Shown here piece by piece: positions 1 to 42,322 of a stretch of 42,322 nt of DNA. Within the stretch, counting starts at the first letter, position 1; every line of letters starts with the position of its first letter. Origin of the DNA: a virus; the IMG/VR virus record IMGVR_UViG_3300046482_000204, positions 1-42,322 of that record. One strand, 5' to 3'. Under the pieces are notes generated by a model. That model was given only the letters and a program-made list of their open reading frames with translations, did not search any database and was not told where the DNA came from. The translations under genes were made by a program, and so were the position numbers.

Positions 1-152
1 GCGTCGTAGTTGGCGGTGCTCGGGTTTGGGGGCGGCCTGCGGGCGGCCTGCTCGAACGGCTGGGGGTGGTGGTGGGGTTCCGCCTGGCCTATGTCGGCGT
101 CCTGTTTGCCGACGAGGATGGCGTGGTGGTCGGCGTTCGGGTAGACGTCCTG
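1..152. repeat. Left copy of 152-bp terminal direct repeat
   Basis: Bases 1-152 match 42171-42322 with one difference (T at 26, A at 42196). The repeat lies inside the PLP-enzyme gene, whose reading frame continues correctly when the ends are joined. The simplest reading is that the contig is circular or circularly permuted and about 42,170 bp long. A true fixed terminal repeat inside a coding gene is less likely. Confidence 0.9.
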
Positions 153-734
153 GAGGGTGCGGGTGAGGGTTCCGCTGCCGGCGGCCACCCACACTTCGGC
201 GGGGTCGGTGATGGCGGCGACGAGCTCGTCGGCCCGGTAGGGGGCGAGGCGGCCGGTGACGGCTCGGAGGGGGCCGGGGGCTGCTGCGGCCTCCTCGAGG
301 GCGGTGCGGATGCGGCGGGCGAGGGTGGTGCGGAAGGTTTCGCTGTCGAAGCCGAAGGGGAGGACGGCCCGCTCCGCCGGCGCCTCGGCCGCCCAGGCGT
401 TGGCCCGGTGTTGGGTCTGGCTCAGGTAGCCGGGGGCGATCTCGTGGATGCGGGCTCCCGCCTGCGCTGCGGTGGTCGTGTTGGGGTGGGGGTGGTGGCG
501 GCTTGCGGTGAAGATGTGGGCGGTGCGGTGGGTGAGGCGGGCTCCGTGGGCGAGGGCGATCTGGGCGTAGCCGTAGGCGGGGCCGGCGTAGGCGACGTGG
601 GGTGGGAGGCCGTCGAGGATGGCGTCGACGGCTCTCGTTTTCGTGCCTCCGGGGATGATGTCGTCTCGGACGACGGTGATGCCGTGGTGGCGGCTGGCGG
701 CGATCGGGTGTTCGAAGGGGGCGGCCGGGTTCAT
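1..734 (-). CDS. PLP-fold enzyme (ACC deaminase / D-cysteine desulfhydrase-like), N-terminal part
   Basis: ATG at 734; the frame runs off the left end and continues at 42170-42101 when the contig is closed, giving 267 aa. Residues 23-34 read RDD-x3-GGTKTR, which matches the R-D-D...G-G-N-K-x-R lysine site of the ACC deaminase/D-cysteine desulfhydrase branch of fold-type II pyridoxal-phosphate enzymes; Lys32 would hold PLP. The protein is short for this family (usually above 300 aa), so it may be a divergent phage version. Its start overlaps the stop of the zinc-ribbon gene by ATGA. The helix-turn-helix and ParB-methyltransferase genes lie just upstream, so a part in DNA modification is possible, but that is inference. 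The substrate is unknown. Confidence 0.72.
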   Translation of the reverse strand, partial: MNPAAPFEHPIAASRHHGITVVRDDIIPGGTKTRAVDAILDGLPPHVAYAGPAYGYAQIALAHGARLTHRTAHIFTASRHHPHPNTTTAAQAGARIHEIAPGYLSQTQHRANAWAAEAPAERAVLPFGFDSETFRTTLARRIRTALEEAAAAPGPLRAVTGRLAPYRADELVAAITDPAEVWVAAGSGTLTRTLQDVYPNADHHAILVGKQDADIGQAEPHHHPQPFEQAARRPPPNPSTANYD

Positions 735-964
735 GGCCGGCGTCCTGGCGGGTTGGGGCAGGTGACGAAGTGGTTGAGGTGGAGGGGTGTGCCGGGGTCG
801 GTGAACAGGTCCCGGTCTGGTCGGACGACCCGGTATTCGTCGCCGTCGAGGACGATGTTGCCGTCGGGGTGGGGTTCGGGGTCGATGGGGGCTGGCCGGC
901 CGGTCCGGTTGTTGCGGGCCCAGCGGATGGCGGCTCCGCAGCGGCGGCAGGGTTCGGTGCTCAT
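731..964 (-). CDS. Small zinc-ribbon-like protein
   Basis: 77 aa, starting MSTEPCRRCGAAIRW. The CRRC knuckle at residues 6-9 and a single later Cys near the C-terminus (FVTCPNPPG) suggest one metal-binding site. I chose this start because its ATG overlaps the TGA of the upstream gene (ATGA), as at most gene borders here; the longer open frame upstream is an Arg/Pro-rich shadow. The stop in turn overlaps the PLP-enzyme start. Function unknown; it may bind nucleic acid or a protein partner. Confidence 0.75.
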   Translation of the reverse strand: MSTEPCRRCGAAIRWARNNRTGRPAPIDPEPHPDGNIVLDGDEYRVVRPDRDLFTDPGTPLHLNHFVTCPNPPGRRP

Positions 965-1524
965 CCGTCGGTCCCGGTGGGCGGGTCTCCGGTGCCCAGC
1001 ATCTTGATGCGGATGGTCTCGCTGCGTTCGAGGGCCCGTTCGGCGTCGGCGTCGCTGCCGACCAGGTGGTCGAGGTCTGCGAGGGCGTCCTCGCCGGCTC
1101 GGCCGATGCGGAGTTCGGGGAACCGGCGCTCGAGGAGGCGGTCCCACATGCGCCAGTCGTCTCCTCCGGTCTCCCTCATCTTGCCGATGGCGCTGGCGAA
1201 GAAGCGGGAGTCGGCGGCTCTGACGCGGTCCGAAAAGTCCGAGAAGGGGGTGGGGGCGTCGTTGATGGCGGCGGCGATCTGTTCTTTCGTGGCGCTGCGG
1301 GGGATCTCGATTTCTCGTTCTCGGGCGATGCGCTGGAGCTCCGCCTTGCGGTGGTGGTCGGGGTTGATGGGGTGTTCGTTGTCTCCTCGGCTGAGCCAGT
1401 CGAAGAGGGTTGAGGCGGCGATGCCGGCGGCTTCGGCTGCTCGGCGGCGGGGGACGCCTCCTTCGATGAGGTTGACGATGAAGTCGGCGAGTTGTGGGGT
1501 GAGTTTGGTGGGCCGGCCGGTCAT
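961..1524 (-). CDS. Helix-turn-helix protein, candidate small terminase subunit
   Basis: 187 aa. Residues 1-50 (TGRPTKLTPQ start, then RRRAAEAAGIAASTLFDWL) form a clear helix-turn-helix, followed by a charged helical middle and a C-terminal helical stretch. N-terminal HTH plus a helical oligomerisation region fits phage small terminase subunits, which recognise the packaging site. On the closed circle the gene lies about 3.4 kb upstream of the large terminase on the same strand. A strong GAGGAG site precedes the ATG at 1524. It could instead be a transcription regulator. The HTH is visible; the terminase role is inferred. Confidence 0.7.
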   Translation of the reverse strand: MTGRPTKLTPQLADFIVNLIEGGVPRRRAAEAAGIAASTLFDWLSRGDNEHPINPDHHRKAELQRIAREREIEIPRSATKEQIAAAINDAPTPFSDFSDRVRAADSRFFASAIGKMRETGGDDWRMWDRLLERRFPELRIGRAGEDALADLDHLVGSDADAERALERSETIRIKMLGTGDPPTGTDG

Positions 1525-1748
1525 GGGCGGGGCTCCTCGGGGGCGGGGGTGCAGGAGGCCGCCGTCAGGACCGGGCGCCGGGTTGCCCGTGCGTCGGCTC
1601 CTCCTGCTGCCGAGGTTATTTGCCCGGTGGGCCCGCTCTGGTGGGTCCTCCGGTCGTGATGCCCTGGCCTCCGGGTCTGTTGGGCGGGGTGTGGGCCGCT
1701 CCCGGCTTCCTGGTGGCCGCGCCACTCTCGGCTTGGCGCTGGTCTCAT
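1521..1748 (-). CDS. Possible small ORF filling a 220-bp gap
   Basis: 75 codons. The ATG overlaps the stop of the methyltransferase gene (ATGA), and its own TGA overlaps the ATG of the HTH gene, the same coupling seen at most true gene borders here. Against it, the product is an Arg/Pro/Ala-rich, low-complexity peptide with no recognisable domain, the kind of reading that high G+C yields by chance. If it is not a gene, the stretch is a plain spacer in which I see no promoter or hairpin. Confidence 0.35.
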   Translation of the reverse strand: MRPAPSREWRGHQEAGSGPHPAQQTRRPGHHDRRTHQSGPTGQITSAAGGADARATRRPVLTAASCTPAPEEPRP

Positions 1749-3253
1749 AGTTCGGGGAGGGTGTCGACGGCGACGGGGCCGGCCGCGGCGGTGGCCTTCT
1801 TCCCGTCGCCCTTGGCGAAGACGAGGACGTCGGTGTGGTTGCGGCCCAGCTGCCAGGCTTTGGTGAACGTGTCGGCGACGGCTTCGGCGATGGGGCCCTC
1901 TCCCTCCTTGCCGAAGATGAGGACGTTCTGGTGTTGTTTGCCGAGTTTGCGGCTGGCTTCGAATTGGCGGCCGGCGGTGACGGCGAGGCTGCCGGTGGGG
2001 GTGACGAGGATGGCGTCGTTGTAGAGGTGGGCGCCGGCCTGCTGGTGGAGGCGGATGGTGTCGGCGACGAGGCCTCGGTAGTTGCCGTGTTTGTCCCTCA
2101 CGTCTCCGACGACCCAGACGGCGAAACGGTCTTTGCGGAGGCGGTCGAGGGTGGCTCGGATGATGGCGTCGAGGGTTTCGAGGAAGCGGGGGTAGGTCAT
2201 GTTGCTGAGGTCTCGTTCGTCGTCACTGTATTTCTCGAGGTCGTAGTAGGGGGGGCAGGTGAGGATGAGGTCGGCGGGGCCGTCGGGGAGGTCGGTGCTG
2301 CTGTCTCCGTGCTGCCAGTCGGGGGCGGGGCCGGCGTCGGGGATGGCGGCGTCGATCGCCTGCCATTGCGCTCGGTTCGCTTCGAGTTGGTCGGCGGCGA
2401 GGTCCATGCCGGTGTACGGGTGGCCGAGGATGGCGGCGACGACTCCTCGGACGCTTCCGCCGGCGAACGGGTCGAGGATGGTTCCTCCGGTGGGGGCGAA
2501 CCAGCGGCAGGCGATTTCGACGAGGACGGGGTCGAAGATCGATGTGCCGGCGGCGCCCATGGTCGACTCGTTTTCGGGGAGGCGGAGGTACTTCTCCTCG
2601 AAGGTCTTGTTGGGGAGCTCCCGGCCGAGGTAGGCCTCGATGGTCCGTTTCTGGTCGTAGTAGTCGGGGACTCGTCCGCTGAGGCTGTCCATGGCGAGGT
2701 CCTCTTTGCGGCCGAGTTCTGAGCGGATGCCGAGGGCGAGCCATTCGGCTTTCCGTTCCCGCCAGTAGCCTCGGCGGCTGTCGAGGACGGTGAAGGGGGG
2801 GACGAGGAACCGTTCGGCGAGGGGTTTGGTGACGGCTGCTCGGGCGGGGCTCAGGAGTTCGGCGAGGTCCGCGGTCGTGTAGCCGGTGCCGTCGAGGCCG
2901 AGGTCGCTGGTGTCGAGCTGTCGGAGGATGGTGGTGAGGGTGTCGGGGTCTCGGACGCCGAATTCGGCGAGCCGGTTGTCGGCGATGAGGATGGCGAGGG
3001 CGGTGTCGTCGTCTACGTCGATGATGTTGGCTTTGATGGTCGGCCAGCCCTCCTCGCCGGCGGCGTCGAAGACGTGGGTGCCGGCGATGACTCTCATGCG
3101 GCTCTCCTGGACGACGATGGTCCGGTATTGGCCGAAGCGGCGGAGGCTCTGGCGGAGGTCCTCGACGTCGTTGCGTCGGTTCGGGTTCTCCGGGTGGCGT
3201 TCGAGGTCCCGGAGGGGGATTTCTCGGGTGCTGACGATGGTGGCTTTGGTCAC
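1745..3253 (-). CDS. ParB-domain / DNA methyltransferase fusion protein
   Basis: 502 aa from a GTG at 3253, which overlaps the upstream stop (GTGA) and has GAGGAG in front; an ATG 36 bases further up lacks this support. Residues 8-95 form a ParB/Srx-like N-domain (EIPLRDLERHPENPNRR, RVIAGTHVFDAA). The C-terminal half is a Rossmann methyltransferase: SAM motif I DPFAGGS at 261-267 and catalytic TCPPYY at 332-337, the (S/N/D/T)xPPY loop of N4-cytosine or N6-adenine methylases. The order motif I then PPY is the alpha/gamma arrangement. ParB-methyltransferase fusions recur in phages and probably modify phage DNA against host restriction. There is no helix-turn-helix like that used by chromosomal ParB to read parS. 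Confidence 0.85.
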   Translation of the reverse strand: MTKATIVSTREIPLRDLERHPENPNRRNDVEDLRQSLRRFGQYRTIVVQESRMRVIAGTHVFDAAGEEGWPTIKANIIDVDDDTALAILIADNRLAEFGVRDPDTLTTILRQLDTSDLGLDGTGYTTADLAELLSPARAAVTKPLAERFLVPPFTVLDSRRGYWRERKAEWLALGIRSELGRKEDLAMDSLSGRVPDYYDQKRTIEAYLGRELPNKTFEEKYLRLPENESTMGAAGTSIFDPVLVEIACRWFAPTGGTILDPFAGGSVRGVVAAILGHPYTGMDLAADQLEANRAQWQAIDAAIPDAGPAPDWQHGDSSTDLPDGPADLILTCPPYYDLEKYSDDERDLSNMTYPRFLETLDAIIRATLDRLRKDRFAVWVVGDVRDKHGNYRGLVADTIRLHQQAGAHLYNDAILVTPTGSLAVTAGRQFEASRKLGKQHQNVLIFGKEGEGPIAEAVADTFTKAWQLGRNHTDVLVFAKGDGKKATAAAGPVAVDTLPEL

Positions 3254-3435
3254 GGCTGCGGCTCCTCGGGGGTCCAGGGGCTGGCCCATTTCGTCTCGGG
3301 GCCCTTCTGCCCTCGCCGGCGCTCCTGCTTCAGGGGGATCGTCTCGGTGTCGTGTCCCCGCGCGTCGTGGTCGAAGGCCTCCGCGGTCGTAACCGTCGCC
3401 TGGCAGGTGTGGCAGCGGTGGATGGTGAAGGTCAC
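3250..3435 (-). CDS. Small CxxC protein
   Basis: 61 aa from a GTG at 3435 overlapping the preceding stop (GTGA). Residues 8-11 are CHTC, followed by two histidines (FDHDARGH) that could complete a zinc site like a C2H2 finger. The C-terminal half is Lys/Arg/Glu-rich. It is translationally coupled to the ParB-methyltransferase downstream. Function unknown. Confidence 0.65.
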   Translation of the reverse strand: MTFTIHRCHTCQATVTTAEAFDHDARGHDTETIPLKQERRRGQKGPETKWASPWTPEEPQP

Positions 3436-3623
3436 AGGCGTTGCCCTCCGACGGTGATGGTGATGGTGACGCCGGCGTCGGCGAGCTCGGCGTTCATGGT
3501 GCGGGCCCACTCCTCGAGGGCGGCCTTGGCGGCCTCCTTCGCCGCCTGGAGGTCGGGGTCGGGTTCGTGGGCTCGGCAGGGGGCGCCGAGGGTGCAGACG
3601 CAGGTCGGCTGTCGGTCGCTCAT
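3432..3623 (-). CDS. Hypothetical protein with N-terminal cysteines
   Basis: 63 aa. Three cysteines near the N-terminus (CVCTLGAPC) precede a helical segment rich in Ala/Glu/Lys and a beta-like tail (VTITITVGG). Both ends overlap neighbours by 4 nt. No family recognised. Confidence 0.7.
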   Translation of the reverse strand: MSDRQPTCVCTLGAPCRAHEPDPDLQAAKEAAKAALEEWARTMNAELADAGVTITITVGGQRL

Positions 3624-4042
3624 GGTTTGAAGGCCCAGACGATCGCTTGGCTGCCGGTGCGGGTCGGGCGGCGGCGGCCGGTGTCCTCCGCCCAGCCGTC
3701 CTTGACGAGGCTGTTGCGGGCGGGGATCTCCGACTGGAGCATGATGCCGGTCTGCTCCTGGAGCTCCTCGTCGGTGGCTCCCTCCTCGCCGGCGGCCATG
3801 AGAGCCGTCAGGACGGCCGCTCTGCGGGTTCCGCTCCTCGGTTGGGCTCGGGTGGCTGCCTGGTGGCTTGTCTCCGGGTGGGCGCTGCTGGTGGCTGTCG
3901 TCGTCCGGTCGATCGCCGGTCTCGGCTGGTCGAAGAGGCCGGGTTGGGCCCAGGTCTGTTCGTCTCCGCAGGGGCAGCGGCGGATGGCGTGGCCGGAGAA
4001 GCGGTGGTGGCCGTCGGTGAAGTAGGGGCAGCGGGCCCTCAT
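3620..4042 (-). CDS. Zinc-knuckle plus winged-helix DNA-binding protein
   Basis: 140 aa; start chosen at the ATG in the ATGA overlap (MRARCPYFTDG). An N-terminal Cys/His cluster (CPYFTDGHHRFSGH...CPC) could bind zinc. Residues 70-140 look like a winged helix: RRAAVLTALMAAG, then TDEELQEQTG as the recognition region, and a wing ending AIVWAFKP. It lies in the replication module, two genes downstream of the initiator, so a DNA-binding accessory role in replication or regulation is reasonable but unproven. Confidence 0.65.
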   Translation of the reverse strand: MRARCPYFTDGHHRFSGHAIRRCPCGDEQTWAQPGLFDQPRPAIDRTTTATSSAHPETSHQAATRAQPRSGTRRAAVLTALMAAGEEGATDEELQEQTGIMLQSEIPARNSLVKDGWAEDTGRRRPTRTGSQAIVWAFKP

Positions 4043-4527
4043 GGGCTGATCCGGTCTGCGAGGGGGTCGCCGGCGCCGGCGGGCTCCTGCGCTCCCTCCC
4101 GTTGGGCGGCCTTCTCGCCTTCGGTGAGCAGCTGGTGGGCGGGGCGGATGGTCGTGTCTCCGCATTCGACGCACATGCCTTCGCGGAGGGGGTTGCCGTT
4201 GCCGTCGGTTTTCAGGCGGCCGTGGCTGTCGCGGGCGTCCTCGATGGCTCGGGCTCCGTGGTGGCCTCGGGTGGCGCATTCGGTGGTCTGCGGGTCGGTC
4301 CAGCCTCGTTCGACGGCGATGCGTGCTCCCTCGTGGCGGAGTTGGCTGAGGGTCGGCGCTGTCCGTTCGCCGGCGGTGAAGTGGTGTTGTGCCGCCTCGT
4401 GGAGGGCTCGGGCGGGGATGCCTCCGAAGTCCCAGGCGGCCTTCTCGACGTGTCGGAAGTTGCGGGTGCCCGGCCAGCGGTCCTCGCAGTATTCGACGAC
4501 TCGGGCGAGCTCAGTGGGTGTTGCCAT
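4039..4527 (-). CDS. Possible helicase-loader-type replication protein
   Basis: 162 aa, overlapping the initiator gene by 17 nt. The N-terminal 75 residues are helical, with a pattern (ARALHEAAQHHFTAGERTAPTLSQL) reminiscent of G39P-type phage helicase loaders, in which an alpha-helical domain is followed by a short Pro/Thr-containing turn. A CVECG motif in the middle may bind zinc. Position directly after an initiator is where phages place loaders, and the phage has no helicase of its own, so it would load the host DnaB. The loader call is inference from context and weak similarity. Confidence 0.5.
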   Translation of the reverse strand: MATPTELARVVEYCEDRWPGTRNFRHVEKAAWDFGGIPARALHEAAQHHFTAGERTAPTLSQLRHEGARIAVERGWTDPQTTECATRGHHGARAIEDARDSHGRLKTDGNGNPLREGMCVECGDTTIRPAHQLLTEGEKAAQREGAQEPAGAGDPLADRISP

Positions 4528-5431
4528 CGGTGTCTCCTGGTAGTTGGTGGGCCGCCTGCTCCTCGAGGGCGGCGAGTCGTTCCCGTCGGCGGGCCTGTTC
4601 GCTGGCGTCGCGGAGGCGGTCGGCGTCCGCTTCGGTCGCCTGGGCGATCTGGCTGCCGGCCCGCTGCCAGTGTTTCTTCAGGCTGGCGGCGGTGAGGGCT
4701 TTCGTCCCCCACTCCCGGATGATGACCGTCGCCCTGCCCTTGATGGCAAGGTCGGGGTCGGGCTCCGCGTTCGCTCTCGCGGCCAGCTGTCCCCAGAGGG
4801 TTCGTTCGCCGGTCTCCTCCGGGTCGTAGCCGAAGACGTCGGTGAGTGCGTCCCAGCCGGGGTTGCGTGGCCTCGGCGCTCTTTCGGGTTCGAAGGTGTC
4901 GCGGAGGACTTCGAGCGCGATTCCCGGCTCCTCCGATGACGGTTCCTCTGACGGGTCTACTGACGGTTCTATGACGGATTGGGTGTCGCCGGTGTCACCC
5001 CCTGGCGTCGCTGGTGTCACCCCCTGGGTGCCATCAGTGTCACCCCCTGGGGTGTCACCAGTGTCGTGGGGTGTCATTTTGTCACCCCCTCGCCGGGCGA
5101 GGGTTTCGCTGATGGTCTCCGCCTCGTGGAGGGGCAGCGGCGTGTCCTCGAAGCGTTCCGGGCGGGCGAGGGTTTCGGGGTGCAGCTGGTAGAGGGGCGT
5201 CTTGGACCAGGTGGCGTCGATGAGGATTTCGACGTAGCCGAGGTCCCGGAGCTGGTGGACGATCCGCTGGGTCTGCCGGCGGCTGTAGCCGGTCTTTTCG
5301 GCGATGGTCGCCAGGCTCGGCCAGGCCCGGCCGTGGTCGTCGGCGAAGTCTGCGAGGGCGATGGCGACCAGCCGTTCGTTGGGCTGGAGGGTCGGGGTGT
5401 AGAAGCATTCGCCGATCTGGCGGATTGACAC
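4511..5431 (-). CDS. Winged-helix replication initiator with origin iterons inside the gene
   Basis: 306 aa, GTG start at 5431 preceded by AGAAGGGAG. Residues 14-72 form a helix-turn-helix initiator domain (LQPNERLVAIALADFADDHGR, then PSLATIAEKTGYSRRQTQRIVHQL), typical of phage and plasmid replication initiators. A flexible Gly/Asp/Thr linker (about 113-155) is encoded by the iteron DNA; the C-terminal 120 residues are helical and charged and may bind a loader or helicase. Origins embedded in the initiator gene are known from lambda O and relatives. The wHTH is visible; the initiator role rests on domain, iterons and neighbours. Confidence 0.72.
   Translation of the reverse strand: MSIRQIGECFYTPTLQPNERLVAIALADFADDHGRAWPSLATIAEKTGYSRRQTQRIVHQLRDLGYVEILIDATWSKTPLYQLHPETLARPERFEDTPLPLHEAETISETLARRGGDKMTPHDTGDTPGGDTDGTQGVTPATPGGDTGDTQSVIEPSVDPSEEPSSEEPGIALEVLRDTFEPERAPRPRNPGWDALTDVFGYDPEETGERTLWGQLAARANAEPDPDLAIKGRATVIIREWGTKALTAASLKKHWQRAGSQIAQATEADADRLRDASEQARRRERLAALEEQAAHQLPGDTDGNTH
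4993..5090 (-). repeat. Iteron cluster, candidate replication origin
   Basis: Four exact copies of AGGGGGTGACA (minus strand) lie at 5003-4993, 5025-5015, 5048-5038 and 5090-5080, with a degenerate copy near 5060-5053. Three neighbouring copies sit 22 and 23 bp apart, about two helical turns. One copy is read in a different codon phase (Gln-Gly-Val-Thr) from the others (Gly-Gly-Asp), so the DNA word rather than the peptide is conserved. Confidence 0.7.
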
Positions 5432-5709
5432 GGGTGGTCTCCCTTCTCTCGAGGTCCGGTGTCGGGTCCGTATTTGTAGCGCGTCGTGGGCGTCGCAGTC
5501 GGCTTTCCGGGGTGTTTTCTTGCCGGGTGCTGGTTTGGCGGGGGCTGGCTGTGGGAACCTGTAGGCCGGCGCCGGCCGCCTCCGGGTCCGCTTCTCCTCA
5601 CAACCTGAGATCGGGGTCCGGGGGCGGCGGCGTGGGGGGTCCCTCGTGGGCCCGGCCGGGTCCGCTCCTTCTCATCCTCGGCGGCGGGCCCGAGGGCCCG
5701 CCCTTCTCT
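5432..5709. other. 278-bp intergenic region upstream of the initiator gene
   Basis: It holds the hairpin at 5683-5702 and, near 5469-5482, a short AT-richer patch (CTACAAATACGG on the minus strand) that could be a -10 region for the initiator gene, followed by its AGAAGGGAG ribosome binding site. No convincing -35 box and no credible ORF on either strand. Confidence 0.4.
5683..5702 (-). terminator. G+C-rich hairpin after the annealing-protein gene
   Basis: An 8-bp perfect stem (GGCGGGCC/GGCCCGCC) with a 4-nt loop starts 8 nt past the stop codon at 5710. There is no T-run, but hairpins without one can act as terminators in high-G+C Gram-positive bacteria. It would separate the recombination gene from the initiator gene. 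Confidence 0.45.
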
Positions 5710-6888
5710 CTAGTAGCCGACGCTCGGGTCGTCCTCCTCCTCGGGTTCGCCGGGGGAGTCTAGGTCTCCGGTTTCGGCGTCCGCCTGGGCGAGGGCGTCC
5801 TCCTCGAGGATGATGTCCTCGTGGTCGTCGGCCGCCTGGGCGATGGCGATCTCGGCTGCCCGGCCGAGGATGGCGTACTCGCGGGGGGTGATGTCCTCGA
5901 CGGTGGCGATCGTCCCGGTCCGCTGGGCGGCGGCGACGAGCCGGTTCCAGAGGAAGCCGGCTTTCTCCCGGTCGTCGCCTCCCTGGTGGAGGGTGCTGAG
6001 GATGGCCCGCTCGTCGTCGGTGTATCCGGGGGCGTCCTCCTCGAAGTAGGCGGCCCAGCCCTCCGGGTGGGCGGCCACGACGGCGAGGGCCTGCTGCTTC
6101 GCCGCCACCTCCGGGGTGGGCGCCTTCTGTTCGTAGTAGTGGCTGTCCCAGGTCGCCCAGCTTCGGCCTCCGCTCCCGCCGTGGCAGTCGTCGTTGCGGC
6201 AGCCGAAGGCCGGCCACTTCTCCTTGCCGTCGGGGTCCGCCTTCTTCGCTGCCCGGTTGTCTCTCACGGTGTGCTGGCCGCAGGCCGGGCATTTGAGGGC
6301 CGGGGCGGCGGGTTCGCCGTCGTCGCTCATCTCCTCGGCGGGGGTGCCGCTGAACCCTCCCAGTTCCACCACCCAGCGGAGGGCGCTGGCGAGGGCTTTC
6401 GACTGGGCTCGGGTCTGCGCCATCGACCGGATGGCGTGCTCCGCCCGGTGCTCCCACTTGCGGACGATTTCGCCGTTGCGTTTCCGGTCCTCCTCCATCC
6501 GCCGGCATTCCCCCTCGGCGCTGCTGAGGAGGCGGCCGTCGGCGGCTCGGGCTTCGTAGCGGGCCTCCCAGCCCACCCTCTCGCCGGCTTCGATGATCTC
6601 CCGCACCCACGTGTTCGGGGTGCTGACTTGGAGCATGCCGGCGAGCATCAGCCAGCCCTCGATGTAGACGTGCTTCTTGTTGCTGATCTGCTTGTACAGC
6701 TGCCGCTCCTCGAGGACCTGGACGAGGGCTTCGGCGGCTCGGCGGGCTGCTACGAGGACTTCGACGGGGTCGGTGGTTCCGAAGAGGGCGGCGCTGGCGC
6801 CCTGGGTGGGGACGAGTTGGGCGGTCCTCTCCTCGGCCGGCTCTACGTCGATGATCTCGGGTTCGTCGGTCATGGTGTCTGTGCTCAC
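5710..6888 (-). CDS. Putative ssDNA-annealing / recombination protein with inserted zinc ribbon
   Basis: 392 aa, GTG at 6888 after AGAAGGGAG (an ATG five codons later is an alternative). Residues 65-115 (KKHVYIEGW, GWEARYEARA) and 150-185 (HAIRSMAQTRAQSKAL, then ELGGFSGTPAEEM) match a widespread phage protein family found in recombination/replication modules. The R-S-M-A-x-T-R-A-x-S-K-A-L block resembles motifs of RecT/ERF-type annealing proteins, but I am not certain of the function. A four-Cys zinc ribbon sits at 200-235 (CPACG...CRNDDC), and the last 40 residues are very acidic, like ssDNA-binding protein tails. A promoter lies just upstream. Confidence 0.6.
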   Translation of the reverse strand: MSTDTMTDEPEIIDVEPAEERTAQLVPTQGASAALFGTTDPVEVLVAARRAAEALVQVLEERQLYKQISNKKHVYIEGWLMLAGMLQVSTPNTWVREIIEAGERVGWEARYEARAADGRLLSSAEGECRRMEEDRKRNGEIVRKWEHRAEHAIRSMAQTRAQSKALASALRWVVELGGFSGTPAEEMSDDGEPAAPALKCPACGQHTVRDNRAAKKADPDGKEKWPAFGCRNDDCHGGSGGRSWATWDSHYYEQKAPTPEVAAKQQALAVVAAHPEGWAAYFEEDAPGYTDDERAILSTLHQGGDDREKAGFLWNRLVAAAQRTGTIATVEDITPREYAILGRAAEIAIAQAADDHEDIILEEDALAQADAETGDLDSPGEPEEEDDPSVGY

Positions 6889-6932
6889 GGTGGGCTCCCT
6901 TCTCGTGGCTTCCGTGTCGCTGTTGGTTGTCT

Positions 6933-6961
6933 AGGTTACTGGTCGGGTGTGACGCTTTCAG
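6933..6961 (-). promoter_or_regulatory. Candidate promoter for the annealing-protein gene
   Basis: Minus strand reads CTGAAA (6961-6956), a 17-bp spacer, then TAACCT (6938-6933). Transcription would start about 38 nt before the GTG at 6888, leaving room for the AGAAGGGAG site. The -35 overlaps the end of the upstream gene. Confidence 0.45.
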
Positions 6962-7245
6962 CCGAAGTCGGCCAGGCTGGCGGTGAGTTCCAGGCCGTCG
7001 CCGGGGGCGAGGACGATCGGCGGGTCCACGGTGCAGGCCCAGGTCCGGTCGCCGATCTGGACGAGGGCGGCGTCCACGATGACTCCTCCGGTCCGCTTCC
7101 AGTGCCATCGCATGAGGCCGCTGGTCTTGCAGGTTTTCGTGGGGAGTATCCGGGTGGCGCCCAGCCTTGGCGTGCAGCGGGCCCTCGGGTCGAGGGTGGT
7201 GAGCTCCTCGTTGTCGAGGCCTTCGAGGTGGAGGGTGGCGGTCAC
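6958..7245 (-). CDS. Hypothetical beta-rich protein
   Basis: 95 aa from GTG at 7245 in a GTGA overlap. The sequence alternates short hydrophobic strands (TATLHLEGL, VDAALVQIGDRTWACTV, LELTASLADFG) and looks like a small beta-sandwich. No family recognised. Last gene before the promoter of the recombination gene. Confidence 0.65.
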   Translation of the reverse strand: MTATLHLEGLDNEELTTLDPRARCTPRLGATRILPTKTCKTSGLMRWHWKRTGGVIVDAALVQIGDRTWACTVDPPIVLAPGDGLELTASLADFG

Positions 7246-7895
7246 TCTGCGGGCTCCTCGGGCTCGTTGGCGAAGGTCCCGACCCGGTGGCCGTGGCCCA
7301 GCCTCCTGGCGTACTGCGGCGCCTTGCTCAGGGGGAGCTCCTCGAGGGTGCCGGCCTCGTCCCGGTCCTCGTGGATGAACGTGTCGATGATGGTCCGGGC
7401 GTAGGCCTTCGCCGCCTCGTCGTCGCTGTCCGGGTGCTCGGCCCGCCAGGCTCGCTCTGCGACGCCTCTGAGGCTCGTTATGCGCATGTTTGCGGCGTCG
7501 AGGCGCCAGACCTTGTCGATGAGGTCTGCGGCGTCCTGGTCGCCTCCTAGGCGCTCTGCGGTGTGCGCCAGCCAGGCGATGAGGCCGGGTCGGTCCATGA
7601 TCTCCCGCTTCGTTTTCGGCGCTACTCGGGTGAACGTGTCTCCGAAGCGGACGGGCCCGTTGGCGTCAACGTCGGCCGCCCGCCATCTCCTCAGTGCGCT
7701 CTCGGCCGCCTCGAGGGTCTGCCGGTACTCCCGCAGGGCGCCCTGGAGGATCCAGGCGAGCTCCGCCTCGCTGGCTCCGGTCGCTGCCGCCTGCCGTGCT
7801 AGTTCGCCGGCGATCAGGCTGTCCCAGTCCTCCTCGGCCCAGGCGCCCGCGCCGGGGCTGTTCGTGGCGTCCTTGATTCGCTGTATGTTGCTCAT
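7242..7895 (-). CDS. Hypothetical helical protein in early region
   Basis: 217 aa, ATG preceded by CAGGAGA. Mostly predicted helix, rich in Ala, Glu and Arg (AELAWILQGALREYRQTLEAAESALRRW). No catalytic motif or known domain seen. Followed by a GTGA-coupled gene. Conserved early-gene position suggests a replication accessory or host-takeover role, but nothing in the sequence shows it. Confidence 0.7.
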   Translation of the reverse strand: MSNIQRIKDATNSPGAGAWAEEDWDSLIAGELARQAAATGASEAELAWILQGALREYRQTLEAAESALRRWRAADVDANGPVRFGDTFTRVAPKTKREIMDRPGLIAWLAHTAERLGGDQDAADLIDKVWRLDAANMRITSLRGVAERAWRAEHPDSDDEAAKAYARTIIDTFIHEDRDEAGTLEELPLSKAPQYARRLGHGHRVGTFANEPEEPAE

Positions 7896-7942
7896 TCGTC
7901 TCCTGGTGGGTGAGCGGGTAGTTGCCGATGGCTCTCACTCGT

Positions 7943-8206
7943 TCACGTAGGCGGTGCTTTCGTCTCATCCGTTCGTGCTCCTTGCTGTTTGAGGCGTCCG
8001 GTCTCCTGCGCCCAGGCCTCGATGGTCGCCCACTCCCAGAGGGGCGTGTTGGTCAGGATGGCCGCCGGTGCGGGCAGCGGCGGTCTCCTCGTCAGGTTCT
8101 TCCCTCGGGCTCGCCAGCTGTAGACGGTGGCCGGCTCCACGCTGAGCCGGTCGGCGATCTCGTTCGTGCCGACCGGGTCGTGGAGGGTGGTGGTCCTCGT
8201 GGTCAT
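7943..8206 (-). CDS. Excisionase/MerR-like helix-turn-helix protein
   Basis: 87 aa with strong AGAGGAGA site before the ATG at 8206. Residues 12-36 (VGTNEIADRLSVEPATVYSWRARGK) are a clear HTH of the kind found in Xis/AlpA/MerR-type DNA-binding proteins, followed by a wing-like LPLWEWATIEAWAQETGR. As there is no integrase in the window, a role as a transcription regulator is more likely than excision. Confidence 0.75.
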   Translation of the reverse strand: MTTRTTTLHDPVGTNEIADRLSVEPATVYSWRARGKNLTRRPPLPAPAAILTNTPLWEWATIEAWAQETGRLKQQGARTDETKAPPT

Positions 8207-8218
8207 GGTTGTTCTCCT

Positions 8219-8518
8219 CTATTCTCGGGGTCCGGGCCCGACCGCCAGCCCTTCTCCCTCGACGGCGTGCCGTCCGTTCTCCGACGAGGCCAGCTGGCGG
8301 CGGGCCTCGTTCGTGCAGCGGGTGCAGCGCAGGTCGGGGTGGATGGTGTTCTCCCACTTGCGGAGCATCTCGCCCATGGTCTCGGCGTCGTCGTTCGTGT
8401 TCCAGCGTTCCCGCTGCGGCGGCCGGGGCCCGCAGATCGGCCTCAGGTCGAGCTCGTGAACGGCGGCGATGTGGTAGGCGCCTCGGCTGCTCTGCGCGAC
8501 GCTGACGGTCCACGTCAT
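8219..8518 (-). CDS. Small cysteine-containing protein
   Basis: 99 aa from the ATG at 8518 (MTWTVSVAQ), which has GAGGAG at the right distance and overlaps the upstream stop; the in-frame ATG at 8542 is inside the previous gene. Cys/His residues (HELDLRPICG, then HPDLRCTRCTNEARR) could form one split zinc site. The pattern of histidine-rich phrase followed by CxxC is common in actinophage small proteins. Function unknown. Confidence 0.65.
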   Translation of the reverse strand: MTWTVSVAQSSRGAYHIAAVHELDLRPICGPRPPQRERWNTNDDAETMGEMLRKWENTIHPDLRCTRCTNEARRQLASSENGRHAVEGEGLAVGPGPRE

Positions 8519-8763
8519 CGTCCGCTCCTCGGGGTTCCCCATTCGGGTTTGGGCACGTCGGCGGGGACGAGGGTCGGGTCGTAGGGGTCGGCGAGCCGGT
8601 GGGTCCAGGCGTGGCGGACTTTGAGGGTGGAGGGCGGCTGCGGGTGCGCCGCCCTCACGGCCTCCTCGGCGGTGTCCGCCTGGACGATGCGGAGGCCTCC
8701 CTCGCCGTCGTACGGGTTGCGTGCTCCGAGGAGGAGCACCACCCAGGTCGGTCGGCTGCTCAT
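8515..8763 (-). CDS. Hypothetical protein
   Basis: 82 aa (MSSRPTWVVLLLGARNPYDG). Predicted alpha/beta fold with AVRAAHPQPP and a Pro/Asp-rich tail. ATGA overlaps at both ends. No recognised domain. Confidence 0.65.
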   Translation of the reverse strand: MSSRPTWVVLLLGARNPYDGEGGLRIVQADTAEEAVRAAHPQPPSTLKVRHAWTHRLADPYDPTLVPADVPKPEWGTPRSGR

Positions 8764-8972
8764 GCGGGCCCGTTGATTTCCATCTGCTCCAGCTCGAGGT
8801 GCTGGCGGGTGCCCGGCGCCTCGGCTTCGACGGCCGCCCGCGCCCGCTCCGCGCTCGAGTAGAGGCCTCGGGTCCGTCGCTGGTTGCCCTTCGCCCAGAC
8901 GACCGCCCACACGTGGCGTTGTCTCGGCTCGGGGCGGGTGCCGCCCTTCGGCTGGTGGTCGGTCTTGCTCAT
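8760..8972 (-). CDS. Hypothetical protein, possible small DNA-mimic or AP2-like fold
   Basis: 70 aa, start MSKTDHQ at the ATGA overlap. The core RHVWAVVWAKGNQRRTRGLYSSAERARAAVEAEAPG looks like two or three strands and a helix, an arrangement reminiscent of small integrase-type arm-binding or AP2-like folds, but I cannot assign it. Confidence 0.6.
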   Translation of the reverse strand: MSKTDHQPKGGTRPEPRQRHVWAVVWAKGNQRRTRGLYSSAERARAAVEAEAPGTRQHLELEQMEINGPA

Positions 8973-9268
8973 TGTCCGTTCTCCTTCTCGTGTTCCCTGG
9001 CGTCGTCCAGGGCCGGGTTGGTGAGCAGCCAGACTACTCCCGCCCAGCCGGCTCCTGCCGCAAGGGTTAGGGTGGTTGACCAGGCTGCTCCGCTGATCGG
9101 TTCGGCGCTGCCGGCGGCGATGAGGGCGAGGGCCCAGAACGCTGCTCCGGTGGTCCGGTGGATGCGGCGCACCCATCGGCTCCGTCTCGCGCAGGTCGTG
9201 CAGTCGCCTCCCTTCGGTTTGGCGAGGTCGCCGCACCGTCCGCATCGGGTAAGGTGGTGTTCGCTCAT
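8969..9268 (-). CDS. Zinc-ribbon membrane protein
   Basis: 99 aa. N-terminal four-Cys ribbon (CGRCGDLAKPKGGDCTTC, residues 9-26) followed by two hydrophobic helices (about 42-60 and 66-84) and a charged C-terminus. A zinc ribbon at the membrane face with two passes is an uncommon layout for a phage early protein and might act on a host membrane complex. Start set by the ATGA overlap. Confidence 0.65.
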   Translation of the reverse strand: MSEHHLTRCGRCGDLAKPKGGDCTTCARRSRWVRRIHRTTGAAFWALALIAAGSAEPISGAAWSTTLTLAAGAGWAGVVWLLTNPALDDAREHEKENGQ

Positions 9269-9591
9269 CGGATGCGTCTCGTCGTCGGCTGGGTGCCGTA
9301 GGGGGCGGGCCGGCAGTCCTGGCCGTGGTCGTCGGGTCCTCCGCACCAGCGGCACGAGCCCTTCGCCTTGGCGATGGCGTCGTCCAGGATGCGGCGGGCC
9401 TCGGCGAGGCCGGTGACGGTGCCCTCTGCGGTCCTCCAGTCTTGGAGCTCGTCGAGGTCGCCGTCCTCCTGGGCGGCGTATGCGGCTCCCGCCTCGAGGG
9501 CGGCGCCTCGGGCTTCGACGAGTGCTCGGGTGATGTTGGCGCTGGCCCGTTCGAGGGCCTCCTTCGCCTTGTACGGGTCGAGGTCGATCAT
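9265..9591 (-). CDS. Helical protein with C-terminal zinc knuckle
   Basis: 108 aa from ATG 9591, preceded by the very strong AAGGAGGA. A long helix or coiled coil (residues 5-75, KEALERASANITRALVEARG...) ends in SCRWCGGPDDHGQDC, a probable CxxC...H...C metal site. Function unknown. Confidence 0.7.
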   Translation of the reverse strand: MIDLDPYKAKEALERASANITRALVEARGAALEAGAAYAAQEDGDLDELQDWRTAEGTVTGLAEARRILDDAIAKAKGSCRWCGGPDDHGQDCRPAPYGTQPTTRRIR

Positions 9592-9791
9592 TTGCTGATC
9601 CTCCTTGTCGCCCAGACGGTCGCGCCCTCGGGCCGCTCCGGGCAGGCGGGCGTGCAGACGACGACGCCGGCGCCGGGTGGCAGGGCGAGGTCCGGGGCGC
9701 TCCCTCTGTACCCGGTTTCCGCCTCGGTCTTGATCTTGCACCACCAGCAGCGGGGCTCGGCCGGCTCGCCGGTTTTCCGTGGCGCCTTCAC
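9588..9791 (-). CDS. Small zinc-ribbon protein
   Basis: 67 aa from GTG at 9791 in a GTGA overlap. CWWC near residue 20 and CTPAC near residue 50 form a complete four-Cys ribbon (CxxC...CxxxC). The longer upstream open frame is a shadow. Function unknown. Confidence 0.6.
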   Translation of the reverse strand: MKAPRKTGEPAEPRCWWCKIKTEAETGYRGSAPDLALPPGAGVVVCTPACPERPEGATVWATRRISK

Positions 9792-10042
9792 TGTGCGGTC
9801 TCCTCCGCCCTCAGGCGGGGCCGGGTGTGCTCCTGGTAGTAGTGCTGCTGGTATTCGAGGCCGGTCGGCCAGCCCTCGTCGCCGTTCTCCTGGAGGAGGA
9901 TGCGGGTGCCGCATTCGCAGTCCGCCCAGACGCCTTCGACCACTCGGGCGGTCGGGGTCTCGGGGTCGTTGCTGCGGACGTACTGGTCTCCGGTGTCCAG
10001 GCTGAAGAAAACCTGGGTGTCGAAAATGGAGGAGGTGGCCAC
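9788..10042 (-). CDS. Hypothetical protein with CxCG motif
   Basis: 84 aa from GTG at 10042, directly abutting the upstream TGA; GGCCACCTC before it means translation is probably coupled. Contains CECGTRILLQ and the YQQHYYQEHTRPR tail; Cys and His could hold a metal. No family recognised. Confidence 0.6.
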   Translation of the reverse strand: MATSSIFDTQVFFSLDTGDQYVRSNDPETPTARVVEGVWADCECGTRILLQENGDEGWPTGLEYQQHYYQEHTRPRLRAEETAQ

Positions 10043-10372
10043 TCAGGCCACCTCTCCCAGTATTTCGATGAGGGCTTCGGTGACGGCCTCGCGGTCCTCG
10101 TCCTCGAAGGTGGTCAGGCTGACCCTGGCGTTGTTGCCGGTGAGGCTGAGCGCCTCGGCGGTCGGGCCTGGCTTGTCGGTGATGCGGACCTTGTCGGCGA
10201 CCTTGCGGCGCTTCCCGCTCCGGTCGGTGCCGTCGTAGTTGGCGCCGTAGACCGTCACCTGCCGGCTCAGGCCGGCCTGGGTGGCCTTCTCGGTGAACCT
10301 CCAGCGGAGGCCGAGGTTGTCGGCGATCTGGGCGGCGTCCTCGACGACGTCGACGTGGGCTGCTGTTGCCAT
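10043..10372 (-). CDS. Hypothetical protein, first gene of the early operon
   Basis: 109 aa. ATG at 10372 has AGAAGGAGAG at ideal spacing; the longer GTG start at 10621 gives an Arg/Pro-rich shadow. Core is alpha/beta with strands (QVTVYGANYDG, KVRITDKPG, ARVSLTTFED) and a C-terminal acidic helix. It is the first complete gene after the strong promoter at 10752-10798, and so should be made early and in quantity. Function unknown. Confidence 0.7.
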   Translation of the reverse strand: MATAAHVDVVEDAAQIADNLGLRWRFTEKATQAGLSRQVTVYGANYDGTDRSGKRRKVADKVRITDKPGPTAEALSLTGNNARVSLTTFEDEDREAVTEALIEILGEVA

Positions 10373-10808
10373 GGGTGCTCTCCTTCTCTTTAGAGCGTGG
10401 CGGTGGTTCCGCCCTTGGCATCCGAGGGCCGGTGGGCGCTCCTGCTGGCTGGCTGGCCTGCTGGGGCTCTGCCGGGCTGGGGGCGGGTCCGTGGTCCGCT
10501 TCCCCTCACGTCCGCCCTCGTGGGGCTTCTCATCGGGGTCGTTCTGTCTCCCTGGCCGGGCTCGGCCTTTGGTGCGCTTCCGGGTCGTGAGGTTTCCGGT
10601 CCACTCGGCCGCTGTGTTCACTCCGGCCGGTTCCTCCCTGCTCGGTATGTCCCGCAGGTCGAGGTCGGTCTGTGGAGGCTTCTGCAGCGTGCTCGGCTCC
10701 CTTGCGTTGCCGTTCCGTTGCCCGTTGGCCCTCGGTTGTCAAGTGAGGACGACGATGCCACGGCCGGCGCCGGGTGTCAAGGGGGTTGTGGCGGTTTTCT
10801 GAGGTTTC
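10373..10808. other. 436-bp leader region between lysis genes and early operon
   Basis: It contains promoter copy 1 (10752-10798) and then about 370 nt of untranslated leader before the ATG at 10372. A 45-codon reading frame (ATG near 10533, ending in TAA just before the ribosome binding site) exists but looks low-complexity. A small 6-bp hairpin (10798-10813) sits at the stop of the preceding gene. The region is G+C rich like its surroundings, with no tRNA-like fold that I can see. Confidence 0.5.
10752..10798 (-). promoter_or_regulatory. Strong promoter, copy 1 (early operon)
   Basis: Minus strand: AAACCGCCACAA block, then TTGACA (10780-10775), 17-bp spacer, CATCGT (10757-10752). The block and -35 are nearly identical to the copies at 37951-37996 and 39491-39535. 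Here the position equivalent to the start codon of the other two copies reads ACT, so the transcript has a long leader instead of starting at AUG. A second TTGACA (10742-10737) has no good -10. Confidence 0.65.
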
Positions 10809-11003
10809 TCAGAGGGGTCGGGCGCAGGCGGGCCCGAGGTGTTCGGCCGGGTCGGCGGTCGCCGGCTCCTCCCAGCAGTCCTCGCAGATGCGGGCGTGGA
10901 GAAAGGCCTCGGCGGTGTCGGCGTGGGGTCCGTCGGTGCCGCTGAGGAGGTCGGTGGTTAGGGCGCCTCGGTCAGTAGGTGGCGCTGTCGGTGCTGCGCC
11001 CAA
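10809..11003 (-). CDS. Possible small CxxC protein after holin
   Basis: Up to 64 aa. The frame has no ATG or GTG; the only usable start is TTG at 11003, which overlaps the holin gene by 32 nt and has AAGGTC upstream. The C-terminal half (HARICEDCWEEPATADPAEHLGPAC) looks like a genuine protein with a CxxC...C site. A real gene is plausible but the start is uncertain. Confidence 0.4.
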   Translation of the reverse strand: MGAAPTAPPTDRGALTTDLLSGTDGPHADTAEAFLHARICEDCWEEPATADPAEHLGPACARPL

Positions 11004-11226
11004 GGCTGAAGACCTTGTTCACCCATGGCCACCGTCGGCCCGCCCAGTTGACGGCGGCGGTCACTCCTCCGAGGAGGGCGGTGAAGATGCCGGCCTCGAG
11101 GACGGTCTCGTCCAGGGCGATCCCCTGTTCGGCGAGCCAGGCGGCGGCGTTGGCCACCCAGGCGAGGCCGATGAGCCAGGCGGCGAGCGCCTGGGCGACG
11201 GTCCGGATTACGGCGGTGAGGGTCAT
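10972..11226 (-). CDS. Holin-like membrane protein
   Basis: 84 aa, ATG overlapping the endolysin stop (ATGA). Two hydrophobic helices (about residues 8-32 and 44-62) separated by a short acidic loop (AEQGIALDETVL), then a basic C-terminus (WAGRRWPWVNKV). Small size, two membrane passes and position right after the endolysin fit a holin, which forms the membrane lesion that releases the endolysin. Confidence 0.78.
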   Translation of the reverse strand: MTLTAVIRTVAQALAAWLIGLAWVANAAAWLAEQGIALDETVLEAGIFTALLGGVTAAVNWAGRRWPWVNKVFSLGRSTDSATY

Positions 11227-11975
11227 GGCTTCTCCAGTGCTGTCCACGTGTTGGGGCCGACGATGCCGTCGACGGTGAGGCCCTTGGCCTTCTGAAAGTT
11301 CCGGGCGGCGGTGTCGAATCCGCTCCCGGCGATCCCGTCGGGCCGGTGCTGGCTGTCGAAGCTGTTGGCCGGCGGGTGGTTCTTCTGCGCCAGGAGGCTC
11401 TGGGCGATGGCGACGGTGGTGCCCTTGTCGCCCTTCTTGACGGTGCTCCGGGTGACGTTCACGGTGTAGGTCCCTCCTGTGCTCGGGGGTGGTGGGGTCG
11501 CCGACGGCGGGGCTCCCGCTACGGCGACGAGGGTGGCGTAGGTGAGGCGGACGCCGGCCGCTCGTGTCAGGCCGATGTGGTTGTGGTTCTTGTGGGGGTG
11601 GGCTCCGGTGTAGGTCTTGCCCTGCGGGCTCGACGCCGAGTAGATGCGGGGGTCTCCTCGGTCGGCGGCGCCGGGGTCGAAGTTGACGATGAGGTGGTCG
11701 ATGCCGATGCGGGCTCCGTGGGGGCCGAGGAGCTCGAGGGTTTCGATGCCGATCCGCTGGCCGGTCGTGGCGGCGAACCCTTCGTCGTAGGCCCGGCATT
11801 CGGCGTGGTGGCTCCACGTGGTCCCGCCGAACACCTCCCGGCAGTTGCAGATGCCGTAGCTGGTCTGGCCGGGGAACCAGTCCTCAAGGTAGACGGCGAT
11901 GGCTTGGGCTCCCGCCGGGCCGAACCGGGTGCAGCCGGTGGCCCGCTCGTAGGGCGCCCAGTTGTAGTCCGTCAT
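11223..11975 (-). CDS. Endolysin: M15-type peptidase plus peptidoglycan-binding domain
   Basis: 250 aa. Residues 55-64 (SHHAECRAYD) follow the zinc peptidase M15 pattern SxHxxGxAxD with Cys in place of Gly; with H133 of HNHIGL, His57 and Asp64 would bind zinc, as in L-Ala-D-Glu or D-Ala-D-Ala peptidases. A Pro/Thr linker (about 155-170) leads to a peptidoglycan-binding domain type 1 (175-250, VTRSTVKKGDKGTTVAIAQ ... VDGIVGPNTWTAL). It cuts peptide cross-links of the host wall at lysis. No signal peptide, so it relies on the downstream holin. Starts with ATGA overlap. Confidence 0.85.
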   Translation of the reverse strand: MTDYNWAPYERATGCTRFGPAGAQAIAVYLEDWFPGQTSYGICNCREVFGGTTWSHHAECRAYDEGFAATTGQRIGIETLELLGPHGARIGIDHLIVNFDPGAADRGDPRIYSASSPQGKTYTGAHPHKNHNHIGLTRAAGVRLTYATLVAVAGAPPSATPPPPSTGGTYTVNVTRSTVKKGDKGTTVAIAQSLLAQKNHPPANSFDSQHRPDGIAGSGFDTAARNFQKAKGLTVDGIVGPNTWTALEKP

Positions 11976-12181
11976 GTGAGGTCCTCCTGGGCGACGACTC
12001 CGCCGGCCGCCCGGATGGCGGTCGGGTCGATGGCGTCGGTGTCGTTCTCGCCGGTGACGGGGTCTGTGCCGTCGTCGCTGCCGTCGGCCGGGTCGGTGGT
12101 CTTGCGTTCCCGTCGGGGAACGTGGAGGTCTCTGCGGGGGTCGGCCTGGCGGAACCTGAGCCGTCCGATGTTCCTGCTCAT
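11972..12181 (-). CDS. Small acidic-tailed protein before endolysin
   Basis: 69 aa. Basic first third (RNIGRLRFRQADPRR) and an acidic, Asp/Thr-rich rest. There is no ribosome binding site; TAGCCT ends exactly 7 nt before the ATG, so the mRNA probably begins at the start codon (leaderless). Function unknown; possibly a lysis or virion-assembly factor given its place. Confidence 0.65.
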   Translation of the reverse strand: MSRNIGRLRFRQADPRRDLHVPRRERKTTDPADGSDDGTDPVTGENDTDAIDPTAIRAAGGVVAQEDLT

Positions 12182-12188
12182 GGCGGAG

Positions 12189-12194
12189 AGGCTA
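12189..12194 (-). promoter_or_regulatory. Leaderless late promoter, -10 TAGCCT
   Basis: CCTAGCCTCTCCGCC precedes the ATG at 12181 with 7 nt between the box and the start. No -35 consensus. Confidence 0.6.
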
Positions 12195-12221
12195 GGCGGG
12201 GTCTGCGGCGGGCGTGAGGAT

Positions 12222-12602
12222 TTACGGGGTGGGGACGGGGGCGCCGCTCGCCGCCCACCCTCCGACGAAGCCGGCGGCGGTGCTGCCGATGAGCATCCAC
12301 CAGAGCCGGTCGATCTTCTTCTCGATGGCTTCGCTGTGCGCTCGGGCGAGCTCGCGGTCCTGCGCCCGGTTCTCGGCGACTTCGGCGGCGTGGGCGTCGA
12401 GGCGTTCGTGGATGCGGCGGTCGCCGGCGGTCCGCTCCTCCCTCATCGCCTCGTGGATGGCGGGGATCAGGCCGTGTTCGGCGTCCATCTTGTTGAGCCG
12501 TTCGATGGCGCCGAGGTGGCCGACGTCGGGGTCTCCGAGGATGGCCCGTTCGAGGCGTTCGAAGCGGTCGGCGGGAATGTCGGCGATCGTCCCGAGGGGC
12601 AT
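12222..12602 (-). CDS. Coiled-coil protein with C-terminal membrane anchor
   Basis: 126 aa from ATG 12602 (MPLGTIADIP), set by the -10 box 7 nt upstream; an in-frame ATG at 12662 lies within the tail spike gene. Residues 10-95 are a long charged helix (HERLDAHAAEVAENRAQDRELARAHSEAIEKK), then one membrane span (about 100-119, LWWMLIGSTAAGFVGGWAASG). Location just before the endolysin suggests a lysis accessory such as a second holin or spanin-like regulator. Confidence 0.7.
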   Translation of the reverse strand: MPLGTIADIPADRFERLERAILGDPDVGHLGAIERLNKMDAEHGLIPAIHEAMREERTAGDRRIHERLDAHAAEVAENRAQDRELARAHSEAIEKKIDRLWWMLIGSTAAGFVGGWAASGAPVPTP

Positions 12603-12609
12603 GGCTTCG

Positions 12610-12615
12610 AGGCTA
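12610..12615 (-). promoter_or_regulatory. Leaderless late promoter, -10 TAGCCT
   Basis: GCTAGCCTCGAAGCC precedes the ATG at 12602; 7 nt lie between box and start, and there is no ribosome binding site. It lies just before the tail spike stop codon, giving the lysis genes their own transcript. Confidence 0.6.
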
Positions 12616-12642
12616 GCGGCCTGCCGGTGGTCCGGGCGGTTC

Positions 12643-15600
12643 TCAGCGGGCGAACTGGCCACCGATGGCGCCTCCCGCCGCGGTGGTGATCGTGCTCGTC
12701 CCGTTGTCGACGCTGTCGGCGGTCCCGTAGTCGGCGCTCGTGCCGAGGTCGTTGGCGTGGACGGCGTTGCCGGTGCCGCTCACGATGTTGATGCCGTATC
12801 GGGCGGCGGCGAACGCTCCTGCTGCGGTGAGCTTGTTGCCGTGGATGAGGTTGGCGTCGCCGGCGACGTAGATGTTGTCGCTCGTGTTGTCGCTGTTCTG
12901 GCTGGCGGCGAAGACGAAGTTTCCGACGATCGAGCAGTTGTTGCTGCCGACGAGCTGGATGCCGTGGAGGCCGGGGAACTCCAGGTAGTTCCCTTCCACG
13001 AGCACCTTCGTGCAGCCGTCGAGGAGGATGCCGGTGTCGGTGCTCTCTCCGAAGTGGTTCCCCCTCACGACGCCTCGGGTGCACGTGTCGAGGATCATGC
13101 CGTCGAACCCTCCGGGCTCGAGCCAGTTGTTGTCGGCGATGATGAAGTCGGTCATGTTGGCCGCCTCGATGAGGCCCATGCCGCTGCTGTTGATGTTGTA
13201 GTTCCCGATGATGCTGACCTGGATGGCGCCGTCGGCGAAGATGCCCTCGGTGAACTCGTTCCCCATGATGAGGACGTTCTGGCTGCTGCCGATGTCGACG
13301 TCGCTGCAAACCTGGTTGTGGGCGATGATGATGTCGAAGAGGCCGGCGCTGGCGTCGACAAACTGTTGGACGGCTTGGGCTCCGGGGAAGGGGATCGAGC
13401 AGCGGGTGATCGTGTTCAGGCTGCCGGCCTGGATGGCGGTCCCGAGGAGGAAGAACCACACGTTGTCGACGGTGCACACGTCCTGGAGGCTGATGCCGAT
13501 GCTGCTGCCGGCTCCTCCCTTGATGCTCAGGTTGCGGACGGCGCAGGCGTCGTCGGTGGCGATGAGGACGCCGCTGGTGGCGGTGCTCTGGATGAGGGTC
13601 GCCTCCGGTCCGACGCCTTCGAGGGTGATGCCGCCGGGGAGGCTGATCTCGCCGGCGTCGATGTTGAAGGTCCCGGAGCCGAGGACGATGCGGCCGCCTC
13701 GGTAGGGGGTGGTCACGTTGTCGAGCTGGTTGGCCGCCTCCATGATGGCTGCGGCGGCGTTGTCCGGGTGGGCGGTCATGTGGGCGTCGGCCTGCTCCTG
13801 CGGGGGCCCGTCGGCGGCGGCGATCTGGAAGGTGAAGGCGCCTCCTCCTCCGCCCGGCGCCGCGGTCGTGTCCTCGTCCTGTTCGGGCATCGCCTTGTAG
13901 GCGGTGAGCAGCCGGTAGAGGGCCTCCCTGTTCGCCGCCTCGCCCTGGAGGAGCCGGCTGGCGGTGATGGCCGTCGTCCAGTGGACGCTGCCGTTGGCGT
14001 CCGCCTCCGCCCTCATGGCGATCTCGCTGATCTTCCGTTCGTGGCGGTCGGTGGTCCCCTGCCAGCCGAAGAGGGCCCGGTCGGCGACTCCGAAGTCGGC
14101 GTATGGGGTGGGGGCGCTGTCGTCGAGTTCGATGCTGACGGCGATCCGGTTGGCGAGCTCCTCCTCGAGGGCGGTCGCCGCGCGGGCGGTCAGGCTCGGG
14201 TGGTCGATCATGTCGGGGTCGCCCAGCCACTCCTCGTAGATGCCCGTCTGTGTCTCCTGGGCGCCGTTGGCGACTTCGGTGATGATGCCGTCGGCTCCCT
14301 CCGCCAGGATGCGGCTGGCGGCCGGGAGACGGCCGGCTACGAGGCCGCCGGCTACGCCGAGGCCGACGAGGAAGGCGAGCTCGCCGGTCCGGTCGGTGCC
14401 TCGGCCGTCGGGTCCCCAAAGGTGGAGGTCCCATTCGGGGTCGGTCGGGTCGGTCGTGTTGGGGGTGACGTCGAAGTCGTAGCCGAGGTTTCGGAAGAGG
14501 CCGCCGTAGATGTGGGTGCCGTACTTCTGGCCTCTCCTCAGGAGGACCGACTCCTCCTGCGGCCAGTCGGCTCCCTCGCTGCCCTGCGTGTCGGTGTAGG
14601 TCCGTCCGGTGATGTAGGGCATCTTGGCGACGGTCGGGTGGTCGGTCTGGGCGTCGTCCATGATCATGTCGCTGATGACGCCGAGGGTGCTGGCGGGGAG
14701 GCCCTCGACGATGACGTAGTCGTCCACGTAGAAGGTCGGGCTGCTCTGGACGCCGACGTTGGTCTTGCCTCCGTTCCAGGCGACGGCGAGGTGGACGCCG
14801 GTCGTGTCCGCGATGCTCGTCCAGCGGAGGCGGGTCCACGTGTTCGGGGCGGCGCTGACGGTGGCGCTCGCCATGTGGTAGCTGCCGGGGGCGGGCAGGA
14901 AGCCTCCGGTCACGGTTTTCGCCAGCGGGCCCTTCGGGGCGCTCCGGTTCGCCCAGATCGAGAAGGTGCGGGCGCTGCCGGCGGTGTGGTACACCCACGC
15001 TTCGCTCGTGTAGAGCTTGCCGGGGGTGAGGGTGATCTCCCGCTCGTATTGGGCTCGGACGTGCATGTAGCTGATGCGGCCGAAGGCGTCGACGTAGGCC
15101 GGCTGGCTGCCCTGAAGCTTGAGGCTGCGGGTTCCGCTGTGCGCCTGCTCGGTGCTGATCTCGGCGGTGTTCATCGTGGCGATCGTCCCGCCGGTGATCC
15201 AGTCGCCTACGTCGAATTCGGCGCCGGTGGTCACGTCCCAGCTGTCGACGGCGATGTTGTGGTCGCCGGTGTCCTGGTATTCGATGATGAGTTCGACGGG
15301 CTGTTCGCCGGCGACGAAGGTGAGGGTGGTGGTCTGGTAGCTGCCGGTGGTGCTGCCGTTGCCGTTGGTGGCGTTGGCGAGCTCGGCCCACCAGATGCCG
15401 TCGCTCTGGTATGCGTTGGTGTGGCTGGCGGTGGTCGCTCCGCTGATGCCGATGCGGATGCGTTCGCCGCTGCCGCTGAGGTCGTCCAGTTTGCCGGTGA
15501 CGGTGAACTGCTCTCCGACCCGGACGCTGGTGATGGTCCGCCTCAGGATGGTGCCGACGCCGGCCGGGTTCCACAGGCCGTAGAAGTCGCCGGTGTCCGC

Positions 15601-16161
15601 CTGGACGGGGTCGTTGACGGCGGCGATGCTGCCGCCCTCGGGGGTGGACCAGTGGGTGGCGTCGCCGTCCTCGAAGCCTCCGTTGGGGAAACTGTCGGTT
15701 TCGAATCCGCCGGCTCCGCTCATCATGTCCCGGCCCATGCCGAACGACCAGTCGGGGTCGACGGTCCGGTCGGCGCCCTCCGCCCAGTCGAACCAGCGGA
15801 GGACGGCCGCCTGGAGGGCCTCGGTCCGCCAGTCCGCTCCGAACAGGTCCACGACGGCCTGGTTGTCGTCGGTGATCCGCCGGGTGAAGTTGATCAGCTT
15901 GTACTCGACGTCGGGGGGGCTGTCGTTGCTTTCGCCCTCCCGGTAGAGGCGGATGAGGCTCGTGTCGGCCGGGTCGTTCGGGTTGGCGACGGCGATGAGG
16001 TCCTGCCACGGGTAGTCGGCGGGGACGGTCATCGTCATGCGGCCTCGGGGCTCCTCCGGGTCGTTGCAGTCGAAGCGGAGGAACTCGACGCTGTGGGTCC
16101 TCTGGCGGAATCCGCCGGGGTCCTGCGGGTGGGTCCAGGCTGCGACTCGCCAGGTGGTCAT
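12643..16161 (-). CDS. Tail spike / minor tail protein with beta-helix
   Basis: 1172 aa, ATGA overlap with the distal tail gene. The N-terminal part (1-130, TTWRVAAWTHPQDPGG..., FTRRITDDNQAVVDLFGADWR) looks like a baseplate hub-type protein. The middle has two carbohydrate-binding-like beta-sandwich modules (SFPNGGFEDGDATHWSTPEGG; AHSGTRSLKLQG) followed by a siphovirus ReqiPepy6 Gp37-like segment. A Gly-rich hinge at about 765 leads to a right-handed beta-helix (about 800-1150) with many short NxI/GNxF turns, as in pectate-lyase-fold tail spikes. It probably binds or cleaves surface glycans of the host. Confidence 0.78.
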   Translation of the reverse strand: MTTWRVAAWTHPQDPGGFRQRTHSVEFLRFDCNDPEEPRGRMTMTVPADYPWQDLIAVANPNDPADTSLIRLYREGESNDSPPDVEYKLINFTRRITDDNQAVVDLFGADWRTEALQAAVLRWFDWAEGADRTVDPDWSFGMGRDMMSGAGGFETDSFPNGGFEDGDATHWSTPEGGSIAAVNDPVQADTGDFYGLWNPAGVGTILRRTITSVRVGEQFTVTGKLDDLSGSGERIRIGISGATTASHTNAYQSDGIWWAELANATNGNGSTTGSYQTTTLTFVAGEQPVELIIEYQDTGDHNIAVDSWDVTTGAEFDVGDWITGGTIATMNTAEISTEQAHSGTRSLKLQGSQPAYVDAFGRISYMHVRAQYEREITLTPGKLYTSEAWVYHTAGSARTFSIWANRSAPKGPLAKTVTGGFLPAPGSYHMASATVSAAPNTWTRLRWTSIADTTGVHLAVAWNGGKTNVGVQSSPTFYVDDYVIVEGLPASTLGVISDMIMDDAQTDHPTVAKMPYITGRTYTDTQGSEGADWPQEESVLLRRGQKYGTHIYGGLFRNLGYDFDVTPNTTDPTDPEWDLHLWGPDGRGTDRTGELAFLVGLGVAGGLVAGRLPAASRILAEGADGIITEVANGAQETQTGIYEEWLGDPDMIDHPSLTARAATALEEELANRIAVSIELDDSAPTPYADFGVADRALFGWQGTTDRHERKISEIAMRAEADANGSVHWTTAITASRLLQGEAANREALYRLLTAYKAMPEQDEDTTAAPGGGGGAFTFQIAAADGPPQEQADAHMTAHPDNAAAAIMEAANQLDNVTTPYRGGRIVLGSGTFNIDAGEISLPGGITLEGVGPEATLIQSTATSGVLIATDDACAVRNLSIKGGAGSSIGISLQDVCTVDNVWFFLLGTAIQAGSLNTITRCSIPFPGAQAVQQFVDASAGLFDIIIAHNQVCSDVDIGSSQNVLIMGNEFTEGIFADGAIQVSIIGNYNINSSGMGLIEAANMTDFIIADNNWLEPGGFDGMILDTCTRGVVRGNHFGESTDTGILLDGCTKVLVEGNYLEFPGLHGIQLVGSNNCSIVGNFVFAASQNSDNTSDNIYVAGDANLIHGNKLTAAGAFAAARYGINIVSGTGNAVHANDLGTSADYGTADSVDNGTSTITTAAGGAIGGQFAR

Positions 16162-16964
16162 CCGTGGTGCTGCGGGTAGTAGGCGAGGGCCCAGGTGCCG
16201 GTGATCGTCAGGTTGGCGAGGACGCCGGCGTCGAAGCGGAGGCCGTGGGCGTGGCTCGACCAGAAGACGTGGCGGGCGTCGTTGCCTCCGCTCGTCACGG
16301 TCCTCGGCGGCCGCTGGTTGATGATGACGCTGCTGCTCGGGATCGAGTCCACCTCCACGTATTCGCCGGTCTCGTCGTGGGTGAGCCGGCCGGCGCTGGT
16401 GCAGGTGAGGGTCAGGTCGGCGAGGGGTGCGGTGCCCTGCGGGGTGAAGCTCTGCGCTCCGGTGAAGGGCCCGAGTGTTTGCAGGCCGGTGGTGACGTCT
16501 CGGAAGAACGGCCAGGGGTAGGTGAGGGTGAGGTCGAGGTGGCGGACGAGGCGGCTGCCTCCGCTCGGCGCTACGGCGATGCGTGCCGTGTTCTCGAGGG
16601 TGCGGGTGGCGCTCGGCGTCGGGTCGATCCACTGGATGGTGTGGGCGTCCCGGCTGCTGCCGGCGACGATGCGCCACAGTTCGTCCAGGTTCTCCCGGAG
16701 GTGGGCTCGGGGCCCGTTGGCGTGGACGGTGTTGCCGTCGGCGTTGAACGGGCTCACCCAGATTCGGAGGCGCTGGGTCTTGGCGGTGAAAAGGGCGGGC
16801 CCTCCGTTCGGGTGCGGGTAGGTGCCGTCGACGCCGGCGGCGTGGTGGTCGGCGAGCCGGCGGGCGGGGATGGCGTCCCGGCCGGTCAGGTCCTCGATGG
16901 CGCGGGCGTAGGTGGCGATGATGTTGCCGTCGATCTTCAGGTGCCAGGGGTCGATGGTTGCCAT
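16158..16964 (-). CDS. Distal tail (Dit)-like protein
   Basis: 268 aa, with GAGGAGACC before the ATG. Beta-rich protein between tape measure and spike genes; the first 100 residues (MATIDPWHLKIDG..., GDGTYPHPNGGPALFTAKTQRLRIWV) and the LDLTLTYPWPFFRD block resemble Dit proteins, which form the hexameric hub joining the tail tube to the receptor-binding apparatus. Call rests on order and fold pattern. Confidence 0.68.
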   Translation of the reverse strand: MATIDPWHLKIDGNIIATYARAIEDLTGRDAIPARRLADHHAAGVDGTYPHPNGGPALFTAKTQRLRIWVSPFNADGNTVHANGPRAHLRENLDELWRIVAGSSRDAHTIQWIDPTPSATRTLENTARIAVAPSGGSRLVRHLDLTLTYPWPFFRDVTTGLQTLGPFTGAQSFTPQGTAPLADLTLTCTSAGRLTHDETGEYVEVDSIPSSSVIINQRPPRTVTSGGNDARHVFWSSHAHGLRFDAGVLANLTITGTWALAYYPQHHG

Positions 16965-16971
16965 GGTCTCC

Positions 16972-19233
16972 TCAGTTCAGCAGCGCTTCGATCGCCGCCT
17001 GCGCTCCTCCCGCCGTGATCGCCTCGCCGACGGTCGTGCCGGCGGGCACGAGGACTGTCACCTGGTCGATGCGGACGCTGGTCGCTCCGCTGCCTCCGCC
17101 TCCCATGACGGCGCTCAGTTCCGCTGCGATCTGCCGGGCGAACTCGGCGCGGCCTCCCGTCCCTTCGGGCGGCACGACAATCTCGGAGCCGTGGAGGACG
17201 GCGTTGACTCGGGTGCCGGGTCCGCCGGGGACCGCCCAGGTTCCCTCCTGGTAGGCCCGGATGCCGGTGTCGGGTCCGCTCGACCCGACGGGCCCTCGGA
17301 CGTTGAACACTCCGGTGCGGCCCGTCACCTGCCGGACCGCCTCGTTGACCTTCGCCAGGAGGGGGCCGGTGAGGTCTCCGCTGTCGATGCCGGCTGCGAT
17401 CGCCTCGGTCATGTCGAGGCCGAACTGGCCGAGGGGGGTGAGGATGGCGTCGCCGTTCTCCTCGAGGGCGGTGGCGTACTCGTCGGTGACTTCGCCCATC
17501 TGGGTGCCGGCCGCCTGGATCATGTCGTCGAGCTCGGCGGCCCGCTCCATGTCACCCACCAGGGTTTCGAGGAGGCCGGTGGCGCTCGGGCCCTGAACTC
17601 GGATCTCCTCGGCAAGGTGGCCGAAGCCGGCGCGGGCGAGCGCGGCGAGGCCCTCCCAGAATTTCGTTTGCTCCTCCACCCGGTCGGTGAGGTTGTCCTC
17701 GAACTCGTCCATGGTCGTGTCGACCCGGTCGGGGAGCTCCTCGAAGCCGGTGATGAAGTCGTTGGCCTCGGCGGCGAGGTCGTCGCGGAAGGCTGCGGCG
17801 GCCTCGAGGGCGGCGTCGCCCATCTTGACGATGGCGTCGGCGGCCTTCTCTCCCTCCTCGGTGATCTGGGGGATGGTCTCGGCGGCGGCCGTTGTCTCCT
17901 CGGCCATCAGGTGGGCGGCGAAGCCGGCGCCCAGGTAGGCGGTGTCGATGAGGCCGAGTTCGGTTTTGAGGGCGACTTCGGCGTCGATGAGTTTGAAGAT
18001 GTCGGCCTGGGCGAAGTCGTTCGCCTCGGCGTAGTCGCGCAGGTGGCCGAGGGCGGTCAGCTGCTCCTCGGCGGTCGCTCCGGTCGCTGTCGCCACCTGG
18101 TCGAGCAGGTCGGTGCTGATGCCGCTCTCCCGGCCGACGTGGGCGACGGCGTTGGCGTATTGGGTGGCTGCGTTGGCGCCTGGGACCTGCTCCGCTTTGA
18201 TCTGGCGGACGACGTCGATGATGTCGTTGGCGTGGACGGCGAAGGCGCTCATGTTGCGGAGGCCGGTGGTGTCCGCCTGGCCGAAGGTGAAGAGTTCGGC
18301 GGCTCCCTCGGCGAGGGTCGCTCCGAGGGCGATGGCCGTGTTGGCTGCGATGCTCAGCCCGTCCATCACGTCGTCCACCTTTTCGAGGGCGGGGGTGGCG
18401 GCGGTGGCGAGGGTGCCGAAGAAGGCGGCGGCGCTGGCGGCGGCGTCGCCGAGGGCGGGGATCAGGTCCTCGATTACGGGGAGGATTTCCTCGAGGGCTG
18501 GGAGGAGCTCGGCGCCGGCTGCGGTTCCCGCCTCCTTGACTCGGGCTTGGAGCCGGCGAAGGGTGTTGGCCGCCGAGTCCTCGGTCCGTTCCAGGTCTCC
18601 GACGGCTTTCCCGGCCTTCTCGTAGGCGACGGCCATGGTCGCCTGCGCCTTCTCCAGCCGGGTGAGGTCCTCCGCTCTCGTTTTCTGGGTGGTGGCGAGG
18701 GCCCGCTCCTGGACCTCCGCTTCGCTGATGGCGAGGCCGTAGGTTTTCAGTGCCTCCCGCTCGCCGTTCATGGCGCTCTGCAGGGCCTGGAGGACTGCGG
18801 GGGCTCCTCCTGCGGCGTTCGAGAACGAGGCGACGTCGCCGGCGAGGGTCGCCATGCTTTGGGCGAGGTCTGCGCTCTCCGCCTCGGTCGCTCCGATGCC
18901 CTGGGCGACGTTGCCGGTGACGGCGAGGAGCTGCTGCATTTCGCCGGTGGTGAACCCCGCCTTGTTGGCGAAGTCCTCGACGAACCGGGTCATCTCGGGG
19001 AGGGCCTCTCCGAACGTCGTGTTGAAGGCGGCCTCTGCCTCGCCGGCGTCGACGGCGAGTTTGACGGCCTGGCCGGCCAGGTCGAGGAGCTTGGCGCCGG
19101 CGATGGCAATGCCGCCGGTGAGGGCGACCTTCTTGAAGGTCCCGCCCATCTTTTCGAAGCTGCCGCCTGCTTTGTCGAAGGCCTGGCTGGCTCGGTCCTC
19201 GCCCTCTAGGAGGACCTTCTCCCGGATCGTCAC
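16972..19233 (-). CDS. Tape measure protein
   Basis: 753 aa. Long Ala/Glu/Gln-rich helical protein with a hydrophobic stretch near the N-terminus (VALTGGIAIAGAKLLDLAG) and the KAGFTTGEMQQLLAVTGNVAQGIG block typical of TP901-type tape measure proteins. Residues 640-700 are Gly/Pro rich. At about 1.5 angstrom per residue it predicts a tail near 110 nm, fitting a siphovirus. It starts with GTG preceded only by a TAGCCT box 7 nt upstream, so translation is probably leaderless. Confidence 0.9.
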   Translation of the reverse strand: MTIREKVLLEGEDRASQAFDKAGGSFEKMGGTFKKVALTGGIAIAGAKLLDLAGQAVKLAVDAGEAEAAFNTTFGEALPEMTRFVEDFANKAGFTTGEMQQLLAVTGNVAQGIGATEAESADLAQSMATLAGDVASFSNAAGGAPAVLQALQSAMNGEREALKTYGLAISEAEVQERALATTQKTRAEDLTRLEKAQATMAVAYEKAGKAVGDLERTEDSAANTLRRLQARVKEAGTAAGAELLPALEEILPVIEDLIPALGDAAASAAAFFGTLATAATPALEKVDDVMDGLSIAANTAIALGATLAEGAAELFTFGQADTTGLRNMSAFAVHANDIIDVVRQIKAEQVPGANAATQYANAVAHVGRESGISTDLLDQVATATGATAEEQLTALGHLRDYAEANDFAQADIFKLIDAEVALKTELGLIDTAYLGAGFAAHLMAEETTAAAETIPQITEEGEKAADAIVKMGDAALEAAAAFRDDLAAEANDFITGFEELPDRVDTTMDEFEDNLTDRVEEQTKFWEGLAALARAGFGHLAEEIRVQGPSATGLLETLVGDMERAAELDDMIQAAGTQMGEVTDEYATALEENGDAILTPLGQFGLDMTEAIAAGIDSGDLTGPLLAKVNEAVRQVTGRTGVFNVRGPVGSSGPDTGIRAYQEGTWAVPGGPGTRVNAVLHGSEIVVPPEGTGGRAEFARQIAAELSAVMGGGGSGATSVRIDQVTVLVPAGTTVGEAITAGGAQAAIEALLN

Positions 19234-19240
19234 GGTGGTG

Positions 19241-19246
19241 AGGCTA
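19241..19246 (-). promoter_or_regulatory. Leaderless late promoter, -10 TAGCCT (GTG start)
   Basis: GCTAGCCTCACCACC sits directly before the GTG at 19233 with 7 nt between the box and the codon. No Shine-Dalgarno sequence. The tape measure gene thus gets its own start despite lying in the tail operon. Confidence 0.6.
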
Positions 19247-19275
19247 GCGGCCGGGTCTGGCGGCTCCCGGTCTCC

Positions 19276-19593
19276 TCAGTTGAGGTCGCGCATGGCTGCG
19301 GCTGCCCGGTCGACGGCGGCGTGGATGCGCTTCCACTTCGCCGGGGTGCGGGCCGCCTCCCGCTGTGCGGCCGCTCGGGCTCGGAGGGCGGCGGCTGCCT
19401 CCTCCTCCTCGAGGGCGAGGAGGGCGAGGGCGAGCATCAGCTGGTGTTCGGGGGCGGTCGCCACCACTTCGTGGGGGAGCCGGCCGAGGTGTTTGACGGT
19501 GAGCCGGTAGATGCGGCGGAGGCCCGGCTTGGCCCTCAGGTGCGCCTTGTAGGCGGCGAGCGGGTCTCCGGGTCCTCCGGTGGCTACTGCTCG
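19276..19593 (-). CDS. Tail assembly chaperone, -1 frameshift extension
   Basis: Open in the -1 frame relative to the upstream chaperone. Slipping on CCCTTTC (19599-19593) joins 161 residues of the first protein to 105 residues here, giving a 266-aa fusion that lacks its own ATG start. The extension (DPLAAYKAHLRAKPGLRRIYRL..., LALALLALEEEEAAAAL) is helical, as in lambda gpGT-type chaperones, which keep the tape measure protein in an assembly-ready state. Position immediately before the tape measure gene is the classic one. Confidence 0.75.
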   Translation of the reverse strand, partial: RAVATGGPGDPLAAYKAHLRAKPGLRRIYRLTVKHLGRLPHEVVATAPEHQLMLALALLALEEEEAAAALRARAAAQREAARTPAKWKRIHAAVDRAAAAMRDLN

Positions 19594-20075
19594 AAAGGGG
19601 CCGCTGTGGGGGCCTCCTCGGGGCTGTCGTCGCCCTCTGGCTCGTCGGCCTCCGTCTCCTCGGCGACCAGGTGGATGCCGGCGTCGTCGTCGGCTGGCGC
19701 CTCTGCGGGCTCCTCCTCGTCGTCGTCGTCGCCGCCGGCGAGCTCGAGGGCCTTGGTCGCTACTTTGATGACGCTGTTCCAGTGGCGCTCCCGGAGGGCG
19801 TCGGCGTCGTCCCAGGTGAACATGGGTGTTTCGGTGTCCGGGTCGAGGGCGCTCATGATGACGGTGCCGACCATGCGGCGGGCGAACTCCTCGGCTGCGG
19901 TCTCCGGGGCCTTCCGTCCCTTGCCGGCGCCTCCGTCAACGTAGAGCCGGTAGCGGGGGTGGCCGACGGGCATCGCCCGGACGAGGACGTCGCCGCCCCA
20001 GCGGGGGACGTGGACGGTGTCCATCGGCATGTCGAGGGCGTTGAGGATGTCCTCGCGGCGGAGTGTCTTGGCCAT
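19584..20075 (-). CDS. Tail assembly chaperone (short form)
   Basis: 163 aa. Folded N-terminal part (KTLRREDILNALDMPMDTVHVPRWGGDVLVRAMP) resembles gpG-type chaperones; the last 50 residues are very acidic. The stop at 19584 lies two codons past a slippery heptamer, so a share of ribosomes should read on into the -1 frame. Strong AGAAGGGAG before the ATG. Confidence 0.75.
   Translation of the reverse strand: MAKTLRREDILNALDMPMDTVHVPRWGGDVLVRAMPVGHPRYRLYVDGGAGKGRKAPETAAEEFARRMVGTVIMSALDPDTETPMFTWDDADALRERHWNSVIKVATKALELAGGDDDDEEEPAEAPADDDAGIHLVAEETEADEPEGDDSPEEAPTAAPFEQ
19593..19599 (-). promoter_or_regulatory. Programmed -1 frameshift slippery site CCCTTTC
   Basis: In the chaperone frame the heptamer is read C-CCT-TTC; after a -1 slip the same tRNAs pair with CCC and TTT, a canonical X-XXY-YYZ signal. 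It lies just before the GAG-CAG-TAG end of the short form. Confidence 0.72.
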
Positions 20076-20115
20076 GGTGGGTGCTCCCTTCTCTGAGCGT
20101 GGGCTGGTGGCGTCG

Positions 20116-20121
20116 AGCGTA
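20116..20121 (-). promoter_or_regulatory. Possible -10 box TACGCT for chaperone gene
   Basis: TACGCT on the minus strand would start a transcript about 35 nt before the ATG at 20075, leaving room for the ribosome binding site. No -35 box. Weak call. Confidence 0.3.
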
Positions 20122-20132
20122 GCCGGGGCGCC

Positions 20133-20222
20133 TTACGGCTTGCGGCGTTTCCGGTAGAGGTGGACGACGGCGTAGACGAGGCTGCCGAGGGTGACGGCGG
20201 TGGCGACGGCTGCCGGGTCCAT
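20133..20222 (-). CDS. Tiny membrane peptide
   Basis: 29 aa (MDPAAVATAVTLGSLVYAVVHLYRKRRKP): one hydrophobic helix and a basic end. Begins 2 nt after the tail tube stop, with no clear ribosome binding site, so it would rely on coupling. The amino-acid pattern is a good membrane anchor, which supports it as a real gene despite its size. Confidence 0.45.
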   Translation of the reverse strand: MDPAAVATAVTLGSLVYAVVHLYRKRRKP

Positions 20223-20224
20223 GT

Positions 20225-21247
20225 CTACGGGACGTAGGCGGTGGCGGTGTTGTTGACGACGGTGGCCGTGATCGGCGCTCCCGCTCCTGCCACGACGTCG
20301 CCTCGGCGGGTGAGGCGGACCGCCTCGCTCGCCTCCGGGTCGTTGTCGCTCAGGATCGCCTCGCCCCAGTCGATGTTGGGGATGGCGATTTCGATGCTGC
20401 GGGCTCCTGCGCCGGCGCCGTAGTCGGCGAGCACCTCGAGGTCTCCGGGGTAGGTGAGTTCTCCGGGTTGGGTGCCGGGGGTGGCGGTCCCGTCGTAGTA
20501 GTGGGTGAGCCTGTAGGCGTCGGCCTCGTCGGCGCTCTCGAAAAGCTGGATGAGTTCGACGCTGATGGCGTAGCGGAGGGGGACGATGTCGCTGCGGACG
20601 AGGCCGTCGGCGAGGATGGTGCCGTCGAACTCCTTGGTGATGTCGATCGTGCACGACTCCACGTTGAGGGGGGTGAGGCTGGTGTCGACGGTCCAGGCGC
20701 AGTCGCTCCTCAGGAACGGCCGGTCTGCCTCGTAGGTCTCGGCGGTCGGGCTCGGCCGGTCCTCCTCGGTGCGGCCTTCGGCGACGGCGGTGAACATGAG
20801 CTCGGGGCCGCTGTCCCGCTTCTGGTAGCTGAGGGTGACTTGGGTGATGACGCCGTCGATGATCCGTTCGATGACGTCGTCGGCGAGGTTCCGTTCGAAC
20901 GTCACCAGCTGCCGGCCGTCCGCCGGGGTGATGGTGTGCGTGTAGGGGCCGGCGCCGGTCGGCGTCGGGCTGGTGCCGAAGAAGAGGGCGAGGACGGCTC
21001 CGACGAGGTCGGGTCGCATGGGGGCGCCGAACTGGACGCCGGGGGCGATGAAGTCCTTCAGGGTGCGGGCGGGGACGAGGCCTCCGCCGGCCTCCCGGAC
21101 CTGGCGGGTCTGCGGGTTGTGGTTGAAGGTGACGGCGCCGACGTAGGTGGCGAACCGGGTCGGGGCGACGCCGGTGCCCTTCGTGGTCTGGCGTGCGAAG
21201 CCGAGGTACGACCGGCTGTCGGCTGGGCTGAGGGGCTGTGTCGGCAT
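20225..21247 (-). CDS. Tail tube (major tail) protein
   Basis: 340 aa. Beta-rich with the phage tail-tube pattern: DSRSYLGFARQTTKGTGVAPTRF at the N-terminus, ITQVTLSYQKRDSGPELMFTAVAEG in the middle, and an Ig-like region towards the C-terminus (TATPGTQPGELTYPGDL). Order (completion proteins, tube protein, chaperones, tape measure) fits. It stacks as hexamers to form the tail tube. Confidence 0.75.
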   Translation of the reverse strand: MPTQPLSPADSRSYLGFARQTTKGTGVAPTRFATYVGAVTFNHNPQTRQVREAGGGLVPARTLKDFIAPGVQFGAPMRPDLVGAVLALFFGTSPTPTGAGPYTHTITPADGRQLVTFERNLADDVIERIIDGVITQVTLSYQKRDSGPELMFTAVAEGRTEEDRPSPTAETYEADRPFLRSDCAWTVDTSLTPLNVESCTIDITKEFDGTILADGLVRSDIVPLRYAISVELIQLFESADEADAYRLTHYYDGTATPGTQPGELTYPGDLEVLADYGAGAGARSIEIAIPNIDWGEAILSDNDPEASEAVRLTRRGDVVAGAGAPITATVVNNTATAYVP

Positions 21248-21250
21248 GGC

Positions 21251-21451
21251 CTACTTCTCGTCTTTCTTGTCGTCGGTTTTCCTGGTCCAGTTCGTGCCCT
21301 GGCCGGCGAGGTGGGCGTCGGCGGGGATCTCGTAGACGCCGCCCGGCTCAACCAGGAGGGTCTCCCGTTTCGCCTTGTCGCCTTCGCCCGTCGTCCAGGC
21401 GAGGCGCCGGGGTCGGCCTCTCCAGGTGATGGTCTTGGTGTTGCCGCTCAT
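21251..21451 (-). CDS. Small structural or connector protein
   Basis: 66 aa with GAGGAGACC before the ATG. Basic, with ITWRGRPRRLAWTTGEGDKAKRETL and a Lys/Asp tail. It sits between the tail terminator-like and tail tube genes. Function unknown. Confidence 0.65.
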   Translation of the reverse strand: MSGNTKTITWRGRPRRLAWTTGEGDKAKRETLLVEPGGVYEIPADAHLAGQGTNWTRKTDDKKDEK

Positions 21452-21464
21452 GGTCTCCTCGGGC

Positions 21465-21986
21465 TCACGGGGTCACGATGGTGTAGCCACGGATGGTGAG
21501 GATAGTTCCCCAGCACAGCGCTCCTCCGCCAATCGTGATGACTGTTGGTTCGCCCTGCTGGGTCGGGTCGGTGTCGATGAAGGTGCCGGCGGCCACCCAG
21601 GTCGGCCGGGCCGTGTCGAGGGCGTCTCCGATTTCGCCGGCGAGGCGCCGCAGGTGGTGGTAGCTGGCGTCGGGGAAGCTGTCGTTGGGGCTCGTCGCGC
21701 TCGCCTCCGGGTCCGCTTCGATGCTGAGGTCCTCGAGGCCGACGGTGCCGGTGATCTGCCAGGTCCGGTAGCGGTGCCGGCGTCCCTGCTCCCTCCTCAC
21801 GACTTCGTCGGGTTGGGCGCTGATCTCCCAGGCTCTGATCTGGTCGACGCCTCCGATGGTCGCCACCCAGCGTTCCCTGAAGTCGCCGTAGCGGGGCCGG
21901 TCGTGGACCCTGCCGACGTCGGGAACGGTGAGGATGGCGGTTCGGATGGCTTCGACTTGGGCGTCGTATTCGCTGCTGTAGGTCAC
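21465..21986 (-). CDS. Tail terminator-like protein
   Basis: 173 aa from GTG at 21986 in a GTGA overlap. Alpha/beta layout (YDAQVEAIRTAILTVPDVGRVHDRPRYGD, then WEISAQPDEVVRR..., TWQITGTVGLEDL) fits tail terminator/completion proteins, which cap the tube and join it to the head. Assignment from order and fold pattern. Confidence 0.6.
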   Translation of the reverse strand: MTYSSEYDAQVEAIRTAILTVPDVGRVHDRPRYGDFRERWVATIGGVDQIRAWEISAQPDEVVRREQGRRHRYRTWQITGTVGLEDLSIEADPEASATSPNDSFPDASYHHLRRLAGEIGDALDTARPTWVAAGTFIDTDPTQQGEPTVITIGGGALCWGTILTIRGYTIVTP

Positions 21987-22501
21987 TTCTCAATCACTTT
22001 GACGAGGCGGAGGCCGAGGGCTTTGAGTTCGGGTTGGAGTTTCTCGCGGGTGGCGTCCCAGCCCTCCTCCACCATGTGGGCTCCCTTGGTGCCGTGGGCT
22101 CCGATGCTGCGGGCGACGAGGAAGGCGACGCTGCGGCGTTCCGGGCCGGGGGGGACTCCGAGTTTGCTGGCCACCCAGGGGATGAGGGCGTCGGTCGGTG
22201 GCTGGCGTCCCGGCTTCCGTCCCTCCTCCGCCGGGTCGTGGTAGATGGTCGGGTTGGCGATGACTCCGATGGGGTGTTTCGTTCCCCGTCGGCGGACCTC
22301 GGTCTGGTATCCGCCTCGGAGTTGGCCGGACCAGCCGACGGGGGTTCTCTTGACGATCTCGGTGCGTCCCTGTTCGATCATGCGGCGGACGAGGGCCTCC
22401 ATGCCGGGCGGGGCTGCGGTGGCGGCGTCGACGGCGTTGGCGCCGAACTTGCCGGGGACGAGCTTGTAGCGGATGCCGCCCTTGCCCTGCGCCTCAGGCA
22501 T
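21983..22501 (-). CDS. HK97 gp10-like head-tail joining protein
   Basis: 172 aa. Contains the pattern of HK97-gp10-type proteins: AALVRRMIEQGRTEIVKRTPVGWSGQLRGGY, then GVIANPTIYHDPAEEGRKPG and a final helical part. These proteins complete the neck between connector and tail. Starts inside the end of the preceding small gene. Confidence 0.7.
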   Translation of the reverse strand: MPEAQGKGGIRYKLVPGKFGANAVDAATAAPPGMEALVRRMIEQGRTEIVKRTPVGWSGQLRGGYQTEVRRRGTKHPIGVIANPTIYHDPAEEGRKPGRQPPTDALIPWVASKLGVPPGPERRSVAFLVARSIGAHGTKGAHMVEEGWDATREKLQPELKALGLRLVKVIEK

Positions 22502-22643
22502 CGGGGAGCTCCACGTCGGCGCTTTCGATGACGTAGGTCGCCTGTTCGGTGAGCCAGCCGGGCGGCGGCTCCTCGAGGGGGATGGCGACGGCGTTCTCGA
22601 TGCGTATCGGCTGGGCCGGGTCGGCGGGGCGGAGGAGGATCAT
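22494..22643 (-). CDS. Short protein of the neck region
   Basis: 49 aa (MILLRPADPAQPIRIENAVAIPLEE ... VELPDA). ATG overlaps the upstream stop (ATGA); its end overlaps the gp10-like gene by 8 nt. Beta-strand pattern and tight packing suggest a genuine small structural or assembly protein. No family recognised. Confidence 0.6.
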   Translation of the reverse strand: MILLRPADPAQPIRIENAVAIPLEEPPPGWLTEQATYVIESADVELPDA

Positions 22644-22999
22644 GGTGGTGTCGGGTTCCCGGCGGTGCCGATGGCGAAGCGGAAGAGGCCGCTGTGCTCG
22701 AAGCTGGTCCCTCCGTTCGGGCTGAGGCGGATGCGGGCCTCGTAGATGCCGGTGGCGTACTGGCTGTAGTCGGGGGTCCAGCGGATGACGCCGGGGTTGA
22801 GCTGTTGGACGGTGATGCCGCCGGGGGTGGCGACGGCCTCCTTGGTCCTCAGGTCCCAGACGTCGATGGCTTCGTCGCTGTAGCCGGTGAGGTTCCAGTC
22901 GCCTCCGTCGCGTTGGAGGGGGAGGTCGATGGGGGTGAGGCCGCTGGCGTTGGCGCCGGCCGCTCCGATTTCGCCGAGGTTGGTGGTCGCCTGCGTCAT
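22640..22999 (-). CDS. Ig-like structural protein (BppU N-domain-like)
   Basis: 119 aa. The strand pattern LPLQRDGGDWNLTGYSDEAIDVWDLR, ITVQQLNPGVIRWTPDYSQYATGIYEARIRL and FEHSGLFRFAIGTAG is that of an immunoglobulin-like domain common on phage particles. It follows the long repeat protein by ATGA overlap and may attach to it. Confidence 0.6.
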   Translation of the reverse strand: MTQATTNLGEIGAAGANASGLTPIDLPLQRDGGDWNLTGYSDEAIDVWDLRTKEAVATPGGITVQQLNPGVIRWTPDYSQYATGIYEARIRLSPNGGTSFEHSGLFRFAIGTAGNPTPP

Positions 23000-25900
23000 G
23001 TGTCCTCGCTCGTGTCTCCCTGGTGGCGGATGGTTCCGCTGCGGCTCTGGCTCTGCACCTGTCCTCGGCGGTTCCCCTGGCCTCGCACCAGCTTAGAGAT
23101 CGGGCCGGCGAGAACGTTGAAGATCTGGGTGGCGACGGTGGCGCTGGTGGCGATGGCCGCCTGGAGGGTGAGGCGGGCCCGCTTCCTCGTCGCGCCCGTC
23201 GGGCTGAGGGTGCCGGTGAGGCGGCGGCGGGTCTGGCGGGTGATGGTGCTGGCTGCCGCCAGGCTGGCGGTCAGGCGTTTGGCTGTCTTGCGGGTGACGG
23301 CTCCTGCGCCGGCGATGGTGGCGCTGGCGGCGAGGCGGATGGTGGCTCGGAGGGTGGCGGCCGCGGTCGGCGCGACGGTCCCCTCGTGGGTCTGGGCAGC
23401 CTTCTTCCGGGTGGCGCCGGCGGGGGTGGCGGTGCCTTCCATGGTGGCGGCGATGCGTCGGAGGAGGCTGCCGGCGGTGGTGAGGGCTCCGCCGACTTGG
23501 ATGAAGAATCCGCCGGGGTTGACTTCGGTGGTCAGGCTGCCGGCCGCGGTGAGGGCGCCGGCCGCCCGGTTGAGGGTTTTCGCCGTCCTCGCTCCTGCGG
23601 CGGTGATGGCGCCTTCGACGATCGCCCGGATGGTTCTCCTCAGGGCGCCGGCGGGGGTGACGGTCCCGGTCTTGGTGGTCCGGGTGCGGGCGGTGCGGGC
23701 TCCGGTGGGGGTGGCGGTCCCCTGGAGGGTTTTCGCTGCGCTCAGGAGGGCGGCGCCGGCGGTGCCGAGGGCGGCGGCGATGGTCTTGCGGGTCTCGCGG
23801 GCGAGCGCTCCCGCTGGGGTGAGGGTTCCGTCGAAGAACCTTTGAATGGTGTCGTCTACGAGTTCGTGTTGGCTGGCGCCGGTCGGGCTGATCGTCGCCG
23901 CCATGTCGAGGAGGGTTTTCCCGAGGCGGGCTGCCGCCGGGGCGATCGTGGCGGTGAGGGCTTTGCCGGCTCTCCTCGTGATGGCGCCGGCGGGCGTGAT
24001 GGCGCCCGTCTTGGTGGTCTGCGTTTCACGTGAAACGGTGCCGGCGGTGCCGATCGAGCCCGCCTGGTCGAGGCCCGCCTCCTTGGTGGTCTGGCCGGTG
24101 CCGGTGATGGTGCCGGCGTAGGTGCGGGGGCTCCGCTTCGTGGTGGTGGCTGCTGGCGTGAGGCTCCCGGCGGCCACCTTTTGTGTCATCCGGGCGAGGA
24201 GGCTTGCCGGTGTGACGGTCCCCGCAGCGGCCAGGAGCCTCAGCCGAATCAAGTTTAGGGCTGCTGCGGGGGTGATCGTCCCGGTCTTTGTGCTGCGGGC
24301 CCTTTTCGTGGCCGCTCCGGTGCCTGTGACGGTCCCTGTGGCCGTTTTCGTGGTCTCTGCGGTCCTGGTGCCCGCCGGGCCGATTTGGCCTGTTTTGGCC
24401 GTTCTCGTGGTTCTCCTGACGGCGGCTGCTCCGGTGATGGTCCCGGCGGCGGCGAGGAGGACGACGATGCGGACGGCGGCGGCGGCTGTGCTGGTGATGG
24501 TGCCGGCGAGGGTTTTCCGGGTCCGCTTCGTCGCTGCGCCTGCCGGGGTGACGGCGCCGGCCTTGGTCGTGGCCGTCTCCTTGGTCGGCGCTCCCGCCGG
24601 GGTGATGGTGGCGGCGAGGGCTTTCCGCGGCCGGGCGGTGCGGGCTCCCGCCGGGCTGATGCTGCCGCTCATGTTCTCCTGTTCGGTGTTCCCGAAGGCC
24701 AGGTCGAGCTCGTAGTACTCGATGTCGCCGTTGCCGGCTGCGACGAGGATGGCGACCGTGTCGGCGTCGACGACGGCGGCGCTCAGGCGGGTGCGTCCTG
24801 CGCTGCCCGCGACGAGCTCTCCGAAGGCGGTCCACGTGCTCCCGCCGTCGGTCCGCCAGGCGCCGTAGATGCCGTCGGCGGCGTCATCGATCCAGAGGAC
24901 GACTCCCTTGGCTGCGCTGCTTCCGGGGTTGACGCCGAGGGCGACGACGCTCTGCTCGTAGGCGGCGTCGAAGGCGTCCCTCGTTGTCACGGTCTCGAGG
25001 CTCGGGGTGGGGCTGTCCGCCGAGTCGAAGACGAGGGCGGTGATCCCTCCTCCGTCGGCCTGAGGGTGGGCGCTGACGACTCGCCAGACGGTTCCGTTGC
25101 TCCAGCCGGCTCCGACTCCGAGGCGTGCCAGGTCCTCGCTGGTGGCGTCGGCTCCTGGTTCGGTCTGGGTGGTGTGGTTGCTGCGGAGGGTCCGCTGGCG
25201 GACTCCTTGGGCGCTGTCGGCGTCGGTTTTCCCGTAGAAGACGTGCTGGCGGCCGTCGGCGCCCACCATGTCGTACAGGGTGTGCGGGGTGGCGGTGATG
25301 GTGACGTTGCTGCCGGTGTCCTGGACGAGGCGGCTGACGAAGAGGGCGAAGGTGCTCCCGGCGTCGGCGGCGGTCTTGTAGGCGTCGGCGGTCCCCTGCT
25401 TCTCGTTGATGCGGACGTTGTCGTTGTCGGCGGCGGTGCCGGCGCTCGCCGTCGCCGTCCTCGTCACGGTCGGGCTCAGGTCGGTCGGGTCGACGCCGGT
25501 GATGACTCCTCGGGGGCTCGAGCTCGTGCTCGTCCTCGCGTAGGCGACGATGTCGCCGGCGGCGTTGAGGATGGCGTCGAGGGTGGTGATGGTGTCTCGG
25601 GTGCTGGCGTCGAAGGGGGTGTTGGCGACGATGCCGCTGTTGCTCGTCACCAGTTCGGCGATGGGCGCGACCGCCTCCCAGTCGCCGGCGTCGTGGCCGT
25701 CGCTCGGGGCGGTCCCCTCGAACAGCCAGGCGAGTTTGCTGCTGGTGTCGATGCCGATGGCCCAGCGGCTGCCGTCGGTGGTCCAGGGCCCGGCTCGGCC
25801 CTTGCTGGGCAAGCTGACGGCGCTCCACGACGGCGGTGCTCCCAGCGGCTGGCCGGTGAGGAGGGGGATGCAGACTTCGACGGCGGCGACCTGGAGGGTG

Positions 25901-26910
25901 GGGCCGGCGCTGCTGTCGGCGTCGACTCGGACGGCGAGGTCGTTGAGGGCGATGGCGGCGATGTTCTCGACGGTGCTGTCCCAGGTGACGGGGAACTCGT
26001 ACCAGGCGTAGCTGGTGCTGGTGATCGACTTGAGCAGGCTGACGCTGAGGATGGCGCTGTCGCTGCTCCGGGCAATGTTGCCGGTGAAGGTCCGGGTGCC
26101 GCTGGTCGCGTTCCGGGCTCGGATGCGGATGCGCCAGCCGACGTAGGTGTCGGGGGCGCTCGGCTCGGCGAGGTCGAGGAAGCAGGCGTTGCCTCCTCCC
26201 GCCTCGCTGATGATGTCGCTTTCGCTGCCGCTGCTCTTGGCGTCGTCGTCCACCTTCGACCAGAGGGGGGCGGTGCTCCAGCTGCCGGCGCTGATGTCGC
26301 CGATCGGCCGGATGATCTCGTAGGGGGCTCCGATGACCTGGTTGGTGAGGGCGCCGGCCGGCGTGACCGTGCCGCCCATGTTCTCCTGAAACGTGGTCCC
26401 GCCGGGCGTGTAGGTGATGCGGACTTCGAGGGCGTCAAGGCGGATGAACGAGCCGTCCGACCCCATGTTGGCGGCGTAGTTGTTGACGATGCGGAGGCGG
26501 AGGCCGTCCCAGAGGCTCTTGTTGGTGACGTTCTGGGGGCTGGCGAGGCTGAGGTAGCCGACGCTGGCCAGGGTGGTGCTGGCGAGGTTGCCGCTGTTGA
26601 CGCTGTTGGTGAGGGCGGTGCTCTCGTTGCTCTGGAAGATCTGGAAGGTGAGGGAGACGGTGTCGTTGACGTAGGTGGTCGGGTCCATCCGGTAGCGGAA
26701 GCGGATGTCTACGGCGGTGATCTCTCCGAAGTCGGCGGGCATGTCGGTCATGCCGAGGAAGACGGTGTTGCCGTTGCCGCCGGCGCCGCTCCCGGCGGGC
26801 AGGATTTCGTTGCCGTCGGTGCTCGTGGCGAAGTCGTCTAGCCAGTCGGTGTCGATCGTCCCCCAGCCGTTGGTGTGGAGGGCGTTGGCGATGAGGGTTG
26901 CGGTCGCCAT
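22996..26910 (-). CDS. Large virion surface protein with tandem PAGA repeats
   Basis: 1304 aa. Residues 1-180 are a jelly-roll-like module. Residues 340-740 look like a beta-propeller or sialidase-like region (WTTDGSRWAIGIDTSSKLAWLF, TAFGELVAGSAGRT). From about 743 to 1260 the chain is made of more than 25 imperfect repeats of 16-20 residues with core G-T-I-T-P-A-G-A and an Arg/Lys-Thr tail. A parS palindrome lies in this repeat DNA. Encoded by the largest gene in the head-tail region. It is probably a fibre or appendage attached near the neck or capsid; exact role unknown. No enzymatic motif seen. Confidence 0.6.
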   Translation of the reverse strand: MATATLIANALHTNGWGTIDTDWLDDFATSTDGNEILPAGSGAGGNGNTVFLGMTDMPADFGEITAVDIRFRYRMDPTTYVNDTVSLTFQIFQSNESTALTNSVNSGNLASTTLASVGYLSLASPQNVTNKSLWDGLRLRIVNNYAANMGSDGSFIRLDALEVRITYTPGGTTFQENMGGTVTPAGALTNQVIGAPYEIIRPIGDISAGSWSTAPLWSKVDDDAKSSGSESDIISEAGGGNACFLDLAEPSAPDTYVGWRIRIRARNATSGTRTFTGNIARSSDSAILSVSLLKSITSTSYAWYEFPVTWDSTVENIAAIALNDLAVRVDADSSAGPTLQVAAVEVCIPLLTGQPLGAPPSWSAVSLPSKGRAGPWTTDGSRWAIGIDTSSKLAWLFEGTAPSDGHDAGDWEAVAPIAELVTSNSGIVANTPFDASTRDTITTLDAILNAAGDIVAYARTSTSSSPRGVITGVDPTDLSPTVTRTATASAGTAADNDNVRINEKQGTADAYKTAADAGSTFALFVSRLVQDTGSNVTITATPHTLYDMVGADGRQHVFYGKTDADSAQGVRQRTLRSNHTTQTEPGADATSEDLARLGVGAGWSNGTVWRVVSAHPQADGGGITALVFDSADSPTPSLETVTTRDAFDAAYEQSVVALGVNPGSSAAKGVVLWIDDAADGIYGAWRTDGGSTWTAFGELVAGSAGRTRLSAAVVDADTVAILVAAGNGDIEYYELDLAFGNTEQENMSGSISPAGARTARPRKALAATITPAGAPTKETATTKAGAVTPAGAATKRTRKTLAGTITSTAAAAVRIVVLLAAAGTITGAAAVRRTTRTAKTGQIGPAGTRTAETTKTATGTVTGTGAATKRARSTKTGTITPAAALNLIRLRLLAAAGTVTPASLLARMTQKVAAGSLTPAATTTKRSPRTYAGTITGTGQTTKEAGLDQAGSIGTAGTVSRETQTTKTGAITPAGAITRRAGKALTATIAPAAARLGKTLLDMAATISPTGASQHELVDDTIQRFFDGTLTPAGALARETRKTIAAALGTAGAALLSAAKTLQGTATPTGARTARTRTTKTGTVTPAGALRRTIRAIVEGAITAAGARTAKTLNRAAGALTAAGSLTTEVNPGGFFIQVGGALTTAGSLLRRIAATMEGTATPAGATRKKAAQTHEGTVAPTAAATLRATIRLAASATIAGAGAVTRKTAKRLTASLAAASTITRQTRRRLTGTLSPTGATRKRARLTLQAAIATSATVATQIFNVLAGPISKLVRGQGNRRGQVQSQSRSGTIRHQGDTSEDT
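24022..24037. promoter_or_regulatory. parS-like palindrome, site 2
   Basis: CGTTTCACGTGAAACG: the 14-base core GTTTCACGTGAAAC (24023-24036) is identical to the bacterial parS core, with C/G flanks. It lies in the coding region of the repeat protein, encoding VSRET by GTT-TCA-CGT-GAA-AC, codons that are rare in this genome. Confidence 0.85.
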
Positions 26911-26911
26911 G

Positions 26912-27256
26912 TCACACGGCCCTGCGTTGGGCTCGGCGGGCGGCGGCCCAGGCTCGAAGTTCGGGGGCGGGTTCGGCGGCCTCGGGTTCGCCGGCGAAGC
27001 AGCATTGTGGTTTCTGGCCGGCCGGCCAGTCCCCGCAGTCCGCGAACGGGCGTCCGGTCGCCTCCTCGACGTCGTCCCAGGCGGGCCTCACCTGCGTCTG
27101 GTAGCGGGCGTCGGCGTGCACCTTCTCCCAGCTGCCCAGGGCCCGGCGGAGGCCGCAGGCCCAGCGGCGGCCGGGGACGGTCTCCACCTCGAGGAACGGG
27201 CACGGGCTCCCTGCCAGCCAGCAGCAGTGGTCGGCCGGGTTGCCGTGGCAGGTCAT
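26912..27256 (-). CDS. Cys-rich hypothetical protein
   Basis: 114 aa. Nine cysteines in three clusters (CHGNPADHCCWLAGSPC, RWACGL, FADCGDWPAGQKPQCCF) suggest bound metal or iron-sulfur. The phrase CCWL...CPFLEVETVPGRRWACGL marks a hypothetical family I recall from other phages, with no known role. It has no ribosome binding site; TAGCAT ends 8 nt before the ATG, and a terminator hairpin sits directly upstream. Confidence 0.68.
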   Translation of the reverse strand: MTCHGNPADHCCWLAGSPCPFLEVETVPGRRWACGLRRALGSWEKVHADARYQTQVRPAWDDVEEATGRPFADCGDWPAGQKPQCCFAGEPEAAEPAPELRAWAAARRAQRRAV

Positions 27257-27264
27257 GGGCGGTG

Positions 27265-27270
27265 ATGCTA
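27265..27270 (-). promoter_or_regulatory. Leaderless promoter, -10 TAGCAT
   Basis: CTAGCATCACCGCCC before the ATG at 27256, 8 nt from box to codon. Its first base is also the last base of the terminator stem at 27270-27300. Confidence 0.5.
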
Positions 27271-27300
27271 GAGACCCCGCCGTGCCCTGGCGGGGTCTCT
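27270..27300 (-). terminator. Strong hairpin terminator
   Basis: A perfect 12-bp inverted repeat (AGAGACCCCGCC / GGCGGGGTCTCT) with a 7-nt loop lies 24 nt past the stop of the zinc-ribbon gene. It is symmetric, so it could act on either strand, and it ends capsid-region transcription before the tail genes. Confidence 0.7.
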
Positions 27301-27324
27301 CGTCGCTGCTGTCCCGGTTCGGGG

Positions 27325-27480
27325 TCAGCCGGCCTTGGCGGCCTTGGCCTTGATGGTGTTCGGCTTGCCGCAGTGGGGGCACTGCCAGGTCGTGTCCTCG
27401 TCGGTGGCGATCGAGGCGGCGAACACTTCGGCTTCCTTCTTGCAGTTGCCGCACTTGACGGTCTTGGTCTTGCCTGCCAT
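27325..27480 (-). CDS. 51-aa zinc-ribbon protein
   Basis: MAGKTKTVKCGNCKKEAEV... with CxxC (10-13) and CPHC (34-37), a full four-Cys zinc ribbon, and a Lys/Ala tail. AGAAGGAGC-type site before the ATG. Looks complete and well conserved in pattern. It could be a small structural stabiliser or DNA-binding protein. Confidence 0.7.
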   Translation of the reverse strand: MAGKTKTVKCGNCKKEAEVFAASIATDEDTTWQCPHCGKPNTIKAKAAKAG

Positions 27481-27495
27481 GGGGCTCCTTCTCGT

Positions 27496-28215
27496 TTATC
27501 CGCCGGCGGCGAGGGTCAGGTCGTAGGTCGATTCGAGGCTGTCGCCGTTGCCGAGGTTGACGGTCGAGAAGACGGTCCGGTCGAGGAGGGTGCCGCCTCC
27601 CGTCGCCGCCTGGCTCAGGATGCCGTGCTCCACGATGGCGACGGCGCTGTCGACGGTGTTGGTGCCGACGGTCCTGAAGATGTTGGCGCTCGCTCCCTCG
27701 GTCAGCGTCCCGGTCGCTCTCGTGTTGTCCGGGTTGTACTGGGTGGTGAGCTCGGTGCCGAGGGCGGTGTCGCCCTGCGCTTCGGCGGTGTTGTTCGTGC
27801 CGATGCCGTGGAAGCGGAGGATCTCCGGTTCCACGGTGCCCTGGAGGGCGTCGACGAGGAAGTTGACGCCGGCGGTGGTCACGACCCTCATGCCGGCGAG
27901 GCCGAGTTCGAGGCGGCCGCCCTCGGGGGTGATCTTCACCAGCCAAAGCTGCGACCACATGTGGGGGAGCTCGAGGCGGCGTGCCACTCGGCGGGCCCGC
28001 AGGTTCTTGCGCATGCCTCGGAAGACGTGGCGGCTGTTGTCGGCCCGCCAGTCGTTCACCTCCTCGGGGAGGCCCTTCTGGGGGAAGCCGTGCTCGATCG
28101 TTTCGAGCAGGGTGAGGGGGCGGGCGATTCCGCTGCCCTCGTTGAGGGCTTTGGCGGCTCTCACGATTCTCAGGTCTACGGCGCCCGAGGGTCGGGCGGT
28201 GGCTCCTGCCTTCAT
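27496..28215 (-). CDS. Structural protein of the head/appendage region
   Basis: 239 aa, GAGGAGC before the ATG. The first third is basic and helical (LRARRVARRLELPHMW); the C-terminal 140 residues are a beta-rich module (FHGIGTNNTAEAQGDTALGTEL, ILSQAATGGGTLLDRTVF, LESTYDLTLAAGG). That module recurs in many phage virion proteins, but its function is not settled (fibre or decoration protein). Its promoter leaves a 35-40-nt leader. Confidence 0.6.
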   Translation of the reverse strand: MKAGATARPSGAVDLRIVRAAKALNEGSGIARPLTLLETIEHGFPQKGLPEEVNDWRADNSRHVFRGMRKNLRARRVARRLELPHMWSQLWLVKITPEGGRLELGLAGMRVVTTAGVNFLVDALQGTVEPEILRFHGIGTNNTAEAQGDTALGTELTTQYNPDNTRATGTLTEGASANIFRTVGTNTVDSAVAIVEHGILSQAATGGGTLLDRTVFSTVNLGNGDSLESTYDLTLAAGG

Positions 28216-28259
28216 TGCTGTTCGCTCCTCTGGCTCGGGCGGCTGCGCTTGCGGGTGTG

Positions 28260-28265
28260 AGGCTA
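28260..28265 (-). promoter_or_regulatory. Late promoter, -10 TAGCCT (with leader)
   Basis: GCTAGCCTCAC matches the leaderless late boxes, but the ATG at 28215 is 44 nt further and has its own GAGGAGC, so this member of the family makes a leadered mRNA. Confidence 0.5.
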
Positions 28266-28297
28266 GCGCGGGGGTCCTGGCGGTTGGCGGTTTCTCC

Positions 28298-29017
28298 TCA
28301 GGCGTAGTCCTCCTCGGCGATGTAGTCGGCTCGCCGGTGGAAGATCGAGGCGGGGAACACGTCGACGTCGGTGGTGGCCATGGCGACGGGGGTGGGGCTG
28401 TCCGGGGTGTCCGCCCGGCCGAGGACGGTGTCCTCGTAGGCCTTCTCCCAGGTGCGTGCCGCCTCGAAGAGGGGGGCGGCGTCCCGCTGGAAGAGGTCGC
28501 CGGCGACGCTGGTGCTCTGCTGCCGGGCGAATTCGACGGCCTTGCCCTTGGCGACGTTGGCGGCTGCGAGGTCGGCGACCGCCTGGGCGTAGGGCTCGGG
28601 GATGGGGGCGGTGTCGTCGGCCGGGTCGTCGTCGGGGAAGGCCCAGGCTCCGGTGAAGCGGAGGCGGATGTTGTCGGTGCCGGCGGCCGGCGCCTCCTCG
28701 AGTTCGAGGGTGTCGTCCCAGACGGCGTAGGCCTGGCTGTCGATGTACTCGCGGGGGATGCTGCCGGTCGGGTGTTCGACGCTGATGAGGCGGCTCCAGC
28801 CGGCCACCCAGCCGTCGAGGGCGGCGAGGTCGAGGGTTTGGGTGGTGCCGTCTCCGCTGGCCGTGTCGGTCCGTTCCGCCGGCCGGTCCTTCGTCAGGGT
28901 GCTGAGGGCCCGTTCGAGGGCGAGGGGGATGCGCTCCTCGCCGATGTGCTGGAGGATGCCCAGGTCTCCCAGCCGGTCTCTGATGCGGTCCTCGTATTGG
29001 CTGCGGCTCCACGTCAT
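28298..29017 (-). CDS. Head-tail adaptor protein
   Basis: 239 aa. First 45 residues are helical (YEDRIRDRLGDLGILQHIGEERIPLALERAL), the middle beta-rich (VEHPTGSIPREYIDSQAYAVWDD), then a helical region (AQAVADLAAANVAKGKAVEFARQ). This matches phage head-tail adaptors (gp6/gp15-like) that dock onto the portal, and it follows the capsid gene. No ribosome binding site; TAGGCT ends 6 nt before the ATG. Confidence 0.65.
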   Translation of the reverse strand: MTWSRSQYEDRIRDRLGDLGILQHIGEERIPLALERALSTLTKDRPAERTDTASGDGTTQTLDLAALDGWVAGWSRLISVEHPTGSIPREYIDSQAYAVWDDTLELEEAPAAGTDNIRLRFTGAWAFPDDDPADDTAPIPEPYAQAVADLAAANVAKGKAVEFARQQSTSVAGDLFQRDAAPLFEAARTWEKAYEDTVLGRADTPDSPTPVAMATTDVDVFPASIFHRRADYIAEEDYA

Positions 29018-29023
29018 GCGGTC

Positions 29024-29029
29024 AGCCTA
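29024..29029 (-). promoter_or_regulatory. Leaderless promoter, -10 TAGGCT
   Basis: GTCTAGGCTGACCGC directly before the ATG at 29017, 6 nt from box to codon. Same motif as at the portal gene. Confidence 0.5.
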
Positions 29030-29160
29030 GACGCGGGGGGAGGCCGGGCCTGGATGTTGAGAGACACCTTGGCGCCGGCCTCCTCCGGAGGGGCTCCCTC
29101 GGGGGTATTTCGAGGGTTTGCCTTGTGGGCGAGACGGCTGTGGGAGGCCGCTCGCCGGCC

Positions 29161-29189
29161 ACTATGCCAGCCGGCGCGTCGGCTGTCTA
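29161..29189 (-). promoter_or_regulatory. Sigma70-like promoter downstream of capsid gene
   Basis: TAGACA (29189-29184), 17-bp spacer, CATAGT (29166-29161). The CATAGT box is the same as that of the strong promoter at 37951. It would drive the adaptor and tail genes with a leader of about 135 nt. Confidence 0.5.
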
Positions 29190-29267
29190 GTGGGCCCTGG
29201 GCCCGGTTCTCCCGCCTCCGCCTTAGCGGCTTGTGGGGGCGGGGCTCCGGGCCCGCTGGGGCTCGTG

Positions 29268-31709
29268 TTAGGCGTTGGTCGCCCTCTGGAATCCGCGGTA
29301 GTCGAGGACGGTGAGTCCCCAAATGTGGCGGATCTTCCAGGTGAACTCGTCGTTGGTGAAGACCGACCCGACGGCGGGTTGGTCCTGGATGAGGAGTTCG
29401 GGGTCCTGGCGGCCCTGGTAGAAGCCGACTTCGATGGTCGGCACCGTGTTCGGGTCGGCGATCAGGTACCAGTCGTTGGCGTCCGTCAGGGTCGGCACCT
29501 CGATCGGCACCAGGCCCTGGTACGGGTTCGGCGTTGTGGCGCTCTCGGTCGCGCCGATGGTGCTCGTCCCGCTCTGCGTGATCTTGAAGGCCGTGTCCCA
29601 CAGCTCCGGGGGCACCACGAGGAACCGTGGCATGAGGCCGACGAAGCCGTTGGTCTCTCCGGGCTGGGTCTGGCGCAGCATCCTCCGTCGCAGCGTCGTG
29701 ATCCCCGCCTCGGCGAGGGGGGTCGTGGCGTTGTCGTTGAGGTGGCTGACGTTGTGGAACAGCGCTACGGCGTCGTAGATCGTGGCGTTGCCGGCGATCG
29801 TCGTGTTCCAGATGGCCCGGTAGAGGGTGAGGGCTGCCGCCCGTCCGAGGTTCCGGGGGATGCGGCGGAGGGCGCCGAGGTCGTCGTTGGCGACCATCTC
29901 GAGCGTGTAGTCCTCCGTGCCGCCCTTCTTGGTCACGGCGAAGGTCGCTTCCTCGTCCGTCGGGCTGGTGAGCGCCGTGTACGGGCCGCTCTCCGCCACG
30001 GTCGGCAGGACGTCGTAGCCTCCGACCCTCACGCGCCGGTTGGTGCGGAAGTCGGGCGGGCTCGTGATGTCGCTGACGATCTGGCGCCACGAGTCGTAGG
30101 CGTTGCTCTGGTACTCCCGGATGAGGGCTCGCCTCACGCTGTCGCCCAGGGCCTCCGCCCACGAGGCGGTGGTGAGGGATTCGGTGAGTCTCCGGGCGTC
30201 GTCGTAGCTGGCGTAGGCGCCGACGGCTTCGGCGAAGATTCGCCGGTTGAAGTCCTCCTCTCCCATGCCGTTGGGCTGGACGCCGGTGAAGGCCGTGTAC
30301 GCCTGCTTGATCGACCTGAACGGCGGGGTGTCTCCCTGCTGTTGGCCGGCGACCATGCCGTCGAGGGCCTCCTGGAGTTTGTCCCGCTGTTCGGTGGTGA
30401 CGGTGATCCGCTCCTGGCCGGGGAGCTGGCTCGGCCGGCTCGCCAGGGCGGCGTCCCAGATGCTGGCGGTCGCTGCCGCCGTCTCGAACACCTGCGCTTC
30501 GGTGACGTCGTCGCCGAGGGTTTCGGTGAGCCGGGCGATGGCCGCCTCGGTGAGGTTGTGCTCCCTGCCTGCCGCCTCAATGGTGAGGCTGCGCATGGTG
30601 CGGCTCAGCGGTGCGTCCGTCTCCCGCTCCGGGGCGGGGGTCGGGTCGGGTTCGCCGGCGCCGGCTGCGGCGGCGGCTGCCCTCTCCTCGGTGATGGCCT
30701 CGGCGATCTGCTCCCACTCGGGGTGGGCTTCGTACGCTTCGGTCAGCTGAGCCTCCGTGAGTTCCCCGGCGCGCAAGGCCCGGAGGAATTCCTGTAGCTC
30801 CATTTCTGGTCCTCCTTCTTGCCTCGATGCGACGAGGCGCTCGATCTGCCCGCCGGCCGACGGGTCAGCGACGACGTCCACTGAGTGGACTTCGACGATC
30901 TTCCGGACGTCGCTGATGCGGCGCCGGTCCACCAGGACGTTCTCCGTGAGGGCGGAGACGTCGTGGCTGAAGCCGATGAGGTCTGGGCGCTTGTTCCTCC
31001 AGGCGGTGAGGAAAAGCTGGCGGATGTCCTCGCGGCTCTCCGCAATGTGGAAGTCGCTGGTGAGGCTGCCGTCCGCCTGGACTTGGATGTTTTCGTGCCA
31101 GCCGGTCATGCCGGCGACGGCGCTCCGTCTCCGCTCCTGCGGGTCCCGGTGGCCGTCGAAGCTGCGGGCTCCCTCGTAGAGGGCTGCCGCCTCCCTCAGG
31201 ACTTCGGGTCGGTAGCGGCGGCCGTTCTTGCTGATGCCGGGGCGGACCATGGTGACTCGCCAGATGCGGCCTTCGTCGGCGCCGTCGACCGACTCGAGGA
31301 TGGCTCCGCCGAGGCCCTCGGGGGTCAGGTGTTCGGGCTGCGGGTCGGGTGTTTCACGTGAAACGTCCGCCTCCTCGACGGCGGCGACGTTGAGGGTGAC
31401 CGTGACCTTCTCGGGGTTGCCGAACGTGACTTCGGGGCGGCCGCCCGCGGTGGTGAGGGTGTAGGGGATGCGGACGGTGTCCTCGTTGAGGCGGGCGAGC
31501 AGGTTGTCCTCGTACACCTCCTCGACGTGGTTCCAGGTGCCGCCGTCGGGGTTGCTCGGCCACTGGCCTTCGAAGGCGCGGTGTATCGCCTCTAGGCGGG
31601 TCGTGATGCTGTTCGGGTCGGTGAAGGCTTCCCCGGCTCGGGTTGCGGCTGTCTGGGCGGCCGCCGTCCCGGCCGTTGCCTCTTGCAGCCTTTGGACGGC
31701 GTGGGTCAT
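29268..31709 (-). CDS. Capsid maturation protease fused to Mu gpT-like major capsid protein
   Basis: 813 aa. Residues 130-290 have a prohead protease layout: MVRPGISKNGRRYRPEVL, then GH187RD and the GFS248HD block, which could supply catalytic His and Ser. Residues 300-480 are Ala/Glu-rich linker or scaffold. Residues 480-813 resemble the Mu gpT-type major capsid protein (FHNVSHLNDNATTPLAEAGITTLRRRM; VPPELWDTAFKI). One chain would therefore carry protease, scaffold and shell, needing self-cleavage. The codons for VSRET (116-120) form a parS site. Confidence 0.75.
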   Translation of the reverse strand: MTHAVQRLQEATAGTAAAQTAATRAGEAFTDPNSITTRLEAIHRAFEGQWPSNPDGGTWNHVEEVYEDNLLARLNEDTVRIPYTLTTAGGRPEVTFGNPEKVTVTLNVAAVEEADVSRETPDPQPEHLTPEGLGGAILESVDGADEGRIWRVTMVRPGISKNGRRYRPEVLREAAALYEGARSFDGHRDPQERRRSAVAGMTGWHENIQVQADGSLTSDFHIAESREDIRQLFLTAWRNKRPDLIGFSHDVSALTENVLVDRRRISDVRKIVEVHSVDVVADPSAGGQIERLVASRQEGGPEMELQEFLRALRAGELTEAQLTEAYEAHPEWEQIAEAITEERAAAAAAGAGEPDPTPAPERETDAPLSRTMRSLTIEAAGREHNLTEAAIARLTETLGDDVTEAQVFETAAATASIWDAALASRPSQLPGQERITVTTEQRDKLQEALDGMVAGQQQGDTPPFRSIKQAYTAFTGVQPNGMGEEDFNRRIFAEAVGAYASYDDARRLTESLTTASWAEALGDSVRRALIREYQSNAYDSWRQIVSDITSPPDFRTNRRVRVGGYDVLPTVAESGPYTALTSPTDEEATFAVTKKGGTEDYTLEMVANDDLGALRRIPRNLGRAAALTLYRAIWNTTIAGNATIYDAVALFHNVSHLNDNATTPLAEAGITTLRRRMLRQTQPGETNGFVGLMPRFLVVPPELWDTAFKITQSGTSTIGATESATTPNPYQGLVPIEVPTLTDANDWYLIADPNTVPTIEVGFYQGRQDPELLIQDQPAVGSVFTNDEFTWKIRHIWGLTVLDYRGFQRATNA
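31350..31365. promoter_or_regulatory. parS-like palindrome, site 1
   Basis: TGTTTCACGTGAAACG matches the 16-base parS consensus at 15 positions, including the full 14-base core (31351-31364). It lies in the protease-capsid gene and encodes VSRET (116-120) with codons otherwise avoided here. Confidence 0.88.
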
Positions 31710-32071
31710 GAGGCTCCTGCGAGCTCCTGCTCGAGGTCGCTGACGCCGCCTCGCTCGGGTTCGGTGGGGGCTCCGTCGTTGCCGGTGATGGTCGGCTGGG
31801 CGGCCGGCTTCGCCTTCTCCTCGGCGGGGAAGGCGTCGGCGGCGAGTTTCGGGTTCTTGACGTGGAGGTCCTTGTCGGTGACTCCGCCTCGTTCGGGCTC
31901 GGTGGGGATGCCCTGCTTCGGGCTGGCCGGCTGGATGTTGCGGCCGCCGGCGTGGACTTTCAGGCCGTCCTTCTCCGTGTCGGTGAGGTTGGCCTTGGCG
32001 GGTTCGGTGGGGACGCCGGGGATGGGGGCGGCCTTCTTCGCGGCCGGCTTCTTGGCTTTGGGTGTTGCCAT
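31706..32071 (-). CDS. Lys/Ala-rich repeat protein before the capsid gene
   Basis: 121 aa. The N-terminus (TPKAKKPAAKKAAP) is like histone H1 tails. Three copies of a 12-residue motif, (V/I/A)PTEPxRGGVxD, are spaced through the chain. Place immediately before the protease-capsid gene suggests a scaffold or capsid-associated peptide. No ribosome binding site: TAGCCT ends 8 nt before the ATG. Confidence 0.6.
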   Translation of the reverse strand: MATPKAKKPAAKKAAPIPGVPTEPAKANLTDTEKDGLKVHAGGRNIQPASPKQGIPTEPERGGVTDKDLHVKNPKLAADAFPAEEKAKPAAQPTITGNDGAPTEPERGGVSDLEQELAGAS

Positions 32072-32079
32072 GGGCGGTG

Positions 32080-32085
32080 AGGCTA
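32080..32085 (-). promoter_or_regulatory. Leaderless late promoter, -10 TAGCCT
   Basis: GCTAGCCTCACCGCCC runs straight into the ATG at 32071, 8 nt from box to codon. It would drive the capsid genes. Confidence 0.6.
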
Positions 32086-32115
32086 GCGCGCGGGTGGGGG
32101 CGTGCTGTGGTTTCT

Positions 32116-32319
32116 TCAGTCGGCGAGTTCCGCCAGGCGCTGTTGGATGGCGTCGGCGACGGCCGGGGGGGCTGCGGCGAAGGCGGGAAGTTCGACGATG
32201 GTGCGGACCGCCTCCTCGGTCGCCTGCGTCGCCCACCAGTCCGGGTCCCGTTCGAGGTCCCAGGTCGCCTTCGTCCAGTCGGCGTCGGGGAGGCTGGCGT
32301 CGGGGGTGCGGGTGGTCAA
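32116..32319 (-). CDS. Small acidic protein after MuF-ART
   Basis: 67 aa from TTG at 32319 overlapping the MuF stop (TTGA); no better start in frame. Contains DWTKATWDLERDPDWWATQATEEAVRTIV and a helical end. Small, acidic and directly linked to a gene with a toxin-like domain, so an immunity or chaperone role is worth testing; nothing in the sequence proves it. Confidence 0.55.
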   Translation of the reverse strand: MTTRTPDASLPDADWTKATWDLERDPDWWATQATEEAVRTIVELPAFAAAPPAVADAIQQRLAELAD

Positions 32320-34595
32320 TAGATGAGCCCGACGGTTTCCGCCTGGGCGGCGCCGATGACAACGAACTCGTATTCGTTGAGGCAGCCGAATCCGCTGAGG
32401 GTGCAGCCGAGGATGCGCTCCTTGGGCACGTCGGCGTAGATGAGGCTGTGGCCGAACCGGCGGGCGGTGGTCGTGTTGATGGCGAAGCTGCTCAGGGGGT
32501 TGAGCATAACGGGGACGTGCTGGATGGTGCCGCTGGCTCCGAGGCTGGCTGCCATGCCGCGGACGAGGCGGATGGTGTCCTTGCCGGGGAAGAGGCGGGT
32601 GAGCTCCTCCTGGGTCTCCTGGTACATGGCTTCGAGGAACGTGTCGAGGACGTCGCCGTACTTCCCGATGATCGTGTCCACGTTGGCGCCGAGGGTGTTG
32701 CCCTCGTAGATGCTGCCGGCGGCGCCGTAGCTCCGGTCGAGGTTGTCGAGCCGGTCGGCGTATCCGACGGGCGGCCAGGGGAGGTCGAACTTGTCGGCGG
32801 CTGCCTTCTGGAGGGCGAGGGCCCAGCGGTGGTTGTCTCCGCTGGTCGCCGCCCAGTTCTGGACGAGGCGGCTGGCGACTTCCTGGTAGACGTCGGCGGC
32901 GCCGTAGGTGCGGCCGTATCCGCCGGCGTTGAGTTCGGCGCTGAGCTCGAAGAGCAGGTTGGCCTTGTCGGGGATCTCCGCCTCGAGGCGGCGGCCGATG
33001 CGGGTCATGATCGACTGTTTCATGTCGCTGGCCGCTCGGGCGTCCTTCACGGTGACGGTTTCACGGCCGAGGATGGCCTTCACGCGGGCGATGAAGTTGC
33101 CCTTGCTGACGGGCGGCTTGGTGGTCGAGTGGAGCGTCCCTGCGGGCTTCAGGGCCGCCAGGCGGCCTCGTGGGCTCGCGGTCGCCGGCCGTGCCGGTGG
33201 TGGCGGCGGCGGCGGCGGGGGTGGTGGGGGTTTCGGCTTGGGCGGGTCGGGTGCTGCCGCTGCCGGCGGGGTGGTCGTGTAGGCGACGGCGGCGGGCGGC
33301 TCGGGAATGTCGAGGTGTTTGACGATCTGCGCCTTCGTCGTCGTGTTGAGGCCGGCGTTGTCCATGAGGGCGAGCTGCTCGGCCGGGTCGAGGGCGTCGA
33401 AGTCGGGGAGCTGCTTCCCGGCCGGCGCCTTCGGGTGCTTCCACGCGCCGAGGGTGCTGTCCCATTTGAATCCGCTTGCCTTCGCCGTCGGGTGGCCGAG
33501 TTTGGCTGCCATCACCTGGCCGCCGTAGCCGGTCCCTCCGGTCTTGAGGCTTTTCACTGGGCTCAGGCCGGCGCTGCCGTAGGGGTCGGCGAGAAATGCG
33601 CTCGCCTTGGCGTCGAGGGCTTTGGTCTTGGCCTCGGCGGGGGCGGCCGCCTCCGCCTTCGCGGCGGCGTAGTTCGCTTTCGCCGGGGCGGTCGTCGCCG
33701 GGTTCGCGGTCGCCTGGGCGCTGCCCTCGTCAATGATGGTGACGCTGACGCAGTGGCAGTGGACGCTCTCGCTGGGGGGGAGGCTCGGGTCCTTCGGGTA
33801 GAAGGCTTTGAACCCTCCCACCTGGTAGAAGGCGTTGTGCTCGATCGGGCCCGTCTCGCCCTCCGGGCCGTAGCGGGCCTCCGCCTCGAGGTGGGTGGTC
33901 CGGGCTCCTGGCAGGTGGGCGTTGAGCCAGCGTTTCCTCACGACGGTCGGGTCGCCGGCTGCGGCGAGGCTGTGGGCGAGGGCGGTCTGTGCGTTCTGGC
34001 TGCCGAGGGCTTGGGCCCGTCCGGTTTCGGTGACGACGATGGCTCGGGCCCGGTGGGCGATGGTCGAGAAGTGGTTCTTGTCGGTGAGGTTGGCGCCGAT
34101 GGCGAGGGCTGCTGCGTGGGGGCTTTTCGCTCCGATGACGACGGCGCTGATCTCGGCGTTGATCCGCTTCCTCAGTTGGGTGCTCACGTCCTGGACGAGG
34201 TCGGCGGAGAAGCCCTGGAGGATTTGGAGCTGGTCGACGGTGATCGCCGCGCTCAGGGCTTCGACTCCCGCCCGGCCTCCGAGGGGTTTCGTCGCCAGGT
34301 CGACGCCGGTGGCGTATCCCTTCTCCTGGAGGCCGCTGATGGTGGTGCCCATGGTTTCGGCGAGGTTGGCGACGGTCTGGTCGATGCCGGCTTTCGCCCG
34401 GTTCAGCATCGCCCGGCTCGGGCTGTCCCAGTCGAGGCCGGCGAGCTGGTTCTGGACTTCCGCTCGGGCGCTGTCGAGGAGGCCGATCATGGCGGTCTCC
34501 GCCTCGCCGCTCAGCTTCCCGATTTCGCCGAGGAGGGCGTACAGCTGGCTGGCGTATTCCTCCGGGCTCGTCGCCTCCCGGAGCCGGGTGGTCAC
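32316..34595 (-). CDS. MuF head morphogenesis protein fused to ADP-ribosyltransferase-like domain
   Basis: 759 aa from GTG at 34595 (GTGA overlap with portal). Residues 1-215 are helical and residues 218-284 carry the MuF signature: RKRWLNAHLPGARTTHLEAEARYG ... YPKDPSLPPSESVHCHC. A Pro/Lys tract (about 452-468) precedes a C-terminal domain (590-755) with the R-S-ExE pattern of arginine-type ADP-ribosyltransferases: R679 in IRLVRGM, S702-S703-F704, and E741-Y-E743. MuF proteins travel in the phage head, so the domain could be injected with DNA to modify host proteins, as T4 Alt does. Activity is inferred. Confidence 0.75.
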   Translation of the reverse strand: MTTRLREATSPEEYASQLYALLGEIGKLSGEAETAMIGLLDSARAEVQNQLAGLDWDSPSRAMLNRAKAGIDQTVANLAETMGTTISGLQEKGYATGVDLATKPLGGRAGVEALSAAITVDQLQILQGFSADLVQDVSTQLRKRINAEISAVVIGAKSPHAAALAIGANLTDKNHFSTIAHRARAIVVTETGRAQALGSQNAQTALAHSLAAAGDPTVVRKRWLNAHLPGARTTHLEAEARYGPEGETGPIEHNAFYQVGGFKAFYPKDPSLPPSESVHCHCVSVTIIDEGSAQATANPATTAPAKANYAAAKAEAAAPAEAKTKALDAKASAFLADPYGSAGLSPVKSLKTGGTGYGGQVMAAKLGHPTAKASGFKWDSTLGAWKHPKAPAGKQLPDFDALDPAEQLALMDNAGLNTTTKAQIVKHLDIPEPPAAVAYTTTPPAAAAPDPPKPKPPPPPPPPPPPPARPATASPRGRLAALKPAGTLHSTTKPPVSKGNFIARVKAILGRETVTVKDARAASDMKQSIMTRIGRRLEAEIPDKANLLFELSAELNAGGYGRTYGAADVYQEVASRLVQNWAATSGDNHRWALALQKAAADKFDLPWPPVGYADRLDNLDRSYGAAGSIYEGNTLGANVDTIIGKYGDVLDTFLEAMYQETQEELTRLFPGKDTIRLVRGMAASLGASGTIQHVPVMLNPLSSFAINTTTARRFGHSLIYADVPKERILGCTLSGFGCLNEYEFVVIGAAQAETVGLIY

Positions 34596-36046
34596 AGGCG
34601 CTCCTGGAGCTCCTCGAGCTTGCCGCTGGTCTCGGCTCGCCGGCGGATCGACTCGAGGGCCGCCCGCAGGTCCTCGTCGGTCGTCTCCTCGTCGTCGGGG
34701 TCGGGGAGTTCGTCGGCGGGCACTCCGAGGCTGGGGAGCAGCCGGCGGACGACGACTCTCATGGCCTCCCGGTCGATGACGTCGAGCATGTCGAGTTGGG
34801 TGAAGGCGCCGGCGACGGCGGCGAGGCTGGTGGCGGCCGCCTCGATTTCGTCGTCGGTGAGTTGGGGGGTGACGACTTCGACGAGTTCCCCGGCGGGGGC
34901 CCGTTCGCCGGTCGGGTTGCCCTGCTCGTCGTGGACGGGGACGACGGCGGGCAGCATGCCGGCTGCCACCTTCCGGTCGACGGCGAAGCGGACGAGCTCC
35001 TCGGTCTGCGCCTTCCAGATGGCCTGCGTGTCCTGGAGGCTGCGGAGGACGGGAATGTCCATTTGTTCGGCGGTGCTCCGGTTGGCGTCCTCGGGGTCGC
35101 CCAGCCAGTGGGGGGCGAGGCCGGCGCCGGTGGCGATCATGCGGAGGATGTAGGTGGCGGCGGCTACGTCCTCGTGGGCTCCAATGTTGGGCTGGGTGGC
35201 GTTGATCTCCATGGCGTCGGTGCGGAAGCGGACGCTGCCGCTCCTCGGCGCCGTGGTCCCCCACACTCTCTTGGCGGCCTCCACCTCCGTCTCGCCGCCG
35301 ACGACGCCGACGTCCCAGAAGAAGGCCCGGACCGCTTTGATCCGTTCGAGAAGCTCCCAGAGGGTCTGGTCGTAGGCGTCGAGCCAGTCGAGGATGGGGA
35401 GGAGAAACGGGGTGCCTCGGGTGGCCGCTCCGATGCGGTCGTGGAGCCAGGCGAAGGTTTCGCCGGTGAGGAGGCCGAGGTCGTCGAGGGCGGGGTCGGT
35501 CTGCCGGTGGATGATGTCCAAGGCTTCCTCGTCGCCGTTGCCTCTCCTCAGGACGACCTGTTCGAGGATGAGCTGGTTGAGTTCGCTGGTCGTGATCTTG
35601 TCGACCCGTTGGGGGTCGATGAAGCCGACGGTCGTGTTGCCGGTGTCGTCGGTGGCGACCGGGTGGATGCCCTCGCCGTAGAGGAGCCAGTCTCGGGCGA
35701 ACCGGCGGTGGTTGAGGTCCATCTCGTTGCGTTCGGCGTACCAGAAGTCGTCGGCGGTCTGCTGGACGTCGGGGTTGTCGCAGCTGATGGTGAAGCCGTC
35801 GCCGGCCATGAACGTCGTGTAGATCTTGATGATCCGGTTGGCGAGGGGGTTGCGCCGGTAGAGGTCGATGCTGAGGTCCTGGGCTCGGCGGAGGGTGGCG
35901 CCCTGGAGGTCTCGGAGGCCTCCGCCGGCTGTCCGGTAGAGGTTGTCGTCGGGGTCGATCGGGGCGGCCTCCTCGACGTGGTAGTGGTGTTCGATGCGGG
36001 CGTCGGCTCCTCGGAGGGCGGCCCAGGCGTCGGCGAGGCGGCTCAT
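34592..36046 (-). CDS. Portal protein
   Basis: 484 aa. Portal features: helical start, LSIDLYRRNPLANRIIKIYTTFMAG, GDGFTI, WLLYGEGIHPV, an RVDKITTSELN segment, and the FFWDVGVVGGETEVEAAKRVWG and HWLGDPEDANRSTAEQMDIPVLR blocks near the stem, ending in an acidic tail. It forms the 12-fold ring through which DNA is packed, and it is followed by MuF as usual. No ribosome binding site; a TAGGCT box lies 10 nt upstream. Confidence 0.85.
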   Translation of the reverse strand: MSRLADAWAALRGADARIEHHYHVEEAAPIDPDDNLYRTAGGGLRDLQGATLRRAQDLSIDLYRRNPLANRIIKIYTTFMAGDGFTISCDNPDVQQTADDFWYAERNEMDLNHRRFARDWLLYGEGIHPVATDDTGNTTVGFIDPQRVDKITTSELNQLILEQVVLRRGNGDEEALDIIHRQTDPALDDLGLLTGETFAWLHDRIGAATRGTPFLLPILDWLDAYDQTLWELLERIKAVRAFFWDVGVVGGETEVEAAKRVWGTTAPRSGSVRFRTDAMEINATQPNIGAHEDVAAATYILRMIATGAGLAPHWLGDPEDANRSTAEQMDIPVLRSLQDTQAIWKAQTEELVRFAVDRKVAAGMLPAVVPVHDEQGNPTGERAPAGELVEVVTPQLTDDEIEAAATSLAAVAGAFTQLDMLDVIDREAMRVVVRRLLPSLGVPADELPDPDDEETTDEDLRAALESIRRRAETSGKLEELQERL

Positions 36047-36056
36047 GTGGGGCGTC

Positions 36057-36062
36057 AGCCTA
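36057..36062 (-). promoter_or_regulatory. Late promoter, -10 TAGGCT, for portal gene
   Basis: GTCTAGGCTGACGCCCCAC precedes the ATG at 36046 by 10 nt, so the leader would be none to three nucleotides. Same box as at 29024. Confidence 0.5.
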
Positions 36063-36069
36063 GACGCGT

Positions 36070-36104
36070 CGAGGGCCCTCGCCCGGTCTCCCGGTGGGCC
36101 CTCG
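36070..36104 (-). terminator. Hairpin upstream of portal promoter
   Basis: Inverted repeat CGAGGGCCC / GGGCCCTCG (9 bp) with a 17-nt loop, 27 nt past the stop of the preceding gene. Terminator followed at once by a near-leaderless promoter repeats the layout at 27265-27300. Confidence 0.5.
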
Positions 36105-36130
36105 CGCTTCCTCCGCTCCGCTCGGCCTCG

Positions 36131-36559
36131 TCAGGCCGGCCGCCAGCCTAGCTCGAAGGCTTTGACGAAGTACGGGGCCCACGTCGCCGTCGTGTTTCGG
36201 CAGGGCGGGCATCCGCAGCCCTGCGGCGGCCAGGGGCCGGCGGTGGTGTGGGGGATGGGCTCGCCGTCCCGGTCGCTGTACTGCGGGCCGGTCTCCACTC
36301 GCTGCTGGCAGTCGTGGCAGAGGGCGTCTCCTCCGTCGGCGGCGACGGGGAACGGTTCGGTTCCCCAGCGGGTGAGGATGCGGCTGTTGCACCAGTCGCA
36401 GATCCAGGCGTCGAGGGCGAGGCCTCCGGTCGTGTCGATGACGACGGCGGGCCCGAAGGGGGTGTCGACTTCGTCGCCGTGGTCGTATTCGCGGTGTTCG
36501 GTCAGGTGGGCTCGGTGGCCGGCCGGGTTGGTGATCCAGTGGCGCTCCTCGGTCCTCAC
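36131..36559 (-). CDS. Double zinc-ribbon protein
   Basis: 142 aa from GTG at 36559 (GTGA overlap). CDWC (54-57) and CHDC (81-84) form one ribbon; CGC and C120 (GCGCPPCR) another possible site. A beta-rich first part (HGDEVDTPFGPAVVIDTTGGLALD) resembles a small SH3-like unit. Function unknown; located between early-type small genes and the portal. Confidence 0.65.
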   Translation of the reverse strand: MRTEERHWITNPAGHRAHLTEHREYDHGDEVDTPFGPAVVIDTTGGLALDAWICDWCNSRILTRWGTEPFPVAADGGDALCHDCQQRVETGPQYSDRDGEPIPHTTAGPWPPQGCGCPPCRNTTATWAPYFVKAFELGWRPA

Positions 36560-36954
36560 GGCTTCTCCTCGCTGGGTTTGGTGTCCGGGTCCGAGACCCA
36601 TTTCACTCCGGGGCCGAACGTGCCGAAGCGTCCCGCGTGGTCGGCGGCGGTGGTCTTGTTGTGGGGGCTGGTGCGGAGGGCTTTGGCGGCCGCCTCGGGT
36701 ATCCGCATGATCTTGGTGGGCTCGGGGCGGCGTTGGCCGTCGTCGCTGATGCGGATGAGGCGCACCTCGGGTTCGCCGTTGGCGGCCCAGTGGGCGGCGG
36801 CGGCGGCCTGTGCGGCCTCTCGGGTCTGGTGGGCCTGCTGGATGTCCCGCCAGGCGAGGCTGGTCCGGTCCCACCATTGGACTTTCCAGTAGGGGTCGAA
36901 GCGGGCGCTCCCTGCCCGTCGGGGGCGGGGGTCGCCGTTGCCGTGGAGTTCCAT
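36556..36954 (-). CDS. Hypothetical protein
   Basis: 132 aa, AGAAAGGA before the ATG. FDPYWKVQWWDRTSLAWRD and a helical AAAAAHWAANGEPEVRLIRI hint at a small alpha/beta fold. No domain recognised. Confidence 0.65.
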   Translation of the reverse strand: MELHGNGDPRPRRAGSARFDPYWKVQWWDRTSLAWRDIQQAHQTREAAQAAAAAHWAANGEPEVRLIRISDDGQRRPEPTKIMRIPEAAAKALRTSPHNKTTAADHAGRFGTFGPGVKWVSDPDTKPSEEKP

Positions 36955-36981
36955 GTCCGTTTTCCTTTCTCGGCTGGTGCT

Positions 36982-37755
36982 CTACCAGCCGGCGTTCTCG
37001 GCGCAGATTGGTCCGATGCCTCGGGCGACGCTGTCGGCGTCCTCGAGGGGCCGGTTGCAGATGCCGCAGCGGCCGACGAGGCGGCCGTAGGCGGCGCTGG
37101 CTGCGGCCGGGTCTGCTGCGATGGTCTGGAGGGCTTCGACGATGTCGCCCTTGTAGGTGCCGCCTGGTGTCTGGCGGCCGTAGTTGCGTCGGCTGCCGTA
37201 GGCGGCTCCGTCGTCTACGAAGGTGTGGCCGGCCCAGTTGCCCTTGGTCACGTGGTTGATGCGGACCTTGAGGCGGGTGGTGCCGTCGGGGACGGCGTAG
37301 TAGCCGGCGGGGATGGTGGTGAGGTCGAGGCCGGTCGCCGGCTTCTCCTCGGCGGCCTTCTGGGTGGCGGTCTTCTCGGCGGCTCGGGTGTCGCACTTCG
37401 CCTTCATGCTGCGGGCGGCGTCCCACTGCTTGGGGCTGAGGCTGTCGGCCTCCATGCCCTTGGCGTAGAACTGCTGGGCGAGGCTCTTGGCGAAGGCGCT
37501 CCACTCCTGCTGGTTGAGCCAGGCGGCGAGGTGCTGCTTCTCCTCCAGGTCGGCGGCTGCGGCGGCTTCGAGGGCGGCCTTGTTGCCGGGGTCGAAGGTG
37601 GGGCTGTCGAAGTGCTCGCCGTGGCGGGCGGCGAAGTCGGGGTCGCTGGCGAACGCCTGCCGCTCCTGCTCCGCCTCGGCGGCGGCGTGGGCGGCCTTCC
37701 AGGCGAGGTCGGCGGCGACGGTCGGGTTGAGGTGGTGGTCTCTGATCTGGCCCAT
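36982..37755 (-). CDS. DUF6011-type C-terminal zinc-knuckle protein
   Basis: 257 aa. N-terminal half is helical and Ala-rich; the middle is beta-rich (AGYYAVPDGTTRLKVRINHV), followed by GQTPGGTYKGDIVEALQTIAADP. The end (229-257) reads RCGICNRPLEDADSVARGIGPIC, the zinc knuckle of DUF6011-type phage proteins, sometimes linked to nucleic-acid binding. Function unknown. Confidence 0.65.
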   Translation of the reverse strand: MGQIRDHHLNPTVAADLAWKAAHAAAEAEQERQAFASDPDFAARHGEHFDSPTFDPGNKAALEAAAAADLEEKQHLAAWLNQQEWSAFAKSLAQQFYAKGMEADSLSPKQWDAARSMKAKCDTRAAEKTATQKAAEEKPATGLDLTTIPAGYYAVPDGTTRLKVRINHVTKGNWAGHTFVDDGAAYGSRRNYGRQTPGGTYKGDIVEALQTIAADPAAASAAYGRLVGRCGICNRPLEDADSVARGIGPICAENAGW

Positions 37756-37760
37756 GGTCC

Positions 37761-37943
37761 TCAGCCCTCCTGGCCGGTCGTGGTGGTTTCGATGCTGATG
37801 GCGAGGATGCCGTTGCGCTGCATCCAGGCTCGGGCTCGGGTGAGGCTGTCGATGCGGCCGAGGGCCTCGAAGGTCTTGGTGCGGGGCGGGATGCTCCTGC
37901 TCATGTAGGCGGTCCGGTAGGTGACGGTGGTGGTGTCTCTCAT
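37761..37943 (-). CDS. Small protein, leaderless (MRDTTTV)
   Basis: 60 aa. Begins at ATG 37943, 7 nt after CATAGT of a strong promoter, with no ribosome binding site. The first 11 bases (ATGAGAGACAC) match those of the gene at 39483, implying the promoter and gene start were copied together. RARAWMQRNGILAISIETTTTGQEG resembles a short beta-alpha unit. Unknown function. Confidence 0.65.
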   Translation of the reverse strand: MRDTTTVTYRTAYMSRSIPPRTKTFEALGRIDSLTRARAWMQRNGILAISIETTTTGQEG

Positions 37944-37950
37944 GGGGCCC

Positions 37951-37996
37951 ACTATGCGGGAGGACGCCTCGGGTGTCAAGGGGTTTGTGGCGGTTT
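37951..37996 (-). promoter_or_regulatory. Strong promoter, copy 2
   Basis: AAACCGCCACAA block, TTGACA (37979-37974), 17-bp spacer, CATAGT (37956-37951), then 7 nt to the ATG. Consensus -35 and spacing, and leaderless. The upstream block overlaps the 3' end of the preceding gene. Confidence 0.8.
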
Positions 37997-38234
37997 ATTC
38001 GTGGGGGAATGGGCAGTCGTAGATGTCGTGGGCCTGGCAGTAGGGCTGCTCCTCGATCGCCCAGCCCTCGTATTGGGTGGCCCAGGCGACGCTCTGGCCC
38101 TGGGCCCGGTGGAGCCATCCGACGGCCTCCATGTAGGTGAGGCCGCTCGGGCTCTGCTGGCGGCCGTCGCGGTAGACGGCGTAGCCGGCTTCGCCGGTGG
38201 TCGTGTTGTCCGGTTCCGGGGTCTGGTCGCTCAT
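37995..38234 (-). CDS. Hypothetical protein
   Basis: 79 aa; start MSDQTPEP at 38234 in an ATGA overlap (the in-frame ATG at 38249 lacks it). Contains YAVYRDGRQQSPSGLTYMEAVGWLHRAQGQSVAWATQYEGWAI, an alpha/beta unit with repeated aromatics, and one C-x-H pair. Function unknown. Confidence 0.65.
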   Translation of the reverse strand: MSDQTPEPDNTTTGEAGYAVYRDGRQQSPSGLTYMEAVGWLHRAQGQSVAWATQYEGWAIEEQPYCQAHDIYDCPFPHE

Positions 38235-38644
38235 GGTCTGCTGGCCCATTGTGCCGCTTTCTGGGCGTGCCAGTCCGCCTCTCGGGTGTGCCGGGCGGCT
38301 TCGGCTTCGGCTCGGCGGAGCTCGTCGTTGAGGGTGGTGGTGGTCTGGGGGCTGACGCCGCTGCCTTCGGCGGCGCTGCGGAGGTCCTCGATGGCGTCGG
38401 CGATCGCCTGGTATGCGGCGGCGTGGCCGGCGGCCTCCATGGCTCGGCGGCCGTGGAGGGCTGCCTGGTCGCTGCCCAGGCTCTCGGCGGGGGTGGCGTG
38501 GCGGAGGACTTCGACGGGGCTGTCGAAGTGGCCGCCTCCGTCGAATGCGACGGTGGCCCAGTGGCCGTCGGTGTCGTGGACGGTGCCGGTGCGGCCGGCG
38601 GGGTCGACGACTCGGTCGCCTCGGCTGATGCGTGGGCGGCTCAT
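38231..38644 (-). CDS. SH3-like plus coiled-coil protein
   Basis: 137 aa. First 50 residues look like a KOW/SH3-type beta-barrel (SRGDRVVDPAGRTGTVHDTDGHWATVAFDGG), the rest a long helix (SAYQAIADAIEDLRSAAEG; LRRAEAEAARHTREADWHAQ). KOW-type folds often bind nucleic acid or protein. ATGA overlaps on both sides. Confidence 0.65.
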   Translation of the reverse strand: MSRPRISRGDRVVDPAGRTGTVHDTDGHWATVAFDGGGHFDSPVEVLRHATPAESLGSDQAALHGRRAMEAAGHAAAYQAIADAIEDLRSAAEGSGVSPQTTTTLNDELRRAEAEAARHTREADWHAQKAAQWASRP

Positions 38645-38856
38645 CGGGCTCCTCCTGCGCGGCTGGTGGCGATCTTCTGGGGGGTGCCGCTGTGGGCGAA
38701 GCGGGCGCGGCCGGTGACGCCGGCGCCGTCTCGGCTGTTCTCGCGGGCGAGGCCGTAGGCGACGTCGGCTCCGAGTTCGGCGTCCTCGAGGAGGGCGGCG
38801 TAGGCGCCGTAGGGGGTGTCGACTCGGACTCGGCGGTCGGTGGTGGGGGCTGTCAT
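38641..38856 (-). CDS. Hypothetical protein
   Basis: 71 aa. VRVDTPYGAYAALLEDAELGADVAYGLARENSRDGAGVTGRARF. Acidic middle, basic ends. Coupled to neighbours by ATGA. Unknown. Confidence 0.6.
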   Translation of the reverse strand: MTAPTTDRRVRVDTPYGAYAALLEDAELGADVAYGLARENSRDGAGVTGRARFAHSGTPQKIATSRAGGAR

Positions 38857-38942
38857 CGGGTGTGTCTCCTCAGGGCTTGGCGGGCTGCCCGGAGGCGGCC
38901 GGCGGTGACGGTGTAGGTGGCGAGGCGTTGGGCGATGGTCAT
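38853..38942 (-). CDS. 29-aa basic peptide
   Basis: MTIAQRLATYTVTAGRLRAARQALRRHTR: an amphipathic basic helix. Both its start and stop overlap neighbours by ATGA, which supports it as real despite its size. Confidence 0.55.
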   Translation of the reverse strand: MTIAQRLATYTVTAGRLRAARQALRRHTR

Positions 38943-39115
38943 GGGGTTGCTCCGATCTTGTCTTTGGGGTGGAGGTTGGTGTAGACGAGGCCGTTGGTGA
39001 GGGCGAGGCCGATCCGCTCTTTGCCGGCTCGGGTGGTCGTCCAGGCTGCCTTGACGGTGGTCTCGCCGTTGGGGGTGCGGATGGTGTCGCCGGGCTTGGC
39101 TTCTGCGGCTGTCAT
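38939..39115 (-). CDS. Small beta-rich protein
   Basis: 58 aa, MTAAEAKPGDTIRTPNGETTVKAAWTTTRAGKERIGLALTNGLVY; a KOW-like barrel pattern. Start at the TGATG junction with the preceding gene. Function unknown. Confidence 0.65.
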   Translation of the reverse strand: MTAAEAKPGDTIRTPNGETTVKAAWTTTRAGKERIGLALTNGLVYTNLHPKDKIGATP

Positions 39116-39483
39116 CACCAGGTCTCGCAGGCGGTCTCGATGGAGATGGCGGCGTGGTTGCGGCTGCATCCTCTGGTGGCCTTCTCGCAGGTGTCGGTCT
39201 CGTCTCGGCGGGCGGTGGGGGCCCAGGCGTCGATGGCGGCCTGCCGGTCGCGGTAGTGCTCGCGGTGGGTGCTGTCGTCGGGGAGGGTGATCTTGGCGGT
39301 GATGCAGGTGCCTCGCTCGCAGACGAGCTCGTTGCAGCAGGTCGTGTAGCCGTCCTCCATGCGGAAGGGGTCGACGGGTCTGCCGCACAGGTCGCAGTGG
39401 CTGGTGGCCTGCTGTGGGGTCTGCTGCTCGATCTGGAACGTGCCCTGGTCGGTGGTCACGCTGAAGCGGAGGGTGTCTCTCAT
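39115..39483 (-). CDS. Zinc-binding protein, leaderless
   Basis: 122 aa. CDLC (30-33), CC (49-50) and C55...C60 give several metal ligands, and later Cys/His residues (CEKATRGCSRNH) a possible second site. Begins at ATG 39483, 7 nt past CATACT of the strong promoter, with no ribosome binding site. First protein of the operon after large terminase. Confidence 0.68.
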   Translation of the reverse strand: MRDTLRFSVTTDQGTFQIEQQTPQQATSHCDLCGRPVDPFRMEDGYTTCCNELVCERGTCITAKITLPDDSTHREHYRDRQAAIDAWAPTARRDETDTCEKATRGCSRNHAAISIETACETW

Positions 39484-39490
39484 GAGGACG

Positions 39491-39535
39491 AGTATGCGGC
39501 TCCTCCTCGGGCTGTCAAGTGGTTTGTGGCGGTTT
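39491..39535 (-). promoter_or_regulatory. Strong promoter, copy 3
   Basis: AAACCGCCACAA block, TTGACA (39518-39513), 16-bp spacer, CATACT (39496-39491), then 7 nt to the ATG at 39483. Near-identical to copy 2 through the gene start. Confidence 0.78.
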
Positions 39536-39569
39536 GTGGTGGGGCGCCGGCGGGTACTTGGTGGGCCTC

Positions 39570-39719
39570 ATGGCTTGGCTTTCGAATGCTGCGGCGGTCC
39601 TCGCCGTTGTCGCCGGGATTCTCGCCGTTGTCGAGCTCCTGCGGGGCGGCGGGTCGCCGCTCGTGGTGGCGGTCCTCCTCCTGTGTGTGGCCGTCGTCGT
39701 GCTCGTCGTCGGCGCCTGA
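39570..39719 (+). CDS. Lone plus-strand membrane peptide
   Basis: 49 aa, ATG 39570 to TGA 39719, with two hydrophobic helices (about residues 4-20 and 28-48) joined by VVELLRGGGSP. It is the only gene-like plus-strand frame standing in DNA with no minus-strand gene, and it converges on the large terminase stop. No good ribosome binding site is seen; a weak TTGTGG/TACTTG promoter may precede it. A membrane role such as superinfection exclusion is one option. Confidence 0.5.
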   Translation: MAWLSNAAAVLAVVAGILAVVELLRGGGSPLVVAVLLLCVAVVVLVVGA

Positions 39720-39720
39720 C

Positions 39721-41337
39721 CTACTGCCAGCGGCTCTGCCTCGCTGCGGCGTAGGGGTCGGCGGGTTCCTCGCCGCCGTGCTCTGGGTCCTGGTCGGGGT
39801 TCCAGCCGGCGACTTCGCTGCCGTTGCGGAGGTCGTCCCAGGCCCAGTAGGCGGCGTCGGCGAGGTCGAGGGGGGCTGTCTTGGGGAAGCGGGCGAGGGC
39901 CCGCTCCAGGGTGTTGTGGGTGCCGAGGACGTGGCGGATGCGGCGGCCTGGCTTTTCGTAGTCGGCGAGCATGAGGCTGGCCCGGTGGACTTTGGGGTCC
40001 TGGCCTTGGCCGGCTTTCGCCTCGCGGAAGGTCTGCCGGTGGATGCGGTCTGCGAGGTCGGTGTCTCCTCGGGCTCGGGCTTCGGCTTCGGCGGCGTTGC
40101 GGGCGGTGGTGAACACGGTCCGCCAGGTGTCGCCTCCCTGGTCGGTTTCGACGCCGACGCTGGTGGCGCCGTGGATGGCCGCCTGGGTGATCGCCCGTTT
40201 GATCGATGCGAGGGGGGTCGCCTTCTCCTCCCAGCTGTACAGCCTGTAGATGGTGCCGGTGGTGCTCGGGCCGTCGATGCCGTCGATCTGGATGGCGTGG
40301 CTGTCGCTCTCGTCCCTCTTGGTGACGGCCGGGTCGACCCAGCAGACGACTCGGGTGAGGGGCGGCAGGTCGGCGTGGTCGATGCGGAGGGCTGCCATGT
40401 CGAGGTGGTCGAACATGCCTCCGGGGGGCGCTTCGACTTCGTGTTGCGCCTCCTCGCGGAAGGCGGTGATGCCGATTTCGTCTACGTCGGCCTGGCAGGT
40501 GGCGAGGTCCTGGCCCGCCCAGGTGGGGCTGCCGGCGAGGATGGTCTTGTGGCCGTTGTCGTGGTAGCTCATGTCCTCGAGGGCGGGGATGGGGCCGCTG
40601 AGGATCCGGTTGGTGAGGAAGCCGGCGGTGCCGTCGGCGAGCTGGCTGAAGATCGACGTCGGGGTGATCAGGTTCTGGATGAAAAGGAGGACCCGGTCCT
40701 CTGAACCGGCGGGGATGAGGGTGCTCTTGATGGTCTCCTTCTTCTTGGCGGTGGTGGCGGCCGTGTCGTGGCGGCCGTCGATGTCGTCGAAGATGAGGCC
40801 GCCCGGCCGGGCCTCCTCGATCTTGACGCCTCGGGCTGCCGTGTCGAGGCCGACGGCGTCGATGGTGAAGCCGGCGGCGGTCCTCAGACGGTTCCTCCTC
40901 CAGCCCTTGCTGCTGCCGTACTTGTTGACGGCTCGGCGTGCCAGGTCGGGGTAGAAGGTCGCCACCTCCTCCGACTCGAGCATGGCGCCGATGGTGTCGA
41001 CGTGGTCGTCGGCCTGCTCCTGGACTTCGCTGATGTACCAGAGGTAGCTGCGGACGGGGGCCCGGCGGCCGTCGGGGTGGCGGGTGTGCCGGCCGAGGGC
41101 GACGGCGCCCATTTCGGCGTTGGTGCTTTTCGCTCCTCCTCGCGGCCAGATGCCGACGAACGGGCGGGGCCGGCGGCCGGGTTCGATCGCCCACACCCAG
41201 GTCCAGAAGTGGCGGTGGTGGGGGCCGTCGGCGACGACGGCGCCGGTCGTGTCGGTCTGGTACTTCTCGAAGAGGGTCAGCTTCCAGGTCAGCGGGTCGG
41301 CTTCGAGGCGGTCGAGCTGCTCTCGGGTGGCGGGCAT
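39721..41337 (-). CDS. terL: Large terminase subunit
   Basis: 538 aa. Walker A variant WPRGGAKS (64-71) and Walker B LIFDD (181-185) define the ATPase that drives DNA packaging. Downstream nuclease features include CWVDPAVTKRDESDS near 333-350, GVETDQGGDTW, and the acidic DLADAAYWAWDD, consistent with the RNase H-like domain that cuts the concatemer. Circular contig ends agree with headful packaging. Starts at ATG 41337 after a short peptide gene. Confidence 0.88.
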   Translation of the reverse strand: MPATREQLDRLEADPLTWKLTLFEKYQTDTTGAVVADGPHHRHFWTWVWAIEPGRRPRPFVGIWPRGGAKSTNAEMGAVALGRHTRHPDGRRAPVRSYLWYISEVQEQADDHVDTIGAMLESEEVATFYPDLARRAVNKYGSSKGWRRNRLRTAAGFTIDAVGLDTAARGVKIEEARPGGLIFDDIDGRHDTAATTAKKKETIKSTLIPAGSEDRVLLFIQNLITPTSIFSQLADGTAGFLTNRILSGPIPALEDMSYHDNGHKTILAGSPTWAGQDLATCQADVDEIGITAFREEAQHEVEAPPGGMFDHLDMAALRIDHADLPPLTRVVCWVDPAVTKRDESDSHAIQIDGIDGPSTTGTIYRLYSWEEKATPLASIKRAITQAAIHGATSVGVETDQGGDTWRTVFTTARNAAEAEARARGDTDLADRIHRQTFREAKAGQGQDPKVHRASLMLADYEKPGRRIRHVLGTHNTLERALARFPKTAPLDLADAAYWAWDDLRNGSEVAGWNPDQDPEHGGEEPADPYAAARQSRWQ

Positions 41338-41343
41338 GGGCTC

Positions 41344-41421
41344 TCAGCCGAGGAGGTGGTGGAGGATGGCGCCGAGGGCGATGCCGATGAGGGTGATGGT
41401 GCGGCGCTCCTCCATGGTCAT
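41344..41421 (-). CDS. 25-aa membrane peptide
   Basis: MTMEERRTITLIGIALGAILHHLLG: one short hydrophobic helix. Its ATG overlaps the nuclease stop (ATGA). Too small for certainty. Confidence 0.4.
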   Translation of the reverse strand: MTMEERRTITLIGIALGAILHHLLG

Positions 41422-41756
41422 CGGAGGGCCTCCTCGACGTGGCGGCGGTCTGCCGGCCGCCAGACGTGGTGTTCGTGGGTGGGCTCGCCGGCGGTGGGGG
41501 TGAGGGCTCGGGCCCAGGCCTCCTGTTCGGGGCGGAGTCGGCTCCTCGGGCTGTCGGTTTTGAGTTCGGCGAAGATGACCCTGCCGTTGCGGGCGAGGAC
41601 GAGGTCGGGGAAGCCCTTGTCGCCCTGGATGGGGGTCCGCCAGCCCTGCTCGGTGCGGGCGGGTCGGGCGTGGTGGACGTGCCATTTGAACAGTTTGGCC
41701 AGGTCGATCACCTGGTGTTGCCAGGCCTCCTCGGTGAGGGGGAGGCCGGTGGTCAT
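41418..41756 (-). CDS. VRR-NUC domain nuclease
   Basis: 112 aa, ATG in ATGA overlap. PD-(D/E)xK core with D51 in GFPDLVLARNG and E64-L-K66 in IFAELKTD, as in stand-alone VRR-NUC phage nucleases, which act on branched or flap DNA. Position just before large terminase suggests removal of branches before packaging. Confidence 0.82.
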   Translation of the reverse strand: MTTGLPLTEEAWQHQVIDLAKLFKWHVHHARPARTEQGWRTPIQGDKGFPDLVLARNGRVIFAELKTDSPRSRLRPEQEAWARALTPTAGEPTHEHHVWRPADRRHVEEALR

Positions 41757-42028
41757 GCGTTCGCCGGCTCCGGGTTCTTGAGGCTGGCCTCCCACTCCTC
41801 GTCGGTCATGTCCTCGTCTCTGGTGTGGGTGGTGGCGTCGGCGTTCGGGTTCTCCTCGAGGGGGAGCCTCGGGTGGTCGATCTCCTCCTTGAGGAAGCGC
41901 ATTGCCTTGTCGGCGATGTCCGCTGCGGTGGTGGTCGGGTCGAAGGTCAGGACCGAGTCTTTGGTCTGCTGCTGCCAGCCGGTGTCCGGGTTGCTGACGG
42001 TGACGGTGAGTGTGACTTTGAGGCCCAT
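41753..42028 (-). CDS. Hypothetical protein
   Basis: 91 aa, AGAAGGGAG before the ATG. Beta-rich N-terminus (GLKVTLTVTVSNPDTGWQQQTKDSVLTFDP) and helical acidic C-terminus. Unknown function; lies between the PLP enzyme and the nuclease. Confidence 0.65.
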   Translation of the reverse strand: MGLKVTLTVTVSNPDTGWQQQTKDSVLTFDPTTTAADIADKAMRFLKEEIDHPRLPLEENPNADATTHTRDEDMTDEEWEASLKNPEPANA

Positions 42029-42100
42029 CGTGGTTCTCCCTTCTCGTGAGCTCCTGGCGGGAAAGGGTAGGGCGCTGTGAGGCTGGCAGCTGGTGTTTCC

Positions 42101-42322
42101 TCAGCCGGCCACGTTCCAGATGACCACTCCGTCGCCGATGGCGCGGTCGGCGACGTGCTCCCAGACTTTGGCGTCGTAGTTGGCGGTGCTCGGGTATGGG
42201 GGCGGCCTGCGGGCGGCCTGCTCGAACGGCTGGGGGTGGTGGTGGGGTTCCGCCTGGCCTATGTCGGCGTCCTGTTTGCCGACGAGGATGGCGTGGTGGT
42301 CGGCGTTCGGGTAGACGTCCTG
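42101..42322 (-). CDS. PLP-fold enzyme, C-terminal part across the contig junction
   Basis: This is the same reading frame as the gene at 1-734; the stretch from 42171 duplicates bases 1-152. The unique part (42101-42170) ends the protein in VVIWNVAG and a TGA stop. A 72-bp gap separates it from the next gene downstream (start 42028). Confidence 0.72.
   Translation of the reverse strand, partial: QDVYPNADHHAILVGKQDADIGQAEPHHHPQPFEQAARRPPPYPSTANYDAKVWEHVADRAIGDGVVIWNVAG
42171..42322. repeat. Right copy of 152-bp terminal direct repeat
   Basis: Partner of bases 1-152. The single mismatch changes an Asn codon (left copy) to a Tyr codon (right copy) in the PLP-enzyme frame, so it is either a population variant or a sequencing error near a contig end. 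Confidence 0.9.

Follow-up and report, generated by a model that had tools for sequence, protein, structure and literature searches.

Exact chromosomal parS palindromes in the coding linkers of high-GC phages, candidate sites for capture of host ParB

Gene content and parS sites of the window

The window, by which we mean the whole stretch of DNA that was analysed, is IMG/VR virus record IMGVR_UViG_3300046482_000204 (42,322 bp, 70% GC) and comes from a soil phage. The alignment of a relative, G2, crosses the window ends, which suggests that the genome is near-complete and circularly mapping. Besides the genes in Table 1, the window encodes a terminase large subunit, a portal protein, a tape measure protein, a tail spike and an endolysin. 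The repeat gene lies in the late-gene block and adjoins the tail genes, and its product gave no family match. Its repeat array and that of contig L124 are both fast-evolving and alanine/threonine-rich, with units of about 20 amino acids. The open reading frame that combines a head-morphogenesis region with a match to dinitrogenase-reductase ADP-ribosyltransferase resembles the MuF-effector fusions of actinophages.

Table 1. Features of the window and two comparable features of other contigs
Feature	Location	Strand	Description
ParB_N-N6/N4 DNA methyltransferase fusion	1745..3289	-	no HTH_ParB detected
Replication-initiation O-like protein (HTH_36)	4511..5431	-	without parS in the window; the G5 homologue has parS
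CACGAGAAGGGAGC, exact	6894..6907	-	
Repeat gene	22996..26910	-	1304 aa; C-terminal half a degenerate repeat array (GTITPAGAxTRxTxK-like); carries parS site 1
parS site 1, GTTTCACGTGAAAC exact	24023..24036	.	encodes VSRET (minus strand); lies within one unit of the low-complexity repeat array
Capsid/protease gene	29268..31709	-	major capsid and maturation-protease fusion protein; carries parS site 2
parS site 2, GTTTCACGTGAAAC exact	31351..31364	.	VSRET, in the N-terminal linker of the capsid/protease protein
Head-morphogenesis ORF	32316..35264	-	MuF-like region; C-terminal match to DRAT (PF07357)
CACGAGAAGGGAGC, one mismatch	42035..42048	-	
Repeat array, contig L124	15140..17134		
ParB_N protein without HTH, contig L199	523..1266	+	

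The 14-bp palindrome GTTTCACGTGAAAC is the core of the chromosomal parS site (PMC7022226). We find two exact copies in the window, both at the positions given in an earlier note on this DNA and both in minus-strand genes. A scan of both strands of the window at up to 3 mismatches found no further site; dinucleotide shuffles of the window hold a mean of 0.34 sites at this threshold. The earlier note was right that such copies are rare, and its figure of 1.6e-4 expected copies was too high: a second-order Markov model gives 3.9e-5, the lower value reflecting the 70% GC of the genome. Its placing of both sites inside structural genes holds for the capsid/protease fusion; the other gene encodes the low-complexity repeat protein.

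Both copies are read in the same codon phase (GTT, TCA, CGT, GAA and a final AC) and both encode VSRET, as had been claimed. The shared phase is weaker evidence than it had seemed because one of the three phases of GTTTCACGTGAAAC is closed by TGA, leaving VSRET or FHVK as the only possible readings. The claim of unusual codons is borne out, with GTT, TCA and CGT each accounting for about 2% of its codon family in the window and a joint probability of 2.8e-6 for the site's codon choice given VSRE. On the coding strand the two sites match the 16-bp consensus TGTTTCACGTGAAACA at 14 of 16 and 15 of 16 positions, that is, not in full. The outer bases are only partly matched, which we count against a reading by host ParB.

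The palindrome is kept in relatives at other places

Two relatives are divergent from the window, at about 70-80% nucleotide identity: G2 (IMGVR_UViG_3300037499_000324, 28.6 kb), whose capsid protein has 61% amino-acid identity to that of the window, and G5 (IMGVR_UViG_3300042731_006720, 35.2 kb), of which contig L126 is a 99.9% identical fragment. The family set consists of these three genomes, besides near-identical fragments of the window virus, and additional IMG/VR scans for members returned the same few contigs only. We found no prophage relatives in the genome contigs scanned with capsid and terminase alignments, and cultured phages gave neither a near-DNA match to the window nor a match to the repeat protein. 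A second word, CACGAGAAGGGAGC, is common to the window, G2 and G5 at non-orthologous places. It resembles the Shine-Dalgarno motif near gene starts that has been described for Microbacterium phages, and its total in the window is not above that in shuffles.

The repeat-gene homologue of G2 contains two exact parS copies, 162 bp apart; the G2 capsid gene has none, and in the alignment the VSRET stretch of the window is replaced there by an unrelated linker. G5 contains one exact copy, in a linker of its replication initiator; G5 is incomplete, with the capsid gene among the missing parts, and may have further sites. The Markov model predicts 3.1e-5 exact copies in G2 and 2.7e-5 in G5. All five sites across the three genomes are perfect, all read VSRET, and all lie in linkers or low-complexity protein. 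When 14-mers common to the three genomes at non-orthologous places are ranked, the parS words come first with a log10 P of about -23, compared with -15 for the best unrelated word.

As judged from these alignments, the DNA word is kept across the window, G2 and G5 and its protein context is not. A site that is exact yet relocated in relatives implies selection on the DNA word with its position free, and selection at the DNA level, as the earlier note had proposed, is strongly supported by this relocation together with the improbable VSRET codons. The related genomes were also scanned, as that note had advised, for synonymous loss of the palindrome with VSRET kept. No such case was seen; palindrome and peptide are lost together.

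parS in other viral contigs

Across IMG/VR viral contigs we observe parS in at least 120 stretches, compared with 20 in total for the reversed palindrome, which has the same composition. The Markov expectation in the sampled stretches is not higher for parS than for this control. The excess of at least 6-fold is a lower bound against one control palindrome, with its uncertainty unmeasured. Multi-site stretches account for 17 of the 120 among the parS matches listed versus 0 of 20 controls, and most records among the matches listed carry one to three sites. Sites are found inside genes for the terminase large subunit (L013, L104, L006), portal (L053, L011, L040) and tail (L092, L024) and in a DarB-like gene (L005), and for these ORFs, short contigs apart, host contamination is an unlikely source. 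The VSRET phase is used by 32 of 48 sites in ORFs of at least 200 aa among the matches listed.

Four contigs, L018 (IMGVR_UViG_3300029906_000047), L030, L075 and L103, contain clusters of 4 to 6 exact parS copies, arranged in L018 as three tight pairs with a spacing of 24-38 bp. This architecture is unlike that of single coding-embedded sites, and the clusters are possibly plasmid-like centromeres or host fragments.

parS in cultured Microbacterium phages

In a first cultured panel (phiC31, SV1, R4, phiSASD1, VWB and others), 15 of 16 phages have no site, and Paschalis alone has parS. In cluster EC (Quhwahvirus, Metamorphoovirus), parS lies in the linker of an HTH protein, a non-structural gene. 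The palindrome is exact in Paschalis, NoodlelyBoi, ClearAsMud, Ariadne and Teamocil, has one mismatch in RobsFeet and two in Fireman, and is absent from Jayden, Merry, Margaery and Yeti, 4 of the 12 sampled EC-cluster phages and kin. Because of these absences, and those in 15 of 16 phages of the first panel, parS is not essential. Tyrumbra has a symmetric variant, GTTCCACGTGGAAC, in which both half-sites and two amino acids are changed and the palindrome is kept; this variant fits the Myxococcus parS consensus (PMC3899335). Over eight EC phages, conservation is 0.96 in the 14 bp versus 0.65 and 0.71 in the flanks, and the exact EC copies extend to a 20-bp palindrome, gatGTTTCACGTGAAACatc, and match all 16 positions of TGTTTCACGTGAAACA.

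Yeti and Paschalis both grow on Microbacterium foliorum and are 95% identical over a 1.2-kb region from which Yeti lacks the site. Yeti is therefore a natural site-less counterpart of Paschalis and provides a natural test on one host species. A lytic lifestyle is described for cluster EC, and integrases are reported for cluster EH and one singleton only (PMC7302621).

The window lacks a recognizable partition system

The window gave no AAA_31 match at E<=1 that would indicate a ParA ATPase. Its only ParB-like protein is the ParB_N-methyltransferase fusion, in which Pfam detects no HTH_ParB even at E<=1, in agreement with the earlier note, so that neither ParA nor a site-binding ParB with a helix-turn-helix was found. 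The structure prediction for this protein (mean pLDDT 38.5) was too poor to add anything. A search for integrases of the tyrosine type found none in the window.

Among the parS matches listed, we examined 50 records picked for GC or multiple sites for canonical ParB. None scores over the TIGR00180 cut-off, and six give weak matches. ParB_N domains occur in 9 of 50 longer parS records, a set overlapping with the previous one, versus 1 of 20 control records, a difference too weak to claim an association. EC-cluster phages encode another ParB_N protein, including those without parS, and a ParB_N protein without HTH is present in both parS phage families that we studied closely (window and L199; Table 1).

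Comparison with known systems

The phi29 genome contains four TGTTTCACGTGGAACA sites and one weaker site, and its annotation has no parAB genes. Entrapment of the phi29 genome in spores by Spo0J is described in a passage of PMC9437464 that cites Meijer et al. 2005. The window likewise combines parS-type sites with the lack of parAB. Phi29 is virulent, as EC phages are reported to be, and host ParB is reported in that passage to act on phi29 DNA, whereas for the phages here the evidence comes from sequence. Phi29 also differs in being a podovirus of low GC whose host forms endospores; the phages studied here are high-GC and not related to it, and their sites have moved among genes. Spore formation is not known in Microbacterium, and for this reason the benefit here would not be spore entrapment alone.

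Another mobile element, SGI1, has two parS mimics that bind the ParB of its IncC helper plasmid and stabilize SGI1 (PMC10954446). Like the window, it has two sites, and it borrows the ParABS of another replicon, as we propose for the window phage; unlike the window, it is an integrative element rather than a phage, and it exploits a plasmid system rather than a chromosomal one. Extrachromosomal mycobacterial prophages are plasmid prophages with their own parABS (PMC7157519). As in our proposal, ParB and a centromere site would serve to partition the genome of a phage, but these prophages have their own partition genes, while the window has neither ParA nor canonical ParB and has the chromosomal 14-mer as its site. 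Phage ParB_N-methyltransferase fusions, one of which the window encodes, may serve in anti-defence or phage-host interaction according to the sections of PMC12704722 devoted to them, which draw no link to chromosomal parS.

The principle is thus known from phi29 and SGI1, and the earlier note's proposal of a new strategy was overstated, given that phi29 has parS-like sites with reported use by Spo0J. What is new is chromosomal parS embedded in the coding linkers of high-GC, unrelated phages at mobile positions, lytic phages of a genus in which sporulation is not known included. The open-access literature that we searched, which leaves subscription papers and preprints outside its scope, yielded no report of such phage sites beyond phi29.

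Capture of host ParB as the proposed mechanism

Chromosomal ParB loads at parS and then slides as a CTP clamp (PMC7053999, PMC12704722). We propose that both window palindromes are loading sites for host chromosomal ParB, retained by selection on DNA, and that they sit in tolerant linkers and repeats of genes because a compact phage genome would have little other room. Host ParB would bind phage parS, close as a CTP clamp and slide onto adjacent phage DNA. Host ParA, and possibly SMC, could then treat the ParB-loaded genome as one more chromosome origin, and it would be positioned and passed to daughter cells (or spores) whenever the lytic cycle runs slowly or is postponed.

The phage has neither ParA nor a site-specific ParB, making host ParB the obvious reader, and since no HTH is detected in the fusion and most of the parS records examined have no ParB of any kind, we favour recruitment of host ParB, a reading for which genome comparison gives good support. 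That host ParB binds these sites is, to judge from sequence, very probable. The benefit is less firmly placed: co-segregation or positioning is most likely, the precedents of phi29 and SGI1 placing it ahead of titration, compaction or regulation, although the gain for a fast lytic phage is not obvious. The whole chain, from parS through loading of host ParB to co-segregation of phage DNA, we consider to lie just on the probable side of evenly balanced.

Different uses of the bound ParB have to be weighed against co-segregation. The sites could be decoys, the multiplying phage parS drawing ParB clamps off the host origin and so upsetting host segregation and division for phage production. The sites are few, yet they would be multiplied by replication; SGI1 parS copies destabilize the helper plasmid in a dose-dependent manner (PMC10954446), and phages described as strictly lytic, to which inheritance matters less, have the site. 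A decoy should however profit from many sites, and most records do not have them, so that we regard this use as unlikely. Somewhat less likely still is that host ParB brings SMC to the phage genome, for compaction or organization in replication or packaging or as a shield from defence. ParB at parS is a known adaptor for SMC (PMC8494293), one site suffices to load clamps, and sites are often in head and packaging genes; but many late genes are simply long, and the position of the site varies freely, in no case coinciding with a packaging or replication landmark that the phages share.

A third use would be regulatory, with ParB spreading from parS to silence or time nearby genes as an element of late transcription. 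Repression of genes close to parS by chromosomal ParB is known (PMC7022226), and the late block holds both window sites. However, the G5 site is in the replication-initiator gene, the Microbacterium phage site is in a non-structural HTH gene, and sites occur within genes at inconsistent places. Their free movement between structural and non-structural genes weakens this explanation, which we consider improbable.

It is very improbable that the reader is instead the phage's own ParB_N-methyltransferase, with the palindromes as its binding or methylation signal. The fusion is encoded by all three family members, and the EC phages have their other ParB_N protein, but the lack of a detectable HTH_ParB, the small fraction of parS records with ParB_N and its presence in EC phages without the site all speak against such a role. 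The window has 10 copies of the core CACGTG, making a 14-bp word an odd methylation target, and in our preferred reading the fusion stands outside the parS mechanism. That the sites are due to chance, or to a constraint on VSRET as protein, is scarcely credible: RET tripeptides are natural in the repeat gene, but exact copies are hardly expected in the window and parS is over-represented in viral contigs, while other RET-type peptides have GC-rich codons and VSRET is not kept at the same place in relatives.

Implications for phage biology

Relatives of the window and unrelated phages with the same tag suggest, at the level of sequence, that many phages may borrow the host machinery for chromosome sorting. 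Whether capture of host ParB, and hence of ParA/SMC, through coding-embedded parS is widespread and repeatedly evolved in double-stranded DNA phages, strictly lytic phages of non-sporulating hosts included, is in our view an even call. Parallel to this, searches for parS in metagenomes can match phages, and VSRET linkers may reflect a function of the DNA rather than of the protein. If host ParB is captured as proposed, the bacterial chromosome-segregation machinery would be a common phage target, and the site would predict which phages use it. If such capture is widespread, phages with no partition gene of their own would gain through it a positioning, inheritance or protection like that of a chromosome.
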